From the NCBI RefSeq assembly GCF_003725775.1, contig NZ_RJSG01000003.1, positions 237,307 through 301,306 on the forward strand: a DNA stretch of 64,000 nucleotides, written 5' to 3'. The notes under the pieces are model-generated. The model was not told the DNA's origin and did no database searches. It saw only the letters and a program-made list of their open reading frames with translations. The position numbers and the translations under genes were made by a program. Positions 1 to 64,000 of the stretch are shown one piece after another. The stretch comes from Nocardioides marmorisolisilvae (lineage in GTDB: Bacteria; Actinomycetota; Actinomycetes; Propionibacteriales; Nocardioidaceae). Position 1 is the stretch's first letter. Each line of letters opens with the position of its first letter.

Positions 1-838
1 CCGGCGCATACAGATACAGCGTGTTGGTGTCTTTGTCAGGGTAGAACTCGGTCGGAGCGTCCAGGGCGACGCGCGCGCCCACCATGACGAAGCCCTTAGA
101 GCTGGCGTAGTTGTCGGTCGGCAGTTCCCATTTGTACTCGGACCCCGCGATGCCGGGGTCCAAGTAAGCGACTCGGTGGGTGCTCGCCGTGTAACCGGTG
201 ACCTTCCAGGAGTAGAACCCCCAGTCCTGCCGGGCAGCGGCGTAGATGACGCCGCCCTTCCAGGCATCGTCACCACCGGGGATCGTGGCGCCGGTGACCC
301 AGGCATTTCCCGGGGTCTCTGAACTTCCCGCCGATGTCCACGTTGCACGACCGCTGCCCTTGTTCGGCCACTGAGCCAGCGTCATCTCTTGTCCATCGAC
401 GAACACCTGAGAATTCTCGAGTTCCAACGGTGAAGCAGTTGAGGTGTGCTTGTAGATGTTTCCGGAATCGACCTGCCACCCCGTAGAACTCACGACGTCC
501 AGGCCACTGATGGTGACATCGTCGTTGTTGTACTTCTGGAAGGTGATCGGGTTGGTGGCGGTGCCGCTGTTCGTGGGCGTCACGGTCTCCCGGTAGGTAC
601 CGGCCATGACATTGACCGTGTCACCGGCCACGGCGACGCTTGCGGCTTTCTGAATGGTCTTGAACGGGGCGCTCGTCGAGTTTCCGGCGTTCGTATCCGA
701 TCCGGTTGCGTCGCTCACGTAGTAGTTCGTGCCTGTCGCACTTGCCGGGTCTGGGATGAAGATCAACATGGCCACGACCAACGAGAGGCCGAACAACAGT
801 TGAGAAGTTCTTCCACGCGGGTTGTTGATCATCTTCAC
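1..838 (-). CDS. Secreted right-handed parallel beta-helix protein (partial, C-terminus off the window)
   Basis: The reading frame runs off the left edge, leaving about 279 N-terminal residues. Residues 1-34 form a signal peptide: charged N-terminus, hydrophobic core, and an A-S-A cleavage site before TGTNYYV. The mature start (YYVSDATGSDTNAG, then PFKTIQKAA and AGDTVNVMAGTYRE) is the typical first coil of pectate-lyase-like / DUF1565 beta-helix proteins, which often act on plant or algal polysaccharides. A GTG start at 838 is chosen because AAAGGA lies five bases upstream; an in-frame ATG at 832 is the alternative. A predicted GntR operator lies about 200 bp upstream, tying it to the sugar operon. 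The exact substrate cannot be read from this half. Confidence 0.82.
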   Translation of the reverse strand, partial: MKMINNPRGRTSQLLFGLSLVVAMLIFIPDPASATGTNYYVSDATGSDTNAGNSTSAPFKTIQKAASVAVAGDTVNVMAGTYRETVTPTNSGTATNPITFQKYNNDDVTISGLDVVSSTGWQVDSGNIYKHTSTASPLELENSQVFVDGQEMTLAQWPNKGSGRATWTSAGSSETPGNAWVTGATIPGGDDAWKGGVIYAAARQDWGFYSWKVTGYTASTHRVAYLDPGIAGSEYKWELPTDNYASSKGFVMVGARVALDAPTEFYPDKDTNTLYLYAP

Positions 839-1216
839 CAAAGTCCTTTGTTCTGGTAATTGCGCCCTTGCTCGCGAAACCGACCGGAATGCTTGCCTCA
901 CCGAGAATCCGCCCTCCAGGTTCACGACGATGCTCGTCGTTCGTTGTCACACCGACGGCCGCGGATCTGCGCTCCACACGGATACAGCCACTAGCCGAAT
1001 ACGACGCTCGCAGCCTGAGTATCTATTGTCAAGCGTTAATCGATAAACAATAATTGACAGCGGGCGGCACCGCTGGGCGACCGTTCGGTTGGCGGGTCGT
1101 GCGGCCGCTGGGCAATAACGAACGGTGCCGGTCTCAGCAGATTCGGATTCGTCGACCGAGGTTGGTGTAGTTCCAGGGGCCAGTCAGGCACTACCTCGGC
1201 CAGGCAAAGACTCGCG
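839..1216. other. Intergenic region holding the promoter of the beta-helix gene
   Basis: No convincing gene is seen in these 378 bases. The only clear structure is the dyad around 1027-1059, described separately as a GntR operator. The rest is mixed sequence with no obvious terminator for the upstream mutarotase-like gene. Confidence 0.6.
1027..1059. promoter_or_regulatory. Predicted GntR operator C, upstream of the beta-helix gene
   Basis: AATCGATAA occurs at 1038-1046 inside a wider dyad, TGTCAA at 1027-1032 and TTGACA at 1054-1059. The same nine-base word is found before the solute-binding-protein gene (9447-9455, other strand) and before gntR (2371-2379, other strand). On the minus strand the left arm also reads TTGACA and could serve as a -35 box for the beta-helix gene, though I see no good -10. 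Confidence 0.55.
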
Positions 1217-1612
1217 TCAGGACGAAGTCGGGCGAGGGCTGATGTCGGCCCGATCCGAACTCGGAACAGCTAGTCCGTCCTCGCCACCGTGCTGACCCTC
1301 GGGCGTCATCGTCCAGACGTGTTCCAGCGTGGCGAACGAATCGTCGGCGGAATCCACAAGCGCATCGATCAACTGGTCCCACTCCGGGTCAATCGGCCCG
1401 AGAAGCCGCATCCGTTCCAGCATCACGTCGAAGCCATCGGCCGTTTCGATCAGGTGGAAGAGCGAGTCGTCGCCATCGCGCCAGATCTGCCAGCGGATGA
1501 CGCCGCACGAACGCAACGCCGCCTCGATCCTGGCCGGGATCCGGGAATGGACCTCGCTGTAGCGGGCGCCGGCACCTGGACGCAACCGAGCTCGTTGAAC
1601 TGTGACTTCCAC
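1217..1612 (-). CDS. L-rhamnose mutarotase-like protein (RhaM/DUF718 family)
   Basis: The 131-aa product resembles the small dimeric ferredoxin-like RhaM family, which interconverts alpha and beta anomers of L-rhamnose or related sugars. Family features visible are the N-terminal VQRARLRPGAG strand, a YSEVHSRIPARIEAALRSCG helix with the Tyr and His expected in the active site, and the closing D-P-E-W-D-Q-L segment. The frame stays open much further upstream, but a GTG at 1612 with AGGGAG eight bases before it gives a protein of family length and leaves 16 bases to the gntR stop. It is the last gene of the sugar operon. The C-terminal 30 residues are not typical and may be disordered. Confidence 0.7.
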   Translation of the reverse strand: MEVTVQRARLRPGAGARYSEVHSRIPARIEAALRSCGVIRWQIWRDGDDSLFHLIETADGFDVMLERMRLLGPIDPEWDQLIDALVDSADDSFATLEHVWTMTPEGQHGGEDGLAVPSSDRADISPRPTSS

Positions 1613-1628
1613 CGCGCTGCTCCCTGGC

Positions 1629-2342
1629 TCAGGACGGCGCGCCAGCAGCGGGCTGCCCACCGCGGAGGACATCCTCGAGGTCGCCTTCGGCATTGCCTGC
1701 CAGACTCGCGGCATGCCGGGCGAACAGCGCCGCAGCCTCCCCCGGAGTCGACGAGACCAAGGCATCGAGTAGGTCCTGGTGCCACTCGGCCGCGACCCGC
1801 CAGTCTCCCTTGAACGCAGGATCGGACAAGATGTCGAAAGAGCGCAGGCTGGGTTCGACGATGTCCCACATCCGTGGCAGGTAGGTATTCCGGGTCGCCT
1901 GCACCACCGCACGATGGAAGGCGAAGTCGTGCTCACGGAATGCGCTCAGATCGCGCCGTTCGGCGGCTTCCCGCATCTGTTCGATCAGGTCGTTGAGGTT
2001 GACCAGATCCTGTTCCTGGAGCCGGCCACAGGCCAGCCTTGCGGCCATCTCCTCGAGAGCGACCCGGCCGACTCTCGCGTCTTCGGCTTCCTGCGTCGAG
2101 AATCGCGACACGAAGTTGCCGTTGCGCGGGATGTTGGTGACGATCCCGTCGTGCACGAGGCGCTTCAGCGCTTCGCGAACGGGGGCTTGGCTCACACCCA
2201 TTTCGCGTGCCAGCTTGTACTCCACGACCTGATCCCCCGGCTCCAAGGTGCCGTCCTTGATCATCTTCTTGATGTGCGTGTAGATCTGCTCGGACAGCAG
2301 TGCTCGATCCAGGTGGAGTCCGTTGGCCACTGAGTCGGTCAT
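1629..2342 (-). CDS. GntR-family transcriptional regulator (FCD/FadR subgroup)
   Basis: The 237-aa protein has an N-terminal winged helix-turn-helix (about residues 20-85, with LAREMGVSQAPVREALKRL as the recognition segment) and a C-terminal all-helical FCD ligand domain with its metal-binding histidines (HDFAFHRAV around residue 140, later EWHQDLL and ARHAA). Regulators of this group usually repress sugar-acid or sugar catabolic genes and are released by a pathway metabolite. It lies between the lactonase gene (21 bases upstream) and the mutarotase-like gene. A putative operator overlaps the end of the lactonase gene, so autoregulation is likely. The likely targets are the importer operon and the beta-helix gene. 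Confidence 0.9.
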   Translation of the reverse strand: MTDSVANGLHLDRALLSEQIYTHIKKMIKDGTLEPGDQVVEYKLAREMGVSQAPVREALKRLVHDGIVTNIPRNGNFVSRFSTQEAEDARVGRVALEEMAARLACGRLQEQDLVNLNDLIEQMREAAERRDLSAFREHDFAFHRAVVQATRNTYLPRMWDIVEPSLRSFDILSDPAFKGDWRVAAEWHQDLLDALVSSTPGEAAALFARHAASLAGNAEGDLEDVLRGGQPAAGAPS

Positions 2343-2363
2343 TATTAGAGGCTACCTCATCAC

Positions 2364-3254
2364 CTACCGCTTATCGATTTGTACGTCCGGCTCAGAGCCC
2401 GCGAGCTTGTAGATCGAGGCGGCCGTCAGCCCCAGCATCGCCTGGAGCTCTGTCGGCGATGACGCGCCGAGGGCCTGTTTCGTCCATTCGAGCACGTCGG
2501 TGTAACGACCGGCACGGGTCGAGACCGGCCAGTCACTGCCGAACATGAGGCGGTCCGGGCCCCACTGCTCCAGTGCCCATTCAGCGGCAAGGCGGGCACG
2601 GCGATGATCCTCGGGCACCGGCGGATGACTGGTGTGGAGTCCGGAGATCTTGGCAGCGACGTTCTTGCGAGCCGCGAGCCGCGCGATCTCGTTCTGCCAT
2701 GTCCCGTCCGGCTCATTTTCACCCAGCCCGAGGTGGCAGAGAACGACGGTGAGTCGAGGGTGTCTCGCCGAAAGCTCGCCTGCGGCACGAAGTTGATCAG
2801 GACGCAGAAGCAGCTCGAGGACTAGTCCGTGATGCTCGACGTAGCCGACCAGCTCCTGGATTCCGCCGAGCGCCGTCCAGTCGGTGGGCAGTTCGACCAG
2901 CGGAAGGCGCACACCTTGGGGAAACCGGCCGTCCGCGAAGACGAGCGGGTGCCAGGGGCTGAGCGGCCGATCTGGCGACCGCGCATATTGCAGCACCACC
3001 CCGATCTGTGCCTGCGTCAGCGCGGACGCGGCACGAGCGCTCGATAGCAACCAGGTCGCCTCGGCGGCTGTGTTCCCGGCTTGCACGGCGACCGCGGCAC
3101 GCAAGCGGACGCCGTCCAGTCCGTCGGCGAACTCCGCTGCCGTGTATTGCGTTCTGAGCTGTGGAACCGCGTTGAGCCACGGCAAGTCGAAGGAGCGGGT
3201 GTCCCAGAGGTGGATGTGGGCGTCGACGAGCCCGAAATCGGCTTCAGGAATCAA
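2364..3254 (-). CDS. Amidohydrolase, L-fucono-/L-rhamnono-lactonase-like
   Basis: The 296-aa protein belongs to the amidohydrolase-2 family (TIM barrel, metal-dependent). The N-terminal metal motif is V-D-A-H-I-H-L-W-D (His13, His15), a mid-chain histidine sits in VVLCHLGLG, and the C-terminal FGSDWPVS holds the catalytic Asp near residue 239. Close relatives hydrolyse sugar-derived 1,4- or 1,5-lactones in non-phosphorylative L-fucose, L-rhamnose or D-arabinose pathways. It follows the RraA-like gene by 15 bases in the same operon, and a sugar dehydrogenase candidate lies about 6.4 kb upstream, which supports the lactonase assignment. The exact sugar is not determinable. Confidence 0.82.
   Translation of the reverse strand: MIPEADFGLVDAHIHLWDTRSFDLPWLNAVPQLRTQYTAAEFADGLDGVRLRAAVAVQAGNTAAEATWLLSSARAASALTQAQIGVVLQYARSPDRPLSPWHPLVFADGRFPQGVRLPLVELPTDWTALGGIQELVGYVEHHGLVLELLLRPDQLRAAGELSARHPRLTVVLCHLGLGENEPDGTWQNEIARLAARKNVAAKISGLHTSHPPVPEDHRRARLAAEWALEQWGPDRLMFGSDWPVSTRAGRYTDVLEWTKQALGASSPTELQAMLGLTAASIYKLAGSEPDVQIDKR
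2371..2379. promoter_or_regulatory. Predicted GntR operator B, upstream of gntR
   Basis: TTATCGATT lies 28-37 bases upstream of the gntR start, within the last codons of the lactonase gene (Gln-Ile-Asp-Lys). It is identical over nine bases to the words found before the binding-protein gene and the beta-helix gene. Part of the match is coding sequence, so it is the weakest of the three sites taken alone. Confidence 0.45.
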
Positions 3255-3269
3255 GCTCGTGCCACCGCG

Positions 3270-4055
3270 TCAGCGAGGCGAGCCAGCCGAGAGCCACGCC
3301 TCGTACTCCGCCCGCGTCTCGGGTGTGAGCGGGTAGTAGTCGCTCAGGCGCGCACCCTGGTCGAGCCTTGTTCGACTGAAGACCTCCCAGTCCTGATGGT
3401 CCTTCGTGGCTGCGCAAACCTCCGGCGCGAGCGCCTGCGGCACGATAACCGGGCCGTCGTCATCGGCGACGACGAAGTCGCCCGGCAGGCACAGGGCGCC
3501 GCCGACTGCGACAGGCACGTCATATGCCCACGGGAACAGCTCCGACTGCGAGGCGTAGTGCGGAGTTGTTCCGGTGCTCCAGACCGGGATCCCTAGCTCG
3601 CGGATGCGGCCGGCATCGCGGATCCGGCCGTCGACGACGATGCCGGCACCGCCCTTGCGCTGGAAGTAGCGGGCGAGGATGTCGCCGATGCATCCGGAGA
3701 ATTTGCTGCCGTACGCCTGGATGACCAGGACGTCGCCCGGCTCCACCGTCTCCATCACTGCCCACAGGGCAGTGTTCCGCTCGACATACTCCTGAGCCAC
3801 ACCGGATGCGAGGTCCTCACGCTGGGGCATGAATTGCAGCGTTAGTGCGGAGCCGACGACCTTCTGGCCGGGTTGAAGTGAGACCGGTCCCTCGACGAAC
3901 GACCGGCGGATGCCGACCTGGTGGAGCTTCGCGCAGGCCGTCGCGGACCCGATCTCTTGCATGGCCGCCATCTGATCCGCGTTCGGTCGCGACCAGGCCT
4001 CGCCGCGGATCGGAAGCTGCACGGGTGGTGTCGTTGCGGCGCCGGTCTGGGTCAT
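3270..4055 (-). CDS. RraA-family protein, probable 4-hydroxy-2-oxoacid aldolase-like enzyme
   Basis: The 261-aa product has the RraA/dimethylmenaquinone methyltransferase fold signature: GCIGD followed by about twenty residues and then VVDGRIRDAGRI, which supplies the Asp/Arg pair of HMG/CHA aldolases. Enzymes of this family cleave hydroxy-2-oxo acids to pyruvate plus an aldehyde or oxo acid; other members only inhibit RNase E. Being next to a sugar lactonase, an aldolase role on a 2-keto-3-deoxy sugar acid is the better reading. It is about 25-60 residues longer than minimal RraA proteins. AAGGA seven bases before the ATG supports the start. A 77-bp gap separates it from the preceding gene. 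Confidence 0.78.
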   Translation of the reverse strand: MTQTGAATTPPVQLPIRGEAWSRPNADQMAAMQEIGSATACAKLHQVGIRRSFVEGPVSLQPGQKVVGSALTLQFMPQREDLASGVAQEYVERNTALWAVMETVEPGDVLVIQAYGSKFSGCIGDILARYFQRKGGAGIVVDGRIRDAGRIRELGIPVWSTGTTPHYASQSELFPWAYDVPVAVGGALCLPGDFVVADDDGPVIVPQALAPEVCAATKDHQDWEVFSRTRLDQGARLSDYYPLTPETRAEYEAWLSAGSPR

Positions 4056-4132
4056 GGACGTTCCTTTCGGTGGGAAATGAGACTTCTCGGCACACGGCGG
4101 TTCTCGGAGAGGACCAAGCCGGTGTGGTCGGG

Positions 4133-6121
4133 TCAGGTTGCGCGAGTTGCTGCGTCGAACCGCTGGTGACGCGGCGTGTAGGCGCCCAACGTCATCTGGC
4201 AGTCGAGGCGGATGATGGTCAGTGGTGGTAGTTGCACTACGAATCGACCCGCGTTCACCTCCAGCGACCCAAGTGCTACATCGACGGGATCGGAGAAGAA
4301 GGAAGTCGAGCTGCCGGGGAAGTCACTGGCGAGAACTGAATAGGTGACCGTGTCGAATCGGTCTTCGCCGAAGGCGCCGCCACTGATCACCACGTTGCGT
4401 TCCTGGGTCGCGCTGAGGTTGACCAACGTGATACCGAGCAGGCTGTCCTCGATCCTGCCGACCAGAGCCGAGATGTCCGGCGGCAGCCCGGGACGACCCG
4501 CGTCAGCATCGGCGTAGCGGATCCGGGCGTATTGCAGCCCGCCGTTGTAAAGCATGTGAGGCGCACCAGTGGTGAGTTGCGTCAGCACTTCAGTCACGAC
4601 CGGGTTCATCCGCTGCCACCAGTGGATGTCGATCTGGTCAGGCGTCGAATCATCTTCGGCGATGAGGGTCAAGCGTCGTGCGGCCTGGGCGATCGCCATT
4701 CGCAACGCACGCTCGGGGTAGTCGGCGTTCTCGCCTTGCAAGTAGGAATACCAAGGCGCCTCATGGCCGGCTTCTTCCTTGTCGCGGAACTCGTGCACGG
4801 CGGACCAGTCATATCCCGCTTCGCTGCGAAGCGTTTCGAGCAGGGCGAGGTCCGCCGCATCCCTCGAGGTCCACCAGAGCCACACCGGAAACGCAGTCTG
4901 CATCGGGTGATAGTCGAACCAGCCGTCTACGGAATGGCGGTACGGGACCAGCATCGTGGCGTTCTGGGCGTCATCGCCTAGTCGAGCCGTCCACTCGCGG
5001 TACATGGTGCCGCGTTCTTCACCCACGTGCCCGAGGCGTTTCTGCTCCTGGACCTGTCGTAGCGGGATCCTGGCGAGTTCGAGAATCGAATCATCCGACC
5101 CCACCAACCGAGCGTTCATGGCTGCGATGAGCGCGGCCGCACCAACGCTGTAGATGCCGTGCGGCCAGGCCCATCCGTAGTGTCCGCCGTACCAGCGTCC
5201 GTCGTGGAGCTCGCCAACCTCACCCGATGGGCCGACATTGTCTGGCATCAGCCCGTGCAGCTCCTCGGCGCGCGTCTTCCACGCTCCGGCGTAAGCCTGA
5301 ACCCAGTCGGCGTACTCGGACTCGTTGTCGTACAGCCAGGCGTTGGCCATCAAGCTGGTCGCACAGAGGTTTACGGCGGTGTCGCCGGTCCCAAGCCGGC
5401 GCTGGATCTCCTGCCCCATGAGCGCGGCCTTCTGCGGATCGTCCAGGTCTCGCCACTTCTCGATCCCGGGCAGCCCCGCAACCGGTAGGCCGTACGGTTC
5501 CATGTACCAAAGGTCGGTGCCGTAGGTATTGAGATCCTCACCCAACCCGGGTAGGGGGCCGCGGGCACCGTTGTGAGGCGCTCGGATCATGTTGCGCTCG
5601 GCATCGAAGTTTCCGCTCGGGGAACCGGCCAGGTAAAGATCGGCGAACTTCTTCGCCCGCTCGCGAAACGCCCCATCGGCCGGGTCCGCCGCACAGATCG
5701 CGTAGAAAAAGAGCAGTGACTCGCCTTGGTGGAACCAGTCGTATCCGTTCTCGTACTCGTTGGTGAGGAAGCCCATCCCCGTCAACTGGGCGGTTACTCC
5801 GGTCCAGTGCCGTTTGCAGGCATCGAGCAGGTCGGACGCTCCTCCCAGGAAGTACAGACTCGGCCAGTTGAAGAATGCCTCGTAGAAGTCGTCCACCCCG
5901 TCGCGCGTGACAAGCGTCCCCTCAAATCTGAGCCGTCCATCCGGGTCGCAGTAGCGCTCCTCGAAGCGCCGCCACGAGACGTCGAGCAAGTCAAAGAGGT
6001 GACGCTCGAGGACCGCCCACGCTGGAGGCATCCCGCTGGGGGCAGTGGCGCGGATGACGACGAGCGTCGTCGGCTCGGGGTCAGCAACGTGAGGTACCCC
6101 GGACGAGCTCGAGAACGACAT
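4133..6121 (-). CDS. Unrecognised 662-aa protein of a sugar operon, probably alpha/alpha-toroid-like
   Basis: I do not recognise a named family. No signal peptide is visible, so it is probably cytoplasmic. The chain is rich in Trp, Tyr and acidic residues in helical stretches (DDFYEAFFNWPSLYFLGG, GYDWFHQGESLLFFYAI, RWYGGHYGWAWPHGIYSVG, DGWFDYHPMQTAFPVWLWW), a look shared with (alpha/alpha)6-barrel glycoside hydrolases, lyases and epimerases. The last 120 residues seem to form a beta-rich domain (NVVISGGAFGEDRFDTVTYSV, FVVQLPPLTIIRLDC), as in many glycosidases. It begins five bases after the permease stop codon, so it should act on the imported sugar. AAAGG nine bases upstream supports the ATG. 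Confidence 0.75.
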   Translation of the reverse strand: MSFSSSSGVPHVADPEPTTLVVIRATAPSGMPPAWAVLERHLFDLLDVSWRRFEERYCDPDGRLRFEGTLVTRDGVDDFYEAFFNWPSLYFLGGASDLLDACKRHWTGVTAQLTGMGFLTNEYENGYDWFHQGESLLFFYAICAADPADGAFRERAKKFADLYLAGSPSGNFDAERNMIRAPHNGARGPLPGLGEDLNTYGTDLWYMEPYGLPVAGLPGIEKWRDLDDPQKAALMGQEIQRRLGTGDTAVNLCATSLMANAWLYDNESEYADWVQAYAGAWKTRAEELHGLMPDNVGPSGEVGELHDGRWYGGHYGWAWPHGIYSVGAAALIAAMNARLVGSDDSILELARIPLRQVQEQKRLGHVGEERGTMYREWTARLGDDAQNATMLVPYRHSVDGWFDYHPMQTAFPVWLWWTSRDAADLALLETLRSEAGYDWSAVHEFRDKEEAGHEAPWYSYLQGENADYPERALRMAIAQAARRLTLIAEDDSTPDQIDIHWWQRMNPVVTEVLTQLTTGAPHMLYNGGLQYARIRYADADAGRPGLPPDISALVGRIEDSLLGITLVNLSATQERNVVISGGAFGEDRFDTVTYSVLASDFPGSSTSFFSDPVDVALGSLEVNAGRFVVQLPPLTIIRLDCQMTLGAYTPRHQRFDAATRAT

Positions 6122-6126
6122 CGTGC

Positions 6127-7134
6127 TCAGCCTTTCGTGGCGCCGGCGACGAGGCCGCCGATGATCTTGCGCTGCATGAGAATGAAGAAGATGAAGGCGG
6201 GTGCGATCGCCAGCAACAGCGTTGGGAACAACAGCGTGAAGTCGGTCGTGTATCTCCCCACCGCCGCGTACACGCCGGTGGTGACCGTGTAGATACCGGA
6301 ACTCGTGCCCAGCACGACCTGCGGGTTGACGAAGTCGTTCCAGACCGCGATCGAGTTGAGAACCACGATGGTCGCCACTGCCGGCTTCATGATCGGAAAG
6401 ATGCAGGACCAGAAGGCGCGGATCTTGCCAGCGCCATCAAGTGCCGCAGCTTCGTCGATGTCGCGGGGCACGGTGCGCAGATACGCGACGAACAGAAAGA
6501 TCGTGACCGGCAAGGTGAGCGCGGTCTCGAACAGGACGAAACCCGGAATTGTCCCCATGAGGCCGAGCACCCGGAGCACGAAAATAACGGGAATCACCGT
6601 CACCTGGCTTGGAATGAACATGCCCGAGACGAAGAACAGCAGGAGCGTCAGGTGCCATTTGCTGCGTCCTCGTGCGATGACGTAGGAAGCCGGCGCCGCC
6701 AGAACGATGCAGAAGACGTTGACGAGGACCACGAACAGGAGAGTGATTCCATACGCGCGAACGACATTGAACTTCTCACTCGTCAGGGCTTTGTGCAGGT
6801 ACTCGAGGGTGAAGTTGTGCGGAGAGATCGCGAGCGGATGGAGAATGATGTCCGCCTGGGGCTTGAACGCGCTGATCACCATGACGTACATCGGCACCAG
6901 CATGAGGACGCCCACGGCGAGGAGAACCGCCCACTTGGCGATCGAGCCGACAGTCGACGATGCGGACGGCGGACGGTGGCGACGGCGACGTGGCGAGCGC
7001 GAACGCGTCGCGTCGACTCCTGCCGCTCCACCTGACGATGCCGCACCGACATCGACCGCGAAGGGCGCGGATGTCAGCGTCGGATTCGCTCTGACCGGAG
7101 CGGTCGACTCAGCGGACCTGGCCCAGTTACTCAT
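6127..7134 (-). CDS. Carbohydrate ABC transporter permease (CUT1, MalG-like)
   Basis: The 335-aa membrane protein has six predicted transmembrane segments, starting after a long Arg/Ser/Pro-rich cytoplasmic N-terminus (RRRRHRPPSAS around residue 50). The ABC-permease EAA loop is DIDEAAALDGAGKIRAFWSC. The C-terminal GGLVAGATKG is typical of MalG-type CUT1 permeases. The ATG at 7134 overlaps the stop of the other permease by four bases (ATGA), which fixes the start, although the frame is open further upstream. The two permeases and the binding protein make an importer for an oligosaccharide or glycoside; its ATPase is not in the operon. Confidence 0.92.
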   Translation of the reverse strand: MSNWARSAESTAPVRANPTLTSAPFAVDVGAASSGGAAGVDATRSRSPRRRRHRPPSASSTVGSIAKWAVLLAVGVLMLVPMYVMVISAFKPQADIILHPLAISPHNFTLEYLHKALTSEKFNVVRAYGITLLFVVLVNVFCIVLAAPASYVIARGRSKWHLTLLLFFVSGMFIPSQVTVIPVIFVLRVLGLMGTIPGFVLFETALTLPVTIFLFVAYLRTVPRDIDEAAALDGAGKIRAFWSCIFPIMKPAVATIVVLNSIAVWNDFVNPQVVLGTSSGIYTVTTGVYAAVGRYTTDFTLLFPTLLLAIAPAFIFFILMQRKIIGGLVAGATKG

Positions 7135-8030
7135 TCGGACACCCTCATCTCGGCCCCACGACGGGTGAGCGTCACGGCCACAGCAATCGCGCCGGTGACG
7201 ATCAGAAGGATCACGGCCTGGGCCGAGCCGAATCCGAGCCGTGCATTCACAAACGAATCTCTGAGAATTTCGTAGACGACGGTCTGCGTAGATCCGGCGG
7301 GGCCACCATCGGTCAACGCCAGGACGATGTCGTACGACTTGAGCAAGCCGACGATAGTCAGCACAAGGTTCACGGTCGTCACCGGAGCGAGCAACGGAAA
7401 GGTGATGTGGCGGAACTTCAGCCATGGCGTGGCGCCGTCCACCATCGCGGCCTCGTAGTACTCCGCGGGGATCGACTTCAAACCGGCGATGTACAGAATC
7501 ATGTTGAAGCCGAACGTGGACCAGACAATGGTGAAGATCAGCGTCCACTTGGCGAACCCTGGGTCCGAAAGGAACGGTACGGGCGGGGCCCCCAACTGGG
7601 TGAGGATGTTGTTGACGACTCCCTGTGGCGCAAGTAGCGCCGACCAGAGGAAGCCGATGATCAACGCACTAATGATGTATGGGTAGAAGAACACCGTTCG
7701 CGCCACCGTGTTCAATGCGCCGGTGCCGCTGATCAGGCAGGCGACAGCCAAGCCCATCCCGTTGCAAAGAATCGTCCCAATCAACGCAACGACGAACGTG
7801 AAGGTGGCCGCATGGACCACTCGAGGATTCTTGAAGGCAGTGGCGTAGTTGTCGAACCCGACCCACTCGAACCTCAGGCTGAAGCCGTTCCAGTCGGTGA
7901 GGCTCAGCACGAACGCAAGAACCATCGGAACCATGAACATCGCCAAGAAGACAATGACCGCTGGTGAGGCCATGACGAGCCCGGGAAGACGACGCTTCCA
8001 GACAAGCCCGGCAGGATGCGCGTTAGCCAT
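7131..8030 (-). CDS. Carbohydrate ABC transporter permease (CUT1, MalF/UgpA-like)
   Basis: The 299-aa protein has six transmembrane helices. The first is preceded by KRRLPGLVMASPAVIVF, and the EAA motif is YYEAAMVDGATPWLKFRHITFP. The start is placed at the ATG at 8030 because AGGGAGTG lies directly before it and this gives the normal N-terminus of the family; the frame could otherwise begin about 48 codons earlier. It follows the binding-protein gene after a 91-bp spacer that contains a strong hairpin and overlaps the second permease by four bases. Confidence 0.92.
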   Translation of the reverse strand: MANAHPAGLVWKRRLPGLVMASPAVIVFLAMFMVPMVLAFVLSLTDWNGFSLRFEWVGFDNYATAFKNPRVVHAATFTFVVALIGTILCNGMGLAVACLISGTGALNTVARTVFFYPYIISALIIGFLWSALLAPQGVVNNILTQLGAPPVPFLSDPGFAKWTLIFTIVWSTFGFNMILYIAGLKSIPAEYYEAAMVDGATPWLKFRHITFPLLAPVTTVNLVLTIVGLLKSYDIVLALTDGGPAGSTQTVVYEILRDSFVNARLGFGSAQAVILLIVTGAIAVAVTLTRRGAEMRVSE

Positions 8031-8061
8031 CACTCTCCCTTCGTCGAAACTGTTTCGCGGC

Positions 8062-8095
8062 GTCGCCGGGGCGACCGTGTGGTCGCCCCGGCGAC
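8062..8095 (-). terminator. Strong stem-loop between binding-protein and permease genes
   Basis: A perfect 15-bp inverted repeat (GTCGCCGGGGCGACC at 8062-8076 and its complement at 8081-8095) surrounds a GTGT loop. It has no T-run. Hairpins at this place in CUT1 operons commonly act as partial terminators or 3' stabilisers so that the binding protein is made in excess over the membrane parts. That role is inferred here. Confidence 0.7.
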
Positions 8096-8121
8096 GGTGG
8101 CGGCCCGAAGGCCACCGGGTG

Positions 8122-9384
8122 TCATCGGTTGCTTGCGAACCAGTCGTCCATTGAGTGCAGGAAGTCATCGGCACTCTTACCGGTCATCATCGCCTGGACG
8201 TCGGTATTGAGCTCATTCGTGAAGCCAGCAGGCACAATCGTGTCCCCGCTCCCCTCACCGGGCGAAACGAAATCCTCGGCCGGGGTGTCCGAAATGAGCT
8301 TCTGGAGGTCCTTACTCACCTGGTCCATCGGGTAGTCGTCGTAGCCAGCACGGAAGATCCCGTCTCCCGAAAGCTGCTCCGTGATCGCGGTCTTGTCGGT
8401 GGTCATGAACTTGATCAGCTTGATCGCGAGATCCTGGTGCTTCGACGCCTTCATGGCGAGGTAGGTGTTCGCGAGCGCAGCGGCAACGCGCGGGGTATCA
8501 CCTTCGTGCTCCACCGGGGTCGAGAAGACACCGATATCGGGCTTCTTGGGTGCAGCCTTCTCGGCAGCAGCGAACCAGCTTCCCATCGGGTAGATCGCGA
8601 CCTTGCCGGCGAGGAAGTTGGCCTCGGCATCGGCGTACTTGACGCCGACAGCATCCTTGGGCACGTATCCCGCCTTTAGCCAATCCGCGTAGCGCTTGGC
8701 CGAACCTGCGAACGTCTGACTGAAAGTGAGGTCACCCGAGGACATCTTCTTGTGCCAATCCGGGTTTGCAGCCAGCACGTTCGGCAGGCTGATGTACTGG
8801 AACAGGATGTTGGAGAACCACTCACCACCGGTCTGCAGCGGAACCCAGCCCGCGGCCTTGAGTTTGGCAAGGTCGGCTTCGAACTCATCCATGGTCGCGG
8901 GGGCCTGGGTGATGCCCGCGTCAGCGAACGCCTTCTTGTTGTAGAAGAACGTCGATTGGAGGTTCTCGCCCACTCCGGCCGTGTAGTACTTGCCGTCGAC
9001 CTTGTTCTGCTCAGCGAGGGGCCCGTTCTTGGCCCAGTCGTACTTGGAGAGATCGACAAGCTCTGGCGCAAGCTTCGCACTCGGAGCCAGCCATTCGACC
9101 ACGTCGGGCACGTCGCCCGAGGCGAGAAGCTGAGTCAGCGTGCCAGCAAGGCCGTCAGCCCCGGGAGCGACGATCTTCACATCGACGTTGTTGGCCTTCT
9201 CGAACGGTGCGACGGTCTTGTTCCAGAAGTCCTCGGTCTGGGTGAGGGAGATGTTGGCCAACATGCGCAGCTCGACCTTCTTCCCACTGTCCGCAGACTG
9301 TCCTCCCCCTCCCCCGCATCCGGTGAGGGTCAGTGCGGCAGCGGTCAACGCTGCCGCGGTCATAAAGAAACGGTGAGTGATCAA
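8122..9384 (-). CDS. Extracellular sugar-binding lipoprotein of an ABC importer
   Basis: The 420-aa product is a family-1 solute-binding protein. The signal peptide ends in a lipobox, L-T-G-C, followed by a Gly/Ser-rich tether, so the protein is predicted to be lipid-anchored on the outer face of the membrane. The mature part starts VELRMLANISLTQ and shows the usual two-lobed pattern (IYPMGSWFAAA, AALANTYLAMKASKHQDLAIKLIKFM). A TTG start is chosen because GGAGGT stands seven bases before it. An upstream in-frame ATG would add 16 residues ahead of that ribosome site, and an internal ATG would remove the basic N-terminus. It is the first gene of the operon and has a predicted GntR operator about 60 bp upstream. 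Confidence 0.92.
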   Translation of the reverse strand: MITHRFFMTAAALTAAALTLTGCGGGGGQSADSGKKVELRMLANISLTQTEDFWNKTVAPFEKANNVDVKIVAPGADGLAGTLTQLLASGDVPDVVEWLAPSAKLAPELVDLSKYDWAKNGPLAEQNKVDGKYYTAGVGENLQSTFFYNKKAFADAGITQAPATMDEFEADLAKLKAAGWVPLQTGGEWFSNILFQYISLPNVLAANPDWHKKMSSGDLTFSQTFAGSAKRYADWLKAGYVPKDAVGVKYADAEANFLAGKVAIYPMGSWFAAAEKAAPKKPDIGVFSTPVEHEGDTPRVAAALANTYLAMKASKHQDLAIKLIKFMTTDKTAITEQLSGDGIFRAGYDDYPMDQVSKDLQKLISDTPAEDFVSPGEGSGDTIVPAGFTNELNTDVQAMMTGKSADDFLHSMDDWFASNR

Positions 9385-9391
9385 CTTTTGG

Positions 9392-9397
9392 ACCTCC
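9392..9397 (-). promoter_or_regulatory. Ribosome binding site deciding a TTG start
   Basis: GGAGGT on the minus strand, seven bases before TTG at 9384-9382, is the only strong Shine-Dalgarno in the region and sets the start of the binding-protein gene. Confidence 0.7.
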
Positions 9398-9439
9398 GTT
9401 AGAAATCGGTCCCGCTTCGGGGTGTGCGTCACATTAGGC

Positions 9440-9456
9440 TAATCGGTTATCGATTA
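9440..9456. promoter_or_regulatory. Predicted GntR operator A, upstream of the importer operon
   Basis: TAATCG and CGATTA form a perfect six-base inverted repeat with a five-base GTTAT spacer. The element contains TTATCGATT (9447-9455), the word shared with the gntR and beta-helix gene upstream regions. It lies about 60 bp before the TTG start of the binding-protein gene, a fitting place for repression. Confidence 0.6.
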
Positions 9457-9570
9457 CAACCTTCCCTTGAAGCCGAAGTTTTACGCCGCTCGCTACGTCG
9501 GCAGCAGAGCCCCTGGACAGCGCAACGACCGGGTCAAGTCGTCCGCCCCAGTACGCGGGCCTCCGGCTCG

Positions 9571-9588
9571 CACCTGCCTTCGCAGGTG
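9571..9588 (-). terminator. Possible stem-loop downstream of the aldo/keto reductase gene
   Basis: CACCTGC and GCAGGTG are separated by a CTTC loop, about 90 bases after the aldo/keto reductase stop. The stem is short and no T-run follows, so termination is only a possibility. Confidence 0.35.
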
Positions 9589-9679
9589 AAGTACCTCTGG
9601 CACCCGCAGCACGGTCGAAGGCGTTCGCCTCGCGGGAGTTCATGCATCGAGCGGTCGGTGCGAGCACCGGGCCGAATAT

Positions 9680-10618
9680 TCACCTACCCAGCTGATCCCA
9701 CAGGTCGTCGGGCACGTCCACCGCCGCGTTTCGCACCAGCTCGCGAACCTCACCAGGCGTCGTCGCTCCGACGACCACGGCGGCGACCGGGTCGAACCTC
9801 AAGGGGAACTGGACGGCTGCGGCGGCGAGCGGCACGCCGTAACCAGCGCAACGGGCCTGCAGGGCGCGCGCGCGGCGCACGACCTCGTCGGGTGCAGCCG
9901 CGTAGTGGAACCTGTCGTTGACAGCGGGGTCGGCGAGGATCCCCGAGTTGAACACCCCTGCCGCCACGATGTCGACTCCGTGGTCACGCGCCGAAGGCAG
10001 CAGCTCATCCCTCGCCGAATCGTCTAGCAGCGTAAGCCGACCGGCTTCCATCACGACATCGGCGCTGGACTCCCGCACGAACCGGGCAAGCGGGGCACAG
10101 TAGTTCATCCCGACTCCGACGGCGCGCACCACTCCCTCCTCGCGCATGCGCACCAGGGCGCGAAACGCACCGTCGAGCGCAGCGTCGACGTCTTCGGGGT
10201 CATGCATGTAGACGAGGTCGATCCGATCCACCCCGATTCGGACAAGGCTCGATTCGAGACTGCGCATCGCGCCGTCGTAGCTGAGGTCGGGCAGGGTACG
10301 GACGCCGACGGCGCCGACGGGCACATCTCGGTCGTCGGCGTCGACGATGCGCCTGCCGGCTTTCGAGGCGATCGTGATCGTGTCCCGCGGGACGCCCCTG
10401 ATAGCGTCACCGACTCTGCGCTCGCTGAGCCCGGCACCGTAGTGCGGGGCGGTGTCGAGGAACCGGATACCGCATTCCAGCGCTGCGCGAACAGTCCCAA
10501 GAGCATCTTCCTCCGAGACCGTTCCGAACAGATCGGCGATCGGCGCGCATCCGAGTCCGAGCGCTGGCAGCCGACCCTGTGTCTCGGTGAGCGGACTCAG
10601 CCGCGGGCTGAATGCCAT
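9680..10618 (-). CDS. Aldo/keto reductase, L-fucose / D-threo-aldose 1-dehydrogenase-like
   Basis: The 312-aa NAD(P)-dependent oxidoreductase has the complete AKR catalytic tetrad: Asp55 and Tyr60 in FLDTAPHYGAG, Lys86 in IASKAGR and His139 in LVYMHDPEDVD. The H-D-P-E-D loop and the overall sequence are like the D-threo-aldose (L-fucose) 1-dehydrogenases, which oxidise aldoses to aldonolactones. With the downstream lactonase and RraA-like aldolase this supplies the first step of an oxidative, non-phosphorylative sugar route. It follows the ROK regulator gene after 106 bp on the same strand and could be co-transcribed with xylAB. Confidence 0.85.
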   Translation of the reverse strand: MAFSPRLSPLTETQGRLPALGLGCAPIADLFGTVSEEDALGTVRAALECGIRFLDTAPHYGAGLSERRVGDAIRGVPRDTITIASKAGRRIVDADDRDVPVGAVGVRTLPDLSYDGAMRSLESSLVRIGVDRIDLVYMHDPEDVDAALDGAFRALVRMREEGVVRAVGVGMNYCAPLARFVRESSADVVMEAGRLTLLDDSARDELLPSARDHGVDIVAAGVFNSGILADPAVNDRFHYAAAPDEVVRRARALQARCAGYGVPLAAAAVQFPLRFDPVAAVVVGATTPGEVRELVRNAAVDVPDDLWDQLGR

Positions 10619-10724
10619 GACTCCTCCGCGTCTCTGGTGGCCTGCGTCAGCGGGTCAAAGTCGCCGGGGCACGCGTGACTGTCACTGACGGCCATTGCGG
10701 CGCGGTCCGTCACCTCGGCGATCC

Positions 10725-11900
10725 TCATGACACCCTGATCCGGCGACTCGCCGGCCGTTCGCCAGTTCGCACGATGTGGTTGATGACCTGGCCGGCTGCA
10801 CCGAGGGCGGCCGCGTCCTGGCCCAAGCTAGACACGCGGACGTCGATTGGGGCGCCGCTGACAATCCGCTTCTTCAATCCAGTTGCCAGCGGCTCCACCA
10901 GCCAAGGTGCCAAGCGTGCATAGAACCCTCCGAGCGACACGGCCGGGAGATCCAGCGTGTTGATGACAGCTCCAAGGGCGACGGCCAGCGCAGCTGCGGC
11001 AGACCTGACGGCCAGGAGTGCCTCCCGGTCGCCGTGGTCACACCGAAACACCAACTCGGCGTCCGAGGATGCTTGAGCGTGGGCCAGGACGGCCGTTCGG
11101 CCAGCCAGCTGCTCGAGGCAGCCGCGGTTTCCGCAACCGCACAGCGGTCCTCGGGGATCGACGGGTACATGGCCGATCTCGCCGGCGTAGCCGCGCGGTC
11201 CGACAAAGAGTTCGCCGTTGACGATGATGCCGCCGCCGACGCCGATCTCACCGGAGACATGGACGAAGTCAGAGATCCCCGATCCGTACCAGTGTTCGGC
11301 GAGGGCTGCGATGTTGGCTTCGTTGTCGATGCTGTGGACCGGTACGTCGAGCAGGTCACCCAGGATCTCCCCCAGGTTCGATCCCTCCCAGCGCGGGAGA
11401 TTCGGCGCGCGGAGGACGCGTCCGTCCACCGTGACCAGACCGGGGAACGCCACTCCGACGCCGGCGACCAGTGTGTCCGCCGAGAGGTCCGCTACCAGTT
11501 GTGCGACCCGACGAAGGGCGACCCGTGGCGTTCCCGAACGGTTGTCATAGGCGATCGACTTGCGGTCTCGAACGGCACCGGTCAGGTCGAGGAGGCATGC
11601 CGACGTGCGGTCTACGTCGATCTCGACCCCGATCGCGGCGGCACCGTCGGGGTTCAGTTCCAGGCGGCTCCCGGGACGTCCACGGAGCCCGGCGGTGGGC
11701 TCTCGTTCAACAACGAGCGCGCTTAAGATCAGATCGTCAACGAGGGTCGATACGGTCGCCTTGGTCAGGCCGACATCCCTCGCGAGCTGGGCCCGGGTCC
11801 GTCCGGGCCTGCGGGCCACGTTGCCCAGCAGAAGCGCACGATTGTGCTGTCGAACCGTCAGTTGGCTTGCGGTGGCGACCCCTGCCGTCCTGCTATCCAC
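10725..11900 (-). CDS. ROK-family transcriptional regulator, XylR-like
   Basis: The 391-aa protein joins an N-terminal winged HTH ([25 protein letters not shown], about residues 34-58) to a ROK sugar-kinase-like domain. The ROK zinc motif is present as [17 protein letters not shown] (residues near 250). The start is a GTG that overlaps the xylB stop by eight bases, with GGAGG five bases upstream. Its position directly after xylA and xylB makes it the probable xylose-responsive repressor. Two matching 24-bp sites, before xylA and in the ATPase/epimerase intergenic region, are its likely operators. Confidence 0.9.
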
Positions 11901-13299
11901 GAGTCCTCCGGATCGTCAGTTCCCGGGCTTCGGCGTACCTCTCCCGCACTTCCGGTTGCGGGTCGGCATCGAACCTGCGCAGGTCAGCGGTTGCCCAGTC
12001 GGGCGGCCTAGACTCACCATCGAGCGCCCATGCAGCCTGGCGAGCCGCGCCGTCGGCAACATACTCACCCGCGGAGGGCACGTACACGGGAAGTCCGAGA
12101 ATGCCCGGGGCCAGTCGACGCACGGCCTCGTTCCGTGCCCCGCCGCCCACCAAGAGCACCCGCTCCGCGGTCACTCCTTGCGAACGCAGGGCATCGAGGC
12201 AGTCGGCGAGACCGCACAGCAGCCCCTCCACTGCCGCTCGCGCGATGTTCGTCGGGGTGGAGTTGTCGAGCCGGAGACCGTGAATGGCTGCCGAAGCCTC
12301 CGGCCGGTTCGGGGTTCGCTCACCGTCGAAGTAGGGAACGAGCACCAAGCCGTCGGCACCCTCGCGCGCGGCGAGCGCCAGATCCGCCACGCCGTCCAGG
12401 TCGCACCCGAGGATCGTCGCGGCTGCCAGTAGAACCCGCGCGCCATTGAGGGTGCACGCGAGTGGCAGGAAGTGACCGGTCGCATCGGCGAAGCCCGCAA
12501 CCAGTCCAGAGGGATCGGCCGTCGGCACCGTGCTGACAGCGCTCGCGACACCAGAGGTGCCGACCGAGATCACGACGTCCCCGGGCCGGGTCCCCAAGCC
12601 GAGGGCAGCCGCGGCATTGTCGCCGGCGCCAGCTCCGAGGAGCGCCCCGGAAGTTACCTGCCCGACGGCCGTCGAAGGCGCTCCCACGCTCGGCACGACA
12701 GGCGTCTTTCCGAATGCCAGCTCGAGGAGATCGGTTCGGTAAGCCCCTGCGGCCGGAGACCAGTAGCCGGTGCCGCTCGCTTCGCTGCGATCGGTGCAGA
12801 GCTCCCCGATGTCCGAGGTCCCGCGGAGTCGCCATGAAAGCCAGTCATGCGGCAAACACACCGCAGCCGTCGACGCCGCATTTTCGGGCTCGTTCTCGGC
12901 CAGCCACCGCAACTTCGTCACGGTGAACGACGCCATCGGCACCGAGCCCGTCGACGTTGCCCACGCTGCCGCCCCACCCGGCAGTTCGTCGACGAGGTCT
13001 TGCGCCGCGCGAGCAGAGCGCATGTCATTCCACAGCAACGCCTCTCGGACAACCGATCCGCGGTCATCGAGACAAACCATGCCGTGCTGCTGGCCGGCGA
13101 CCGAGACACTCGCAACGTCGTCGATTCCCCCAGCCTCGCCTACAGCCAGTTGCAGGGCGTTCCACCACGCCTCCGGATCGACAGAGGTGCCCGAAGGGTG
13201 TGGCGCCTGTCCCCTACGCACCTGGGCGCCAGTCGTCGCGTCCCGGACGACGACTTTGCAGGACTGCGTCGAGGAGTCGACACCAGCGACGAGCGGCAT
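11893..13299 (-). CDS. xylB: Xylulokinase
   Basis: This 468-aa FGGY-family kinase phosphorylates D-xylulose to xylulose 5-phosphate. Visible features are the N-terminal phosphate-binding [10 protein letters not shown] segment, the substrate loop [13 protein letters not shown], the mid-chain [13 protein letters not shown] with [13 protein letters not shown], and the C-terminal adenosine loop [17 protein letters not shown]. The ATG at 13299 is seven bases after the xylA stop, so the two are translationally close; the frame is open further upstream but would run into xylA. It overlaps the start of the ROK gene by eight bases. Confidence 0.94.
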
Positions 13300-13306
13300 C
13301 TCCGAC

Positions 13307-14485
13307 TCAGCGAGCGCCGAGCACGTGCTCGAGCGCCAACTGGTTGAGGTGCACGAAACCGTAACCGCGCGCGCCCGCAACGTCCGGATCGAAGTCCTCG
13401 AACGTGGTGCGGTCCAGCCGAAGCGCTGCCAGGGTCTCGCCCGGCGCAAGCGTCGGCTCCGCCAAGCCCGCAACTCCCGCCACAGCAAGTGCTGCCTGAA
13501 CCTCGGGGTCAGCTCGGTAAGCGGCTGCCCGGTCCCTGAGCAGGCGATAGGTCTTCATGTTCGCTGCCGCGGAAGCCCACACGCCGCCCATGTCCTCAGT
13601 CCGGGACGGCTTGTAGTCGAAATGACGAGGACCGGTGTACGCCGGCGCGCCGGTGCCACCCTCGAGCAGGTTCACCAAGAAGAAGGCGTTCAGCAAGTCG
13701 CCGTGACCGAAGACGAGGTCCTGGTCGTACTTGATGCCGCGCTGGCCGTTGAGGTCGATGTGGAACAGCTTGCCGGCCCACATCGCCTGGGCGATCCCGC
13801 CCGCGAAGTTCAGGCCCGCCATCTGCTCGTGACCGACCTCGGGATTCACCCCGACGATGTCGCCGTGCTCAAGCTCCTTGATGAACGCCAGCGCATGCCC
13901 AACAGTGGGTAGCAGGATGTCTCCGCGTGGCTCGTTCGGCTTTGGCTCGATCGCGAAGCGGATGCCATAACCCTTCTCCTTGACGTAACCGGCGAGCAGA
14001 TCGATCGCTTCGCGATACCGGTCCAACGCCGCGTGCACGTCCTTCGCTCCGTCGTACTCGGCACCCTCTCGACCACCCCAGAACACGTAGGTCTGCGCAC
14101 CGAACTCAGCTGCAAGATCCAAGTTGCGCAGCACCTTCCGGATAGCGAATCTCCGCACGCTGCGGTCGTTGCTGGTGAAGCCCCCGTCCTTGAAGACGGG
14201 ATGTGTGAACAGGTTGGTCGTCATCATCGGGACAACCAGCCCCGTCGCATCGAGCGCGTCACGGAGACGTGCGACCTGCTTGTCACGCTCGCCGGTCGAA
14301 GCGTCGAACGGGATCAGGTCGTCGTCATGGAAGGTGATTCCGTGCGCCCCGAGTTCAGCGAGCTGGTGTACCGACTCGACTACGTCGACAGCGGGCCTGG
14401 TTGCCTCGCCGAAGGGATCGCGGCCTTGCCAGCCGACGGTCCAGAGGCCGAAAGTGAACTGGTCGTTCGGAGCTTCGCTACCCAC
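13307..14485 (-). CDS. xylA: Xylose isomerase
   Basis: The 392-aa enzyme interconverts D-xylose and D-xylulose. Family motifs are [12 protein letters not shown], the catalytic His region [25 protein letters not shown], the metal-binding [26 protein letters not shown], and [16 protein letters not shown]. The length and N-terminus match the actinobacterial class I enzymes. It starts with GTG, with a GAGG ribosome site about six bases upstream. The predicted ROK operator overlaps the leader just ahead of this site. It is the first gene of the xylA-xylB-rok transcript. Confidence 0.96.
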
Positions 14486-14493
14486 GATTGCCT

Positions 14494-14517
14494 CTTTAGT
14501 TCAATGATTGGATTAAA
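14494..14517. promoter_or_regulatory. Predicted ROK/XylR operator in the xylA leader
   Basis: The 24-bp site begins CTTTAGTT, has AATG in the middle and ends TTAAA. Twenty of 24 bases are identical to the site at 15965-15988. The AT-rich element stands out from its surroundings and lies about 10 bases before the xylA start codon, overlapping the ribosome-binding region. Confidence 0.65.
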
Positions 14518-14646
14518 ACGACGATAGCCCAGCGGACTCGAAAAGTGAAGGTCTCCCGAGTGACGAACGCAGACCGCGGCGCACCTCGATGGATGGGCCG
14601 CCGTGGTCTGGTTCGCCAAGGACTTCAGACGCCGGTCCGGCTGGTG

Positions 14647-15741
<1,095 letters not shown>

Positions 15742-16176
15742 GTACTTTCTCCTTACCGGTGTTGGTTGACTGCGCCGGGTGCGGGTGTCGGCATGAGCCG
15801 CCGGCCAGGCGACCCGTGCAGCCACCTCACGGATTTCAATTCGGACGGGTTGATCTGCCCCACCGATTTCAAGGCAGTACGACCGAACCGCATGGCAGTC
15901 GGTGATGAGTGCCGGACGCTTCAGAGCTTCGGCATGCGCTTCACTCCTGGCGTCCCAGGCAAGTCTTTAGTTTAATGGTTGCCTTAAAGGAGGACGCTAT
16001 CCCAACGCTGCTCGAAAGTGAATGCCCTGAGGCCAGGAAGATCCGGAGTCATCGGCGGCGCGCGCTCTGCCCAGCCCCGGGTGGCAACGAAATGGACTTG
16101 CGCAAACCATCTGCCGCACGATTAGCGGCCCTCGACCCAGGATGCAGCTCCATGAGATCGAGAGGACCGGCGTTGT
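15742..16176. other. Divergent intergenic region between ABC ATPase and aldose epimerase genes
   Basis: This 435-base stretch contains no supported gene. Its one clear element is the predicted ROK operator at 15965-15988, placed to control both divergent genes. The remainder shows no terminator or RNA gene that I can recognise. Confidence 0.6.
15965..15988. promoter_or_regulatory. Predicted ROK/XylR operator between ATPase and aldose epimerase genes
   Basis: The site starts CTTTAGTT and ends TTAAA, matching the xylA leader site in 20 of 24 positions. Its outer bases form an imperfect dyad (CTTTA with TAAAG). Confidence 0.65.
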
Positions 16177-17166
16177 ATGGACGTCATCACCATAGGTAAC
16201 GAGCCAGGCATAAGGCTGGGCCTCTTCGCCCTGGGTGCTGCAGTCCATCGACTCGACGTCACCGGAGGCGACGGGAAGCGCCGCAATGTCGTCCTGGGCC
16301 ACAGGACCGAAGCCGCATACCTGCAATGCGGGGCGTTCCATGGGGCGACGATCGGCCGCTTCGCCAATCGGATAGCTGGTGGACGCCTCAAGATCCTCGA
16401 CAAGGCTATCGAGTTAGAGAGTGACGGATCCGGGGAGCACCTACATGGAGGCCCAGGGGGATTTCACACTCGTCATTGGTCGCTGAAAAGCCATTCGACT
16501 AAGGACGCGGTGTTCCAGCTGACGAGTGCGGACGGCGACCAGGGGTATCCCGGCGAGCTTCGCTCGGAAGTGCGCTACAGCGTTAGGGGAAATCGCGTTT
16601 GCATCTCGATGTCAGCAACGTGCGACGCTCCAACCGTTGTCAGCCTCACCAACCATTCCTACTTCAATCTCAACGGCGAATCGTCCGGCACAGTTCACGA
16701 TCATCTGCTCAGGGTTGAATCTAAGTCATACCTACCGGTCGATTTCCAGGGAATTCCCGCCAATGGTTTCGAGTCAGTGGTGAACACGCCGTTCGACCTG
16801 CGGGCCCCCGCAAAGATCGGTGACCTAGTCGCGCGCGACCACCCCCAAATCCGGGCGCGAGGAGGGCTCGACCACTGTTTCGTGCTACCAGGTACGGGCC
16901 TCAGGACAGCTGCGGTACTTCGATCCGTCAAGACCCTGACATCCCTACGTCTGCTCACCGACGCGCCCGGGTTGCAGGTGTACAGCGGAATCAACCTCGA
17001 TGGCCTAACTACAGGGACGGGCGGTCTGCCCTATCACTCGGGTGCGGGAATCGCTCTTGAGCCCCAGGCTCTCCCAGATTCGCCCAACAGGCCCGAGTTC
17101 CCCAGCGCGCTGCTCCAACCTGGAGAGACGTACTCCCACCAGATCGAATGGCGATTCACGTCCTAG
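16177..17166 (+). CDS. galM: Aldose 1-epimerase (mutarotase)
   Basis: The 329-aa enzyme interconverts alpha and beta anomers of aldoses. Catalytic features are visible: GATIGRFANRIAGG for sugar binding, the first His in EHLHGGPGGFH, the acid His160 in LTNHSYFNLNG, and the base Glu295 in GIALEPQALP. A GAGAGGA sequence lies about ten bases before the ATG. One leucine codon is TTA (16414-16416), rare in high-GC actinobacteria, and base composition is lower in GC than the genes right of 27 kb, in line with island DNA. A predicted ROK operator about 190 bp upstream suggests it is induced with the xylose genes. Confidence 0.92.
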   Translation: MDVITIGNEPGIRLGLFALGAAVHRLDVTGGDGKRRNVVLGHRTEAAYLQCGAFHGATIGRFANRIAGGRLKILDKAIELESDGSGEHLHGGPGGFHTRHWSLKSHSTKDAVFQLTSADGDQGYPGELRSEVRYSVRGNRVCISMSATCDAPTVVSLTNHSYFNLNGESSGTVHDHLLRVESKSYLPVDFQGIPANGFESVVNTPFDLRAPAKIGDLVARDHPQIRARGGLDHCFVLPGTGLRTAAVLRSVKTLTSLRLLTDAPGLQVYSGINLDGLTTGTGGLPYHSGAGIALEPQALPDSPNRPEFPSALLQPGETYSHQIEWRFTS

Positions 17167-17384
17167 GGATGGAACCGGCACACGATCGCGCGACCAACCG
17201 GAGCGGGTGGGTCATTCTGGGAGGTCAGCCCTGCCTACAGGCCGCGGGCCACCGTCGACTCCCATCCGAGGTGCAAGAGGTGTGTCGTTCTCTCGTCGTA
17301 CCAGTCCGGATAGAGGCAGACCGAACTCAAGGAGTTCTCGGTTTCCTACTTCGAGGTGTCCGCTCAGCTGATCCGGTTCTGCTC

Positions 17385-17636
17385 ATGGCGTTGGTTGTCG
17401 AGGAACGACTTCAAGCCGGCGAGTCTGAAGCGGCTTTCGATCGGGTCGCTCGTTCGTGGCTACTCATCTTGATGGTGATCGGTGACACGCTCGCCCTCGC
17501 GGTAGTGGCAGGTGGGGTCGGCCCATCAAGATCAGCTGGAACGATCGTGGCCTGTGCGATGTTTGTAGCGATGTTCCTCATCGCGCCAGTCATAGAGCGG
17601 GAGTTTCCACGCGATCGGTACAAACGCGAGCGCTAG
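17385..17636 (+). CDS. Small membrane protein, hypothetical
   Basis: The frame encodes 83 residues with two likely transmembrane helices (about SWLLILMVIGDTLALAVVAGG and TIVACAMFVAMFLIAPVI) and a charged C-terminus (EREFPRDRYKRER). The frame stays open back to 17148, overlapping the epimerase gene end, so the start is uncertain; no good ribosome site was found before the ATG used here. I do not recognise the family. The two-helix layout is the reason to call it real. Confidence 0.4.
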   Translation: MALVVEERLQAGESEAAFDRVARSWLLILMVIGDTLALAVVAGGVGPSRSAGTIVACAMFVAMFLIAPVIEREFPRDRYKRER

Positions 17637-17773
17637 GCACATTCGGTCGCTGGGCTCGTCGCGCTAAGGAGCATCCTGGTCACGATCGTCGCGATCACCT
17701 TTGGCTAGCCGGCTGCGCACCGCCCAGAGTGATGCGCACAGAGGACCAACACGCAGTCCTGCCCCTGTCGGCC

Positions 17774-20700
17774 TCAGGTCAAGCTGGAGTACCGGTCAAA
17801 GAACGTCGCCAGCTTGGCGAGCACAGTCTGCTTCTTGATGGCGTGGTTTCCCCCGGCCGCGAACCTGGAGACCGGCGGCAGGATCTTGGTGACGGCCGTT
17901 CCCGCGGTGGGGATTGCGCCGTCGCGGAATGCGTCGACAATGAAGGCGCGGGTCTCCTCGGGCTTGAGGTCCTCATCGACGATCAGCGCCTCGAGCTCCT
18001 TCGCCTTCTTCGCCTCAACGAACCTGCGCCAGTCGTCGCCGGTGTCACCGGTGATGTTGACCGAGTCAACGAAGGCAAGGATGAGGTCACGCTTGTTGCG
18101 CAGGGTGATGCTGGAGTCGATGGCTCGTTGGATGTTCATCAACGCGTTCATCTCGACATCGGAACCGTTCCCGCGGGCCCCTCGCCACTGCTCGACCAGC
18201 AGCAGGATGTAGTCGACGTTGACCTCGATCTGTTTGATGAGTTCGATCTCGAAGACGACATCGTCGTTGATCGACTCCTTCTCGGCCGCGTTCTGGCCGC
18301 GGAACTCCGCGTACAGGTTGAGGTAGATGCTCCGGTAATCCTGAAAATCGCGCTCGGTCAAGATCTCATGACCAAAGAAGTCATCAAAGGACACCAGGAT
18401 GTTGCGTAGTCGCAGGATCGCACCGAACAGTGCGATGAACTCCTTCTGCGCTGCCTCGCCGAAGATCGGCTGTTCTAGAGGAAACAGAGCCGCGAGGTCG
18501 GCTACTAGCTTGGTGTATTCGGCGTAGTAGTCGGCGTATGGCTTGAGCAGGACGATGCCCTTGGCCTCCTTGTTGCCGAAGAGCGACAGTGCGTCGTTGG
18601 TCGCCTGCTCCAGGTCGCGGAAGCTGACGATGTTGCCGTAGGTCTTGACCGAGTTGAGGATCCGGTTGGTCCGCGAGTACGCCTGGATCAGGCCGTGTTG
18701 ACGGAGGTTCTTGTCGACCCAAAGTGTGTTCAGGGTCGTGGCGTCGAAGCCCGTCAGGAACATGTTGACGACGATCGCGAGATCGAGCTCGCGGTTCTTC
18801 AGTCGCTGCGACAGGTCCTTGTAGTAGTTCTGGAACCGGCCGGCCGACGTGTCGAAGCTCGTGCCGAACATGCGGTTGTAGTCCTGGATCGCGCCTTCGA
18901 GGAAGTCGCGAGAGCCGCCATCAAGGTCGCTGGTCTCGAACTCCTCCTCGTCCAGGATGCCGCCATCGAGGTCCTCGTTTGCGGCGTAGCTGAAGATCAG
19001 GCCGACCTTGAGGCGCTGGTACCCCGGGACTGTCTCCTCCCTCAAGCTCTGCGCTTCCTCGAACGCTTTGTAGTAGCGCTTCGCTGCGTCGATGGACGCG
19101 GTCGCGAACATCGAGTTGAAGCCGGCAACGCGCTTCTCCCCCAGCCGGTAGGTCGAGTTGCGGCGCGTCTTCTGGTCGAAGTGGTCAAGGATGTAGGACG
19201 TTACTGCTCCGACTCGCTCCGGACTCAGCAGCGCTGCCTCGGTATTTATCGCAGCGACCTGCTTGTCGGTCAGGTTCGCCGGGATCTTCAGCGTGTTGAC
19301 GTAGTCGATCCGAAAGGGCAGAACGTTCTTGTCGTTGATGGCGTCGACGATGGTGTACGTGTGGAGCTTGTCGCCGAATGCCTGCGCGGTTGTGCGCAGT
19401 TGCGGGTTACCACTCGATCCGGCATTCTCGGCGAAGATCGGCGTGCCGGTGAAACCGAACAGGTTGTAGCGGCGAAAGACGTTCGTGACGGCCAGGTGCA
19501 TGTCCCCGAATTGGCTGCGATGGCACTCGTCGAAGATCACCACCACATGTGCGTGGAAGACCTCGTGCCCGCGCTCGTAGCTCACGAATCTGGCAAGTTT
19601 CTGGATCGTCGTGACTATGATCCGCGAGGCCGGGTCTTCGAGTCTCCGCTTGAGGTGCGCGGTGTTGGTGGTGCCGTCGACCGCACCTTTCTCGAAACGG
19701 TCGTACTCCCGCTGCGTCTGATAGTCGAGATCCTTGCGATCTACGACGAACAGCACCTTGTCGACGCTCGGCAGCTTGCTCGCCAGCTGGGCGGCCTTGA
19801 AGCTGGTGAGCGTCTTACCGGAGCCGGTGGTGTGCCACACGTAGCCGCCCGCGCCGATGCTGCCGAGTCTCTTGTAGTTGGTCGACGTTTCGATGCGCTG
19901 AAGGATCCGCTCGGCCGCGACGATCTGATACGGGCGCATCACAAGCAAGTTGCGGTCGACGTCGAAGACGCAGTACCTCGTCAGGATGCTGAGCAAGGTG
20001 TGCTTGGCGAAGAACGTTTTGGTGAACCCGGTCAGGTCGGCGATCGCCCGGTTGCTCGCATCGGCCCACCAACTCGTGAACTCGAAGGTGTTGGACGACT
20101 GCTTCCTGCCGCGTTTGCCACCGACCGTCTCGTTAACGTGTCGTTCGCGGGTTGTGTTGGAGTAGTACTTCGTCAGGGTGCCGTTGCTGATCACGAACAA
20201 CTGGACGTACTGGAACAAGCCGGAGTCGGCCCAGAAGCTCTCCCGCTGGTAGCGGTTTATCTGGTTGAACGCCTCCCGGATGTCGACGCCGCGGCGCTTG
20301 AGTTCGATGTGCACCATAGGCAGTCCGTTGACCAACACGGTCACGTCGTAGCGGTTCGAGCGAACGCCTTCGACCTCGTACTGGTTGACGACCTGGAGTC
20401 GGTTGTTGTGGATGTTGGACTTGTCGATCAGAAAGATGTTCTTGGCCGTGCCGTCGTCGCGCTTGAGGACCTGGATGTGGTCTTCCTGGATGCGGGCGGT
20501 CTTCTCGACGATCCCGTCGTTCTTGCACGAGATGGACTCGTTGAAGAACCGTTGCCACTCTGGGTCGGTGAACTTGATCTTGTTCAGCATTTCGAGCTGG
20601 GCGCGCAGGTTGGTCTCCAGAGCGGAGGAGCTGACGATCGGCAGATACTCGTACGCCTGCCCCTGGAGCAGCTCGACGAACGCAGCTTCCAGCTCGGCCT

Positions 20701-20830
20701 CGCTCTGGTAACCGCTCTCCTTGTATTCCTCCGGCCGAAACTCCGCGACCACCGTGCTCTCGTCACTCACAGAGATTGGCTCGAAGTGGGTGGCGCTGCC
20801 CGCCGCGCCAAGCTCGGAAAACTCGGTCAC
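17774..20830 (-). CDS. hsdR: Type I restriction enzyme, restriction/translocation subunit
   Basis: The 1018-aa HsdR subunit translocates DNA and cuts it when the target site is unmethylated. The N-terminal nuclease core is visible as NRYDVTVLVNGLPMVHIELKRRG (about residues 165-185, PD-ExK type). The helicase has Walker A TTGSGKT near 333, the DEAD-box variant FDECHRSQFGD near 430 and motif III GFTGTPIF. Arginine-finger helicase motifs follow (VNMFLTGFDATTLN, LIQAYSRTNRI). The length is normal for the family. The start overlaps the hsdS stop by four bases. No truncation or frameshift is seen, so it should be active. Confidence 0.95.
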   Translation of the reverse strand: MTEFSELGAAGSATHFEPISVSDESTVVAEFRPEEYKESGYQSEAELEAAFVELLQGQAYEYLPIVSSSALETNLRAQLEMLNKIKFTDPEWQRFFNESISCKNDGIVEKTARIQEDHIQVLKRDDGTAKNIFLIDKSNIHNNRLQVVNQYEVEGVRSNRYDVTVLVNGLPMVHIELKRRGVDIREAFNQINRYQRESFWADSGLFQYVQLFVISNGTLTKYYSNTTRERHVNETVGGKRGRKQSSNTFEFTSWWADASNRAIADLTGFTKTFFAKHTLLSILTRYCVFDVDRNLLVMRPYQIVAAERILQRIETSTNYKRLGSIGAGGYVWHTTGSGKTLTSFKAAQLASKLPSVDKVLFVVDRKDLDYQTQREYDRFEKGAVDGTTNTAHLKRRLEDPASRIIVTTIQKLARFVSYERGHEVFHAHVVVIFDECHRSQFGDMHLAVTNVFRRYNLFGFTGTPIFAENAGSSGNPQLRTTAQAFGDKLHTYTIVDAINDKNVLPFRIDYVNTLKIPANLTDKQVAAINTEAALLSPERVGAVTSYILDHFDQKTRRNSTYRLGEKRVAGFNSMFATASIDAAKRYYKAFEEAQSLREETVPGYQRLKVGLIFSYAANEDLDGGILDEEEFETSDLDGGSRDFLEGAIQDYNRMFGTSFDTSAGRFQNYYKDLSQRLKNRELDLAIVVNMFLTGFDATTLNTLWVDKNLRQHGLIQAYSRTNRILNSVKTYGNIVSFRDLEQATNDALSLFGNKEAKGIVLLKPYADYYAEYTKLVADLAALFPLEQPIFGEAAQKEFIALFGAILRLRNILVSFDDFFGHEILTERDFQDYRSIYLNLYAEFRGQNAAEKESINDDVVFEIELIKQIEVNVDYILLLVEQWRGARGNGSDVEMNALMNIQRAIDSSITLRNKRDLILAFVDSVNITGDTGDDWRRFVEAKKAKELEALIVDEDLKPEETRAFIVDAFRDGAIPTAGTAVTKILPPVSRFAAGGNHAIKKQTVLAKLATFFDRYSSLT

Positions 20831-22071
20831 GCGACTTCCTTGAACGTGAGCAACTTGTCCCTGTAGTGCTCGTACTGCTGGCGGCGCGCGGCAATCTCAA
20901 TCGGCAGATCGACCGACAAGTTGTTCACGACAGCGTCGAATTTATCGAGGATGTCGACGATCCGCTCTTGCTCCTTCATCGTTGGCACAGGGATCTCGAT
21001 CTTGCCGAACCCAGCAACAAGCAAGGTGTTCACCTTGGTTCGGGCGATGTACTTCGCCTTCTCGCGGCGAAACCAACTCGTCTGCATGATGTAAGAGACG
21101 AACGCGGGGTTGAGTGCGTGCCGGAAGGCGTAACTGTGGTCGTGAATCGCAACGGGCTCATCCCCGAGCCACGCTACGGCCTTCCCGACATCCTCGACAG
21201 TTTCACCGACATCCACGATCACGACATCACCCGGCTGGGCGTACCGAAGGCCCGAAGCGTTGTCCCGGCGGAGGTGCGAAACCACCGACGTCGCCGAGGT
21301 GCCGAAGTGGGTGTAGATCTCGCCATAGTGGATGCAGGGGATGCCGGCGTCCTCAAAGTCGGCCTTCGTAAATCTCTTGCCCCGAATGAACCGACCCAGG
21401 TCGCTCAACGGCGCCCACCTGACTTTCTCCCCGTCGGAGAAGCTGAGGATCGCATCACGGTAGTGGCCGTATTGCTGACGACGCCGTTCCAACTCAGCCT
21501 GAAGCTGCAATTCTAACTCCGCCTGCAACGAACTGAAACGGCTAAGTACGCCGACGACTTCTCGTTGGATCTCGATCGGCGGAATCGGAACTCTGAAGTC
21601 CAACAACGTCGATGACTTGATGGCAGCCATCGACCCATCGGTTCGACCAGCAACCGCGAGAATCGACTCTGCGCGCGACCGGCAGGCCTGAAGCAAGTAC
21701 TCGGGGAGAACATCTTCGTGGGGGATGACGGCGCGCATATCTTGATTGAGCGTGACGTCGAAAGGGACCAGTGCGATTGGAAGACGACGGCGGAGGACAT
21801 TAGAGCGCACGACGAAGGCGACCGATCCTGCTGGCACGAGCTTCAACGGGGATTGCTCCAGCGCCTTTACGGACACACGAAGGCCTGTCGCACGGATCGT
21901 CTCAACCACCATGTCTTTGGGCGAAAGCCAGGGCACCGTCCCGTCCTGCCAAAACTCGGCGTTGCTCTTGGAGGGCGTTCCCCCGCCGTGCCAAGTTCCT
22001 ACGTCGCGAAGCGGCCGAAACTCGACGCCGTCCGGGCACAGTTCGTTGATCAATTCCTCGATTCCGCTCAC
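20827..22071 (-). CDS. hsdS: Type I restriction system specificity subunit
   Basis: The 414-aa subunit carries two target recognition domains that read the two halves of a bipartite DNA site. The first TRD (about residues 15-170) ends in PIPPIEIQREVVGVL, followed by a central helix with RRRQQYGHYRDAIL. The second TRD (about 215-375) ends in PVPTMKEQERIVDIL, followed by a C-terminal helix with ARRQQYEHYRDKLL. The near-repeat of the two helical spacers is the known hallmark of HsdS. It overlaps hsdM and hsdR by four bases on each side. The recognition sequence cannot be predicted by eye. Confidence 0.94.
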   Translation of the reverse strand: MSGIEELINELCPDGVEFRPLRDVGTWHGGGTPSKSNAEFWQDGTVPWLSPKDMVVETIRATGLRVSVKALEQSPLKLVPAGSVAFVVRSNVLRRRLPIALVPFDVTLNQDMRAVIPHEDVLPEYLLQACRSRAESILAVAGRTDGSMAAIKSSTLLDFRVPIPPIEIQREVVGVLSRFSSLQAELELQLQAELERRRQQYGHYRDAILSFSDGEKVRWAPLSDLGRFIRGKRFTKADFEDAGIPCIHYGEIYTHFGTSATSVVSHLRRDNASGLRYAQPGDVVIVDVGETVEDVGKAVAWLGDEPVAIHDHSYAFRHALNPAFVSYIMQTSWFRREKAKYIARTKVNTLLVAGFGKIEIPVPTMKEQERIVDILDKFDAVVNNLSVDLPIEIAARRQQYEHYRDKLLTFKEVA

Positions 22072-23642
22072 ACAGCACCCCCTTCGAGGTCGTCAACTAT
22101 CGCGTTGATCTGCGTGCGCAACTCGGCCTGCCTCGCGACTATGCCGGCGATCTCGGCGTTGAGCCACGCGATGTCGACTACCTCGCGGGTGTCCTCATCC
22201 TCGACGTAGGCGCTAACTGCGATGTTGTAGTTGTTGGCGGCCACGATGTCGAAGTCGACCAAAGTCGCGAAGTGATCGACGTCCTCACGAGAGGTGAAAG
22301 CGTGAAGGATTGCTCGTTGGTTCTCGTGGGCGAGTCTGTTCTTGTTGCCCTGGCGGGTGAACTCTGCGGAGGCGTCGATGAACAGGATCTTGTTGTCAGC
22401 CTTGGATTTCTTGAGCACGATCACACAGGTCGCGATCGTCGTACCGAAGAAGAGATCCGGCGGGAGCTGGATGACGGTGTCGACGTAATTGTTGTCGACG
22501 AGATACTTGCGGATCTTCTGCTCAGCACCTCCGCGGTAGAGCACGCCGGGGAACTCGACGATCGCAGCGGTGCCGTTAACCGCGAGCCAGCTCAGGATGT
22601 GCATCGTGAACGCCAGGTCAGCCTTCGATTTCGGGGCGAGCACTCCGGCCGGCGCGTATCGCGGATCGTTGATGAGCAGCGGGTTGGCGTCGCCGTCCCA
22701 TCTGATCGAGTAAGGCGGGTTGGACACGATCGCTTCAAATGGCTCCTCATCCCAGTGGGCAGGGTCGATCAGCGTGTCGCCGTGGGCGATCTCGAACTTC
22801 TCGTACGGGATGTCGTGTAGGAACATGTTGATCCGGCACAGGTTGTAGGTCGTCAGGTTGACCTCCTGGCCGAAGTAGCCCTGCCGCACCTTGCCGTGGC
22901 CCAGGACCTTCTCGTACTTCAGCAGCATCGATCCGGACCCACAGGCCGGGTCGTAGACCTTGTTGACCTCGGTCTTGCCGACGACTGTGATCCTGGCCAG
23001 GAGTTCGGCGACCTCCTGCGGCGTGTAGTACTCGCCACCCGACTTGCCAGCCGCCGATGCGTACATCTGCATCAGGTACTCGTAGGCGTCGCCAAAGAGA
23101 TCGTTGCTGTTCTCCCTAAAGGCACCACCGAGCGGAAGGTCACCGATGGCGTCGAGCAGCTTGACGAGCTTCTCGTTGCGCTTGGCGACGGTCGGACCGA
23201 GCTTGCTGCTGTTGACGTCAAGGTCATCGAAGAGTCCTTTGATGTCCTCCTCGGAGTTCGCACCGATGGCGGAGGCTTCGATGTTCTTGAAGACGCGGCT
23301 CAGGGTCTCGTTGAGGTTCTCGTCGTGGCGAGCCTTCTCCCGGACGTTCGCGAAGAGGTCTTGCGGGAGGATGTAGAACCCCTTCTCCTTGACGGTCTCG
23401 TCACGGCCGAACTCCGCGTCGGCACCATCCAGGTTGCGGTAGTCGAAACCTTCGTTGCCCGCCAGTCGTTCCTGCTCGTTGAGGTACACCGTCAGGTTCT
23501 CGGAAATGAAGCGGTAGAAGAGCATCCCGAGCACGTAGGTCTTGAAGTCCCACCCGTCGACGCTGCCGCGCAGGTCGTTGGCGATCCGCCAGATGGTCTT
23601 GTGGAGTTCTGCCCGCTCGGACTCCTTGTTCGTAGCGCTCAC
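22068..23642 (-). CDS. hsdM: Type I restriction system DNA adenine methyltransferase subunit
   Basis: The 524-aa N6-adenine methyltransferase has an N-terminal helical HsdM domain (IWRIANDLRGSVDGWDFKTYVLGMLFYRFIS), the AdoMet motif DPACGSGSMLL near residue 231 and the catalytic N-P-P-Y-S near 307. It methylates the host's own sites together with HsdS and is needed for HsdR cleavage. It is the first gene of the hsdM-hsdS-hsdR operon, with four-base overlaps throughout. The modification gene being first is common in mobile type I systems. Confidence 0.95.
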   Translation of the reverse strand: MSATNKESERAELHKTIWRIANDLRGSVDGWDFKTYVLGMLFYRFISENLTVYLNEQERLAGNEGFDYRNLDGADAEFGRDETVKEKGFYILPQDLFANVREKARHDENLNETLSRVFKNIEASAIGANSEEDIKGLFDDLDVNSSKLGPTVAKRNEKLVKLLDAIGDLPLGGAFRENSNDLFGDAYEYLMQMYASAAGKSGGEYYTPQEVAELLARITVVGKTEVNKVYDPACGSGSMLLKYEKVLGHGKVRQGYFGQEVNLTTYNLCRINMFLHDIPYEKFEIAHGDTLIDPAHWDEEPFEAIVSNPPYSIRWDGDANPLLINDPRYAPAGVLAPKSKADLAFTMHILSWLAVNGTAAIVEFPGVLYRGGAEQKIRKYLVDNNYVDTVIQLPPDLFFGTTIATCVIVLKKSKADNKILFIDASAEFTRQGNKNRLAHENQRAILHAFTSREDVDHFATLVDFDIVAANNYNIAVSAYVEDEDTREVVDIAWLNAEIAGIVARQAELRTQINAIVDDLEGGAV

Positions 23643-23898
23643 CGGGGCATTCTTCCAGCACCGTCCGACGATTCCTGCCGAACAGCCCGCTTCATCTCGG
23701 TCCTAGCTGACAGGATCGTGCAGTGAGCGGTAAACACATCGAACTCCTCCTCGTCGACGGCAGCTCATCTATCTGCTGTTGGGCCCTGACGAGCAGTGTG
23801 GCGGCCGCCGCAACCTCGGCGAGACGGATGACCTCAAGTCGCGACTTGCTCAACCGCCTGTTCTCGACCCGGAACTGCGTCAATCCGCTGCCTCAGGG

Positions 23899-24369
23899 TT
23901 AACCCAGGTAGGGCTGGCTCGACCTGGACATGCCGTGCCGCACACGCAGACGGCTCGAGTCATGCATCGCCAGATCGGCGATCTCGCTCTTGTCGAACCA
24001 TCCTGTCCGAGGGGTTTCGCCACTAGTGCCTAGGGAGCCTCCGAGCAGCTCAGCTCTGAAAGAGACGGCGAACTGCTGGCGTACCTCCCCATCGTCGTAT
24101 GCGATTACATGCTTCGGATCGGAGTAGATCCCAACCACGTCGACCACACGCACCCGGTAACCGGTCTCCTCGAGCACCTCGCGCTCGGCCGCACCAGAGA
24201 GCGTCTCGCCAATCTCCATTCCGCCTCCCGGCAGCGCCCAAAGTCCGTTGTCGGATCTCTGGACGAGCAGCACGCGGCCGGCATCGTCCTGAACGAACAC
24301 CGTGGCGGCCGGAACCAGGCTGTTTGCCGGCGGCGCAGCTGGGTCGTCGTAGTACTCCCTGCGACCCAT
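23899..24369 (-). CDS. Nudix hydrolase
   Basis: The 156-aa protein contains a complete Nudix box at residues 49-71: GGMEIGE, then seven residues, then REVLEETGY, which binds Mg2+ for hydrolysis of a nucleoside diphosphate linked to another group. It starts seven bases after the stop of the HTH regulator gene, so the two form one unit. Pairs of this kind are widespread in actinobacteria. The substrate is unknown; the short N-terminal YYDDPAAPPANS segment before the domain is also common in the paired forms. Confidence 0.9.
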   Translation of the reverse strand: MGRREYYDDPAAPPANSLVPAATVFVQDDAGRVLLVQRSDNGLWALPGGGMEIGETLSGAAEREVLEETGYRVRVVDVVGIYSDPKHVIAYDDGEVRQQFAVSFRAELLGGSLGTSGETPRTGWFDKSEIADLAMHDSSRLRVRHGMSRSSQPYLG

Positions 24370-24376
24370 ACGGCTC

Positions 24377-25123
24377 CTAGCTCCAGGCGGGTTGGGCTTC
24401 GTCCCAAACTCTGTCGTACATCGTCGCGTACGTATCGAACAACCCTCCGGCGGTGAGTCGCCGCAAGTGCATCGCAGGAGCCTGGGCCGCCGGGAGGCCG
24501 TAGACGTGCGGGTTAGCGATCATGTCGTCGTCCCCGCGGTAGATCGAGGTGTACAGAGTCGTCCCGTGAGTGCGGACGACGACGCCATTCGCGCCGGCGA
24601 GCTGCTTCTTAAGCAAGGTGATCGAGTTCTGAACCTTGGTCGCCACTGCATCGCCGATGCCCTCGTCCCCGCCACGAACCATCACCGCTCGCGAGTTGGG
24701 ATCACCCACAAGGACTCGAACTCGCACGCCGTCGGCACCCTTGTCTCGAAGGAGATCAATCAGGTGGGGGTTATGTTCGGGAAGGAACAGGCCCGCGTAA
24801 ACGAGGATGTCGATGTATGTCTCCGCATCCCCGAACAACCGCTTGAACTCGTCCGGGTGGATCAGCGATCGATGGGGATGGAGTTCCACCAGTTCGCCTC
24901 GAGACGCGGCCTCCGCGCGCTCCGGACTTATCGCGTGCGGCCACAGATAGCCCTCGCGCTCGTGGACGAGCTCAGAGACGCGCAGCCGATGCCTCGCGTA
25001 GGGCGTTCGATCCTGCGTGATCCAGCGCTCGACCGTCTTGGGGTCAACACCGATCTGCTCGCCGAGCGTCCCCGGCGTCAGGCCGGAGCCGAGCATTGCG
25101 TCGCGTAACCGTTCGTTTGTCAT
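24377..25123 (-). CDS. HTH regulator with a C-terminal PLD-like/DUF5919-type domain
   Basis: The 248-aa product has an N-terminal Cro/XRE-type HTH (LGEQIGVDPKTVERWITQDRTPYARHR). After it comes a domain resembling the one I recall as DUF5919, found beside Nudix hydrolases in many actinobacteria (ETYIDILVYAGLFLPEHNP, RVRVLVGDPNSRAVMVRG, THGTTLYTSIYRGDDDMIANPHVYG). The last stretch has the H-x(n)-N look of a degenerate phospholipase D motif. The ATG at 25123 is the natural start; a much longer open frame upstream crosses the divergent promoter and is unlikely. Direct and inverted GACGTCCC copies just upstream suggest autoregulation. The family name is from memory. Confidence 0.78.
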   Translation of the reverse strand: MTNERLRDAMLGSGLTPGTLGEQIGVDPKTVERWITQDRTPYARHRLRVSELVHEREGYLWPHAISPERAEAASRGELVELHPHRSLIHPDEFKRLFGDAETYIDILVYAGLFLPEHNPHLIDLLRDKGADGVRVRVLVGDPNSRAVMVRGGDEGIGDAVATKVQNSITLLKKQLAGANGVVVRTHGTTLYTSIYRGDDDMIANPHVYGLPAAQAPAMHLRRLTAGGLFDTYATMYDRVWDEAQPAWS

Positions 25124-25141
25124 GAGAACTCCCGAGACCTC

Positions 25142-25205
25142 ATGGGACGTCTTCACGGTAGCAGGACGTCCCGACATGTCCCATTTACGTGGTTGAGACG
25201 TCCCC
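25142..25205. promoter_or_regulatory. Cluster of GACGTCCC-type repeats between divergent HTH genes
   Basis: ATGGGAC (25142-25148) faces GTCCCAT (25178-25184). The palindrome GGACGTCC lies at 25164-25171 and a further GACGTCCCC at 25197-25205. All share a GACGTCCC-like core. The cluster stands before the HTH/Nudix pair on one strand and the excisionase-like genes on the other, so it could coordinate the two. Confidence 0.5.
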
Positions 25206-25258
25206 AGAACCACGGGCACCGTCAGGGGGTAGTCGATGCTCCGGGACCAGGAGGAACC

Positions 25259-25501
25259 ATGGACAAGGTCGAGGCCGCTTCCACCGCCATTGCGGAGAAC
25301 TCCGACTCCGCTGGTCTCGAAGGCTTGCCCGTGCTGGTCTCGGTACCGCGGGCCGCGCAGCTTCTGGGTATCAGCCGCTCCGCGGCGTACCGCTGCGCGG
25401 CCAGCGGGGATCTGCCGACGGCTCACCTCGGCGGACGAGTTTACGTAGTGACCGCCCAACTGCGGCACATGCTGCTCGGACGTCGCGGCTGTGGAGCGTG
25501 A
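25259..25501 (+). CDS. Small HTH (excisionase-like) protein
   Basis: The 80-aa protein contains a MerR/excisionase-type winged HTH (VSVPRAAQLLGISRSAAYRCAASGDLPTAHLGGRVYVVT). Such proteins bend DNA for directional excision or regulate the element's genes. The ATG follows a strong GGAGG, which is preferred over longer in-frame extensions. Ten bases separate it from the next small HTH gene, and the integrase follows that. Confidence 0.75.
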   Translation: MDKVEAASTAIAENSDSAGLEGLPVLVSVPRAAQLLGISRSAAYRCAASGDLPTAHLGGRVYVVTAQLRHMLLGRRGCGA

Positions 25502-25510
25502 GGTCTCGCC

Positions 25511-25720
25511 ATGACGATGACGAAGCTCCTCACGGTGGACGAAGCCGCAGACGCGCTCAACACGACGCCGCGGTTCGTACGACGCCTGGTGGCCGAGCGC
25601 CGAATCTCCTTTCACCATGTCGGCCGGCACGTTCGGATCGCCGAGCCAGATCTCGAGGCATTCGTGGCCGCAGGACGCGTGGCGTCGGACGGGCGGCTTG
25701 TGGCGAGGGCGTCCGCATGA
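25511..25720 (+). CDS. Excisionase-family DNA-binding protein
   Basis: The 69-aa protein is a typical excisionase-family HTH: LLTVDEAADALNTTPRFVRRLVAERRISFHHVGRHVRIAEPDLEAFVAAG. Its stop codon overlaps the integrase start (ATGA), which indicates translational coupling and supports a role as recombination directionality factor for this element. Confidence 0.82.
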   Translation: MTMTKLLTVDEAADALNTTPRFVRRLVAERRISFHHVGRHVRIAEPDLEAFVAAGRVASDGRLVARASA

Positions 25721-26841
25721 GTTCACGACGGCGCTTCGGCGCGATCCGGAAGCTGCCTTCAGGGCGGTGGCAGGCATCATTCATCGGTCCGACAGGGCAT
25801 CGCACGACTGCACCCCGCACCTTCGCTACCAAGGCCGACGCAGATCGGTGGCTCGCCGCGTCCGAACTTGAGATCAGCCGAGGCACCTGGCTCGACGATC
25901 GGGCGGCCGGGACCACGTTTCAGGAGTACGCCGAGCAGTGGCTTGAGGACAACACCCGCCTGGGACCCCGCTCACGTGAAACCAACGAACGAAACCTGCG
26001 TCTGCACCTGGCCCCGCTCGCCGGGGTACCGCTTAGGGCACTAACCCCGACAGCTGTTCGCAGTTGGTACTCGACAGCGATCCGTGGTCGCGGCGGCAAC
26101 ACTTCGATCGATCAGGCCTACCGGCTTCTACGAGCAGTACTCAACACCGCTGTTCGGGAGGGGCTGTTGGCCAAGAACCCCTGCCAGATCCCCGGTGCCG
26201 GAGCCCCGCGAGCGAAACGGCGGACGGTGGCGACGCCGAAGCAGGTAGCAGCTCTCATCGACGAGATCCCCGGTCCGTACAAGGCTGCCGTCCTGCTCGC
26301 CGCATGGGGCGGTCTGCGTCGTGGAGAGATCCTGGCGCTGCGTCGTGCAGACCTGGATCTTGAAGCGGGCACCGTCAGCGTTCATAGAAACCAGGTCGAG
26401 TTGCTCGCTCGCCGATCCCGCTTCGACGCGAAGCCGAAGACGGATGCCGGCTACCGGACCGTCGCCCTGCCGCCCCACGTGATCCCGGTGCTGAAGAAGC
26501 ATCTGAACCTGTACGCCGGCGCTACGAGGTTGTTCGTATCCAGCACCGGTGGCCCGATGCCCGGAGATTCGCTCACCCAAGCCTTCTCCCGGGCGCGGGA
26601 TCGGCTGGGCATGGAGGGCTTCCGCTTCCACGACCTCCGCCACACGGGTCAGACGCTCGCGGCGGCGACCGGGGCGACGCTGGCGGACCTCATGAAACGC
26701 CTAGGCCACTCGTCGCCGGCCGCAGCAATGCGGTACCTCCACACGGTGAACGGGCGGGACGAGGCCATTGCCGAAGCCCTCAGCGCAATCGCCGAGTACG
26801 GCGACGCGTCGAAGCTCCCGAAGTCGGTGACGATGAAGTGA
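25717..26841 (+). CDS. Tyrosine recombinase / integrase of the island
   Basis: The 374-aa phage-type integrase has an N-terminal arm-binding segment (SGRWQASFIGPTGHRTTAPRTFATKADADRWL), a SAM-like core-binding domain (about 70-165), and a C-terminal catalytic domain. Catalytic residues visible are the first Arg in WGGLRRGEIL, HDLRHT (His-x-x-Arg), the His in LGHSS and the Tyr in AAMRYLH. It reads toward the tRNA fragment 61 bases after its stop, with tandem TTGCACG repeats in between that could be its arm sites. The ATG overlaps the excisionase stop; a much longer frame upstream is a shadow. Confidence 0.95.
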   Translation: MSSRRRFGAIRKLPSGRWQASFIGPTGHRTTAPRTFATKADADRWLAASELEISRGTWLDDRAAGTTFQEYAEQWLEDNTRLGPRSRETNERNLRLHLAPLAGVPLRALTPTAVRSWYSTAIRGRGGNTSIDQAYRLLRAVLNTAVREGLLAKNPCQIPGAGAPRAKRRTVATPKQVAALIDEIPGPYKAAVLLAAWGGLRRGEILALRRADLDLEAGTVSVHRNQVELLARRSRFDAKPKTDAGYRTVALPPHVIPVLKKHLNLYAGATRLFVSSTGGPMPGDSLTQAFSRARDRLGMEGFRFHDLRHTGQTLAAATGATLADLMKRLGHSSPAAAMRYLHTVNGRDEAIAEALSAIAEYGDASKLPKSVTMK

Positions 26842-26843
26842 TG

Positions 26844-26865
26844 TTGCACGTAGATTGCACGCAGA
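26844..26865 (+). repeat. Tandem 11-bp repeats, candidate integrase arm sites
   Basis: TTGCACGTAGA is followed directly by TTGCACGCAGA, differing at one base. They lie between the integrase stop and the tRNA fragment, where arm-type binding sites of tyrosine integrases are usually found. Confidence 0.5.
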
Positions 26866-26901
26866 CGGCTTATGGCGCTCTGACCTGCGCTTTCGATCTG
26901 C

Positions 26902-26946
26902 CTGAAAATCGGAAGGTCGGCGGTTCGACCCCGCCCCTGGCCACCA
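26902..26946 (+). repeat. attR-like 3' fragment of a tRNA-Phe(GAA) gene
   Basis: The sequence matches positions 32-76 of a tRNA exactly: anticodon loop CTGAAAA (anticodon GAA), 3' stem TCGGA, variable loop AGGTC, T-stem GGCGG with loop TTCGACC and CCGCC, acceptor CCTGGCC, discriminator A and CCA. The bases upstream do not form a D-arm or a matching acceptor strand (GGCCAGG is missing), so this is not a functional tRNA. It is best explained as the displaced 3' end of the tRNA gene used as integration site. Confidence 0.8.
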
Positions 26947-26950
26947 CACA

Positions 26951-26983
26951 CAACAGCCGCAGGTCATCGACCTGCGGCTGTTG
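26951..26983 (+). terminator. Strong hairpin just after the tRNA fragment
   Basis: Perfect 15-bp arms (CAACAGCCGCAGGTC and its complement) enclose an ATC loop. Its position four bases after the CCA end fits the original tRNA terminator, now separated from the tRNA promoter by the island. Confidence 0.75.
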
Positions 26984-27011
26984 CCGCATCAACACGAGAA
27001 CGGTGGGTCGG

Positions 27012-27836
27012 ATGGGGCTCGAGGAGAAGTACGGTCCGTGGGCGCTCGTCGCCGGCGCGAGCGAGGGCGTCGGCGCGTTGTTCGCCGAGGAGCTGGCGGC
27101 GCGCGGTCTCAACGTCGTCCTGCTGGCACGCCGCCAGGCGACGCTCGACGAGGTCGCCGCAGGCATCCGCGAGCGGAGCGGGGTGCAGACCCGGACGCTG
27201 GCGGTCGACCTCGCGACGCCGGGCGCAGCCGCCGAGGTGACCGCAGCACTGGCCGACCTCGAGATCGGGATGCTCGTCTACTGCGCGGGAGCGGACGCCG
27301 ACTACGCCGCCCTGCTCGACAAGCCGGTCAGCACCGCCGAGGCCCTGATCCACCGCAACTGCACGGTGCTCGTCCAGCTCTGCCACGCGTTCGCCGGCCC
27401 GATGGTCGCGCGCGGCCGCGGCGGCATCGTCATCTTCGGCTCGGGCAGCAGCTTCGCCGGGGCGCCGAAGCTCGCGACGTACGGCGGCACGAAGGCGTTC
27501 GACATGGTTTTCGCCGAAGGCCTCTGGGCCGAGCTGAAGCCGCAGGGCGTGGACGTCCTCGGCCTGGTCCTCGGCGAGACCGACACCCCGGCACTGCGCC
27601 GGATGCGGCACCAGCTCGGGCTCGCGGCCACCGCGGACGAACGACCTCCGGCTGCCGCCTCCGCGGCTGCGGTCGTCGCTGACGGGCTCGCCAACCTGGG
27701 CAACGGCCCGATCCGGATGGCCGACCGCAAGCTGCGCCTGGGCTCCCGCGCGTTCTTCCCGATGGGTCGCAACCTGATGGCCAAGATGATGGCGCAGGCC
27801 ACCGTGAAGACCATGGAACCCCGCAAGCGCGGGTAG
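27012..27836 (+). CDS. Short-chain dehydrogenase/reductase
   Basis: The 274-aa SDR has the Rossmann glycine motif G-A-S-E-G-V-G at residues 15-21, the structural L-V-Y-C-A-G strand in place of NNAG, a serine in SGSSFAGA and the catalytic Tyr157-x-x-x-Lys161 (YGGTK). The substrate is not predictable; relatives act on ketones, steroids or acyl chains. It is the first gene right of the island border. The ATG at 27012 starts the fold at the right distance from the glycine motif; upstream in-frame sequence crosses the tRNA terminator and is rejected. Confidence 0.85.
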   Translation: MGLEEKYGPWALVAGASEGVGALFAEELAARGLNVVLLARRQATLDEVAAGIRERSGVQTRTLAVDLATPGAAAEVTAALADLEIGMLVYCAGADADYAALLDKPVSTAEALIHRNCTVLVQLCHAFAGPMVARGRGGIVIFGSGSSFAGAPKLATYGGTKAFDMVFAEGLWAELKPQGVDVLGLVLGETDTPALRRMRHQLGLAATADERPPAAASAAAVVADGLANLGNGPIRMADRKLRLGSRAFFPMGRNLMAKMMAQATVKTMEPRKRG

Positions 27837-27855
27837 CTGCTCCTAGGCTTCCAGC

Positions 27856-28593
27856 GTGCCCTTCACCCTCGCCCACCCGGCAGCGGTCCTGCTGCTGCCG
27901 CGCACCCCGCTCCCGGTGGCGGCGATGGTGGCCGGGGCGATGTCGCCCGACGTACCGGTGTTCTTCGACGCCTACGGCCGCCCGTACAACTTCACGCACA
28001 GCGCGCCCGGCATCGTCACCGTCGACCTGGCGTTCGGCCTGCTCGCCGTGGCGTTCTGGTTCGCGGTCCTGCGCGACCCGCTCGTCGACGTGATGCCCGC
28101 CGCGATCCGCGACCGTCTCGACCCGCGTGCCCGCTACTCCCGCCAGCAGTGGCGGCTAGCGGTCCCGGCCGTCCTCGCCGGATCGGTGACCCACGTCGTC
28201 TGGGACCTGTTCACCCACCACAACCGGTGGGGGGTGCGGCACATCGCGTGGCTGCAGGAGCAGCACGGACGGTTGCACGGGTACCACTGGGCGCAGTACG
28301 TCTCGAGCGTCGCCGGGATGACGATCTGCGCGCTCTGGGGCGCCCTCGTGCTGCGGGGGCGCGAGCCGCGGCCGCACCCGGTCGCCGTGCCGGCGCTCGG
28401 CGTACGGGCCCTGGTCGTGGTCGTCGGGCTCACCCTCGCGTCCGGAGTCGCGGCGGGCATCAACGCGCCCGACCCGGGGATCGGGATGTTCTTCAGCCAG
28501 ACAGCAGTGGTCGCCACCATGATCGGCGCCTTCCTGCTGGTGGCGCTGTCCCTCACCTGGAACCTGCTCGGCAGAGCTACGCGCAGGGCGTAG
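27856..28593 (+). CDS. DUF4184 family membrane protein
   Basis: The 245-aa protein begins M-P-F-T-L-A-H-P-A-A-V, the DUF4184 signature, followed by PDVPVFF and several transmembrane helices (about residues 55-75, 95-115, 150-170, 180-200, 215-240). A VWDLFTHHNRWG motif with histidines recalls metal-dependent membrane hydrolases, but no function is established. It starts with GTG 19 bases after the SDR stop and converges with the protease gene, overlapping it by 17 bases. Confidence 0.85.
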   Translation: MPFTLAHPAAVLLLPRTPLPVAAMVAGAMSPDVPVFFDAYGRPYNFTHSAPGIVTVDLAFGLLAVAFWFAVLRDPLVDVMPAAIRDRLDPRARYSRQQWRLAVPAVLAGSVTHVVWDLFTHHNRWGVRHIAWLQEQHGRLHGYHWAQYVSSVAGMTICALWGALVLRGREPRPHPVAVPALGVRALVVVVGLTLASGVAAGINAPDPGIGMFFSQTAVVATMIGAFLLVALSLTWNLLGRATRRA

Positions 28594-29341
28594 CGCCGAC
28601 CTTCGCCAGGCCGGCGAGGTCGCCCGGCCCGAAGTCGAGCAGCCCGACGTTCTCGGCGTTCATCAGCTCGCCGCTGTCCTTCACGTGCGCCAGTCCGACC
28701 AGGTGGCCGAGCTCGTGCAGCACGATCGCGCGCGCCTCTCGGCGGCCGTCCGCGGTCCTGGCGAGGTCGCGGAAGACCGCACGGTCGAGCGTCACGCCGC
28801 CGGTGACGTAGCGGAAGCGACCACCCTGGACCGAGACCGCGACGCTGCCCCCGATGCCGGCGACCCGGCCGGCGAGCTGCGGCACCTCGCTCGGGCTGGC
28901 GAAGGACACCAGCGCCGGCGTACGCCGTGGCTCGCCCAGGAACGACGGGATGTACTCGTTCTCCCAGTGCGGCCGGTCCTCGGTGGTGCCGACGTACTCG
29001 AGCTCGAGGCCGGTGTCGCGACTGACCTCCGCCATCGCGTCCTTCACCAACGCCAGGTAGCCCGTGGGTGCGTCCTGCGGATTGATGCGCACCTTCACGG
29101 GCTTGCACGGGTCGTACCCGACCGGGTCGTCCCGATCGCCCTTCTGGTGGGAGAGGAAGGCGTAGCTGCCGGTGCCGGTGACCTCGACCTCGGGGAGAAG
29201 CCGGTGGTGGCCGAACCCCAGCGCGTCGCGGATCGGGCCGGGCACCAGTGAGGGCGCCAGGGCGAGTGCGCCTGCGAGCACGACGATGAACGCGAACCCC
29301 GGGATGAAGGCGCGCAGGTCGCGCCTCGGGCTGTCGTCCAT
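28577..29341 (-). CDS. Membrane-anchored matrixin-like zinc metalloprotease
   Basis: The 254-aa protein has an N-terminal membrane segment (about residues 12-33) and an extracellular domain with the zinc motif HELGHLVGLAH near residues 209-219, followed by a Met in GELMNAENVG that can form the Met-turn of metzincins. The CKPVKVRINP and DAMAEVSRDTGLELEYVG segments are typical of bacterial matrixin-like proteases. The target is unknown. The 3' end overlaps the convergent DUF4184 gene by 17 bases. Confidence 0.82.
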   Translation of the reverse strand: MDDSPRRDLRAFIPGFAFIVVLAGALALAPSLVPGPIRDALGFGHHRLLPEVEVTGTGSYAFLSHQKGDRDDPVGYDPCKPVKVRINPQDAPTGYLALVKDAMAEVSRDTGLELEYVGTTEDRPHWENEYIPSFLGEPRRTPALVSFASPSEVPQLAGRVAGIGGSVAVSVQGGRFRYVTGGVTLDRAVFRDLARTADGRREARAIVLHELGHLVGLAHVKDSGELMNAENVGLLDFGPGDLAGLAKVGATPCA

Positions 29342-29362
29342 GACGACGAGCCTAGGTTCGGC

Positions 29363-29599
29363 TCAGTCGAGGACCTTCACGGACCCGACGCTGTACAGCC
29401 GCATCGCCAGCGCAACGGCCGCCGGCGTGAGGATCGCGACCGGCACGAGCAGCAGCAGGCGTCCGGCGTCGTGCACCGCCGCGACCGTGCCGTGGAGCCA
29501 GGCCGACCAGACCTCGTCGTGGTAGCTGACGGCTGCCTCGCCGTCCCAGGTGGCGACGTCTACGCCGCCCGGTTCCGCAACTGTTCCGTTCTCGTTCAT
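29363..29599 (-). CDS. Small single-pass membrane protein, hypothetical
   Basis: The 78-aa protein has an acidic N-terminal half (WDGEAAVSYHDEVWSAWL) and one hydrophobic stretch (LLLLVPVAILTPAAVALAM). GGGGAGGGG lies about five bases before the ATG. It precedes the protease gene by 21 bases on the same strand and may be co-expressed. No family recognised. Confidence 0.6.
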   Translation of the reverse strand: MNENGTVAEPGGVDVATWDGEAAVSYHDEVWSAWLHGTVAAVHDAGRLLLLVPVAILTPAAVALAMRLYSVGSVKVLD

Positions 29600-29786
29600 G
29601 TCGACCCCTCCCCTAGGTCCCTGGATGCAGCATCTCGGCGGTCACTCTTCTCATGAGACCTATCGGCCGACGACTGATACATCTGTGGGGAATAGTATCA
29701 AAAGGCTCAATTCGGACATAGGGAAACCGATGAACTCTGTTATCACCACGGAGGATCCGAGCAGCACCACGGCACAAGGAGGTGCC

Positions 29787-30683
29787 ATGAACGAGCAGAA
29801 GGTCACCAAGAACACCCGGGACGTCTTCGTCCTCTCCGGTGGCGCGTCCCGCGGCGCGGTGCAGGTCGGGATGATGCAGACCCTGATCGAGGCGGGCATC
29901 GTCCCCGACGGTCTGGTCGGCTCGTCGGTCGGCGCGCTGAACGCCGCGTTCATGGGCTGGCAGCCGGGCCCCGAGCGGGTGAGCAAGCTCGCCGACCAGT
30001 GGCTGCGCCTGCAGACCCGGGACATCTTTCCGGGCGGCAACTGGACGCGTCTCTCCCACCTGGCCCGCCGGCACTCCTACCTCTTCGACTCCTACGCGCT
30101 GAGCTCGCTGATCCACGCCTGGGTGCCGGTGCGCAACCTGGAGGAGCTCACCGTCCCGGTCCGGATCACCACGACGCCGTTGGCCAGCTGCGCCGCGAAG
30201 TACCACGACCGTGGTCCGATCGAGAAGATCCTGCTGGCCTCGGCCGCCGTTCCCGGCGTGTTCGAACCGGTCGAGCTCGTCGACGAGGACGGTGCCCGCA
30301 GCACCCACGTCGACGGCGGCGTCGCGGACCTGATCCCGGTCGCCGGGACGGTCGCGCTCGCCCCCACCCGGGTCTTCGTGCTGGACGCGACGGTGCCGGT
30401 CCGCATCCCGCGCGCCCGTACGCCGATCGAGATCCTGATCGCCAGCCTGGGCATCGCCGTCCGGGTCCGTCCGATGCCGGACCTCGGCCCGGACGTGGAG
30501 GTGCACCACCTGACCGCTCCGGACCTCGGCACCGGGATGATCGACTTCAGCCGGAGCGCCGAGCACATCGCGCTGGGGCGCAAGGTCGCCGCCGAGCTCG
30601 TCGAGAGTCTCGGCGTGAAGCCCGCACCGCTGACCGACCGCCCGCACCGTTTCTGGGACCGGTTCAGCAAGAGCGCTGCATGA
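29787..30683 (+). CDS. Patatin-like phospholipase
   Basis: The 298-aa predicted lipase has the patatin layout: oxyanion loop SGGASRGAVQVG (residues 17-28), nucleophile Ser47 in GSSVG and catalytic Asp176 in HVDGG. It probably hydrolyses phospholipids or other acyl esters in the cytoplasm or at the membrane. The ATG at 29787 is chosen because AAGGAGG is placed ideally before it; earlier in-frame starts exist in an AT-richer leader that is more likely the promoter. Confidence 0.88.
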   Translation: MNEQKVTKNTRDVFVLSGGASRGAVQVGMMQTLIEAGIVPDGLVGSSVGALNAAFMGWQPGPERVSKLADQWLRLQTRDIFPGGNWTRLSHLARRHSYLFDSYALSSLIHAWVPVRNLEELTVPVRITTTPLASCAAKYHDRGPIEKILLASAAVPGVFEPVELVDEDGARSTHVDGGVADLIPVAGTVALAPTRVFVLDATVPVRIPRARTPIEILIASLGIAVRVRPMPDLGPDVEVHHLTAPDLGTGMIDFSRSAEHIALGRKVAAELVESLGVKPAPLTDRPHRFWDRFSKSAA

Positions 30684-30715
30684 CGCGGGCGTTCCGCGCC
30701 TGTTGAATAGCACGC

Positions 30716-31474
30716 ATGAGCGTGCACTTCGACACCGCTGACGGCATCGCCGTCGTCACCATCGACCGGCCCGAGGCGCGCAACGCCGTGGACGGGCCCA
30801 CGGCGCAGGCGCTGGCGGACGCGTTCCGGGCCTTCGACGCGGACGACTCGTTGTCGGTCGCGATCCTCACCGGCGCGGGGGGCACCTTCTGCGCCGGCGC
30901 CGACCTCAAGGCGATGGGCACCGAGAACAGCAACCGCTTGGAACGGGACGGTGACGGGCCGATGGGCCCGAGCCGGATGGACCTCTCCAAGCCGGTGATC
31001 GCCGCCATCGAGGGCTACGCGGTGGCGGGCGGCATCGAGCTCGCACTCTGGTGCGACCTGCGGGTCGCGGCTGCCGACGCGGTGCTCGGTGTCTTCTGCC
31101 GGAGGTGGGGCGTCCCCCTCATCGACGGTGGCACCGTCCGGCTGCCGCGGCTGATCGGCGAGTCCCGCGCGATGGACCTGATCCTCACCGGTCGCCCGGT
31201 CGAGGCGGACGAGGCGCTCGCCATCGGCCTGGTGAACCGGGTCGTGCCGACCGGCACCGCGCTCGAGGCAGCGCGTCGCCTCGCCCTGGAGATCGCCGCG
31301 TTCCCGCAGCTGTGCGTCCGCAGCGACCGCGCCAGCGCCCGCGGGCAGTGGTCGATGACCGAGGCCGAAGCCATCACGGTCGAGCTGGAGCACGGCATCC
31401 CGACGGTGCTCGCCGAGGCGCTCGACGGTGCGGCGCGCTTCGCCGGCGGAAGCGGTCGGCACGGCACGTTCTGA
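30716..31474 (+). CDS. Enoyl-CoA hydratase/isomerase-family (crotonase) protein
   Basis: The 252-aa protein has the crotonase fold: IDRPEARNAVDG at the N-terminus, first oxyanion-hole strand TFCAGADLKAMG and second EGYAVAGGIELALWCDLRVA. The usual catalytic glutamates are not in place: the LPEV-like segment reads GVFCRRWGV, and the G-x-G-G-T segment reads LIDGGT with Asp. It may therefore be an isomerase, a hydrolase or a divergent EchA rather than a standard hydratase. It follows the patatin gene by 32 bases. Confidence 0.85.
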   Translation: MSVHFDTADGIAVVTIDRPEARNAVDGPTAQALADAFRAFDADDSLSVAILTGAGGTFCAGADLKAMGTENSNRLERDGDGPMGPSRMDLSKPVIAAIEGYAVAGGIELALWCDLRVAAADAVLGVFCRRWGVPLIDGGTVRLPRLIGESRAMDLILTGRPVEADEALAIGLVNRVVPTGTALEAARRLALEIAAFPQLCVRSDRASARGQWSMTEAEAITVELEHGIPTVLAEALDGAARFAGGSGRHGTF

Positions 31475-31483
31475 CGTCGAACC

Positions 31484-31532
31484 GTCACTCGCGCACGCAC
31501 GAACGGTCGGTCGCGTACGCGCGAGCGGTCAC
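31484..31532 (-). repeat. Inverted copies of a GTGAC-TCG-CGTAC repeat
   Basis: On the minus strand two imperfect units are seen, GTGACCGCTCGCGCGTACGC from 31532 and a related GACCGTTCGTGCGTGCGCGA ending in GTGAC at 31484. They resemble, in opposite orientation, the tandem units at 31595-31651. Confidence 0.5.
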
Positions 31533-31594
31533 TTGTATACGTCGATCGTCGTCAACGACTCAAGGGCAGTGCTGGTGCCGGGAGGTCCGGCGAG

Positions 31595-31651
31595 GTGACC
31601 GTTCGACGTACCCGGGTGACTTCTCGACGTACGCGGGTGACCTTTCGGCGG
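31595..31651 (+). repeat. Tandem 21-bp repeats (2.7 copies)
   Basis: Units start with GTGAC at 31595, 31616 and 31637. The first two are 21 bases long and share TCGACGTAC and a CGG end; the third is cut after 15 bases. They lie in a non-coding stretch downstream of the crotonase gene and next to the bldC terminator region. Confidence 0.65.
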
Positions 31652-31687
31652 ACAGGTTGGCCGGGACCTACGTCCTGAAACGCACGA

Positions 31688-31711
31688 ACCCGACACCACC
31701 AGGTGTCGGGT
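31688..31711. terminator. Bidirectional hairpin between crotonase and bldC genes
   Basis: ACCCGACACC and GGTGTCGGGT pair around an ACCA loop. It is 31 bases after the bldC stop and over 200 bases after the crotonase stop; it most likely ends the bldC transcript. Confidence 0.65.
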
Positions 31712-31742
31712 CCGGCTGAAGAACTTGAGCGTTGCTGGCAGA

Positions 31743-31952
31743 TCAGTCCGCTGCGCCGCGCTGCGTCGGGATGACGCCGCCGAGCAGCTCCTTGACCTCG
31801 GCCTCGCGGTAGCGACGGTGGCCGCCGAGCGTGCGGATCGCGCTCAACTTGCCGGCCTTGGCCCAGCGGGTGACGGTCTTCGGGTCGACGCGGAACATCG
31901 CGGCCACCTCGGCAGGCGTCAGGAGGGTCTCGGTTTCGGAGTTGTGCTGCAT
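31743..31952 (-). CDS. bldC: BldC-family transcriptional regulator
   Basis: The 69-aa protein is nearly the whole BldC domain: LLTPAEVAAMFRVDPKTVTRWAKAGKLSAIRTLGGHRRYREAEVKELL. BldC is a small MerR-like DNA-binding protein that binds direct repeats cooperatively; in Streptomyces it controls the timing of development. The ATG at 31952 with GAGGTG seven bases upstream gives the known length, so the upstream open frame is rejected. The neighbourhood bldC-DUF3073-purM is conserved in many actinobacteria. Confidence 0.95.
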   Translation of the reverse strand: MQHNSETETLLTPAEVAAMFRVDPKTVTRWAKAGKLSAIRTLGGHRRYREAEVKELLGGVIPTQRGAAD

Positions 31953-32178
31953 TTTGGGCACCTCGTCTGGGTCTGTACTACTGAACGACACGACGAGCAT
32001 GACACTCGCGGGAACTTGTGTAAAGCAGACCAAACGGACATCGGGTTTTCGGTCTAGACCGCGGAACAAAACGGGCAGACCACGCGTAACCCAGGCGGTA
32101 ATGGATCGTACGGGCCCGGTCAGTACCTATTTCGGCACGTCCCGCACGACCCGGGCACACCCGGGAACTGACCTGGGG

Positions 32179-32373
32179 TCAGTCGCGCGAGGACGAGGGC
32201 GAGTAGTCCGCCCAGTCGTCGTAGCCGTCGGTCTCCGTCTCGGAGGCCTCGGAGGAGGTGCGCTCCTCGCCGTGAAGCTCGCTCGCGAGCGCACCGAAGT
32301 CCGTCTCGTGAGTGCGGTACTTCAGATCACGGGCAACTTTGGTCTGCTTTGCCTTAGCTCGGCCGCGTCCCAT
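32179..32373 (-). CDS. DUF3073 family protein
   Basis: The 64-aa protein starts M-G-R-G-R-A-K-A-K-Q-T-K-V-A-R-D-L-K-Y, the DUF3073 signature, and ends in an acidic, Ser-rich tail. It is a small basic/acidic protein of unknown role, found next to purM and bldC in many actinobacteria. The internal ATG at 32373 is chosen over an upstream start because the conserved N-terminus begins there. Confidence 0.92.
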   Translation of the reverse strand: MGRGRAKAKQTKVARDLKYRTHETDFGALASELHGEERTSSEASETETDGYDDWADYSPSSSRD

Positions 32374-32515
32374 TGGGTCGACCCCCTCGCGCACATGGCC
32401 GGCGCTCTCGCAGCCGGCGGGTTTCATCTCTCGTGGGGCCAACCGTACCTGCCCGAGCACCATTCCCGCACACCGGATCCGCGATGCGGCGCGCCCGCTT
32501 CGTGAGATCCGCGTC

Positions 32516-33568
32516 TCAGGCGTGGTCGCCGACCAGCCGAACCGCCCCTGCGGCGCCGTCGACGGCCGCGCTGACCTCGCCGGCCACCCAGGCCGGGAGG
32601 TCGTGCTCGGCGAGCAGGCGGACGGCCGCGTCGGCCTCGTCAGCGGGCACCAGTGCCACCATGCCGACGCCGCAGTTCAGCGTCTGCTCCAGGTCGGCCC
32701 GCTGCACGTTCCCGGTCTCGGCGACCAGCGAGAAGATCGGCGGCAGCGCCCAGGTGGAGCGGTCCAGGGTCACGGTGACGTCCTCGGGCAGCACCCGCTC
32801 GAGGTTGGAGGCGAGGCCGCCGCCGGTGATGTGCGACATCGCGTGCACCCCGGTACGCCGGGCCAGGTCGAGGCAGGCCTTCGCGTAGATCCGGGTCGGC
32901 TCAAGGAGCTCCTCCCCCAGCGTGCGGCCCAGGTCGTCGACGTGCTCGGTGAGCGACCGCTTGGCGGTGTTCAGGAGGACGTGCCGCACGAGTGAGTAGC
33001 CGTTGGAGTGCAGGCCGCTGGACGCCATCGCGACGACGACGTCGCCCGGCTTCACCAGCGGGGCGCCGAGGATCTTGTCCTTGTCGACCACGCCGGTCGC
33101 GGCGCCGGCCACGTCGTACTCGTCGGCGGCGAGCAGGCCCGGGTGCTCAGCGGTCTCACCACCGGAGAGCGCGCAGCCGGCCTCGACGCAGGCTTCCGCG
33201 ATGCCCTGGACGATGGCGGCGATCCGCTCCGGGATCACCTTGCCGGTCGCGATGTAGTCGGTCATGAACAACGGCTCGGCACCGCACACGACGAGGTCGT
33301 CGACGACCATGCCGACCAGGTCGAACCCGATCGTGTCGTGCTTGTCGAGCGCCTGGGCGATCGCGACCTTGGTGCCGACGCCGTCGGTCGAGGTCGCCAG
33401 GACCGGGTGGTCGTAGGCCTTCAGCGCACTCGCGTCGAAGAGGCCGGCGAAGCCACCGATGCCGCCCATCATCTCGGGTCGGCGCGCCTTCTCGATCCAG
33501 ACCTTCATCAGCTCGACGGCCTTGTCGCCGGCCTCGATCGAGACGCCGGCGGCTTCGTACGTGGACAT
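32516..33568 (-). CDS. purM: Phosphoribosylformylglycinamidine cyclo-ligase (AIR synthetase)
   Basis: The 350-aa enzyme makes AIR from FGAM with ATP, step five of purine biosynthesis. Family features are the N-terminal TYEAAGVSIEAGDKAVELM, LATSTDGVGTKVAIA, GFDLVGMVVDDLVVCGAEPLF and ALSGGETAEHPG. It follows purF by eight bases, with AAGGGA before its ATG, so the two are one operon. Confidence 0.97.
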   Translation of the reverse strand: MSTYEAAGVSIEAGDKAVELMKVWIEKARRPEMMGGIGGFAGLFDASALKAYDHPVLATSTDGVGTKVAIAQALDKHDTIGFDLVGMVVDDLVVCGAEPLFMTDYIATGKVIPERIAAIVQGIAEACVEAGCALSGGETAEHPGLLAADEYDVAGAATGVVDKDKILGAPLVKPGDVVVAMASSGLHSNGYSLVRHVLLNTAKRSLTEHVDDLGRTLGEELLEPTRIYAKACLDLARRTGVHAMSHITGGGLASNLERVLPEDVTVTLDRSTWALPPIFSLVAETGNVQRADLEQTLNCGVGMVALVPADEADAAVRLLAEHDLPAWVAGEVSAAVDGAAGAVRLVGDHA

Positions 33569-33576
33569 GGGTTCCC

Positions 33577-35139
33577 TTACGGTCGTTCGAGAGCGTCAGC
33601 GGCGCCGCCGCCGGCCAGCGACGCTGCCAGCCCGTCGACGTCCAGGGCGCGGTCGGGCACGACGGCCTCGACCTCGAGCAGGTGCTTGCCGAGCAGCTCG
33701 GGCTCGGGGAGCGGGATCGGGTACTCGCCGTCGAAGCAGGCGCGGCACAGGTTGGGCGAGGCCACCGTCGTCGCCTCGGTGAGCTCCTCCAGGGAGATGT
33801 AGGCGAGGGAGTCGGCGCCGATCGACGCGCAGATCTCCTCGGTCGAGAGCCCGTTCGCGATCAGCTCGGCGCGGGTGGCGAAGTCGATGCCGTAGAAGCA
33901 CGGCCACTTCACCGGCGGCGAGGAGATGCGCACGTGCACCTCGCGGGCGCCGGCCTCGCGGAGCATCCGGATCAGCGCGCGCTGGGTGTTGCCGCGCACG
34001 ATCGAGTCGTCGACGACGACCAGTCGCTTGCCCTCGATCACGTCGCGCAACGGGTTCAGCTTGAGCCGGATGCCGAGCTGGCGGATCGTCTGGCTCGGCT
34101 GGATGAAGGTGCGGCCGACGTAGGAGTTCTTGACCAGGCCGACACCGTAGGGGATGCCGCTCGCCTCGGCGTAGCCGATCGCGGCCGGCGTACCGGACTC
34201 CGGCACCGGGATCACCAGGTCGGCATCGGCGGGGAACGAGCGGGCCAGCTTGCGGCCGATCTCCACGCGGACGCTGTGCACCCGCTGGTCGGAGATGATC
34301 GTGTCCGGTCGGGCCAGGTAGACGAACTCGAAGAGGCAGCCCTTCGGCGCGGCGTCGGCGAAGCGGCGGCTGCGCAGTCCGTCCTCGTCGACGGCGACCA
34401 TCTCGCCCGGCTCGATCTCGCGGATGTAGGAGGCGCCGACGATGTCCAGCGCCGCGGTCTCCGAGGCGACCACCCAGCCGCGCTCGAGACGTCCGAGCAC
34501 GAGCGGTCGGATGCCCTGCGGGTCGCGGGCGGCGTACAGGGTGCCCTCGTCCATCCAGACGAACGAGTAGGCACCCTTCACCTGCGGCAGCAGCTCGGCC
34601 GCGCGGTCCTCCAGCGACTGGTCCGGGTGGTACGCGAGCAGCGCGGTGACCAGCGAGGTGTCGTTGGTGCTGGTCTCGAGGTTGCGGGCGTGGATGTCGA
34701 GCTCACCGGTGTCGCTCGGCAGGTCCGCGACCATCTGCGCGAGGTCGCGGGTGTTGATCAGGTTGCCGTTGTGACCGAGCGCGATGGAGCCGTGCGCCGT
34801 GGGCCGGAACGTCGGCTGGGCGTTGTGCCAGGTGCTCGCGCCGGTGGTCGAGTAGCGCGCGTGGCCGATCGCGAGGTGACCCTTCAGCGACGACAGCGTG
34901 GACTCGTCGAAGACCTGCGAGACCAGGCCCATGTCCTTGTAGACCAGGATCTGGCGACCGTTGCTGACGGCGATGCCGGCTGATTCCTGGCCGCGGTGCT
35001 GGAGCGCGTAGATGCCGTAGTAGGCGAGCTTGGCGACGTCCTCGCCGGGAGCCCAGACACCGAAGACGCCACAGGCGTCCTGGGGTCCGCGGTCGGTCGG
35101 GTCGAGCTCGTGCGTCAGTCGTCCATCCCCGCGGGCCAC
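33577..35139 (-). CDS. purF: Amidophosphoribosyltransferase
   Basis: The 520-aa enzyme catalyses the first committed step of purine biosynthesis, moving glutamine amide nitrogen to PRPP. The glutaminase nucleophile is Cys23 (DACGVFGVW) after a short propeptide, as in the Bacillus-type enzymes that are processed. The PRPP loop is VVVDDSIVRGNTQR, and ALQHRGQESAG is present. GTG is the start. It is the upstream gene of the purF-purM pair, and the M20 peptidase gene ahead of it ends only ten bases away. Confidence 0.97.
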   Translation of the reverse strand: MARGDGRLTHELDPTDRGPQDACGVFGVWAPGEDVAKLAYYGIYALQHRGQESAGIAVSNGRQILVYKDMGLVSQVFDESTLSSLKGHLAIGHARYSTTGASTWHNAQPTFRPTAHGSIALGHNGNLINTRDLAQMVADLPSDTGELDIHARNLETSTNDTSLVTALLAYHPDQSLEDRAAELLPQVKGAYSFVWMDEGTLYAARDPQGIRPLVLGRLERGWVVASETAALDIVGASYIREIEPGEMVAVDEDGLRSRRFADAAPKGCLFEFVYLARPDTIISDQRVHSVRVEIGRKLARSFPADADLVIPVPESGTPAAIGYAEASGIPYGVGLVKNSYVGRTFIQPSQTIRQLGIRLKLNPLRDVIEGKRLVVVDDSIVRGNTQRALIRMLREAGAREVHVRISSPPVKWPCFYGIDFATRAELIANGLSTEEICASIGADSLAYISLEELTEATTVASPNLCRACFDGEYPIPLPEPELLGKHLLEVEAVVPDRALDVDGLAASLAGGGAADALERP

Positions 35140-35149
35140 GGGAGTGAGT

Positions 35150-36499
35150 CTACTTGCTCAGCGAGGCCAGGTTGGACAGCAGCAGCGTCTCGGCGAGACA
35201 GACCCGCTCGAACTCCGCCAGGTGCAGTCCCTCGTTGGCTCCGTGGGCCCGGGTGTCGGGGTCCTCGACCCCGGTGACCAGCACGCTGGCCTGCGGGAAC
35301 GCGTCCAGGAACTCGGCGATGAACGGGATCGAGCCGCCCACCCCCATGTCGATCGGCCGGACCCCGTCCCAGGCCTGGGTGAAGGCGTCCCGGGCGATGT
35401 CGTACGCCGGTCCGTCGGCCTTGATCGCGGTGGCCTCGCCGGTGTCGACGACGGTCGCGGTGAGCTCGGCGCCCCACGGAGTGTGCTTCTCGAGGTGCTC
35501 GAGCAGCCGGGCCAGCGCGTTCTCGGTGTTGTCCGCTGGAGCGGTCCGCAGCGTGATGCGGGCCCTGGCCGAGGGGACCAGGGTGTTGCTGGCGCCGAAG
35601 ACCTGCGGGGCGTCCAGACCGGTGATGCTGATCGCCGGCTTGGTCCAGAGCCGCTCGACGATCGGGCCGGAGCCGATCCAGCGGATGCTCGCCAGCGCAC
35701 CGGACTCGGCGCGCAGCTTCTCCTCCGGGTACTCGACGTCGTCGGCCGGGCCGGACTTCAGACCCTCGACGACCACGTTGCCCTCGTCGTCGTGCAAGCT
35801 GGCGATCAGCCGCGCCAGGGTCATCAGCGAGTCCGGCACAAGGCCGCCCCACATGCCGGAGTGCACCGCGTGCGTCAGGGTGCGGACCTCGACGTCGACC
35901 CGGACCAGGCCACGCAGGCTGGTGGTCAGCGCCGGGATGCCGATGTCCCAGTTGCCGCTGTCGGCGATGACGATCACGTCGGCCGAGAGCGAGTCCTTCT
36001 CCTGCGCGAGCAGGTCGGACAGGGTGTCGGAGCCGACCTCCTCCTCGCCCTCGCAGAACAGCACGACGCCGACGGGCAGGTCGTCGCCGAGGGCCCGGAT
36101 CGCCGCCAGGTGCGCGGCGATGCCGGCCTTGTCGTCGGCGGCGCCGCGGCCGTAGAGGCGGCCGTTGCGCTCGGTCGGCTCGTACGGCGGGCTGTCCCAC
36201 TCGGCCGGGTCGTTCTCCGGCTGCACGTCGTGGTGCGCGTAGAGCAGCACCGTCGGCGAGCCCTCCGGGCCGGGTTTGTGCGCGATCACGGCCGGCGGCG
36301 CGCCGTCGAAGGCGCGCGCGATCCGGGCGGTGAAGCCCTCCGCCTCGAAGAGCGCCAGCACGGCCTGCGCGCTGCGCTCGACCTCGCCGGAGCGGGCCGG
36401 GTCCGCGCTGACCGACTGGATCCTGACCAGGTCCTCGAGGTCGCTGCGGATGCCGGGAAGGACCGCGGACACGCGGGCGCGGAGATCGTCGAGACTCAT
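35150..36499 (-). CDS. M20-family metallopeptidase (dipeptidase)
   Basis: The 449-aa di-zinc peptidase has metal and catalytic motifs LLYAHHDVQP, GRGAADDKAG and FCEGEEEVGS, and a dimerisation domain in the middle (about residues 190-340). The form is that of CNDP/DUG1-like dipeptidases. The ATG at 36499 is chosen because it starts at the conserved MSLDDLRARV helix; a GTG nine bases upstream is possible, and the very long open frame beyond it is a shadow of the LCP gene. Confidence 0.92.
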   Translation of the reverse strand: MSLDDLRARVSAVLPGIRSDLEDLVRIQSVSADPARSGEVERSAQAVLALFEAEGFTARIARAFDGAPPAVIAHKPGPEGSPTVLLYAHHDVQPENDPAEWDSPPYEPTERNGRLYGRGAADDKAGIAAHLAAIRALGDDLPVGVVLFCEGEEEVGSDTLSDLLAQEKDSLSADVIVIADSGNWDIGIPALTTSLRGLVRVDVEVRTLTHAVHSGMWGGLVPDSLMTLARLIASLHDDEGNVVVEGLKSGPADDVEYPEEKLRAESGALASIRWIGSGPIVERLWTKPAISITGLDAPQVFGASNTLVPSARARITLRTAPADNTENALARLLEHLEKHTPWGAELTATVVDTGEATAIKADGPAYDIARDAFTQAWDGVRPIDMGVGGSIPFIAEFLDAFPQASVLVTGVEDPDTRAHGANEGLHLAEFERVCLAETLLLSNLASLSK

Positions 36500-36631
36500 G
36501 CCCGACACATTAGGTGCTGGTACGAGATTCGCTGTGGTCGGGACGGCCTCACCGACCGCGCACACCCGAGGCCGTAGGGTTTCGTCGGACAGAAAACCAC
36601 CACCCTGAACGCCCAACGGGGGGCACTCACC

Positions 36632-37846
36632 GTGACGCAAGATCCGCCGGAGGAGACGGACGGCGTTGAGCCGACCCCGAACGCGGAGGTCCCGGCACCG
36701 GAGCCCGACGCCGCTCCCGAGGCCAGTGCCGCACCGACACCGTCGGTGGCCGACGAGCTCCCCGAGGCCCCGCCGCAGGTCGAGCTGATCAACGACGCCG
36801 ACCTCAAGTGGCTCGACGCCCCGCAGCTCTCCGACGAGGAGCGCGACCGTCGCCACGAGCGCAAGGAGCGGCACAAGGCGAAGGTCCGCGCCCAACGCCG
36901 GCACCGCCGCTGGTGGAAGATCGCCGGCGTCGGCTTCGCCACCTTCCTGGTGCTCTTCGGCTTCTGGTTCTACTGGACCTTCGGCGGGCTCAGCCGGATG
37001 CCGGCGGTCGCCGGTCAGGCCGGCCTGAACACCCCGGGCGAGACGATCCTGCTCGTCGGCAGCAACCCGAGCGAGCCGGACGCCGTCACCACCGGGACCG
37101 GCTGGCAGGCCGCCCTGCACCGCAGCGACCTGGTGATGCTGCTGCACCTGACCCGCAACAACCGGGCGATGTTCGTGATCTCGATCCCCGGCTCGAGCCT
37201 GGTGCCGATCCCGGGCCACGGCGACGGCCGGCTCGGGCAGGCCTACGACACCGGCGGCGAGAAGCTCTACGTCCGCACCATCGAGCAGCTCACCGGCGTC
37301 CGCCTCGACCACGTCGCCGTGATGGATCTCAACGGGCTGCGCGAGATCACCGACGAGGTCGGCGGCATCGTGGTCGACGTTCCGCGCGAGGCGTGCGGCA
37401 TCCCGCCCGGGCTGCGCCGGCTCGACGGCCAGCAGGCGCTGGACTACATGGCGCTCGAGCCGTGCCTGCCGCGCAAGGACCTCGACCGCGTCGAGCGCGA
37501 GCAGGGCGTGATGCGCGCGCTGATGCGGGGCGCCGTCGACGGCGGCAAGCTGACCAACCCGTTCCGGGTCAACAAGGTGCTGCGCTCGACCGCGGGTCAC
37601 CTCACCCTGGAGAAGGGCTTCGGGTACCCCGGGATGATCGGCCAGATCTGGTCGATGCGGAAGCTGCGCACCACCAACACGACGTTCCTGACGGTGCCGG
37701 TCGCGGCCAAGCCGAACGGCACGGTGAACGGCGCCGACGTGATCCACCTGGACCCGGCCAAGGACCAGGCCCTGTGGGACGCGTTGCGCCAGGACCGGAT
37801 CGCCGACTACCTGGCGCTCAACTCCGACGCCGACGTGCTCGAGTGA
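36632..37846 (+). CDS. LytR-CpsA-Psr (LCP) family cell-wall ligase
   Basis: The 404-aa membrane protein has a long acidic, Pro/Ala-rich cytoplasmic N-terminus, a basic segment (RDRRHERKERHKAKVRAQRRHRR), one transmembrane helix (about residues 107-125) and an extracellular LCP domain (SDLVMLLHLTRNNRAMFVISIPGSSLV, VMDLNGLREITDEVGGIVVDVP, LDGQQALDYMAL, DLDRVEREQGVMRAL). LCP proteins attach teichoic-acid-like or arabinogalactan polymers to peptidoglycan. The GTG start is divergent from the M20 gene. A second LCP gene lies at 44.9-46.3 kb. Confidence 0.92.
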   Translation: MTQDPPEETDGVEPTPNAEVPAPEPDAAPEASAAPTPSVADELPEAPPQVELINDADLKWLDAPQLSDEERDRRHERKERHKAKVRAQRRHRRWWKIAGVGFATFLVLFGFWFYWTFGGLSRMPAVAGQAGLNTPGETILLVGSNPSEPDAVTTGTGWQAALHRSDLVMLLHLTRNNRAMFVISIPGSSLVPIPGHGDGRLGQAYDTGGEKLYVRTIEQLTGVRLDHVAVMDLNGLREITDEVGGIVVDVPREACGIPPGLRRLDGQQALDYMALEPCLPRKDLDRVEREQGVMRALMRGAVDGGKLTNPFRVNKVLRSTAGHLTLEKGFGYPGMIGQIWSMRKLRTTNTTFLTVPVAAKPNGTVNGADVIHLDPAKDQALWDALRQDRIADYLALNSDADVLE

Positions 37847-37857
37847 CGCGTCACTCG
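37840..37857. repeat. 18-bp perfect palindrome spanning two convergent stop codons
   Basis: CGAGTGACGCGTCACTCG covers the TGA stops of both the LCP gene and the SCP2-like gene, which are separated by only four bases. It may act as a short bidirectional terminator. Confidence 0.6.
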
Positions 37858-38141
37858 TTGAGGGGCAGGTAGCCCGACAGGTCGGTGCGCTCGCCCGAGG
37901 CGTGCACCTTGCCGGATCCGATCGCCTCTGCCCAGGACAGCGTTCCTTCGGCGAGCGCCAGCCAGGTCTCCGGGTCGGTCTCGACGACTGCCCGCGGGGT
38001 GCCCCGGGTGTGCCGGCCGCCCTCGACGGCCTGCACGGCGCCGAACGGCGGCACCCGCACCTCGACCGAGTAGCCGGGCGCCCGGGCCGCGAGCACGGCG
38101 AGGTAGTGCTTGGTCAGTCGCTTCTGCTCGTCGCGGTCCAT
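37851..38141 (-). CDS. Sterol carrier (SCP2)-family protein
   Basis: The 96-aa protein resembles the stand-alone actinobacterial SCP2-like domain: VEVRVPPFGAVQAVEGGRHTRGTPRAVVETDPETWLALAEGTLSWAEA. Such domains bind hydrophobic ligands, but the cellular role is unknown. It is found next to purL in related genomes, as here (30 bases downstream), so co-transcription is likely. Confidence 0.85.
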   Translation of the reverse strand: MDRDEQKRLTKHYLAVLAARAPGYSVEVRVPPFGAVQAVEGGRHTRGTPRAVVETDPETWLALAEGTLSWAEAIGSGKVHASGERTDLSGYLPLNE

Positions 38142-38171
38142 GGTTTCGACAGGCTCAACCAGCGCAGGACG

Positions 38172-40433
38172 TCAGCTGCCGAGGGCGGCCGGCAGGGTCG
38201 CCGACCAGGCAGCACGCAGCTCGGCGAGCGGGATCTCGAATTGACCGTCGACGACCAGCGCACCGCCGGCGGTGACACCGATCGGGGTCGCGACCACGCC
38301 GTGGTCGGAGGCGAGCGTCCGCAGCGCGTCCGCGTCACCGGAGTCGACGGTGACGACGACGCGGCCGGCCGACTCGCTGAACAGCGCGGTGAAGGCGTCC
38401 CCGGACAGCGTGGTGACCACGCCGATGTCGTGGCGCAGCGTCGACTCGACCAGGGTCTGCGCGAGCCCACCCTCGGAGACGTCGTGCGCGGAGGTCAGCA
38501 TCCCGACGCCGGCGGCGAGGAGCTCGGCCAGCGCCTTCTCCCCGGCCAGGTCGACCGTCGGCGGCGTGCCGCCGAGGTGTCCGTGCACGACGTGCGCCCA
38601 CTCCGAGCCGGACAGCTCCTCGCGGGTCTCGCCGAGCAGGAAGACGACCTCACCCTCGGCCTGGAAGCCGGTCGGCGTGCGCTTCGTGACGTCCTCGATG
38701 ACGCCGAGGACGGCGACGACCGGCGTCGGCAGGATCGCGGTCTCGCCGGTCTGGTTGTAGAGGCTGACGTTGCCGCCCGTCACCGGGATGCCGAGCTCGA
38801 GGCAGCCGTCCTTCAGGCCCCGGCACGCCTCGGCGAACTGCCACATCACGTCCGGGTCCTCCGGTGAACCGAAGTTCAGGCAGTCGCTGATCGCCAGCGG
38901 TTTGGCGCCACCGGTGGCGACGTTGCGGTAGGACTCGGCCAGGGCGAGCTGCGCGCCGGCGTACGGGTCGAGCTTGGCGAAGCGGCCGTTGCAGTCGGTC
39001 GAGACCGCGACGCCGAGGTTCGTCTCCTCCTCGATACGGATCATGCCGCTGTCGCTCGGCTGGGCGAGCACGGTGTTGCCGAGCACGTAGCGGTCGTACT
39101 GGTCGGTGATCCAGGACTTGTCGCACAGGTTTGGGCTGGCGGCCAGCGTCAGCACGGTCGCGCGCAGCTCGTCGCCGGTGACGGGCCGGGCCAGCGCCTC
39201 GGCGCCGTCGGCCTGCAGCGCGTCCTGCCAGTCTGGGCGGGCGTAGGGCCGGTTGTACGTCGGACCGTCGTGGGCGACCGAGCGCGGCGGCACGTCGACG
39301 ACGCGTTCGCCGTGCCAGTCGATGTGCAGGCGGCCCGAGTCCGTGACCTCACCGATCACGACCGCTTCCACGTCCCACTTCTCGCAGATCGCCATGAAGG
39401 CGTCGACGTCGGCGGGCTCGACGACCGCCATCATCCGCTCCTGCGACTCGCTCATCAGGATCTCCTCCGGGGCGAGCGTGGAGTCACGCAGCGGCACCCG
39501 GTCGAGCTCGACGTGCATGCCGCCGTCGCCCGCGCTGGCAAGCTCGGAGGTCGCGCAGGACAGGCCCGCGCCGCCGAGGTCCTGGATGCCCGCGACCAGA
39601 CCGGCCGCGAAGATCTCCAGGGTGCACTCGATGAGCAGCTTCTCCATGAACGGGTCGCCGACCTGGACGCTGGGGCGCTTGGCCGGACCGTCCGCGTCGA
39701 AGGTCTCGGAGGCCAGCACCGAGACACCGCCGATGCCGTCGCCGCCGGTGCGGGCGCCGTACAGGATCACCTGGTTGCCGACACCGGACGCCTTGGCCAG
39801 GTGCAGGTCCTCGTGCTTGAGCACGCCGACGCAGAGCGCGTTGACCAGCGGGTTGCCCAGGTAGGTGGAGTCGAAGACGGCCTCGCCGCCGATGTTCGGC
39901 AGGCCGAGGCAGTTGCCGTAGCCTCCGACGCCGGCCACGATCCCGGGCAGCACCCGGTGCGTGTCGGGGGCGTCGAGCGGGCCGAAGCGCAGCGGGTCCA
40001 TCACCGCGACCGGACGGGCACCCATCGCCAGGATGTCGCGGACGATGCCGCCGACGCCGGTGGCCGCACCCTGGTACGGCTCCACGAACGACGGGTGGTT
40101 GTGCGACTCGACCTTGAAGGTGACCGCGTAACCCTGACCGACGTCGATCACGCCCGCGTTCTCGCCGATGCCGGCCAGCATCTTGCCGACCGGGGTCTCC
40201 TGCGGGATCTCGGAGAACTGCTTGAGGTGCACCTTGGTGGACTTGTAGGAGCAGTGCTCGCTCCACATCACCGAGTACATCGCCAGCTCGGAGCTGGTCG
40301 GGCGGCGACCGAGGATCTCGCGGATACGGGCGTACTCGTCGGCCTTCAGCCCGAGGTCGGCCCAGGGCTGCTCCCGGTCCGGATCCTGCGAAGCGGCGGC
40401 GACGGTGTCGAGGGCGGTGCGGGCTACAGACAC
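38172..40433 (-). CDS. purL: Phosphoribosylformylglycinamidine synthase, large subunit
   Basis: The 753-aa small-type PurL makes FGAM from FGAR, ATP and ammonia, working with PurQ (glutaminase) and PurS, both of which are encoded 3.6 kb away. Motifs are [56 protein letters not shown] and [21 protein letters not shown] at 40433 is used because it begins at SVARTALD with CGGAG nine bases upstream; a start 12 codons earlier is possible. Confidence 0.96.
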
Positions 40434-40537
40434 GAAAAAGTGCTCCGGGCTCGGGGGATGTCGCACCAAATCTATCCGGTCGGGCCCGGGTTATCGTGGC
40501 CGGGATCCCCGCGACTTCCCCCGCTTGGAGCTGGTTC

Positions 40538-41875
40538 GTGCTTTCCCCCACATCCCTGTTCGCCTCGGTGCGGCAGGCCACCACCACGACCGTCGTCGGC
40601 GCTGCCGTCCTGGCAGCCGCCCTGGCGCTGTCCGGCTCGACCCCGGAGCTCGCTCCGGTGGCCTACGCGAACCCGGTCACCCCCGGCCCGATCACCGGCT
40701 ACGGCTTCGACCGCTGCGAGACCCCGAGCCAGTCGGCGATGACCGCCTGGCGCAAGTCCTCGCCCTTCCGCGCCGTCGGTGTCTACATGTCCGGGGTGCT
40801 GCGCTACTGCAGCGACCAGCCGAACCTGACGCCCACCTGGGTGCACACCCAGCTCGCCGCCGGCTGGCGCCTGCTGCCGATCCACCTCGGTCGCCAGGCC
40901 AACTGCACCACGGTCGAGCGCTACCAGGCTCACCGGATCAGCGCGTTGCCGGCCAACAACTACTCCTACGCGCGCTCCCAGGGGATCGACGAGGCGCGGA
41001 CCGCGGTGGCGGCCGCGAAGAAGCTCGCGCTCCCGCGGCACAGCACGATCTTCTACGACCTCGAGAGCTTCAACATCGGGAACTCGGCCTGCCGCAGCTC
41101 GGCGCTCCGGTTCATCGGCGCCTGGACCTCCGAGCTCAAGAGCCTCGGCTACGCCTCGGGCATGTACTCCAGCGCATCGACGGGCATCAAGATGCTCGAC
41201 GACGCCCGGGTCAGTGCGAGCAACACCGTCCCGCTCCCGACCTACATCTGGATCGCGGACTGGAACGACAAGCGGAACACGTCCTCGACCTACATCCGCT
41301 CCGACGGCTGGCCGGGACGGCGGCTGCACCAGTACCACGGAGGCCACAGCGCGTCGTACGGCGGAGTGACCATGACCGTCGACAGCAACTACCTCGACCT
41401 GCACGGGTTCCCGAAGTGCACGAGCAGCGACATGAACCGGTCGAGCTACCGGTTCACCACCCCCGACATCAACCGCACCCTGGTCACGCCGCTGCAGTGC
41501 CTGCTGAAGAAGAACGGCTATTACACCGCGACCGTGACCGGCGCCTGGAACAACGCCACCACCACCGCGGTGCAGGCGTTCCAGGTCAAGGTGCACCACA
41601 CCCAGGCGGCGTCGTTCAGCCGGTCCGACTGGGTCGCGCTGCTCAGCGCCGGCACCCAGCGCACGACGCTCAAGCCCGGGGTGAAGGGCTGGGACGTGAT
41701 CCGGGCCCAGCGCGCGCTGAACGCCGCGACCTCGGCGGAGCTGTCGATCACGGGCACCTACAACGCGGCGACCCAGCGGGCGGCGGCGGCCTACCAGAAG
41801 GCGAACCACATCTCGCCGTCCGCGGGCATCATCGCCGCGATCACCTGGCGCTCCCTGGTCGCCGGCCACTGGTGA
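40538..41875 (+). CDS. Secreted DUF1906 (Rv2525c-like) protein with peptidoglycan-binding C-terminus
   Basis: The 445-aa exported protein has a signal peptide (about residues 1-45, ending near VAYANP), a DUF1906 glycoside-hydrolase-like TIM-barrel domain (GYGFDRCETPSQSAMTAW, then TIFYDLESF with the likely acidic site, YIWIADWN and HQYHGG), and C-terminal peptidoglycan-binding-like repeats (LQCLLKKNGYYTATVTGAWN and VIRAQRALNAATS). It should act on or bind the cell wall. GTG at 40538 follows GGAG by seven bases. It is a tandem paralog of the next gene; both lie between purL and purQ. Confidence 0.88.
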   Translation: MLSPTSLFASVRQATTTTVVGAAVLAAALALSGSTPELAPVAYANPVTPGPITGYGFDRCETPSQSAMTAWRKSSPFRAVGVYMSGVLRYCSDQPNLTPTWVHTQLAAGWRLLPIHLGRQANCTTVERYQAHRISALPANNYSYARSQGIDEARTAVAAAKKLALPRHSTIFYDLESFNIGNSACRSSALRFIGAWTSELKSLGYASGMYSSASTGIKMLDDARVSASNTVPLPTYIWIADWNDKRNTSSTYIRSDGWPGRRLHQYHGGHSASYGGVTMTVDSNYLDLHGFPKCTSSDMNRSSYRFTTPDINRTLVTPLQCLLKKNGYYTATVTGAWNNATTTAVQAFQVKVHHTQAASFSRSDWVALLSAGTQRTTLKPGVKGWDVIRAQRALNAATSAELSITGTYNAATQRAAAAYQKANHISPSAGIIAAITWRSLVAGHW

Positions 41876-41987
41876 CAGTCACCGAATTCCGGAGCGGCCG
41901 AGTTATAACGACGAGATAGCCGATTCCTCAGCCGCACCCCGGAACGCGACATAGCGTGAACGCGCTTTTGTCGCTTTTGGGGGAACA

Positions 41988-43445
41988 GTGTCTTTCACAC
42001 CGTCGCGGCGGATCTCCGCCGCCGTCATCGTCCTGCTCGTCGGATCGGTCCTGCTCGGACCGGGGATCTCGACCGCCGACGCCGGCGGCAATCCGGCCAC
42101 GCCCGGCAACTTCACGGGCAAGGCCTTCGACCAGTGCTCCGCACCATCGCAGCGTGCGATGAACGTGTGGCGCCGGCACTCGCCGTACCGCGGCGTGGGC
42201 GTCTACATCTCGGGTGCTTCCCGCGCCTGCCACCAGCGCCACCTGACCCGGACCTGGGTGCGGAAGCAGCTCGCCCACGGGTGGAAGCTGCTGCCGATCC
42301 ACGTCGGCCCGCAGGCCTCGTGCAACCGGCACGCCCACCTGCGCGGTCACCGGATCAGCGCGAACCCGCGCCGCAGCTACGCCAGGGCCCGGGCCCAGGG
42401 TCGCGCCGAGGCGAGGTCGGCCGTCCGCGCCGCCCGGAGGCTCGGGCTGTCGCGCGGCAGCACGATCTTCTACGACCTGGAGGCGTTCAGCACCCGCTCG
42501 GCGTCGTGCCGCAACTCCTCGCTGCGCTTCCTGTCGTCCTGGACGCAGGGGCTGCGGTCGCACGGGTACGTCTCCGGCGTCTACTCCAGCGCATCCTCCG
42601 GGATCAAGCTCCTCGACCGCGCCCGGTGGGCTCGCTCCGGGCTGACCCTCCCCCAGCAGATCTGGGTCGCCGACTGGAACGGCCGGGCGAACACGCACTC
42701 GTCCTACCTGCACGCCGGCAGCTGGACCAACTCCCGGGTCAAGCAGTACCGCGGCGGCCACACCGAGCGCCACGGCGGCGTCGCCATCAACATCGACAGC
42801 AACTACGTCGACCTGCGGGTCCACCGGACGCGGAAGGCGACCCACCACGCGAAGGTGCACCACACCACGAAGCACCACACCAAGGCGCAGCACCCGAAGC
42901 ACCACGCGACGAGGAAGCACCAGGCCCACTGGGTCTACCTGCCCGGCGGCAGCACCCCGGAGGTGCAGAACCCGGTGGCTGACCGCCTCTGCACGACCCG
43001 GCGGCTCAACCTCGCGACCTACTTCTCGACGGGCGTGTTCCGGCGCGAGAACCTGCACGCCCGGCTCCAGTGCGTGCTCAAGCAGAACGGCCTGTACCCG
43101 CACGACGTCAACGGCTACTGGGGACGTCGTACGGCGTTCAGCGTGAACAAGCTGCAGTCCGGCTCGGACCGCAAGGTGCGTACGACGATGACCCGCGGCG
43201 ACTGGGTCTCGCTCCTCGTCACCGGCAACCACACCTCGTGGCTCAGGCGCGGCGTGCGCGGTGCCGACGTCGTCCGCGTGCAGCGCGCCCTGCACGCTGC
43301 CGGGGTGTACGGCGTCTACATCACCGGGCGCTACGACCGCGCGACGCAGCGGGCCGTGAAGACCTACCAGCGCCGGGTCGGGATCCGGGCGACCGGAACC
43401 GTCGGGGCCAAGACCTGGCGCTACCTGGCGAAGGGGCGCGTCTAG
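41988..43445 (+). CDS. Secreted DUF1906-like protein with His-rich linker, paralog of the preceding gene
   Basis: The 485-aa protein repeats the layout of its neighbour: signal peptide (about 1-33, ending ADAGG), DUF1906 domain ([43 protein letters not shown]) and C-terminal peptidoglycan-binding-like repeats ([35 protein letters not shown]). Between them is a linker of about 35 residues rich in His, Lys and Thr (42820-42930) that is absent from the paralog. The strongly basic linker could bind anionic wall polymers or metal. Its stop overlaps the convergent purQ stop by four bases. Confidence 0.88.
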
Positions 43446-44092
43446 GACAGGGACGTGAAGAACCCGAGCCCGTCGCTGCCGGGACCGCAGAGGTCCTCGA
43501 TGGCGTGCTCGGGGTGCGGCATCAGCCCGACGACGTTGCCGGCCTCGTTGCTGATCCCGGCGATCGCGCGCTGCGATCCGTTCGGGTTGCCGACGTAGCG
43601 GGCGACGACCCGGCCCTCGGCCTCGAGCATGTCCAGCGTCTTCTCGTCCGCGACGAAGGACCCCTCGCCGTTCTTCAGGACGATGGTGACCTCCTGGCCG
43701 GCCTCGTAGGAGTTCGTCCAGGCGGTCTTGTTGTTCTCGATGACCAGGCGCTGGTCGAGGCAGCCGAACTTGCGGTGGTCGTTGCGGATCAGCGCGCCGG
43801 GCAGCAGGTGCGACTCGCAGAGGATCTGGAAGCCGTTGCAGATGCCGAGGACCGGCATCCCGCCCTTGGCCGCGTCGACGACCTCGGACATCACCGGCGC
43901 GAACCGTGCGATCGCGCCGCAGCGCAGGTAGTCGCCGTAGGAGAAGCCGCCGGGGAGCAGCACCGCGTCGACGCCCTTGAGGTCGTGGTCGCCGTGCCAG
44001 AGCGCGACCGCGTCGTGGCCGGCGTGCCGGACCGCGCGGCGCGCGTCGGCGTCGTCTAGCGAACCGGGGAAGGTGACGACCCCGACCTTCAC
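43442..44092 (-). CDS. purQ: Phosphoribosylformylglycinamidine synthase, glutaminase subunit
   Basis: The 216-aa class I glutamine amidotransferase supplies ammonia to PurL. The nucleophile Cys is in [11 protein letters not shown], with the partner His/Glu in [11 protein letters not shown]. The N-terminal [20 protein letters not shown] is typical. The GTG start overlaps the purS stop by four bases (GTGA), so the two are translationally coupled. Confidence 0.97.
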
Positions 44093-44334
44093 GAGACGAC
44101 CCGGACGGCGAAGTCCTCGATCACCGGGTTGGAGAGCAGGGTCTCGGCCATCTTCTCGACCTCGGCCAGCCGCTCCGGGGTGACCTCGCCGTCGATCTCG
44201 AGCTCGAACCGCTTGCCCTGGCGGACCTCGGTGACTCCGGAGAACCCGAGCCGGGGAAGCGCGCCGAGCACGGCCTTGCCCTGCGGGTCGAGGATCTCGG
44301 GCTTGGGCATGACGTCGACGACGACACGGGCCAC
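44089..44334 (-). CDS. purS: Phosphoribosylformylglycinamidine synthase subunit PurS
   Basis: The 81-aa protein is PurS, which bridges PurL and PurQ. It begins [21 protein letters not shown] and has [20 protein letters not shown], both diagnostic. GTG with AAGGAG eight bases upstream gives the normal length; a longer N-terminus is rejected. Confidence 0.96.
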
Positions 44335-44403
44335 GGGGCTACTCCTTGGAGGGACGAACACGGGCGACGCGCCAAGTCTAAGGGTCGCCGCGGGGTCACT
44401 CCG

Positions 44404-44877
44404 TCAGGTGGTCACCAGGCCGGCGAAGTTCGGCCACATCCGGGCGGCCCAGCGGCGCCAGAAGAATCCGAGCGCGGGATAGGCCAGCCGCGCCCCGACG
44501 TTCCGGCCGTGCAGCGTCCAGCTCCAGGTGGCGCGGGTGCCGTCGCCCTCGGGCTCGAAGGTGAACCGCCCGTCGATCGAGGAGACCAGCAGCTTGAACG
44601 GCCCCTCGATGCCGGTGATCCGGTAGCGGTAGTCGCTCGGGCGGGACAGGCCGACCAGCGTCTCGAGGTTGCCGGTGCCGTCGGAGAGCACGACGTTGCG
44701 CGTCTGGCCGACCTCGCTCCAGGCGCCGACCTGGCCCTCGCACCGGGCGATCGAGGGCAGTGGGCCGGACCGGTGCGGGAAGAGCCGCTCGAGCGGTGCG
44801 TCCAGCAGACCCTGGAAGGCCACGTCCGGCGTGACCGGTACCACCGTGGAGGAGGAGACGAAGTAGTCGTTGCCCAT
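44404..44877 (-). CDS. SRPBCC/polyketide-cyclase-fold protein
   Basis: The 157-aa protein has the SRPBCC layout: an N-terminal strand (SSSTVVPVTPDVAFQGLLDAP), a DYRYRITGIEGPFKLLVSSIDGRFTFEPEGDGTRATWSW beta-sheet and a C-terminal helix (ARMWPNFAGLV). These proteins bind hydrophobic small molecules. No catalytic residues can be assigned. It follows the LCP gene by 15 bases and may be co-transcribed. Confidence 0.82.
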   Translation of the reverse strand: MGNDYFVSSSTVVPVTPDVAFQGLLDAPLERLFPHRSGPLPSIARCEGQVGAWSEVGQTRNVVLSDGTGNLETLVGLSRPSDYRYRITGIEGPFKLLVSSIDGRFTFEPEGDGTRATWSWTLHGRNVGARLAYPALGFFWRRWAARMWPNFAGLVTT

Positions 44878-44892
44878 GGCCCGACCCTAGGT

Positions 44893-46338
44893 CTACTGGG
44901 CCACCGGGTGGTAGGCGCAGTCCGCGTTGGTGTCGCTGGCCTTGCTCGGGGTCGTGTCCCCCGGGTCTCCCGCCACGCTGTCGCCCGATCCTCCCGAGGA
45001 CGTCGCGCCGCCCGTCGAGGAGTGGTGCACGGTCGGGTGCAGCGCTTTGTAGACCGCCGCCCGCACGTAGGCGAAGTCCGGGTCGTTGGGGTCGAAGGCC
45101 GCACTGCGCTCGAAGCCGACGGACCGGATCGGCTTCCCCTTGACCAGGCCTGCCAGGTCGACGAACGCGTGGAGCAGGCGGGACGGGATGTCGGTGCGGA
45201 CGATGTCCTTGCTGGCCTCGGCCAGGGCGACGTACTTGCGCAACATCAGCGCCGGGCTGGCCTTCTTGACGATCGCGTTGATCGCGCAGCGCTGCCGGGC
45301 CATCCGCTTGTAGTCGGTGGAGCCGTAGCGTCCGCGGGTGTACCAGAGCGCCTGGTAGCCGTTCAGGGTCCGGTTCGGGCCGGGCTGGAGGTACTTCTTC
45401 GGGGGAATGTGCAGGTCGGTGTTGCCGCCCATCGGGATCGGCTCGTTGATGTTCACCGTGATGCCGCCGAGCACGTCGACCAGCTTCGAGAAGCCGTCGA
45501 GGTTGACCAGCACGTAGTAGTCGACCGGGATGCCGGTCGCACCCTCGACCGCGAGCTTGACCGCGTCCGCGCCCTCGTTGTCGGTCTTGCCGAGGACGCC
45601 CGGGTGCAGGGCCGGGATGTTCCGGTAGACCGCGTTGAGGAAGTACTCGGCGTTGTTCGGGGTCCCGTCGGTGAAACCGCTGGGGTAGAGCTTCGCCAGC
45701 GGTGACCCGGCCTTGAAGGGCACGTTCTGCAGGTTGCGCGGGAAGCTGAACAGCGTGGTGCTCCCGGTCTTCACCGAGATGCTCGCCAGGATCACCGAGT
45801 CGGTGCGGATGCCCTGGCGGTCGATGCCGCCGTCCCCGCCGAGGAGGAGCACGTTGACCCGGTCGCGGTGCCCCCACGGGTTGGCCTTGGTGACCTGCTT
45901 GGGAGTGGTGGCGCTCTCGTGGGTGCCGAAGACGGTGTGCACGACGTCGCGCTGCACCACGGCGTACCGGGCTCCGACGGCCATCGGCGCGCTCACCGCG
46001 AGGCACATCAGGCCGACGCCGGCGGCTCCGAGGACGCGGAACGGCAGCGTCGCGGTGCGCGAGCGGTTGCGGGCGTAGATCTTCCAGATCAGCGAGACCC
46101 ACAGCGACCAGACCACGCCGATCACCACGACGACCCAGAGCAGGGCGGTCGGGTCGAGCGCGACGTCGATGATCTTGTCGCGCTTGAGCGAGAACACCCC
46201 GAAGCCGATCAGGCCGAGGAAGAGCCCCGGTACGACCGTCACGATCAGGGCTCGCCGAAGCGCCCGCCCTACTTGGTCAGGACGGGGTGCCTTGTGACGC
46301 CCCACGTGCGCGGGGACGTCCTGCGAGCCCCAGAACAC
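44893..46338 (-). CDS. LytR-CpsA-Psr (LCP) family cell-wall ligase
   Basis: The 481-aa membrane protein has an N-terminal basic tail, three predicted transmembrane helices (about residues 32-50, 63-80, 100-122) and an extracellular LCP domain: VNVLLLGGDGGIDRQGIRTDSVILASIS, FSFPRNLQNVP, YVLVNLDGFSKLVDVLGGITVNI, LNGYQALWYTRGRYGSTDYKRMARQRC. The Arg and Asp residues that bind the polyprenyl pyrophosphate substrate are present. The C-terminus is a Ser/Gly/Thr-rich tail. The three-helix N-terminus differs from the single helix of the other LCP protein in this window. Confidence 0.92.
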   Translation of the reverse strand: MFWGSQDVPAHVGRHKAPRPDQVGRALRRALIVTVVPGLFLGLIGFGVFSLKRDKIIDVALDPTALLWVVVVIGVVWSLWVSLIWKIYARNRSRTATLPFRVLGAAGVGLMCLAVSAPMAVGARYAVVQRDVVHTVFGTHESATTPKQVTKANPWGHRDRVNVLLLGGDGGIDRQGIRTDSVILASISVKTGSTTLFSFPRNLQNVPFKAGSPLAKLYPSGFTDGTPNNAEYFLNAVYRNIPALHPGVLGKTDNEGADAVKLAVEGATGIPVDYYVLVNLDGFSKLVDVLGGITVNINEPIPMGGNTDLHIPPKKYLQPGPNRTLNGYQALWYTRGRYGSTDYKRMARQRCAINAIVKKASPALMLRKYVALAEASKDIVRTDIPSRLLHAFVDLAGLVKGKPIRSVGFERSAAFDPNDPDFAYVRAAVYKALHPTVHHSSTGGATSSGGSGDSVAGDPGDTTPSKASDTNADCAYHPVAQ

Positions 46339-46382
46339 GCCAGAATCCTAAGTGCTCGACCAAGCGTCGTCCGAACCTTCGC

Positions 46383-47954
46383 TCAGTCGACGAGCTCCCG
46401 CTTGAGGATCTTGCCGGTGGCGGTCATCGGCAGGCTCTCCACGAAGGTCACCAGCCGCGGGTACTTGTACGACGCCATCTGCTCCTTGCCCCAGGCCACC
46501 AGCTCCTCCTCGGTGACCGCGGCCCCGGCGTTCAGGATCACGAACGCCTTGACCTCCTCGCCGTGGGACTCGTGCGGGATGCCCACGACCGCTGCCAGGG
46601 AGACGTCGGGGTGGGTCATCAGGACCTCCTCGATCTCGCGCGGGTACACGTTGAAGCCGCCGCGGATGATCATGTCCTTGGACCGGTCGACGATGTAGTA
46701 GAAGCCGTCGGCGTCGCGGCGGGCCAGGTCGCCGGAGCGGAACCAGCCGTTCTGGATCGCCTCCGCGGTCGCCTCGGGACGCCCGTAGTAGCCCTTCATG
46801 ATGTTGTGGCCCTTGATCGCGATCTCGCCGATCTCGTCGACGCCGGTGACCTCGGACCAGTCGTCGTTGATCAGCTTCACCTCGACGCCCCAGATCGGAA
46901 CGCCGATCGAGCCGGGCCGCGGCTCCTGCTCCGGGTCGGAGAACGTCGCCACCGGCGAGGTCTCCGAGAGGCCGTAGCCCTCGAGGATCGTGACGCCGAG
47001 CTTCTCCTTGACCTTGCTGATGATCTCGACCGGGAGGCTCGCACCACCCGAGGCACCGATCCGCAGGTTGCGCGCGATCCGCTCGACGTCGACGCTGCCG
47101 CCGGCCTGCTCCAGTGCGGCGAGCAGGCCCCACCACATCGTCGGCACCCCGGCGAAGAAGGTGACGTCCTCCTTCTGCATCAGCCCGATCACCTGCTCGG
47201 CATCGAACCGCGGCACCAGCAGCAGCGTCGCCGCGGTCGCGAAGCCGGCGTGCATCTGCACGGTCGCGCCGAAGGTGTGGAACAGCGGCAGGGTGAGCAC
47301 GTGGGTGTCGCTGGCCGGCTGGTTGCCGAAGAGCCGGTTCATCGTGACGACGTTCATCATCGTGTTCGAGTGGCTCAGCTCGGCACCCTTGGCCCGGCCG
47401 GTGGTGCCCGAGGTGAACAGGATGATCGCGGTGTCGCTCGCCTCGGTGACGACCGCGTCGAAGACCGGCGACTTCCCGGCGAGGGCCTGCCCGAGGGTCT
47501 CGGTGCCGTCGATCGAGGACGCCGCCGCCGGGTCGGCCATGATCATGAAGAAGTGCTCGATGCCGCTGCCGTCGGCCTTGGCCTGCTCGAAGCCCGCGTG
47601 ACCCTCGGCGCCGATGGCCAGGTCCGGCGTGCCCTGGAAGCAGAAGTACGCCTTCACGTCCGCCTCGGTCAGGTGGAACGCGACCTCGCGCCCCTTGAGC
47701 AGGACGTTGAGCGGCACCACGACGCCGCCGGCCTTGAGGATCCCGTAGTAGACGATCGGGAAGTAGGGCAGGTTCGGGCAGCTGAGCGCGACCTTGTCGC
47801 CGGGCTGGATCCCCCGCTCGACGAGCAGGTTCGCGACCTGGTTCGCAGCAGCGTTGACCTGGGCGTAGGTGAGTCGGGTGTCGCCGAGAACCAGGGCGTC
47901 GCGGTCGGGGTACTGGCGGGCGGAGTCCTCGAGCAGGATCGAAAGGTTCAGCAT
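46383..47954 (-). CDS. AMP-dependent acyl-CoA synthetase / ligase
   Basis: The 523-aa adenylate-forming enzyme has ILFTSGTTGRAKGAELSHSN (P-loop-like A3), EGYGLSETSPVA (A5), FRSGDLARRDADGFYYIVDRSKD (A7/A8), GGFNVYPREIEEVL and the catalytic Lys in MTATGKILKREL (A10). It activates a carboxylic acid as acyl-AMP and transfers it to CoA, most likely a medium or long-chain fatty acid. An ATG at 47954 is chosen for alignment with MLNLSILLEDSA; a GTG 18 bases upstream is an alternative. Confidence 0.92.
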   Translation of the reverse strand: MLNLSILLEDSARQYPDRDALVLGDTRLTYAQVNAAANQVANLLVERGIQPGDKVALSCPNLPYFPIVYYGILKAGGVVVPLNVLLKGREVAFHLTEADVKAYFCFQGTPDLAIGAEGHAGFEQAKADGSGIEHFFMIMADPAAASSIDGTETLGQALAGKSPVFDAVVTEASDTAIILFTSGTTGRAKGAELSHSNTMMNVVTMNRLFGNQPASDTHVLTLPLFHTFGATVQMHAGFATAATLLLVPRFDAEQVIGLMQKEDVTFFAGVPTMWWGLLAALEQAGGSVDVERIARNLRIGASGGASLPVEIISKVKEKLGVTILEGYGLSETSPVATFSDPEQEPRPGSIGVPIWGVEVKLINDDWSEVTGVDEIGEIAIKGHNIMKGYYGRPEATAEAIQNGWFRSGDLARRDADGFYYIVDRSKDMIIRGGFNVYPREIEEVLMTHPDVSLAAVVGIPHESHGEEVKAFVILNAGAAVTEEELVAWGKEQMASYKYPRLVTFVESLPMTATGKILKRELVD

Positions 47955-48009
47955 GGAGGTAAACCTAGCCACGCAGGGGGCGGGAGTCTTTGGGCAGCGG
48001 CAACAATCT

Positions 48010-48429
48010 TCAGCCGTGCTCGCGTGCCAGCAGCCCAGCCGCGCGCCGCAGGTCCCCCGGTACGGCGAGCCGGGCGAGCGAGGTGAGCATCGGGCCGAGC
48101 GGACTCAGCAGCCCCTTCCCGCGGACCCGGAACTCCGGTGTGACGATGCATCCGCTCGCGACAGGCTCGACGTGAAGGGTCAGCTCGGCGATGATCCCGT
48201 GCCAGCTGCCGCGCTCGGTCCAGCGGGTCGACGGAACCAGCTCGGTGGTCTCCATCGCAGGCCGTACGCCGGCCGCAGTGACGTCGGTCCAGGTCTGACC
48301 GACGGCGGGTTCGGCGGGCGTGACGTCCTCGACGCGGCGCAACGAGGACTGCCAGAGCGGACGGTTGGCCGGGTCGACGAGGAAGGCGAAGGCGACCTCT
48401 GCGGGAACGCCGAAGCGGACCGAGATCAT
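48010..48429 (-). CDS. SRPBCC-family protein
   Basis: The 139-aa protein fits the polyketide cyclase/START-like fold (ISVRFGVPAEVAFAFLVDPANRPLWQSSLRRVEDV, then TELVPSTRWTERGSWHGIIAELTLHVEP). It probably binds a hydrophobic ligand. Its ATG overlaps the stop of the coiled-coil gene by four bases, so the two are translationally coupled. Confidence 0.8.
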   Translation of the reverse strand: MISVRFGVPAEVAFAFLVDPANRPLWQSSLRRVEDVTPAEPAVGQTWTDVTAAGVRPAMETTELVPSTRWTERGSWHGIIAELTLHVEPVASGCIVTPEFRVRGKGLLSPLGPMLTSLARLAVPGDLRRAAGLLAREHG

Positions 48430-48758
48430 TGGTCGCCGAGCCCTCGACGCATCAGAGCAGTGACATCCCGATCCAGCCCTTCGACCCGCGCATCCAGCCG
48501 ATCGAAACGCGCGTCGAGCTTCGCCTCGAACCGGTCGAAGCGCGCCTCCAGACGGTCGAACCGCTGGTCGACCAGGTCGAACCGCTGGTCAACCTCCGTG
48601 AAGCGGCGGTCAACGTCGGTGAAGCGGCAGTCAACCTCGGTGAAGCGGAGGCCTACCTCGGTGAAGCGCTGGTCGATGTTGCGTGCCGCATAGCCGAGAA
48701 CACTGATGAGTGCCGTCATCAGGAAGATGAGTGAGGTCCACGTCTGGGCGTCGTTCAT
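48426..48758 (-). CDS. Membrane-anchored heptad-repeat coiled-coil protein
   Basis: The 110-aa protein has an N-terminal transmembrane helix (LIFLMTALISVLGYAA, about residues 10-25) and then an unbroken run of seven-residue repeats of the form R-F-T-E-V-D-x and R-F-D-R-L-E-x, giving a long parallel coiled coil. The repeats are so regular that the DNA shows 21-bp tandem repeats. No family is certain; small anchored coiled coils of this sort are found in many bacteria. It is coupled to the SRPBCC gene downstream. Confidence 0.8.
   Translation of the reverse strand: MNDAQTWTSLIFLMTALISVLGYAARNIDQRFTEVGLRFTEVDCRFTDVDRRFTEVDQRFDLVDQRFDRLEARFDRFEAKLDARFDRLDARVEGLDRDVTALMRRGLGDQ
48593..48676. repeat. 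21-bp tandem repeats (four units) inside the coiled-coil gene
   Basis: Four units of 21 bases (from 48593, 48614, 48635, 48656) share a core GGTGAAGCG, with degenerate copies continuing to the left. Each unit codes for one heptad (R-F-T-E-V-D-x), so repeat number could change without frameshift. Confidence 0.8.
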
Positions 48759-48822
48759 GGCAGGACCGTAAGTTCGGGCAGTCGGGCTCGGCCACCACGG
48801 ATACCGGACCTGTGGAGAACCA

Positions 48823-49722
48823 TCAGAACGACTCGCCTGTGAGCAATTCGTACGCCTCGACGTACCGGGCCCGGGTGTGGTCGATGACCTGTTGCGGCAG
48901 CGCCGGCGGACGCTCGCCGCTCGTCCGGTCCCAGCCGCTCTCGGGAGAGGTCAACCAGTCCCGGACGATCTGCTTGTCGTAGGACGGCTGGGCGCGGCCG
49001 GGCTGCCAGAGGTCGGCGGGCCAGAACCGGCTGGAGTCCGGGGTGAGCACCTCGTCGGCGAGCACGATGCTCCCGTCGGCACGCGCGCCGAACTCGAACT
49101 TGGTGTCGGCCAGGATGATGCCGCGCATCCGGGCCAGCTCCTCGGCGTGGCCGTAGATCGACAGGGTCAGGTCGCGCAGCGCCGCTGCGGTTCCGGCTCC
49201 GACCGCGGTCACCACCGCGTCGAAGGAGACGTTCTCGTCGTGGTCGCCGACGGCCGCCTTGCTGGCCGGCGTGAAGATCGGCTCGGGCAGGGCGCTGCCG
49301 TCCTCGAGCCCCTCGGGCAGCGCGATCCCGCAGACCTCGCCGGTGGCCCGGTAGTCGAGCAGGCCCGATCCGGTCAGGTAGCCGCGTGCCACGCACTCGA
49401 CCGGGAACATCGCGAGCTCCTCGCAGAAGACCGCACGTCCGCGCACCGATTCCGGCACGTCGGTCGAGACGACGTGGTTCGGGATCAGGCTCGCCAGCTG
49501 GTCGAACCACCACAGCGACATCCGGGTCAGGATCGTGCCCTTGTCCGGGATGGTGCTGTCCAGCACGTAGTCGTACGCCGAGATCCGGTCGCTCGCGACC
49601 ATCAGCAGCCGACCGGCCTGCGGGCCCTCGGTCATCCGGTACAGGTCGCGGACCTTGCCGGAGTGGATGTGCTGGGCGCCGTCGATCGCCGGGGCCGTTG
49701 GGATGTTCAGGTCGCCGCTCAC
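48823..49722 (-). CDS. purC: Phosphoribosylaminoimidazole-succinocarboxamide (SAICAR) synthase
   Basis: The 299-aa enzyme joins CAIR and aspartate with ATP, step eight of purine biosynthesis. Motifs are HSGKVRDLYR, LMVASDRISAYDYVLDSTIPDKG, VECVARGYLTGSG and ILADTKFEFG. It starts with GTG. It lies apart from the other purine genes, between a coiled-coil gene and a lipoprotein gene, and is probably transcribed alone. Confidence 0.97.
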   Translation of the reverse strand: MSGDLNIPTAPAIDGAQHIHSGKVRDLYRMTEGPQAGRLLMVASDRISAYDYVLDSTIPDKGTILTRMSLWWFDQLASLIPNHVVSTDVPESVRGRAVFCEELAMFPVECVARGYLTGSGLLDYRATGEVCGIALPEGLEDGSALPEPIFTPASKAAVGDHDENVSFDAVVTAVGAGTAAALRDLTLSIYGHAEELARMRGIILADTKFEFGARADGSIVLADEVLTPDSSRFWPADLWQPGRAQPSYDKQIVRDWLTSPESGWDRTSGERPPALPQQVIDHTRARYVEAYELLTGESF

Positions 49723-49748
49723 GGAGCGAGCCTACAAAGCGGGACGAC

Positions 49749-50249
49749 CTAGTCCGCGAGCTGTCCGACCTCGTAGCCGAGCTGGCAGCTCGACCCGTCG
49801 GAGCGCGACGAGATGATCACCGCCCACTTCTTGGTGGTGTACTGCGCCTGGAGGGTGTCGCCCGCGGTCATCGCGGCCTGCTTGGCGAACCCGGCGGCGA
49901 CCAGCGCGGCGGCAGCCCGGTCGAAGCAGCCCTTCCGGGTGCCTACGGCCTGCAGCTCGATCTGCCAGCCCATCCGTCCGGTCGACTGGGTGCCGCTGTT
50001 CTTGCTGGTGACCACCCCCGAGACCACCGGCACCTCCGTCTGGGCCGGGAAGTCCGTCGGCAGGCCGACTGCCGGTGAGGTGGGCGTGCTGCCGTCGCTC
50101 GGCTCGTCGGTCGCGGTCGGGGTGCCGGTCGGCTGGTCCGAGCTGCTCGAGGTCGGATCGGCCTTCGGCTGCGGGTCGTCCTTGCCGCAGCCGGTGGCGC
50201 CCACGGCGAGGACGAGCGTGAGCGCGGCGAGGAGCGGCTTGACGGGCAT
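49749..50249 (-). CDS. Secreted lipoprotein, hypothetical
   Basis: The 166-aa protein has a lipoprotein signal peptide ending in A-T-G-C (Cys21), a Ser/Thr/Pro/Asp-rich tether of about 45 residues and a small globular domain (FPAQTEVPVVSGVVTSKNSG, GWQIELQAVGTRKGCFDRAAAALVAAGF, WAVIISSRSDGSSCQLGYEVG) with two Cys that may form a disulfide. Function unknown. Confidence 0.8.
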   Translation of the reverse strand: MPVKPLLAALTLVLAVGATGCGKDDPQPKADPTSSSSDQPTGTPTATDEPSDGSTPTSPAVGLPTDFPAQTEVPVVSGVVTSKNSGTQSTGRMGWQIELQAVGTRKGCFDRAAAALVAAGFAKQAAMTAGDTLQAQYTTKKWAVIISSRSDGSSCQLGYEVGQLAD

Positions 50250-50259
50250 GCGGTGGAGC

Positions 50260-51552
50260 CTAGAACGTCCGCTTCATCTCGTCGTACAGGTCCGGGTCAT
50301 CGGCCAGCAGCCGGGCCCGTGCCTTGACCCGGTAGCGCCAGATCTGGACCAGGCCGACCGACCACAGGACGTACTGGAAGCTCATCGCCCAGCGGAACGC
50401 GTCGGGCGTGTAGTCGGTCGACGACCCCGGGGTGCGCCAGTCGAGGATCACTCCGATCGCGATCACCAGCGTCAGGCTCGCGAAGAAACCGGCCTGGTTG
50501 ATGATCCCGGTGGCGCTCGCCAGCCGGTGCGGCGGGTTCGAGGTCCGGGCGAGGTCGAAGCCGATCACCGAGGCCGGGCCCCCGACGCCGGTGACCACGA
50601 CCAGCACCACCAGCAACCAGAGCGGGGCCTCGCCGGGCCAGCTGAGCACGATCGTCCAGACCGTGACGATCGCAGCGACGATGCCCAGCACCAGGGTCGA
50701 GCGGTGCCACGGCCGGATCGTGATGCGCCAGCCGAGCAGCGGACCGGTTCCCATGATCGCCACCACCATCACGGTCAGCAGGACGCCGGCCGCGTCCTTG
50801 CTCAGGCCCTCTCCCTTGACCAGGAACGGGAACCCCCACAGCAACCCGAGGACGGTGGCGCTGAACTGGGTGGTGAAGTGCATCCAGAAACCGAGCCGGG
50901 TGCCGGGGTGGCTCCACGACTCGGCCAGGCTGGCCCGCATCGCCGTCAGGTTCATCGCCTGGCCGCGCAGGTTCCGGGTGGCCGGGGCGTCGTGCACGAC
51001 GAGCAGCAGGAGCGTGGTCATCACGATGCCGAGCGAGGCGGCGATCAGGTACGACTTCGTCCAGCCGAGGTGGCCGAGCGCCCAGGTCATCGGCACCGCC
51101 GCGATGATCGCGCCGAGCTGACCGAGGACACCGGTGAACTGGATCATCACCGGCACCCGGCGCGGCTCGAACCACGTGTTGACCAGGCGCAGCACGCAGA
51201 TGAACGTCATCGCGTCCCCCATGCCCACGAAGACGCGGGCCAGCAGCGCGAGCGGGTAGCTGTCCGCGAAGGCGAACCCGGTCTGCGCACAGGTCAGGAG
51301 CACAGCGCCGGCGGTGAGCACGCTGCGCGAGCCGAACCGGTCCACGAGCAGTCCCACGGGTATCTGCATCAGCGCGTAGACCAGCAGCTGGAGCATCGTG
51401 AAGGTCGCCAGCTGCGAGGCGGAGATGCCGAACCGGTCGGTGGCGGCCAGGCCGGCGACGGCCAGCGAGGAGCGATGGAAGACGGCGAGCAGGTAGACGC
51501 CGAGAGCGACCAGCCAGACGGCGTACACCGACCTCGGGCGGACTTCGCTCAC
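50260..51552 (-). CDS. MFS transporter
   Basis: The 430-aa major facilitator has about 12 transmembrane helices and the typical loop motif VGLLVDRFGSRSVLTAGAVLLT between helices 2 and 3. The YAVWLVALGVYLLAVFHRSSLAVAG N-terminus recalls nitrate/metabolite-type or sugar-phosphate antiporter relatives, but the substrate is unclear. A GTG at 51552 is used; the longer open frame upstream has low-complexity sequence. It follows the lipoprotein gene closely on the same strand order (transcribed first). Confidence 0.85.
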   Translation of the reverse strand: MSEVRPRSVYAVWLVALGVYLLAVFHRSSLAVAGLAATDRFGISASQLATFTMLQLLVYALMQIPVGLLVDRFGSRSVLTAGAVLLTCAQTGFAFADSYPLALLARVFVGMGDAMTFICVLRLVNTWFEPRRVPVMIQFTGVLGQLGAIIAAVPMTWALGHLGWTKSYLIAASLGIVMTTLLLLVVHDAPATRNLRGQAMNLTAMRASLAESWSHPGTRLGFWMHFTTQFSATVLGLLWGFPFLVKGEGLSKDAAGVLLTVMVVAIMGTGPLLGWRITIRPWHRSTLVLGIVAAIVTVWTIVLSWPGEAPLWLLVVLVVVTGVGGPASVIGFDLARTSNPPHRLASATGIINQAGFFASLTLVIAIGVILDWRTPGSSTDYTPDAFRWAMSFQYVLWSVGLVQIWRYRVKARARLLADDPDLYDEMKRTF

Positions 51553-51647
51553 ACCCGGAATGGTGTCAGGTCTCCCGGCCGGTCCGGCGAACCAGGTATG
51601 AGAAACAGGCAATTCGGCGCATCCGCACGAACCCGGAAAACACGACA

Positions 51648-52271
51648 GTGGTCGCGACCCACCGACCCGTCTGGAAGCCGATGCACAACTCCTCACCCCT
51701 TGTCCCCGGTCGCGACCTCGACGACCTCACCGACACCGAGCTGCTGACCCTGGTCCGCAGCGGCGACCCGACGGCGTACGGCGTGCTGTTCCGCCGGCAC
51801 CACCGCACGGCGGTCCGCATCGCCGGGGCGACCGTCGGTCACGGCCTGGCCGAGGAGCACGCAGCCGAGGCGTTCACCCGCGTGCTCGAGCTGCTGCGCC
51901 GAGGTCTCGGACCGGAGGCGTCCTTCCTCCCGTACCTGGTCACCACGATCCGCAACCTGAACATCGACCACGTGCGCAAGCAGCGCCCGGTCCACCTGGT
52001 CGAGGACGTGGCTCGTTGGGCGGACACCGCCGAGGAGAGCCAGGACTGGCTCGACCGGTTGGCCCACGGCGAAGCCGCAGAGGCGTACCGCCGGCTCCCG
52101 GAGCGCTGGCGGCAGGTCCTGCGGCTGCGCACCATCGAGGGCTGGAGCCTTGCCGAGACCGCCCAGGCGCTGGGACTCAGCCCGAACGCAGCGGCGCAGC
52201 TCTCGCTCCGGGCCCGCGAGGGTTTGCGCGCCGAGTACTTCACCAGCCTCGGACGCGCGCTCGCCGGCTGA
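51648..52271 (+). CDS. ECF-like sigma-70 family factor
   Basis: The 207-aa protein has region 2 (DPTAYGVLFRRHHRTAVRIAG, then FLPYLVTTIRNLNIDHVRK) and region 4 (RLPERWRQVLRLRTIEGWSLAETAQALGLSPNAAAQLSLRAREGL), the two-domain layout of ECF sigma factors. No anti-sigma gene is seen beside it; the next gene is DUF421. The GTG at 51648 has GGAAAA about eight bases upstream; an ATG at 51681 is an equally possible start, shortening it by 11 residues. Confidence 0.85.
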   Translation: MVATHRPVWKPMHNSSPLVPGRDLDDLTDTELLTLVRSGDPTAYGVLFRRHHRTAVRIAGATVGHGLAEEHAAEAFTRVLELLRRGLGPEASFLPYLVTTIRNLNIDHVRKQRPVHLVEDVARWADTAEESQDWLDRLAHGEAAEAYRRLPERWRQVLRLRTIEGWSLAETAQALGLSPNAAAQLSLRAREGLRAEYFTSLGRALAG

Positions 52272-52298
52272 CCCGAACTCGGTGGCCGCAGGAGCAGG

Positions 52299-52865
52299 AT
52301 GAACCCCATGTGGAACGACCTGATGCACCTCGACCTGTCGGTGACCGAGAAGGTGGTCCGCACGATCGCGGTCTACCTGGCGATCGCGGTGCTGATCCGC
52401 CTGGCCGGCAAGCGAGACCTGGCCCAGCTCAACGCCTTCGACCTGGTGGTCGTGCTGCTGCTGAGCAACGTCGTCCAGAACGCCATCATCGGCCCGGACA
52501 ACAGCCTGCTGGGCGGGCTGATCGGCGCGGTCGTGCTGCTCGGCTTCAACGCCGGGGTGGTCCGGCTGTCGCGACGCAGCGACCGGGTGAGCCGAGCCCT
52601 GGAGGGAACGGCGACCGTGCTGGCCAAGGACGGCGAGTGGGACGAGGAGGCGCTGGCGCGCGAGGGCCTGCGGACCGCCGAGGTGGAAGCGGCCCTACGG
52701 CGGCAGAACGCCAACAACGTCCGCGAGACCGAGGAGGTCACCATCGAGCCGGGTGGCTCGATCATCGCGACCCTCCGGGAGGACCTGCAGTCGGCCACCC
52801 GCGCGGACGTCGCTCGGCTCGAGGCCAAGCTGGACGCACTCCTCGCGGGTGGCCGGACCGGCTAG
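52299..52865 (+). CDS. DUF421 (YetF-like) membrane protein
   Basis: The 188-aa protein has an N-terminal membrane part with three helices (about residues 22-38, 46-65, 70-88) and a cytoplasmic domain (GTATVLAKDGEWDEEALAREGLRTAEVEAALRRQ) typical of DUF421/YetF. The conserved KRDLAQLNAFDLVVVLLLSNVVQNAI is present. The role is unknown; relatives are linked to sporulation or stress. It follows the sigma factor gene by 27 bases and may be in its operon. Confidence 0.88.
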   Translation: MNPMWNDLMHLDLSVTEKVVRTIAVYLAIAVLIRLAGKRDLAQLNAFDLVVVLLLSNVVQNAIIGPDNSLLGGLIGAVVLLGFNAGVVRLSRRSDRVSRALEGTATVLAKDGEWDEEALAREGLRTAEVEAALRRQNANNVRETEEVTIEPGGSIIATLREDLQSATRADVARLEAKLDALLAGGRTG

Positions 52866-52866
52866 G

Positions 52867-53697
52867 TCAGCCGCAGAGCACCGGGATCGGCACCAGGCCG
52901 CACAGCGTCGACAGGCCGCCGTCGCTGCCGAGGATGCCGGTCACGGTCTCGAGGATCGCCGACAGGTCGAGTCCTCCCGGGATCGGCAGTCCGCCGCCCA
53001 TCCCGCTCAGCTGGCCGACCAGGCTGTTCACCAACGACGTGAGCACCTCGGGCGAGGCCAGGCCCCCGAGGATCGCGGTGACCTGGTCCGTCGAGAACAG
53101 CCCGCCGAACAAGGCCAGCACGTCGGTCGGCGACAGTGCCGAGGCGGCGTTGAAGCCGTTCAGCAGCGCGGTCAGCTGACCGTCGGTGAGGTGATCGGTG
53201 ACGCCGGGCAGCAGGTCCTCGAGCAGCGCGGTGAGCTGGTCGGTGTTGATCGCCGACAGGTCGAGCCCGTTCGCGACCGCCAGCAGGGCCAGCTTCTTGC
53301 CAGCGCCGAAGGCCTTGGCCGCGGAGTTCTCGGCCGAGCAGATCTCGCCCATCTTCGTGTGCCGCACCTTGGTGGCAGCGACCAACGACCGGTAGTGCTT
53401 GGCCGCCTTCACGGCCGATGCCTTGAGGGCGGCCCGCGTCTTGGCGCCCTGGTGGGTGGCCGTCGCCTTGGCGAGGCGCTTGGCCGCCTTGAGCGCGTCC
53501 AGACGTGCCTGGTTCTGCAGGTGGCCGGACTTCTTCCAGAGGGCCTTCGCGGCGCTGCAGGACATCGGTGCCGGCGGCAGGTCGGTGGCGTTCGCCGTAC
53601 CGGCGAGCGACGGGACGAACATCAGCCCAGCGGTCACGGCGAGGGCGCAGAAGGCCCCTTGGACACGGCGCGCGAGTGGAGCGTCGAGGAGGTGCAT
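52867..53697 (-). CDS. Secreted Ala/Leu-rich protein, hypothetical
   Basis: The 276-aa protein has a signal peptide (about residues 1-38, ending TANAT), a basic helical region with many Lys/Ala (residues 45-110: KALWKKSGHLQNQARLDALKAAKRLAKA) and a C-terminal half of repeated DQLTALLEDLL / DGQLTALLNGF / DQVTAILGGL units. Four Cys at the ends may form disulfides. I do not recognise the family. ATG with AAAGGA six bases upstream was preferred to a longer N-terminus. It converges with the DUF421 gene, one base apart. Confidence 0.75.
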   Translation of the reverse strand: MHLLDAPLARRVQGAFCALAVTAGLMFVPSLAGTANATDLPPAPMSCSAAKALWKKSGHLQNQARLDALKAAKRLAKATATHQGAKTRAALKASAVKAAKHYRSLVAATKVRHTKMGEICSAENSAAKAFGAGKKLALLAVANGLDLSAINTDQLTALLEDLLPGVTDHLTDGQLTALLNGFNAASALSPTDVLALFGGLFSTDQVTAILGGLASPEVLTSLVNSLVGQLSGMGGGLPIPGGLDLSAILETVTGILGSDGGLSTLCGLVPIPVLCG

Positions 53698-53820
53698 GCG
53701 GATTCCTTTCCCGGCGGCACCCCGTCCTTGGGGTGCACGTAGTCCCGCACCTATCGGCACCGAAGCCGCCGACCTGAGGGCAATCGGTCGATCGGTTCGA
53801 CGCTCTGGCAGGGTGGCCGC

Positions 53821-54438
53821 ATGGCTGAGTCACCCGAGGACCTGTTCGCCCGGATCACCGAGCAGGTGGGCGAAGGCGGCCGGCTGCCGATGACGCCGGC
53901 TGTCGACTGGGACGTATTCCCGTGGGAGGTCGTCGACGGAGCGATCGTGCCGAAGGTGCTCGCCGCACCGCTGCCCGTCGAGAACCCGCGCGAGGGTGAT
54001 CCCGGCGGAAAGGCCTGCGCGCTGTGCTCCGGCGGCAACCACAGCGTGCCCATCTGGGAGAACGAGGCCTGGACGCTGCGCCCGATGGCGCGCGGCGGTC
54101 TCCCGCTGATCCTGATGCTCGAGCCCAAGGAGCACCTCGACTACACCGACCTGTCCGACGAGCAGGCCGCCGAGCTCGGCCGGCTCTCGCTGTGGATCGC
54201 CCGGATCATGGAGCACCTGGACCACGTCGGCCGGGCCCACGTGATGCGGATCGGGGACGGTTCGGCCCACCTGCACGTCTGGTTCATCGCGCGACCGGCC
54301 CGGTTCGGCAGCATCCTGGGCTCGTTCGCCATCGAGTACGACGACATGCTCCCGGCCACGCCCGAGGAGAACTGGCTGGCCGACCAGCGGACCGTCGCGC
54401 AGAGGCTCGCCCTGCACGACGGTCGTGCCCTGGTCTGA
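53821..54438 (+). CDS. HIT-superfamily-like protein
   Basis: The 205-aa protein has a C-A-L-C zinc-knuckle-like pair and ends its core in SAHLHVWFIARP, an H-x-H-x motif of the HIT/GalT fold. The LILMLEPKEHLDYTDLSDEQAAELGRLSLWIARI helix is as in HIT nucleotide hydrolases. The last histidine of the H-x-H-x-H triad is replaced (W-F), so catalysis may differ. Substrate unknown. Confidence 0.78.
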   Translation: MAESPEDLFARITEQVGEGGRLPMTPAVDWDVFPWEVVDGAIVPKVLAAPLPVENPREGDPGGKACALCSGGNHSVPIWENEAWTLRPMARGGLPLILMLEPKEHLDYTDLSDEQAAELGRLSLWIARIMEHLDHVGRAHVMRIGDGSAHLHVWFIARPARFGSILGSFAIEYDDMLPATPEENWLADQRTVAQRLALHDGRALV

Positions 54439-54448
54439 GCCGGGGGCG

Positions 54449-56722
54449 TTAGCCGTCCTGCCGCACCACCCAGGTCGCGATCTGGGCCCGCGAGCCGAAG
54501 TCCAGCTTGCGCAGCGCGTTCTGGACGTGACCCTGGGCGGTGCGTTCTGAGATGAACAGGCGCCCGGCGATCTCGCGGTTGCCGAGCCCGGTCGCGACCA
54601 GGCGGGCGACCTCGGTCTCGCGACGGGTGAGCGGCTCCAGCACGTCGGTCACCTCCGGCACGAGTTCCGCAGGCGCGGCCGACAGGTCGAGCGCGACCTC
54701 CACGGCCTCCTCCAACGACAGGCTCAACCCGCGCTCGTACGCCTGGGGATGCTCCCGCGGAGCCGTTTTCCGGAACGCGAAACGCTCGAAGCCATCTCTC
54801 CGGACAGCAGGAAACCTCTCGAACCCGAGGTCGGCCCGCCGGAACTGCCGCGCTGCCGCACCCAGGAGCAGCGCACAACGCTGCTCGTTGCCGGTCCGGT
54901 GTGCGAGCTGGGCCAGCGCGAGGATCTGGATTCCGATCGCCCTCGGGTCCTGCAGCCCCCAGGACAGGCGCAGCGCGGTGAGCGCGAAGCGCTCGGCCTC
55001 GGCCGGGTCAACACTCGGTTGCATCGCGAGCCAGGCGAGCGCGTGCCCCCGCAGCGCCCGCTCGCCGGTCCGCTCACCGAGCTCGACGGCTCGTTCGAGC
55101 AGCGCGCGACCCTCGGCCCGCGCCTCGAACTCCGCCAGGTGCGCGCCCACGTGGACGAGCGTGCCGGCGAGCTCGTTGCTGAACGGGACCAGGTCGAGGC
55201 GGCGCACCGACTCGCGCAGGGTGTCCAACCCGTCCGAGGTGCTGCCCTCCCACAGCAGGACCTGACCCTCGACGAGGTCAACGGCCCCCTGGACCAGGTG
55301 ATCCGCCTCGTCGACGTCGCAGGACCGGGCCAGATCGACCATGGCGCGGGCATGGGCCGGGTCACCCTGCTGCATCGCCATCAACCCGCTGGTCTGTGCC
55401 GCCATCGCCCGGTCCCGGGAGGACCCCTCACCCGCGGCGAGGGCCCGGTCAGCCCAGTACCGACCTTCGCCGACGTGTCCGCCGATCGCCCAGAAGTGCT
55501 TCAGCTGGGCAGCCATCCGCAGCGCCACCGGAACGGTGTCGGGCTGTTCCAGTGCGTGTTCGAACGCGGCGCGGACGTTGCCCACCTCGGCGTCCAATCG
55601 CTGCAGCCAGCGAAGCTGTTCCGGCCCGATCCAGGTCGCCAGGAAGTCGGCGGCGATGTTTTCGACCCACTGCAGGTGCCGGTCCCGCACGGCACCGAGG
55701 CTCCCGTGCTCGACGAGCCGCTCCCGACCGACGTGGCGCACGCTCTCCAGCATCCGGTAGCGGTCGGAACCGTCGGTGGCGAACTGGACCACGGACTTGT
55801 CCACCAAACCGGCGAGCAGCCCGAGGACCTCCTCGTGCGCGATCCCGGTGCCCGAGCAGACCCGCTCGGCATCGCCCAGGTCGAACCCGCCGACGAAGAC
55901 CGACAAGCGTTCCCACAGGGTTCGCTCGGCAGGACTGCACAGATCTTCGATCCACCGGATGGACGCCTCGAGCGAGTGGTGCCGAGGCGGTGCGTCGCGG
56001 AACTCGTGCGCGAGGTCCGCCGGGGCCTCGGTCAGCCGCTGCGCCAACGCATCCAACGGAAGCACCCGCAGCCGGGCAGCGGCCAGCTGGATCGCCAGCG
56101 GCAGACCGTCGACCGATCGCACCACCGCCTCCACCGCCTCCACGTTCTCCGGCGTCAGCGTGAAGCCCGCCACCGCGGACCGGGCGCGGTCGGCGAACAT
56201 GGCGACCGCGGGTGCTGGGTGGTCGATCTCGCGCTCGGTCCCGGCAGCCGGGAGAGTGAGCGGCTCCACCTGGAACAGGACCTCCGCGCCGATGCCGAGC
56301 GGCATCTGGCTCGTCCCGAGGACGCGGACCTCGGGACAGCCGACCACCAGCGCGGCCACCAGGGCCGCGACGCCGTCGATCAGGTGCTCGCAGTTGTCCA
56401 GCACGACGGTCAATCGGCGCCTCTTGAGATGGGCGACCAGGTACTCCGGGTCTCCGGGGTCGCCCGGCGCCTGCAGTCCTGCCGCGGCGGCGACCGCGTG
56501 GCCGATCAAGGTCGGATCGCTGATCTCCTCGAGCCGGATCAGGAGCAGCTCGGCGTCCTCGTCCTCGGCGAGCTGGCTGACCAGCTGCTCCGCGATCCTG
56601 GTCTTGCCCACACCGCCCGGACCGGTGAGCGTCACCACGCGCGACTCGCGCAGCAGGGCGGCTGCAGCCGCCAGGTCGACCTCCCGGCCCACCAGGTTCG
56701 CGTAGGTCCCCGCTGCTCTCAC
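54449..56722 (-). CDS. NB-ARC/AAA-type ATPase with LuxR-type DNA-binding domain
   Basis: The 757-aa regulator begins with an ATPase domain: Walker A GPGGVGKT at 34-41 and a Walker B-like LTVVLDNCEHLIDG near 105. After a winged-helix segment and a long helical repeat (TPR-like) region of about 350 residues, it ends in a LuxR HTH (LTRRETEVARLVATGLGNREIAGRLFISERTAQGHVQNALRKLDFGSR). This is the LAL/AfsR-like layout of signal-dependent activators. GTG start. It is transcribed alone; the gene to its left is convergent. Confidence 0.9.
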   Translation of the reverse strand: MRAAGTYANLVGREVDLAAAAALLRESRVVTLTGPGGVGKTRIAEQLVSQLAEDEDAELLLIRLEEISDPTLIGHAVAAAAGLQAPGDPGDPEYLVAHLKRRRLTVVLDNCEHLIDGVAALVAALVVGCPEVRVLGTSQMPLGIGAEVLFQVEPLTLPAAGTEREIDHPAPAVAMFADRARSAVAGFTLTPENVEAVEAVVRSVDGLPLAIQLAAARLRVLPLDALAQRLTEAPADLAHEFRDAPPRHHSLEASIRWIEDLCSPAERTLWERLSVFVGGFDLGDAERVCSGTGIAHEEVLGLLAGLVDKSVVQFATDGSDRYRMLESVRHVGRERLVEHGSLGAVRDRHLQWVENIAADFLATWIGPEQLRWLQRLDAEVGNVRAAFEHALEQPDTVPVALRMAAQLKHFWAIGGHVGEGRYWADRALAAGEGSSRDRAMAAQTSGLMAMQQGDPAHARAMVDLARSCDVDEADHLVQGAVDLVEGQVLLWEGSTSDGLDTLRESVRRLDLVPFSNELAGTLVHVGAHLAEFEARAEGRALLERAVELGERTGERALRGHALAWLAMQPSVDPAEAERFALTALRLSWGLQDPRAIGIQILALAQLAHRTGNEQRCALLLGAAARQFRRADLGFERFPAVRRDGFERFAFRKTAPREHPQAYERGLSLSLEEAVEVALDLSAAPAELVPEVTDVLEPLTRRETEVARLVATGLGNREIAGRLFISERTAQGHVQNALRKLDFGSRAQIATWVVRQDG

Positions 56723-56791
56723 TGACGGGATTCTAGGAATCCGGCGCGACGGACGCGCCCCCCGAATTGCTCATTGACCGATCGAGGAGGC

Positions 56792-59371
56792 TCAGTCCGT
56801 GACTCGGAGAGCCAGGCCCTCACCCTCGCTGTCCACGACCACGTGCTGGCCGTCGCCGACGGCGCCACCGATGAGCATCCGCGCCAGCGGGTCACCGATC
56901 GCCGTCTGCACCAGGCGGCGCAACGGACGGGCCCCGTACGCCGGGTCGTAGCCGTGGTCGGTCAGCCACGCCCGCGCCGAGTCGGTCACGGTGATGCTGA
57001 TCCGACGGACCACGAGCCGCGACTCCAGCGCCTTGAGCTGGAGGTCGACGATGTGGGCCAGCTCGTCCTTGCCCAGCGCGTCGAACATGACGACCTCGTC
57101 GAGCCGGTTCAGGAACTCCGGCTTGAAGGACTGCCGCACCACGCTCATCACCGACTCGTGCTTCACCGCGTCGTCGATGGTCGGGTCGACGAGGAACTGC
57201 GAGCCGAGGTTGCTGGTCAGGATCAGCAGGGTGTTGCGGAAGTCGACCGTGCGACCCTGCCCGTCGGTGAGCCGCCCGTCGTCGAGCACCTGCAGCAGGA
57301 TGTCGAACACCTCGGGGTGGGCCTTCTCGACCTCGTCGAGCAGCACCACCGAGTACGGACGACGGCGTACCGCCTCGGTCAGCTGGCCGCCCTCGTCGTA
57401 CCCCACGTAGCCCGGCGGGGCACCGACCAGGCGCGCCACCGAGTGCTTCTCGGAGTACTCCGACATGTCGATGCGGACGATCGCCCGCTCGTCGTCGAAG
57501 AGGAAGTCGGCGAGCGACTTGGCCAGCTCGGTCTTGCCGACACCGGTGGGACCGAGGAACAGGAAGCTGCCTGCGGGTCGGTCGGGGTCGGAGATGCCCG
57601 CTCGGGAACGGCGAACGGCGTCGGAGACGGCGGCGACCGCGGTGCTCTGGCCGATCAGCCGCTCGCCGAGGATCTCCTCCATCCGCAACAGCTTCGCGGT
57701 CTCGCCCTCGAGCAGCCGGCCGGTGGGGATGCCGGTCCAGGCCTCGACGACCTCGGCGATCTCGGCCGGTCCGACCTCCTCGGCGACCATCGGGTCTTCG
57801 ACCGCTTCGACAGTCTCCGCGTCAGCGATCTCCTTTTCCAGCGCGGGGATCCGGCCGTAGAGGATCTCTGAGGCCTGGGCGAGATCGCCCTCGCGCTGAA
57901 GCCTCTCGGCCTCGACCCGCAGCGTGTCGATCTGCTTGCGCAGCGCACCGGAACCCTCGAGCGCGGACTTCTCCCGCTCCCAGCGGGCCTCCAAGCCGCG
58001 GAGCTCCTCCTCCTTGTCGGCCAGGGTGATGCGCAGCTGGTCGAGACGGTCACGACTCGCGTCGTCGGTCTCGCGCTCGAGCGCGAGCTGCTCCATCTTC
58101 ATCCGGTCGACGTCGCGGCGGAGCTGGTCGATCTCGACCGGCGAGGACTCGATCTCCATCCGCAGCCGGGACGCGGCCTCGTCGACCAGGTCGATCGCCT
58201 TGTCCGGCAGCTGTCGGCCGGTGATGTAGCGGTCGGAGAGCATCGCGGCCGCGACCAGCGCGGCGTCGGTGATCTTCACGCCGTGGTGGGCCTGGTACTT
58301 CTCCTGAAGGCCGCGCAAGATCGCGACGGTGTCCTCGACGCTCGGCTCACCGACGAACACCTGCTGGAAGCGCCGCTCCAGAGCCGGGTCCTTCTCGATC
58401 CGCTCGCGGTACTCGTCCAGCGTGGTCGCGCCGATCAGCCGCAGCTCGCCGCGGGCGAGCATCGGCTTGAGCATGTTGCCGGCGTCCATCGCGGAGTCGC
58501 CGCTGGCGCCCGCGCCGACGACGGTGTGCAGCTCGTCGATGAAGGTGATCACCTGGCCCTGGGCCGCGGTGATCTCCTCGAGGACGGCCTTGAGCCGCTC
58601 CTCGAACTCGCCGCGGTACTTGGCACCGGCGACCATGGCCGCCAGGTCGAGACTGAGCACCCGTCGTCCCTTCAGGGAGTCCGGGACGTCGCCGGCGACC
58701 ACGCGCTGGGCCAGGCCCTCGACGACCGCGGTCTTGCCGACGCCGGGCTCACCGATCAGCACGGGGTTGTTCTTGGTACGACGCGAGAGCACCTGGATGA
58801 CGCGGCGGATCTCGGCGTCGCGGCCGATCACCGGGTCGAGCCGGCCCTCCTCGGCGCGCGCGGTCAGGTCGACGGCGTACTTCTCCAGGGCCTCGTAGGT
58901 GGCCTCGGCCTCCTCGCTGGTGACCTTGCGGTCACCGCGCACGCTCTGCACGACCTCGGTCAGCGTGGCCTCGGTCGCACCAGCGGCGTCGAACGCCGTC
59001 TTGACCGGGCTCTCCACGGCGGCGAGTGCACGCAGCAGATTCTCGGTGGCGACGTACTCGTCCTTCATCGCGGTCGCGAGCTCGACGGCCTTGGCCAGCA
59101 CCCGGGTCAGGGCAGGCGAGGCGGTCGGGGTGGCCACGGTGGCGCCGGTCGCGCTCGGCAGGTTGGCGGCGTCCTTCTCCAGCAGGTGGCCGAGCGCGAC
59201 GACGTCGACCCCCGCCTTTTCGAGCAGGGACGGGGCGAGCCCGTTCTCCTGGTTGAGCAGCGCGAGCGCCAGATGCACCGGCTCGATCTGGCTGTTGCCG
59301 GCGGTCACCGCTGCGGTGTGGGCAGCGTTGATGACCTCGACGCTGCGCGAGGTGAACTTGGAGCCGTCCAT
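56792..59371 (-). CDS. clpB: ATP-dependent chaperone ClpB
   Basis: The 859-aa disaggregase has the N-domain ([22 protein letters not shown]), AAA1 with GEPGVGKT at about 206 and the DEXD-like [13 protein letters not shown], the M-domain coiled coil (about 410-520) and AAA2 with GPTGVGKT at about 606. It works with DnaK to rescue aggregated proteins. Length is normal. A perfect HAIR element lies about 75-98 bases upstream of the ATG, so repression by HspR is expected. GAGAGGA stands before the ATG. Confidence 0.97.
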
Positions 59372-59446
59372 GCGGTCCTCTCTCCCGGTCCCTTGATGTC
59401 ATGGTGACGGACCTCTTCGCATCCGTCATCGGTTCAACGAACGTAA

Positions 59447-59469
59447 AGTTGAGTCCATTCCACTCAACT
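59447..59469. promoter_or_regulatory. HAIR element (HspR operator) upstream of clpB
   Basis: AGTTGAGT and ACTCAACT form a perfect inverted repeat with the seven-base spacer CCATTCC. This matches the HAIR consensus CTTGAGT-N7-ACTCAAG except for the outermost bases. HspR regulators bind such sites to control dnaK and clpB in actinobacteria. No hspR gene lies in the window. Confidence 0.88.
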
Positions 59470-59499
59470 CTGAGATTTTTCTGCCGCTAGTCTCCGGCC

Positions 59500-60099
59500 A
59501 TGAAGCTGCGACTCCCGGTGCTCGGCGCCCTGTTCCTGCTCGGAGCCGCGGCGAGTCTCCTCGGCGACCACTTCCACGTCAGCACGCTGACCACCGCCTA
59601 CCTCGACCGGGCGCACGACGTCCCCTTCCTCTGGGACAGCCCAATCTGGTTCCCGGTGCTGGTCGGCGCGGGGACCGCCGGCCTGGCCGACCTGCGGCTC
59701 CGGCTCGGTGCGCCCCGCACCTCGGTCGAACCCCGGTACGCCGTCGGCGGGATCGCGGCCGTGCTGGGGAGCTACGCGTTCACCACGGCCCTGGGCGGCT
59801 TCCCGGATGCGGTCTCGGTGACCCTGATCGCGGCGCCGGCCGTTCTGGTGTGGTGCTTCATCGGGGACCGCTTCGCGGTCGTCTGCGGAGTGCTGGCCGC
59901 CGTCGTCGGACCGGCGATCGAGATCGCCCTGGTGAAGGCGGACGTGTTCAAGTACTCCCCCGACTCCGACTCACTCTTCGGCGTCGGGCCGTGGCTGCCG
60001 CCGCTCTACTTCGGGTTCGGTGTGGTCGCCTCGGTGCTCGGCGAGCTGGCTGTCAGGCGACCGCCGGCCGCGACCCAGGGACAACCAGCCAGGACCTAG
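59500..60099 (+). CDS. Multi-pass membrane protein, hypothetical
   Basis: The 199-aa protein has about six hydrophobic helices (5-22, 47-65, 80-100, 103-125, 127-148, 165-190). No soluble domain and no recognised family. It is divergent from clpB, and its 3' end overlaps the convergent secreted-protein gene by four bases. Confidence 0.72.
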   Translation: MKLRLPVLGALFLLGAAASLLGDHFHVSTLTTAYLDRAHDVPFLWDSPIWFPVLVGAGTAGLADLRLRLGAPRTSVEPRYAVGGIAAVLGSYAFTTALGGFPDAVSVTLIAAPAVLVWCFIGDRFAVVCGVLAAVVGPAIEIALVKADVFKYSPDSDSLFGVGPWLPPLYFGFGVVASVLGELAVRRPPAATQGQPART

Positions 60100-61850
60100 G
60101 AGATCGGCATCTGAACCTGGGCTGCGACCACGTCCCTGCGGTATGCGTTGTTCAGCGACATCAACGTGAACGGGAACGTCGCGCCCTGTCCGTGCGCGCT
60201 GCTCGGCGGCCTCACCACGAGGCGGAGGTAGCTGAACGAGCGCGGCGCGAGGTTCACCACGTAGTCGCTGTGGGTCACCGCGTAGGTAATGGAGGTATGA
60301 CCCGTGGCGCCCTTCAGGTACGTCGCGCCGAAGCCGTTCACGTGCGCGGCCCCTCGAATCCGGATCCGGTCAGACCCGCTGCCGTCGTTCTGGATCACGA
60401 TGAGGAAGGTCCTCTTGCCGGCGACCGTCTGCCCTGCGCCGGTGGTGTTGAAGACGTTGTTGCCCTGGTACGTCCCACCGGCAGGCCTGATCCAGGCGTC
60501 CGGCCGGTACGGAGTGATCAGGGACTGATTGACCTTGGCCTTGGCGAGAACCTCGGCGTCCGTCGTCCCGATCACGAAGCTCTGCCGGATCAATCGGTAG
60601 TCGCCGCCCGGTACCCGGATCGATGCCGCCACCAGATTGATCAGGCCGTTCTGCTCCCACTGCACCCCGGTCGGGAAGCCGAACGTGACGGCACCTCGAG
60701 GTACGTACAGGTCGCCGTCCGGCGCGGTGTTGCTCTCGCGAAGCTCGGCCGAGTTCGCGAGCGGCCACGGCGCGGTGAGCGTGATCTGGGGGTCAGGGTC
60801 CGTGAAGTAGCCGCCGTGCCCGAGCTTCATCCCGACCACGGTGCTCTCGCCCGACTGGGCGTCGACGGTGTTGACGTTCTCGACGTAGATACCGGAGATC
60901 GAGTGCGCCTTGCCGTCGGTGCTGCGCCACACGTCCCGGACGCGCACCTGGCGATCCGAGTCGGCGGTGGTGTACGTGCGCTCGAGCTGCACACCTGCGG
61001 TCTTGAACTCAGGGCAGGCTCCCGGGTCCGGCGGGTAGGTGGTGACCGACGAGCACAGCACGTAGGGGTCGGTCTCGCGGATCGTCACCACGCCCGACGC
61101 GTCACGTTGCGCGCTGTAGGTGAGGGCGGGAGCGCCAGGACGGTCGACGAAGTTCAGGGCAGCCTGCGCGGTGTACGGGCTGAAAGCGTCCTTGCCGTCG
61201 ATACGCACCGCACTCCGCACCGCGCCCGAGCGGTGCGGAAGCCCGGCGGCGGCGCCGGACCACAGGTAGTTCGAGCTGATCCCGCCGGGGTAGCTGAGCT
61301 GGCTACCGAAGAGTCCACCGCGGCCGACCGAGTGGAACTCGTTCCAGGCCTTCGACCCCTGGAAGACTGCGTCGAAGTCGTAGGTCATCCCTGCATGGGG
61401 ACCACTGGCCACCTTGGTGCTGGTCAGGTACTCCGTGGTGATCGTCGGTCCGGAGAACGCAGCCAGGCTGGCGCCGTCGGTAAAGCTGTCCGGCACGGCG
61501 CGGAGCCGACAGGAAGCTTTCGCCGCCGTGATGGGCATCTCGGCCGAGAACGTTCCGTCCACCTGGACCGGCACGGCGAACGCACCACCGTTCCAGTCGC
61601 GCGAGCCCGCTACTCCGAAGCACCGGATGTCCACGGTGTCACCCGTGGTCCCGTCCGAGGTCCCGGTCACCGTGACGGTCTCGACCGGATCGCTGTGGGC
61701 GTCGTCGACCAGGTAGTGCGCTCCGTCGAGCGGCGAGGTGATCGTCGTCGTGCTGACGTCAGCACTGGCCGGCGACTGCAACGCGACGACACCGGCCCCG
61801 GTCAGGGCGATCATCAGCACCGGGATGACACGTGCGCGGGTGAACCTCAT
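60096..61850 (-). CDS. Large secreted protein of unknown function, paralog A
   Basis: The 584-aa protein has a signal peptide (about 1-30, ending SPASA), an Ig-like N-terminal domain (TSPLDGAHYLVDDAHSDPVETVTVTGTS, DTVDIRCFG), a large central beta-rich domain, and a C-terminal domain (FLIVIQNDGSGSDRIRIRG, TSITYAVTHSDYVVNLAPRSFSYLRLVV) that looks like a NEW3/beta-sandwich. About 35% similar by eye to the next gene over its full length. No catalytic motif can be assigned. It is the downstream gene of a pair transcribed leftwards. Confidence 0.8.
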   Translation of the reverse strand: MRFTRARVIPVLMIALTGAGVVALQSPASADVSTTTITSPLDGAHYLVDDAHSDPVETVTVTGTSDGTTGDTVDIRCFGVAGSRDWNGGAFAVPVQVDGTFSAEMPITAAKASCRLRAVPDSFTDGASLAAFSGPTITTEYLTSTKVASGPHAGMTYDFDAVFQGSKAWNEFHSVGRGGLFGSQLSYPGGISSNYLWSGAAAGLPHRSGAVRSAVRIDGKDAFSPYTAQAALNFVDRPGAPALTYSAQRDASGVVTIRETDPYVLCSSVTTYPPDPGACPEFKTAGVQLERTYTTADSDRQVRVRDVWRSTDGKAHSISGIYVENVNTVDAQSGESTVVGMKLGHGGYFTDPDPQITLTAPWPLANSAELRESNTAPDGDLYVPRGAVTFGFPTGVQWEQNGLINLVAASIRVPGGDYRLIRQSFVIGTTDAEVLAKAKVNQSLITPYRPDAWIRPAGGTYQGNNVFNTTGAGQTVAGKRTFLIVIQNDGSGSDRIRIRGAAHVNGFGATYLKGATGHTSITYAVTHSDYVVNLAPRSFSYLRLVVRPPSSAHGQGATFPFTLMSLNNAYRRDVVAAQVQMPIS

Positions 61851-61921
61851 GACGCTCCTCGAGAACGGGACCAGCTTCGGCTCCCACCCTCGCCGGTGCG
61901 GGCCGAACCTGCAAACGGCCG

Positions 61922-63688
61922 CTACCTGACCTCGACCACTGCCTTCACCGCGTCCTTACGGGTCGCGTCCGAGAGCGAGGTGGCGGTGACCAGCCAGCTG
62001 GCGACCTTGCCCAGCGACGTCCCCGCCTTCACCGAGACCTCGATCCTGAGGTACTTCCGAACCCCCGGGCTGATGCTCAGCTCCTGCTTGCCGTGGACGA
62101 CCGCCGTGGTGATCGAGGTGCGCCCGCCCCGACCCAGGAGGTAGTTGACGGTGAAGCCGGCAGGGGCCGAGCCGCCCTTGATCACGAAGGTGTCGGGCTG
62201 GGTGCCGTCGTTCTGGATCGCGACCAGGAACGTCGCTGTGCTCGAGCGGTGCACACCCAAGGTCACCGACTGGCCGGCTGCCGTGGTGTTGTAGACGTTG
62301 TTGCCCTTGAGCGACCCCGAGCCCAGCTTCTCGATCTGCGCGTCAGCACGGTACGGGTTGATCCGGACCCGCTGCGCGGCCGCCTTGGACACCATGTCGG
62401 CCTCGTTGTTGGCGATCACGAAGCTCTGCCGCGTCGTGCGCGAGCCGTCCGCCGAGACCCCGAAGCTGTTCGCCTGCAGGACCAGGTTGTTGTAGCCGGC
62501 CCGGTCCACCTTGCCGGGGAAGTCGAACGTGAGCGCCCCGCGCGGCAGCAGGGAGTTCGGGTCGCTCGCGGTGTCGCTGTCCCGCACGAGGATCGAGTTC
62601 GCGAGCTTGGTCGGCCCGGCGTACACGGCTTGCCCGGCGTACGTCGTGAAGCCGCCGAAGGTCCAACGGCGGTTGACCGCGACGTCGGTCTCGGCGTTCG
62701 CGACGTAGTCGAACCCGTGCACCTGGTTCATGTAGTACGGCGAGATCAGGTGCGACTTCCCGTCGACACTTCTCCAGATGTCGATCACGTGCACCTGACG
62801 ACCGCCGTCGACGATGACGTAGGTGCGGTCGAGGTCGACACCGACTCCGGTCATCTTCGGGCAGGTCGCGAGCACCGGCGGGTACGGCGCACCCTTGGGG
62901 CAGGCAACGAGGGGGTCGTGCTCCTTGATCCGGGTGATGCCGGTGCTGCCATCGCGCCACACGGTCCAGGTCAGGCTCGGGTTCCCCGGGATGTTCGAGG
63001 CGAGATTGTGCGCCGAGTTCGGGCCGAACGCGTTGCGGCCGTCGACCCGGATCTGGCTCCGCGGCAGATCGGCGAAGGCACCCAGCGCGGCGCCGTAGGT
63101 GTCCCAGAAGTAGTCGCTCGACGAGCCTTCGGGATAGTTGAGCCGCGACTCCCAGTAACCGCCGTGAGTCGCCGACGACAGGTCGAACAGCGCGTGGGCG
63201 CCCTGGTAGGCGACCGAGTAGTCGTAGGTCCTGCCCACGTTCGGGCCGCTGGTCGTCTTGAAGTCCCGGCGGTACTCGGTCGTCACCCGCGGACCGATGT
63301 ACCCGGACAGACCCGAGCCCTTGGGCCAGCCGTACGGCACGGCCAGGAGCTGACAGGTCCCGTACGGAGTTCCGATGGACATCTGCGCCGAGAAGGTCCC
63401 GTCAGCCTGGACCGCGACGTGCGACGGTCCGCCCTGGTACCAGCTTGAGCCGACCTCGTAGCAGCGGATGTCGATGAAGTCACCGGTCGTCAGGTTGCTG
63501 GTCCCGGTCACGGTGACGTCCGGGACCGACCCGTTCTGCTGTGTCACGGTGTAGTGGGCACCGTCGAGCGGCGAGGTGATGTTCGTGGTCGGCACCACGG
63601 AGCTCGCCGGTGCCTGCAGGAGCACGACTCCTGTTCCGGCGAGGGCGAGCAGCAGGACAGGAACGATGCGGGCTCGGCTGAACGTCAT
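61922..63688 (-). CDS. Large secreted protein of unknown function, paralog B
   Basis: The 588-aa protein shares the order of paralog A: signal peptide (ending ASSVV), Ig-like domain (SPLDGAHYTVTQQNGSVPDVTVTGTS, DFIDIRCYE), central domain with HLISPYYMNQVHGFDYVAN, and C-terminal beta-sandwich (FLVAIQNDGTQPDTFVIKGG, TSITTAVVHGKQELSISPGVRKYLRIEV). A 71-bp gap separates it from paralog A, so both are likely one transcript. The repeated pair indicates local duplication. Confidence 0.8.
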   Translation of the reverse strand: MTFSRARIVPVLLLALAGTGVVLLQAPASSVVPTTNITSPLDGAHYTVTQQNGSVPDVTVTGTSNLTTGDFIDIRCYEVGSSWYQGGPSHVAVQADGTFSAQMSIGTPYGTCQLLAVPYGWPKGSGLSGYIGPRVTTEYRRDFKTTSGPNVGRTYDYSVAYQGAHALFDLSSATHGGYWESRLNYPEGSSSDYFWDTYGAALGAFADLPRSQIRVDGRNAFGPNSAHNLASNIPGNPSLTWTVWRDGSTGITRIKEHDPLVACPKGAPYPPVLATCPKMTGVGVDLDRTYVIVDGGRQVHVIDIWRSVDGKSHLISPYYMNQVHGFDYVANAETDVAVNRRWTFGGFTTYAGQAVYAGPTKLANSILVRDSDTASDPNSLLPRGALTFDFPGKVDRAGYNNLVLQANSFGVSADGSRTTRQSFVIANNEADMVSKAAAQRVRINPYRADAQIEKLGSGSLKGNNVYNTTAAGQSVTLGVHRSSTATFLVAIQNDGTQPDTFVIKGGSAPAGFTVNYLLGRGGRTSITTAVVHGKQELSISPGVRKYLRIEVSVKAGTSLGKVASWLVTATSLSDATRKDAVKAVVEVR

Positions 63689-63761
63689 GACGGACTCCCT
63701 CGAGAAGTGACCCAGATGGGCACACCATCGCCCCCGCCGAGCCCGTCCGGCAAGGGTTTCC

Positions 63762-63783
63762 GAGATCTGCCTAGGCGGATCTC
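63762..63783 (-). terminator. Hairpin at the end of the MFS gene
   Basis: GAGATCTGC pairs with GCGGATCTC around a CTAG loop that includes the TAG stop of the MFS gene (one G-T pair). No T-run follows. Confidence 0.4.
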
Positions 63784-64000
63784 CGCGCCGGGATGGCCAG
63801 GGCCAGGCCGAGAGCGGCCACGGACGCCGCCAGCGAGATCAGGATCGCGATCGTGAAGCCGTGGTTCGACGGAAGCACGTGCCCACCGAGGGTGATCGTC
63901 TGGTGCGCCAGCACCGTGCCGACGACTGCCGCGGAGAGTGACGTGCCGACCGAGCGCATCAGCGCGTTCAGGCCGTTGGCCGCAGCGGTCTCGGTGATCG
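63771..64000 (-). CDS. MFS drug:H+ antiporter (DHA2-like), C-terminal end only
   Basis: The frame is open to the right edge and gives the last 76 residues. They contain ETAAANGLNALMRSVGTSLSAAVVGTVLAHQT, the conserved end-of-helix-13/14 segment of EmrB/QacA exporters, then a final hydrophobic helix (FTIAILISLAASVAALGLALAI) and a short basic tail. The bulk of the gene lies beyond the window. Confidence 0.78.
   Translation of the reverse strand, partial: ITETAAANGLNALMRSVGTSLSAAVVGTVLAHQTITLGGHVLPSNHGFTIAILISLAASVAALGLALAIPARRSA

Follow-up and report, generated by a model that had tools for sequence, protein, structure and literature searches.

Half a tRNA gene in a bacterial chromosome raises the question of what it marks, and of where its intact counterpart stands. 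Such a half gene is found in Nocardioides marmorisolisilvae, in a stretch of 64,000 nucleotides that is here called the window (G000:C5:237307-301306, forward strand; the genome measures 3.83 Mb and comes as six contigs). Positions 26902-26946 read as the 3' part of a tRNA-Phe, from the anticodon loop (CTGAAAA) via the T arm to an encoded A-CCA, just as a first-pass annotation of the window had described it. Neither ARAGORN nor Rfam (at gathering score) called a tRNA in the window, which is expected because the fragment is a 3' half only. The first-pass annotation took the fragment for the right end of a genomic island of at least 26.9 kb, and predicted that the intact gene lies left of the window.

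The tRNA-Phe repeat and the bounds of the element

A genome search places the intact tRNA-Phe(GAA) at C5:155038-155112, 82 kb leftward of the window and thus on the predicted side; its absence from there had been named as a finding that would speak against an island. When a 126-base query around the fragment was compared with the genome at the DNA level, setting aside the query itself and the reverse complement of a neighbouring hairpin, the single other strong match was C5:155070-155151, within this same gene. Window positions 26902-26944 (C5:264208-264250, plus strand), which form the attR core, match C5:155070-155112, the 3'-terminal part of the intact tRNA, in 43 of 43 bases. Base 26945 is the first mismatch, and the encoded CCA of the fragment ends at 26946. 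A further att copy was looked for inside the span and in the rest of the 166 kb examined, and none was found, every other stretch giving at most 26 of 43 matches. One tRNA-Phe with an intact 3' half was found in the genome; tRNA typing covered 30 of its 50 tRNA places, and calling this gene the only tRNA-Phe relies on the DNA search.

From repeat to repeat the distance is 109,138 bp, or 2.9% of the genome, with 82 kb of this lying left of the window, so that the island of at least 26.9 kb becomes one of 109.1 kb. An intact tRNA gene and a displaced fragment of it enclose a stretch that bears an integrase, the arrangement by which a genomic island is recognised. A mobile element of 109 kb occupies the tRNA-Phe gene, and the half tRNA gene marks where it ends on the right; on these essentials the first-pass annotation is borne out.

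Insertion compared with relatives

In three genomes of the same genus (G016, G012 and G019) the left flank, the tRNA-Phe and the right flank are found together without the island. The genes of the left flank (f11 or f12 to f20) are 72-96% identical and stop at the tRNA-Phe in all three. From the tRNA-Phe to the block with bldC, purM and purF it is 10.6 kb in G016, 12.6 kb in G012 and 6.5 kb in G019, and this intervening DNA contains no second tRNA-Phe fragment. The idea that chromosomal genes lie to the right of the fragment is confirmed, and the gene order across the island was not found conserved in relatives lacking an element, a layout that the first-pass annotation had set against its own reading. 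Its suggestion of an empty site stands in part: the flanks close without the island in the three congeners, but with 6.5-12.6 kb of other DNA between them, and no empty site of the same species was found among the relatives compared. In four further genomes (G003, G009, G010 and G045) parts of the right block come after the tRNA-Phe, and the left flank genes are missing. In G007 the left flank and the tRNA-Phe are present, with the right block not seen within 22.7 kb rightward, and in G020 neither flank was seen in 32 kb. The layouts of these last two genomes, the other DNA in the congeners and the lack of a same-species empty site are counted as points against an ICE.

The chromosomal right flank occupies 27012-35139, from an SDR gene (27012-27836) via bldC (31743-31952) and purM (32516-33568) to purF (33577-35139). 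The SDR gene is the first past attR; its best relative is in G008, located elsewhere in that genome, and it was not seen at the corresponding site in the relatives examined. The left side of the fragment had been described as foreign-looking, and a comparison of GC and codon usage agrees. The GC content is 0.645 in the island against 0.695 and 0.700 in the left and right flanks, and GC3 is 0.793 in the island (81 genes of at least 300 nt), compared with 0.932 for the left flank (20 genes) and 0.937 for the right one (30 genes). Genes were called with a purpose-made codon-usage script, and their start positions are approximate.

The integration end

The predicted integrase to the left of the fragment is there and reads toward attR: a tyrosine integrase of 374 amino acids at 25717-26841 (plus strand), matching PF00589 (Phage_integrase) with 65.3 bits against a cut-off of 27.1. 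A longer frame of 550 amino acids (25189-26841) is too long; relatives align over 25717-26841, which is most probably the gene, and some have in-frame stops in the additional N-terminal part. The genome has seven Phage_integrase matches, and this one, adjoining attR, is the one inside the island. The excisionase-like genes mentioned in the first-pass annotation correspond to two genes with HTH_17 matches on the plus strand, one encoding 69 amino acids (25511-25720) and another encoding 80 (25259-25501). They are followed leftward, on the minus strand, by a possible XRE-type regulator of 248 amino acids (24377-25123), whose Pfam matches are all sub-threshold, and by a NUDIX hydrolase (23899-24369). 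Homologues of these two, 52% and 49% identical, respectively, occur in an AICE of G584.

Homologues of the integrase were drawn from 98 relatives, 394 genomes of the class and named contigs; the scan of the latter gave six loci, one of them close (Actinoplanes utahensis, 59%). Of 66 rows entered for a tree, 58 passed a filter for length and stops, and 56 were used after dropping two duplicates (L079 and L080); a partial sequence adjoining a tRNA-Phe (L177) failed the length filter and stayed outside. The island integrase falls within a clade of ten with a support of 100/100, and is the first branch of that clade. Integrase relatives sit by tRNA-Phe fragments: in seven of the other nine members of the clade, a 3' fragment resembling tRNA-Phe lies downstream of int, starting at most 120 bp past the stop codon in six and about 1.7 kb past it in G070. 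For all of these but G052, the tRNA-Phe identity is based on the fragment's own sequence and not on an intact gene at the opposite boundary. The remaining two target tRNA-Arg(CCT), as is shown by the intact tRNA-Arg at their opposite ends. RepSA adjoins int in all nine, and an FtsK/TraB domain is found slightly further off in eight (in G475 there is none on the contig concerned). These nine relatives are AICE-type elements, and the three that were measured (G052, G495 and G504) span 12.7-17.1 kb.

None of this replication and transfer machinery was found in the island. RepSA (PF20199), the type of replication initiator that the search covered, has no match in the genome; the two FtsK/TraB matches (PF01580) of the genome are on contigs 4 and 3; and Rep and TraB models built from the clade have no match in the island. 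Outside the clade, Rep and TraB are both present at seven outer loci (L146, L216-L220 and L223), and Rep, TraB and xis are all absent from the 12 sister-group rows, out of 22, that were examined (L124, L147 and L206-L215). L222 has xis and neither Rep nor TraB, and L221, being only 1.4 kb long, is uninformative. An xis gene lies by int in all five clade AICE stretches examined and at seven outer loci. Relatives of the XRE and NUDIX genes were found at one of 27 loci, the G584 AICE, and in none of the five clade stretches.

With the island integrase as the earliest branch of its clade, the tree by itself is silent on an AICE origin. The xis gene by int, together with the XRE and NUDIX relatives in G584, favours an AICE source for the integration end, and the part of this argument that concerns XRE and NUDIX is weakened by their presence at a single locus.

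Some order-mates (G079:C1:6502040-6522395, G066:C1:1677292-1716200 and G081:C1:2366435-2385590) have between three and five tRNA-Phe 3' fragments standing one after another, which looks like accretion of elements at the tRNA-Phe.

Trailers, hairpins and a candidate arm site

To the right of attR, a hairpin at 26951-26983 (plus strand) folds at -29.7 kcal/mol, lower than all of 200 shuffles. It is probably the terminator of the native tRNA-Phe, judging from its fold and from the likeness of fragment plus hairpin to the tRNA-Phe places of congeners (90% for G008 and 88% for G001). On the right side of attL there is a separate hairpin (-34.3 kcal/mol), and CCA is not encoded there. The encoded CCA therefore stands at the displaced end, and the present intact tRNA-Phe gene is without it. 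CCA is encoded in the tRNA-Phe of 15 of 20 congeners and absent in the other five (20 genomes read of 23 available from the genus). If the crossover took place inside the repeat, the present 3' half of the tRNA and its terminator would be element-borne, and the encoded CCA would have been lost. Since the trailer at attL is also similar to the native trailer of G007, the assignment of the native trailer rests on logic, and this too is counted against an ICE. Copies of the tRNA-Phe 3' end with similar trailers also occur at G052:C1:710264-723854 and G070:C1:3140137-3148977, and elements may bring along a look-alike terminator.

The motif CTGACCTGC stands 13 bases ahead of the attR core (26880-26888, plus strand) and in each arm of the hairpin at attL. 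It occurs five times in 166 kb, counting both strands, and these three places are all at element ends. Among the ten elements of the clade, the exact motif is found in four, at 13-14 bases before the core, ACCTGCGG is found at the same place in four, and G548 and G475 have neither. A reasonable guess is that CTGACCTGC is a putative Int or Xis site. In the same genome, GCAGGTCAGAG is also found just after a tRNA-Met (L003) and a tRNA-Val (L012), and this motif may be a general feature of tRNA trailers. The two AICEs in tRNA-Arg(CCT), at G495:C1:895393-908111 (L205) and G504:C1:2091485-2108588 (L204), have retained the upstream ACCTGCGG; they represent a target switch among close relatives inside a tRNA-Phe integrase clade.

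Transfer genes

A different set of relatives emerges from the genes for transfer, which with the AICE-rich lineage of the integrase are additions to the first-pass annotation. Adjoining attL are a MOBF relaxase-helicase of 1141 amino acids (PF08751, 304.7 bits against a cut-off of 25, and NCBIfam MobF above cut-off), a protein of 448 amino acids without assignment, and a DnaG-like primase. Over its full length the relaxase shares 61.1% identity with that of plasmid pTC1, where the next two genes, an unknown gene and primase/dnaG, follow in the same order. The middle of the element encodes an M23 peptidase and VirB6/SCO6881-like, SCO6880-family, VirB4-like and VirD4-like proteins. The VirD4-like coupling protein matches PF02534 clearly (111.5 bits against 20.1). 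The VirB4-like protein reaches 23.9 bits with PF12846, against a cut-off of 27.5, and all its matches to NCBIfam VirB4-like models (5.6e-16 and weaker) are below cut-off, as are the Pfam and NCBIfam matches of the VirB6-like protein; these sub-threshold matches are a further point against an ICE. A prophage is disfavoured by the relaxase and T4SS genes.

Among 341 genomes of the family, ten, its own included, have relatives of the coupling protein at E <=1e-80. Of the transfer genes, i038-i043 form a block that keeps its gene order in G017 (69-95% identity), G362 and G358, and the VirB4-like i042 aligns over its full length with 91% identity in G017. G020 has its i038 relative on the opposite side of the block, and in the stretch of G006 that was read, the coupling protein adjoins relatives of the primase, i002 and the relaxase.

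Cargo

The island's cargo comprises a type I restriction system along with catabolic and defence-like genes. The restriction system lies on the minus strand next to the integration end, with hsdM (22068-23642), hsdR (17774-20830) and an hsdS-like specificity gene (20827-22071) that matches Pfam Methylase_S. Further left, 1629-17166 is occupied by genes for sugar use: a GntR regulator, an amidohydrolase, an RraA-like protein, two ABC permeases with a binding protein and an ABC ATPase, an aldo/keto reductase, a ROK protein, an FGGY kinase, an AP_endonuc_2-type protein and an aldose epimerase. Over the whole island there are a catabolic cluster (P450, CoA ligase, FAD monooxygenase, FAA hydrolase and an Mce-type protein) and clusters for sugar acids and sugars (LUD-domain, FAA-hydrolase, ABC and kinase proteins). 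The defence-like genes are in the island outside the window (G000:C5:184604-190821), and include a STAND-like NTPase and weak mad8-, mad2- and capP-like PADLOC matches; the NTPase and an AbiU2-like protein are both below Pfam cut-offs. Also outside the window, an RHS-repeat/DUF6531 protein of 2422 amino acids is encoded at G000:C5:192598-200207, and a small gene that overlaps the end of its gene had no match in the searches. The two are reminiscent of a polymorphic toxin/immunity pair acting between bacteria.

Probable mode of movement and origin

Taken together, the locus is very probably a 109,138-bp ICE that was integrated in the tRNA-Phe(GAA) gene by its Int, with an AICE-like int-xis end and with transfer of the T4SS/MOBF kind. 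In such a case the tyrosine integrase would recombine the chromosomal tRNA-Phe gene with a tRNA 3' half carried by the element. This element-borne half would restore the tRNA and become attL (C5:155070-155112), and its native counterpart would be displaced to attR together with the terminator (window 26902-26983). Int and the Xis-like protein are expected to reverse this step and to produce a circle. The MOBF relaxase would then nick the circle, a T4SS of the VirB4/VirB6/VirD4 type would export one strand, and the primase may aid re-synthesis afterwards. The element can probably move between cells; the repeat, the genes carried and the insertion as compared with relatives are observed, and the native side of the repeat, excision, transfer and present activity are what we infer here.

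An AICE (TraB-type) lineage appears to be the source of the int-xis end, and a T4SS/MOBF lineage that of the transfer genes. The somewhat favoured account is a chimera of two conjugation classes. An AICE cassette, which in relatives is associated with TraB and RepSA, would serve a 109 kb MOBF/T4SS element, and would consist of int, xis, probably XRE and NUDIX, and a tRNA-Phe att with CTGACCTGC as putative arm sites. The element would also supply the 3' half and a look-alike terminator of the only tRNA-Phe found in the genome, and would have removed its encoded CCA.

An island that arrived as an ICE and has since lost the ability to excise or transfer would fit its large size, its heavy cargo and the lack of signs of movement here. 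The integrase and coupling-protein frames have no stops, however, the att copies are identical, and the VirB4-like protein has kept its full length relative to G017, which makes such decay rather unlikely. The different relatives of the integrase end and of the transfer genes could also come from two arrivals, first of a T4SS ICE that has lost its own integrase and then of an AICE-like element at the same tRNA-Phe site, with the middle att and the AICE rep/tra genes lost later. Accretion at a single tRNA is known (PMC9513070, from the part consulted), and order-mates carry several consecutive tRNA-Phe fragments. Yet no candidate for a third att copy in the span exceeds 26 of 43 matches, a single integrase match lies there, the clade-built models give no trace of Rep or TraB, and a composite of this kind is quite improbable. 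Chance likeness of the fragment is ruled out by the 43 identical bases, and the same bases, the adjoining integrase and the closing of the flanks in congeners leave a negligible probability for an old tRNA pseudogene with no element, for which no support was found.

A fragment of 45 bases has led to a conjugative element of 109 kb with defined ends, whose cargo is catabolic, restriction-related and defence-like. Should the chimera of AICE and T4SS parts be true, integration modules move between TraB-type and T4SS-type elements, and the lineage of an integrase would therefore not predict the transfer mechanism in Actinobacteria. The element and its AICE relatives would then also allow asking which AICE control parts (Xis, NUDIX, XRE) need TraB or RepSA.

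Comparison with known systems

Restored tRNA genes with a displaced 3' fragment at the opposite end and an anticodon-centred repeat are described for tRNA-gene islands by Islander (PMC4383910), and in the part of that source consulted there is no difference in principle from the present island. Ghinet et al. (2011, PMC3218068; consulted in part) list 17 putative T4SS-type ICEs of Actinobacteria, for which the markers are int, VirD4-like PF02534, VirB4/TraC-like PF12846 and TrwC/MOBF PF08751. Like them, the present element combines an int, a VirD4-like protein and a TrwC/MOBF relaxase in a single integrated unit, together with a candidate VirB4-like ATPase whose match stays under the cut-off. 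By sequence match, three markers out of the four (int, VirD4-like and TrwC/MOBF) clearly point to a T4SS-type actinobacterial ICE. Its integrase clusters with AICE integrases, a feature in which it may differ from those 17.

With AICEs of the pSAM2 type with RepSA (as seen in the consulted part of PMC3218068 and in the nine relatives) the island shares the integrase clade, xis by int and a tRNA 3' end as target, and also the NUDIX and possible XRE genes adjoining int/xis. That same part mentions that AICEs can contain NUDIX genes, and also that an mdp-nud-xre cluster is shared. In contrast to these elements, neither RepSA nor FtsK/TraB was found in the island, and it measures 109 kb against 12.7-17.1 kb in three relatives. 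An AICE-lineage int and xis in a tRNA 3' end is a shared module and not membership among the AICEs. The relaxase and gene order are shared with pTC1 of Paenarthrobacter aurescens TC1 (CP000475), which is a 328-kb plasmid.

No description of an AICE-lineage integrase on a T4SS ICE was found in the literature searched, whose scope did not include the T4SS-ICE table of PMC3218068 or its announced follow-up, and no absence from print is claimed. The consulted part of Ghinet et al. states that there are extensive exchanges among ICE sub-families. An ICE in a tRNA gene follows an ordinary and well-known principle, and the added interest of this one is an AICE-lineage integration end on a T4SS element.
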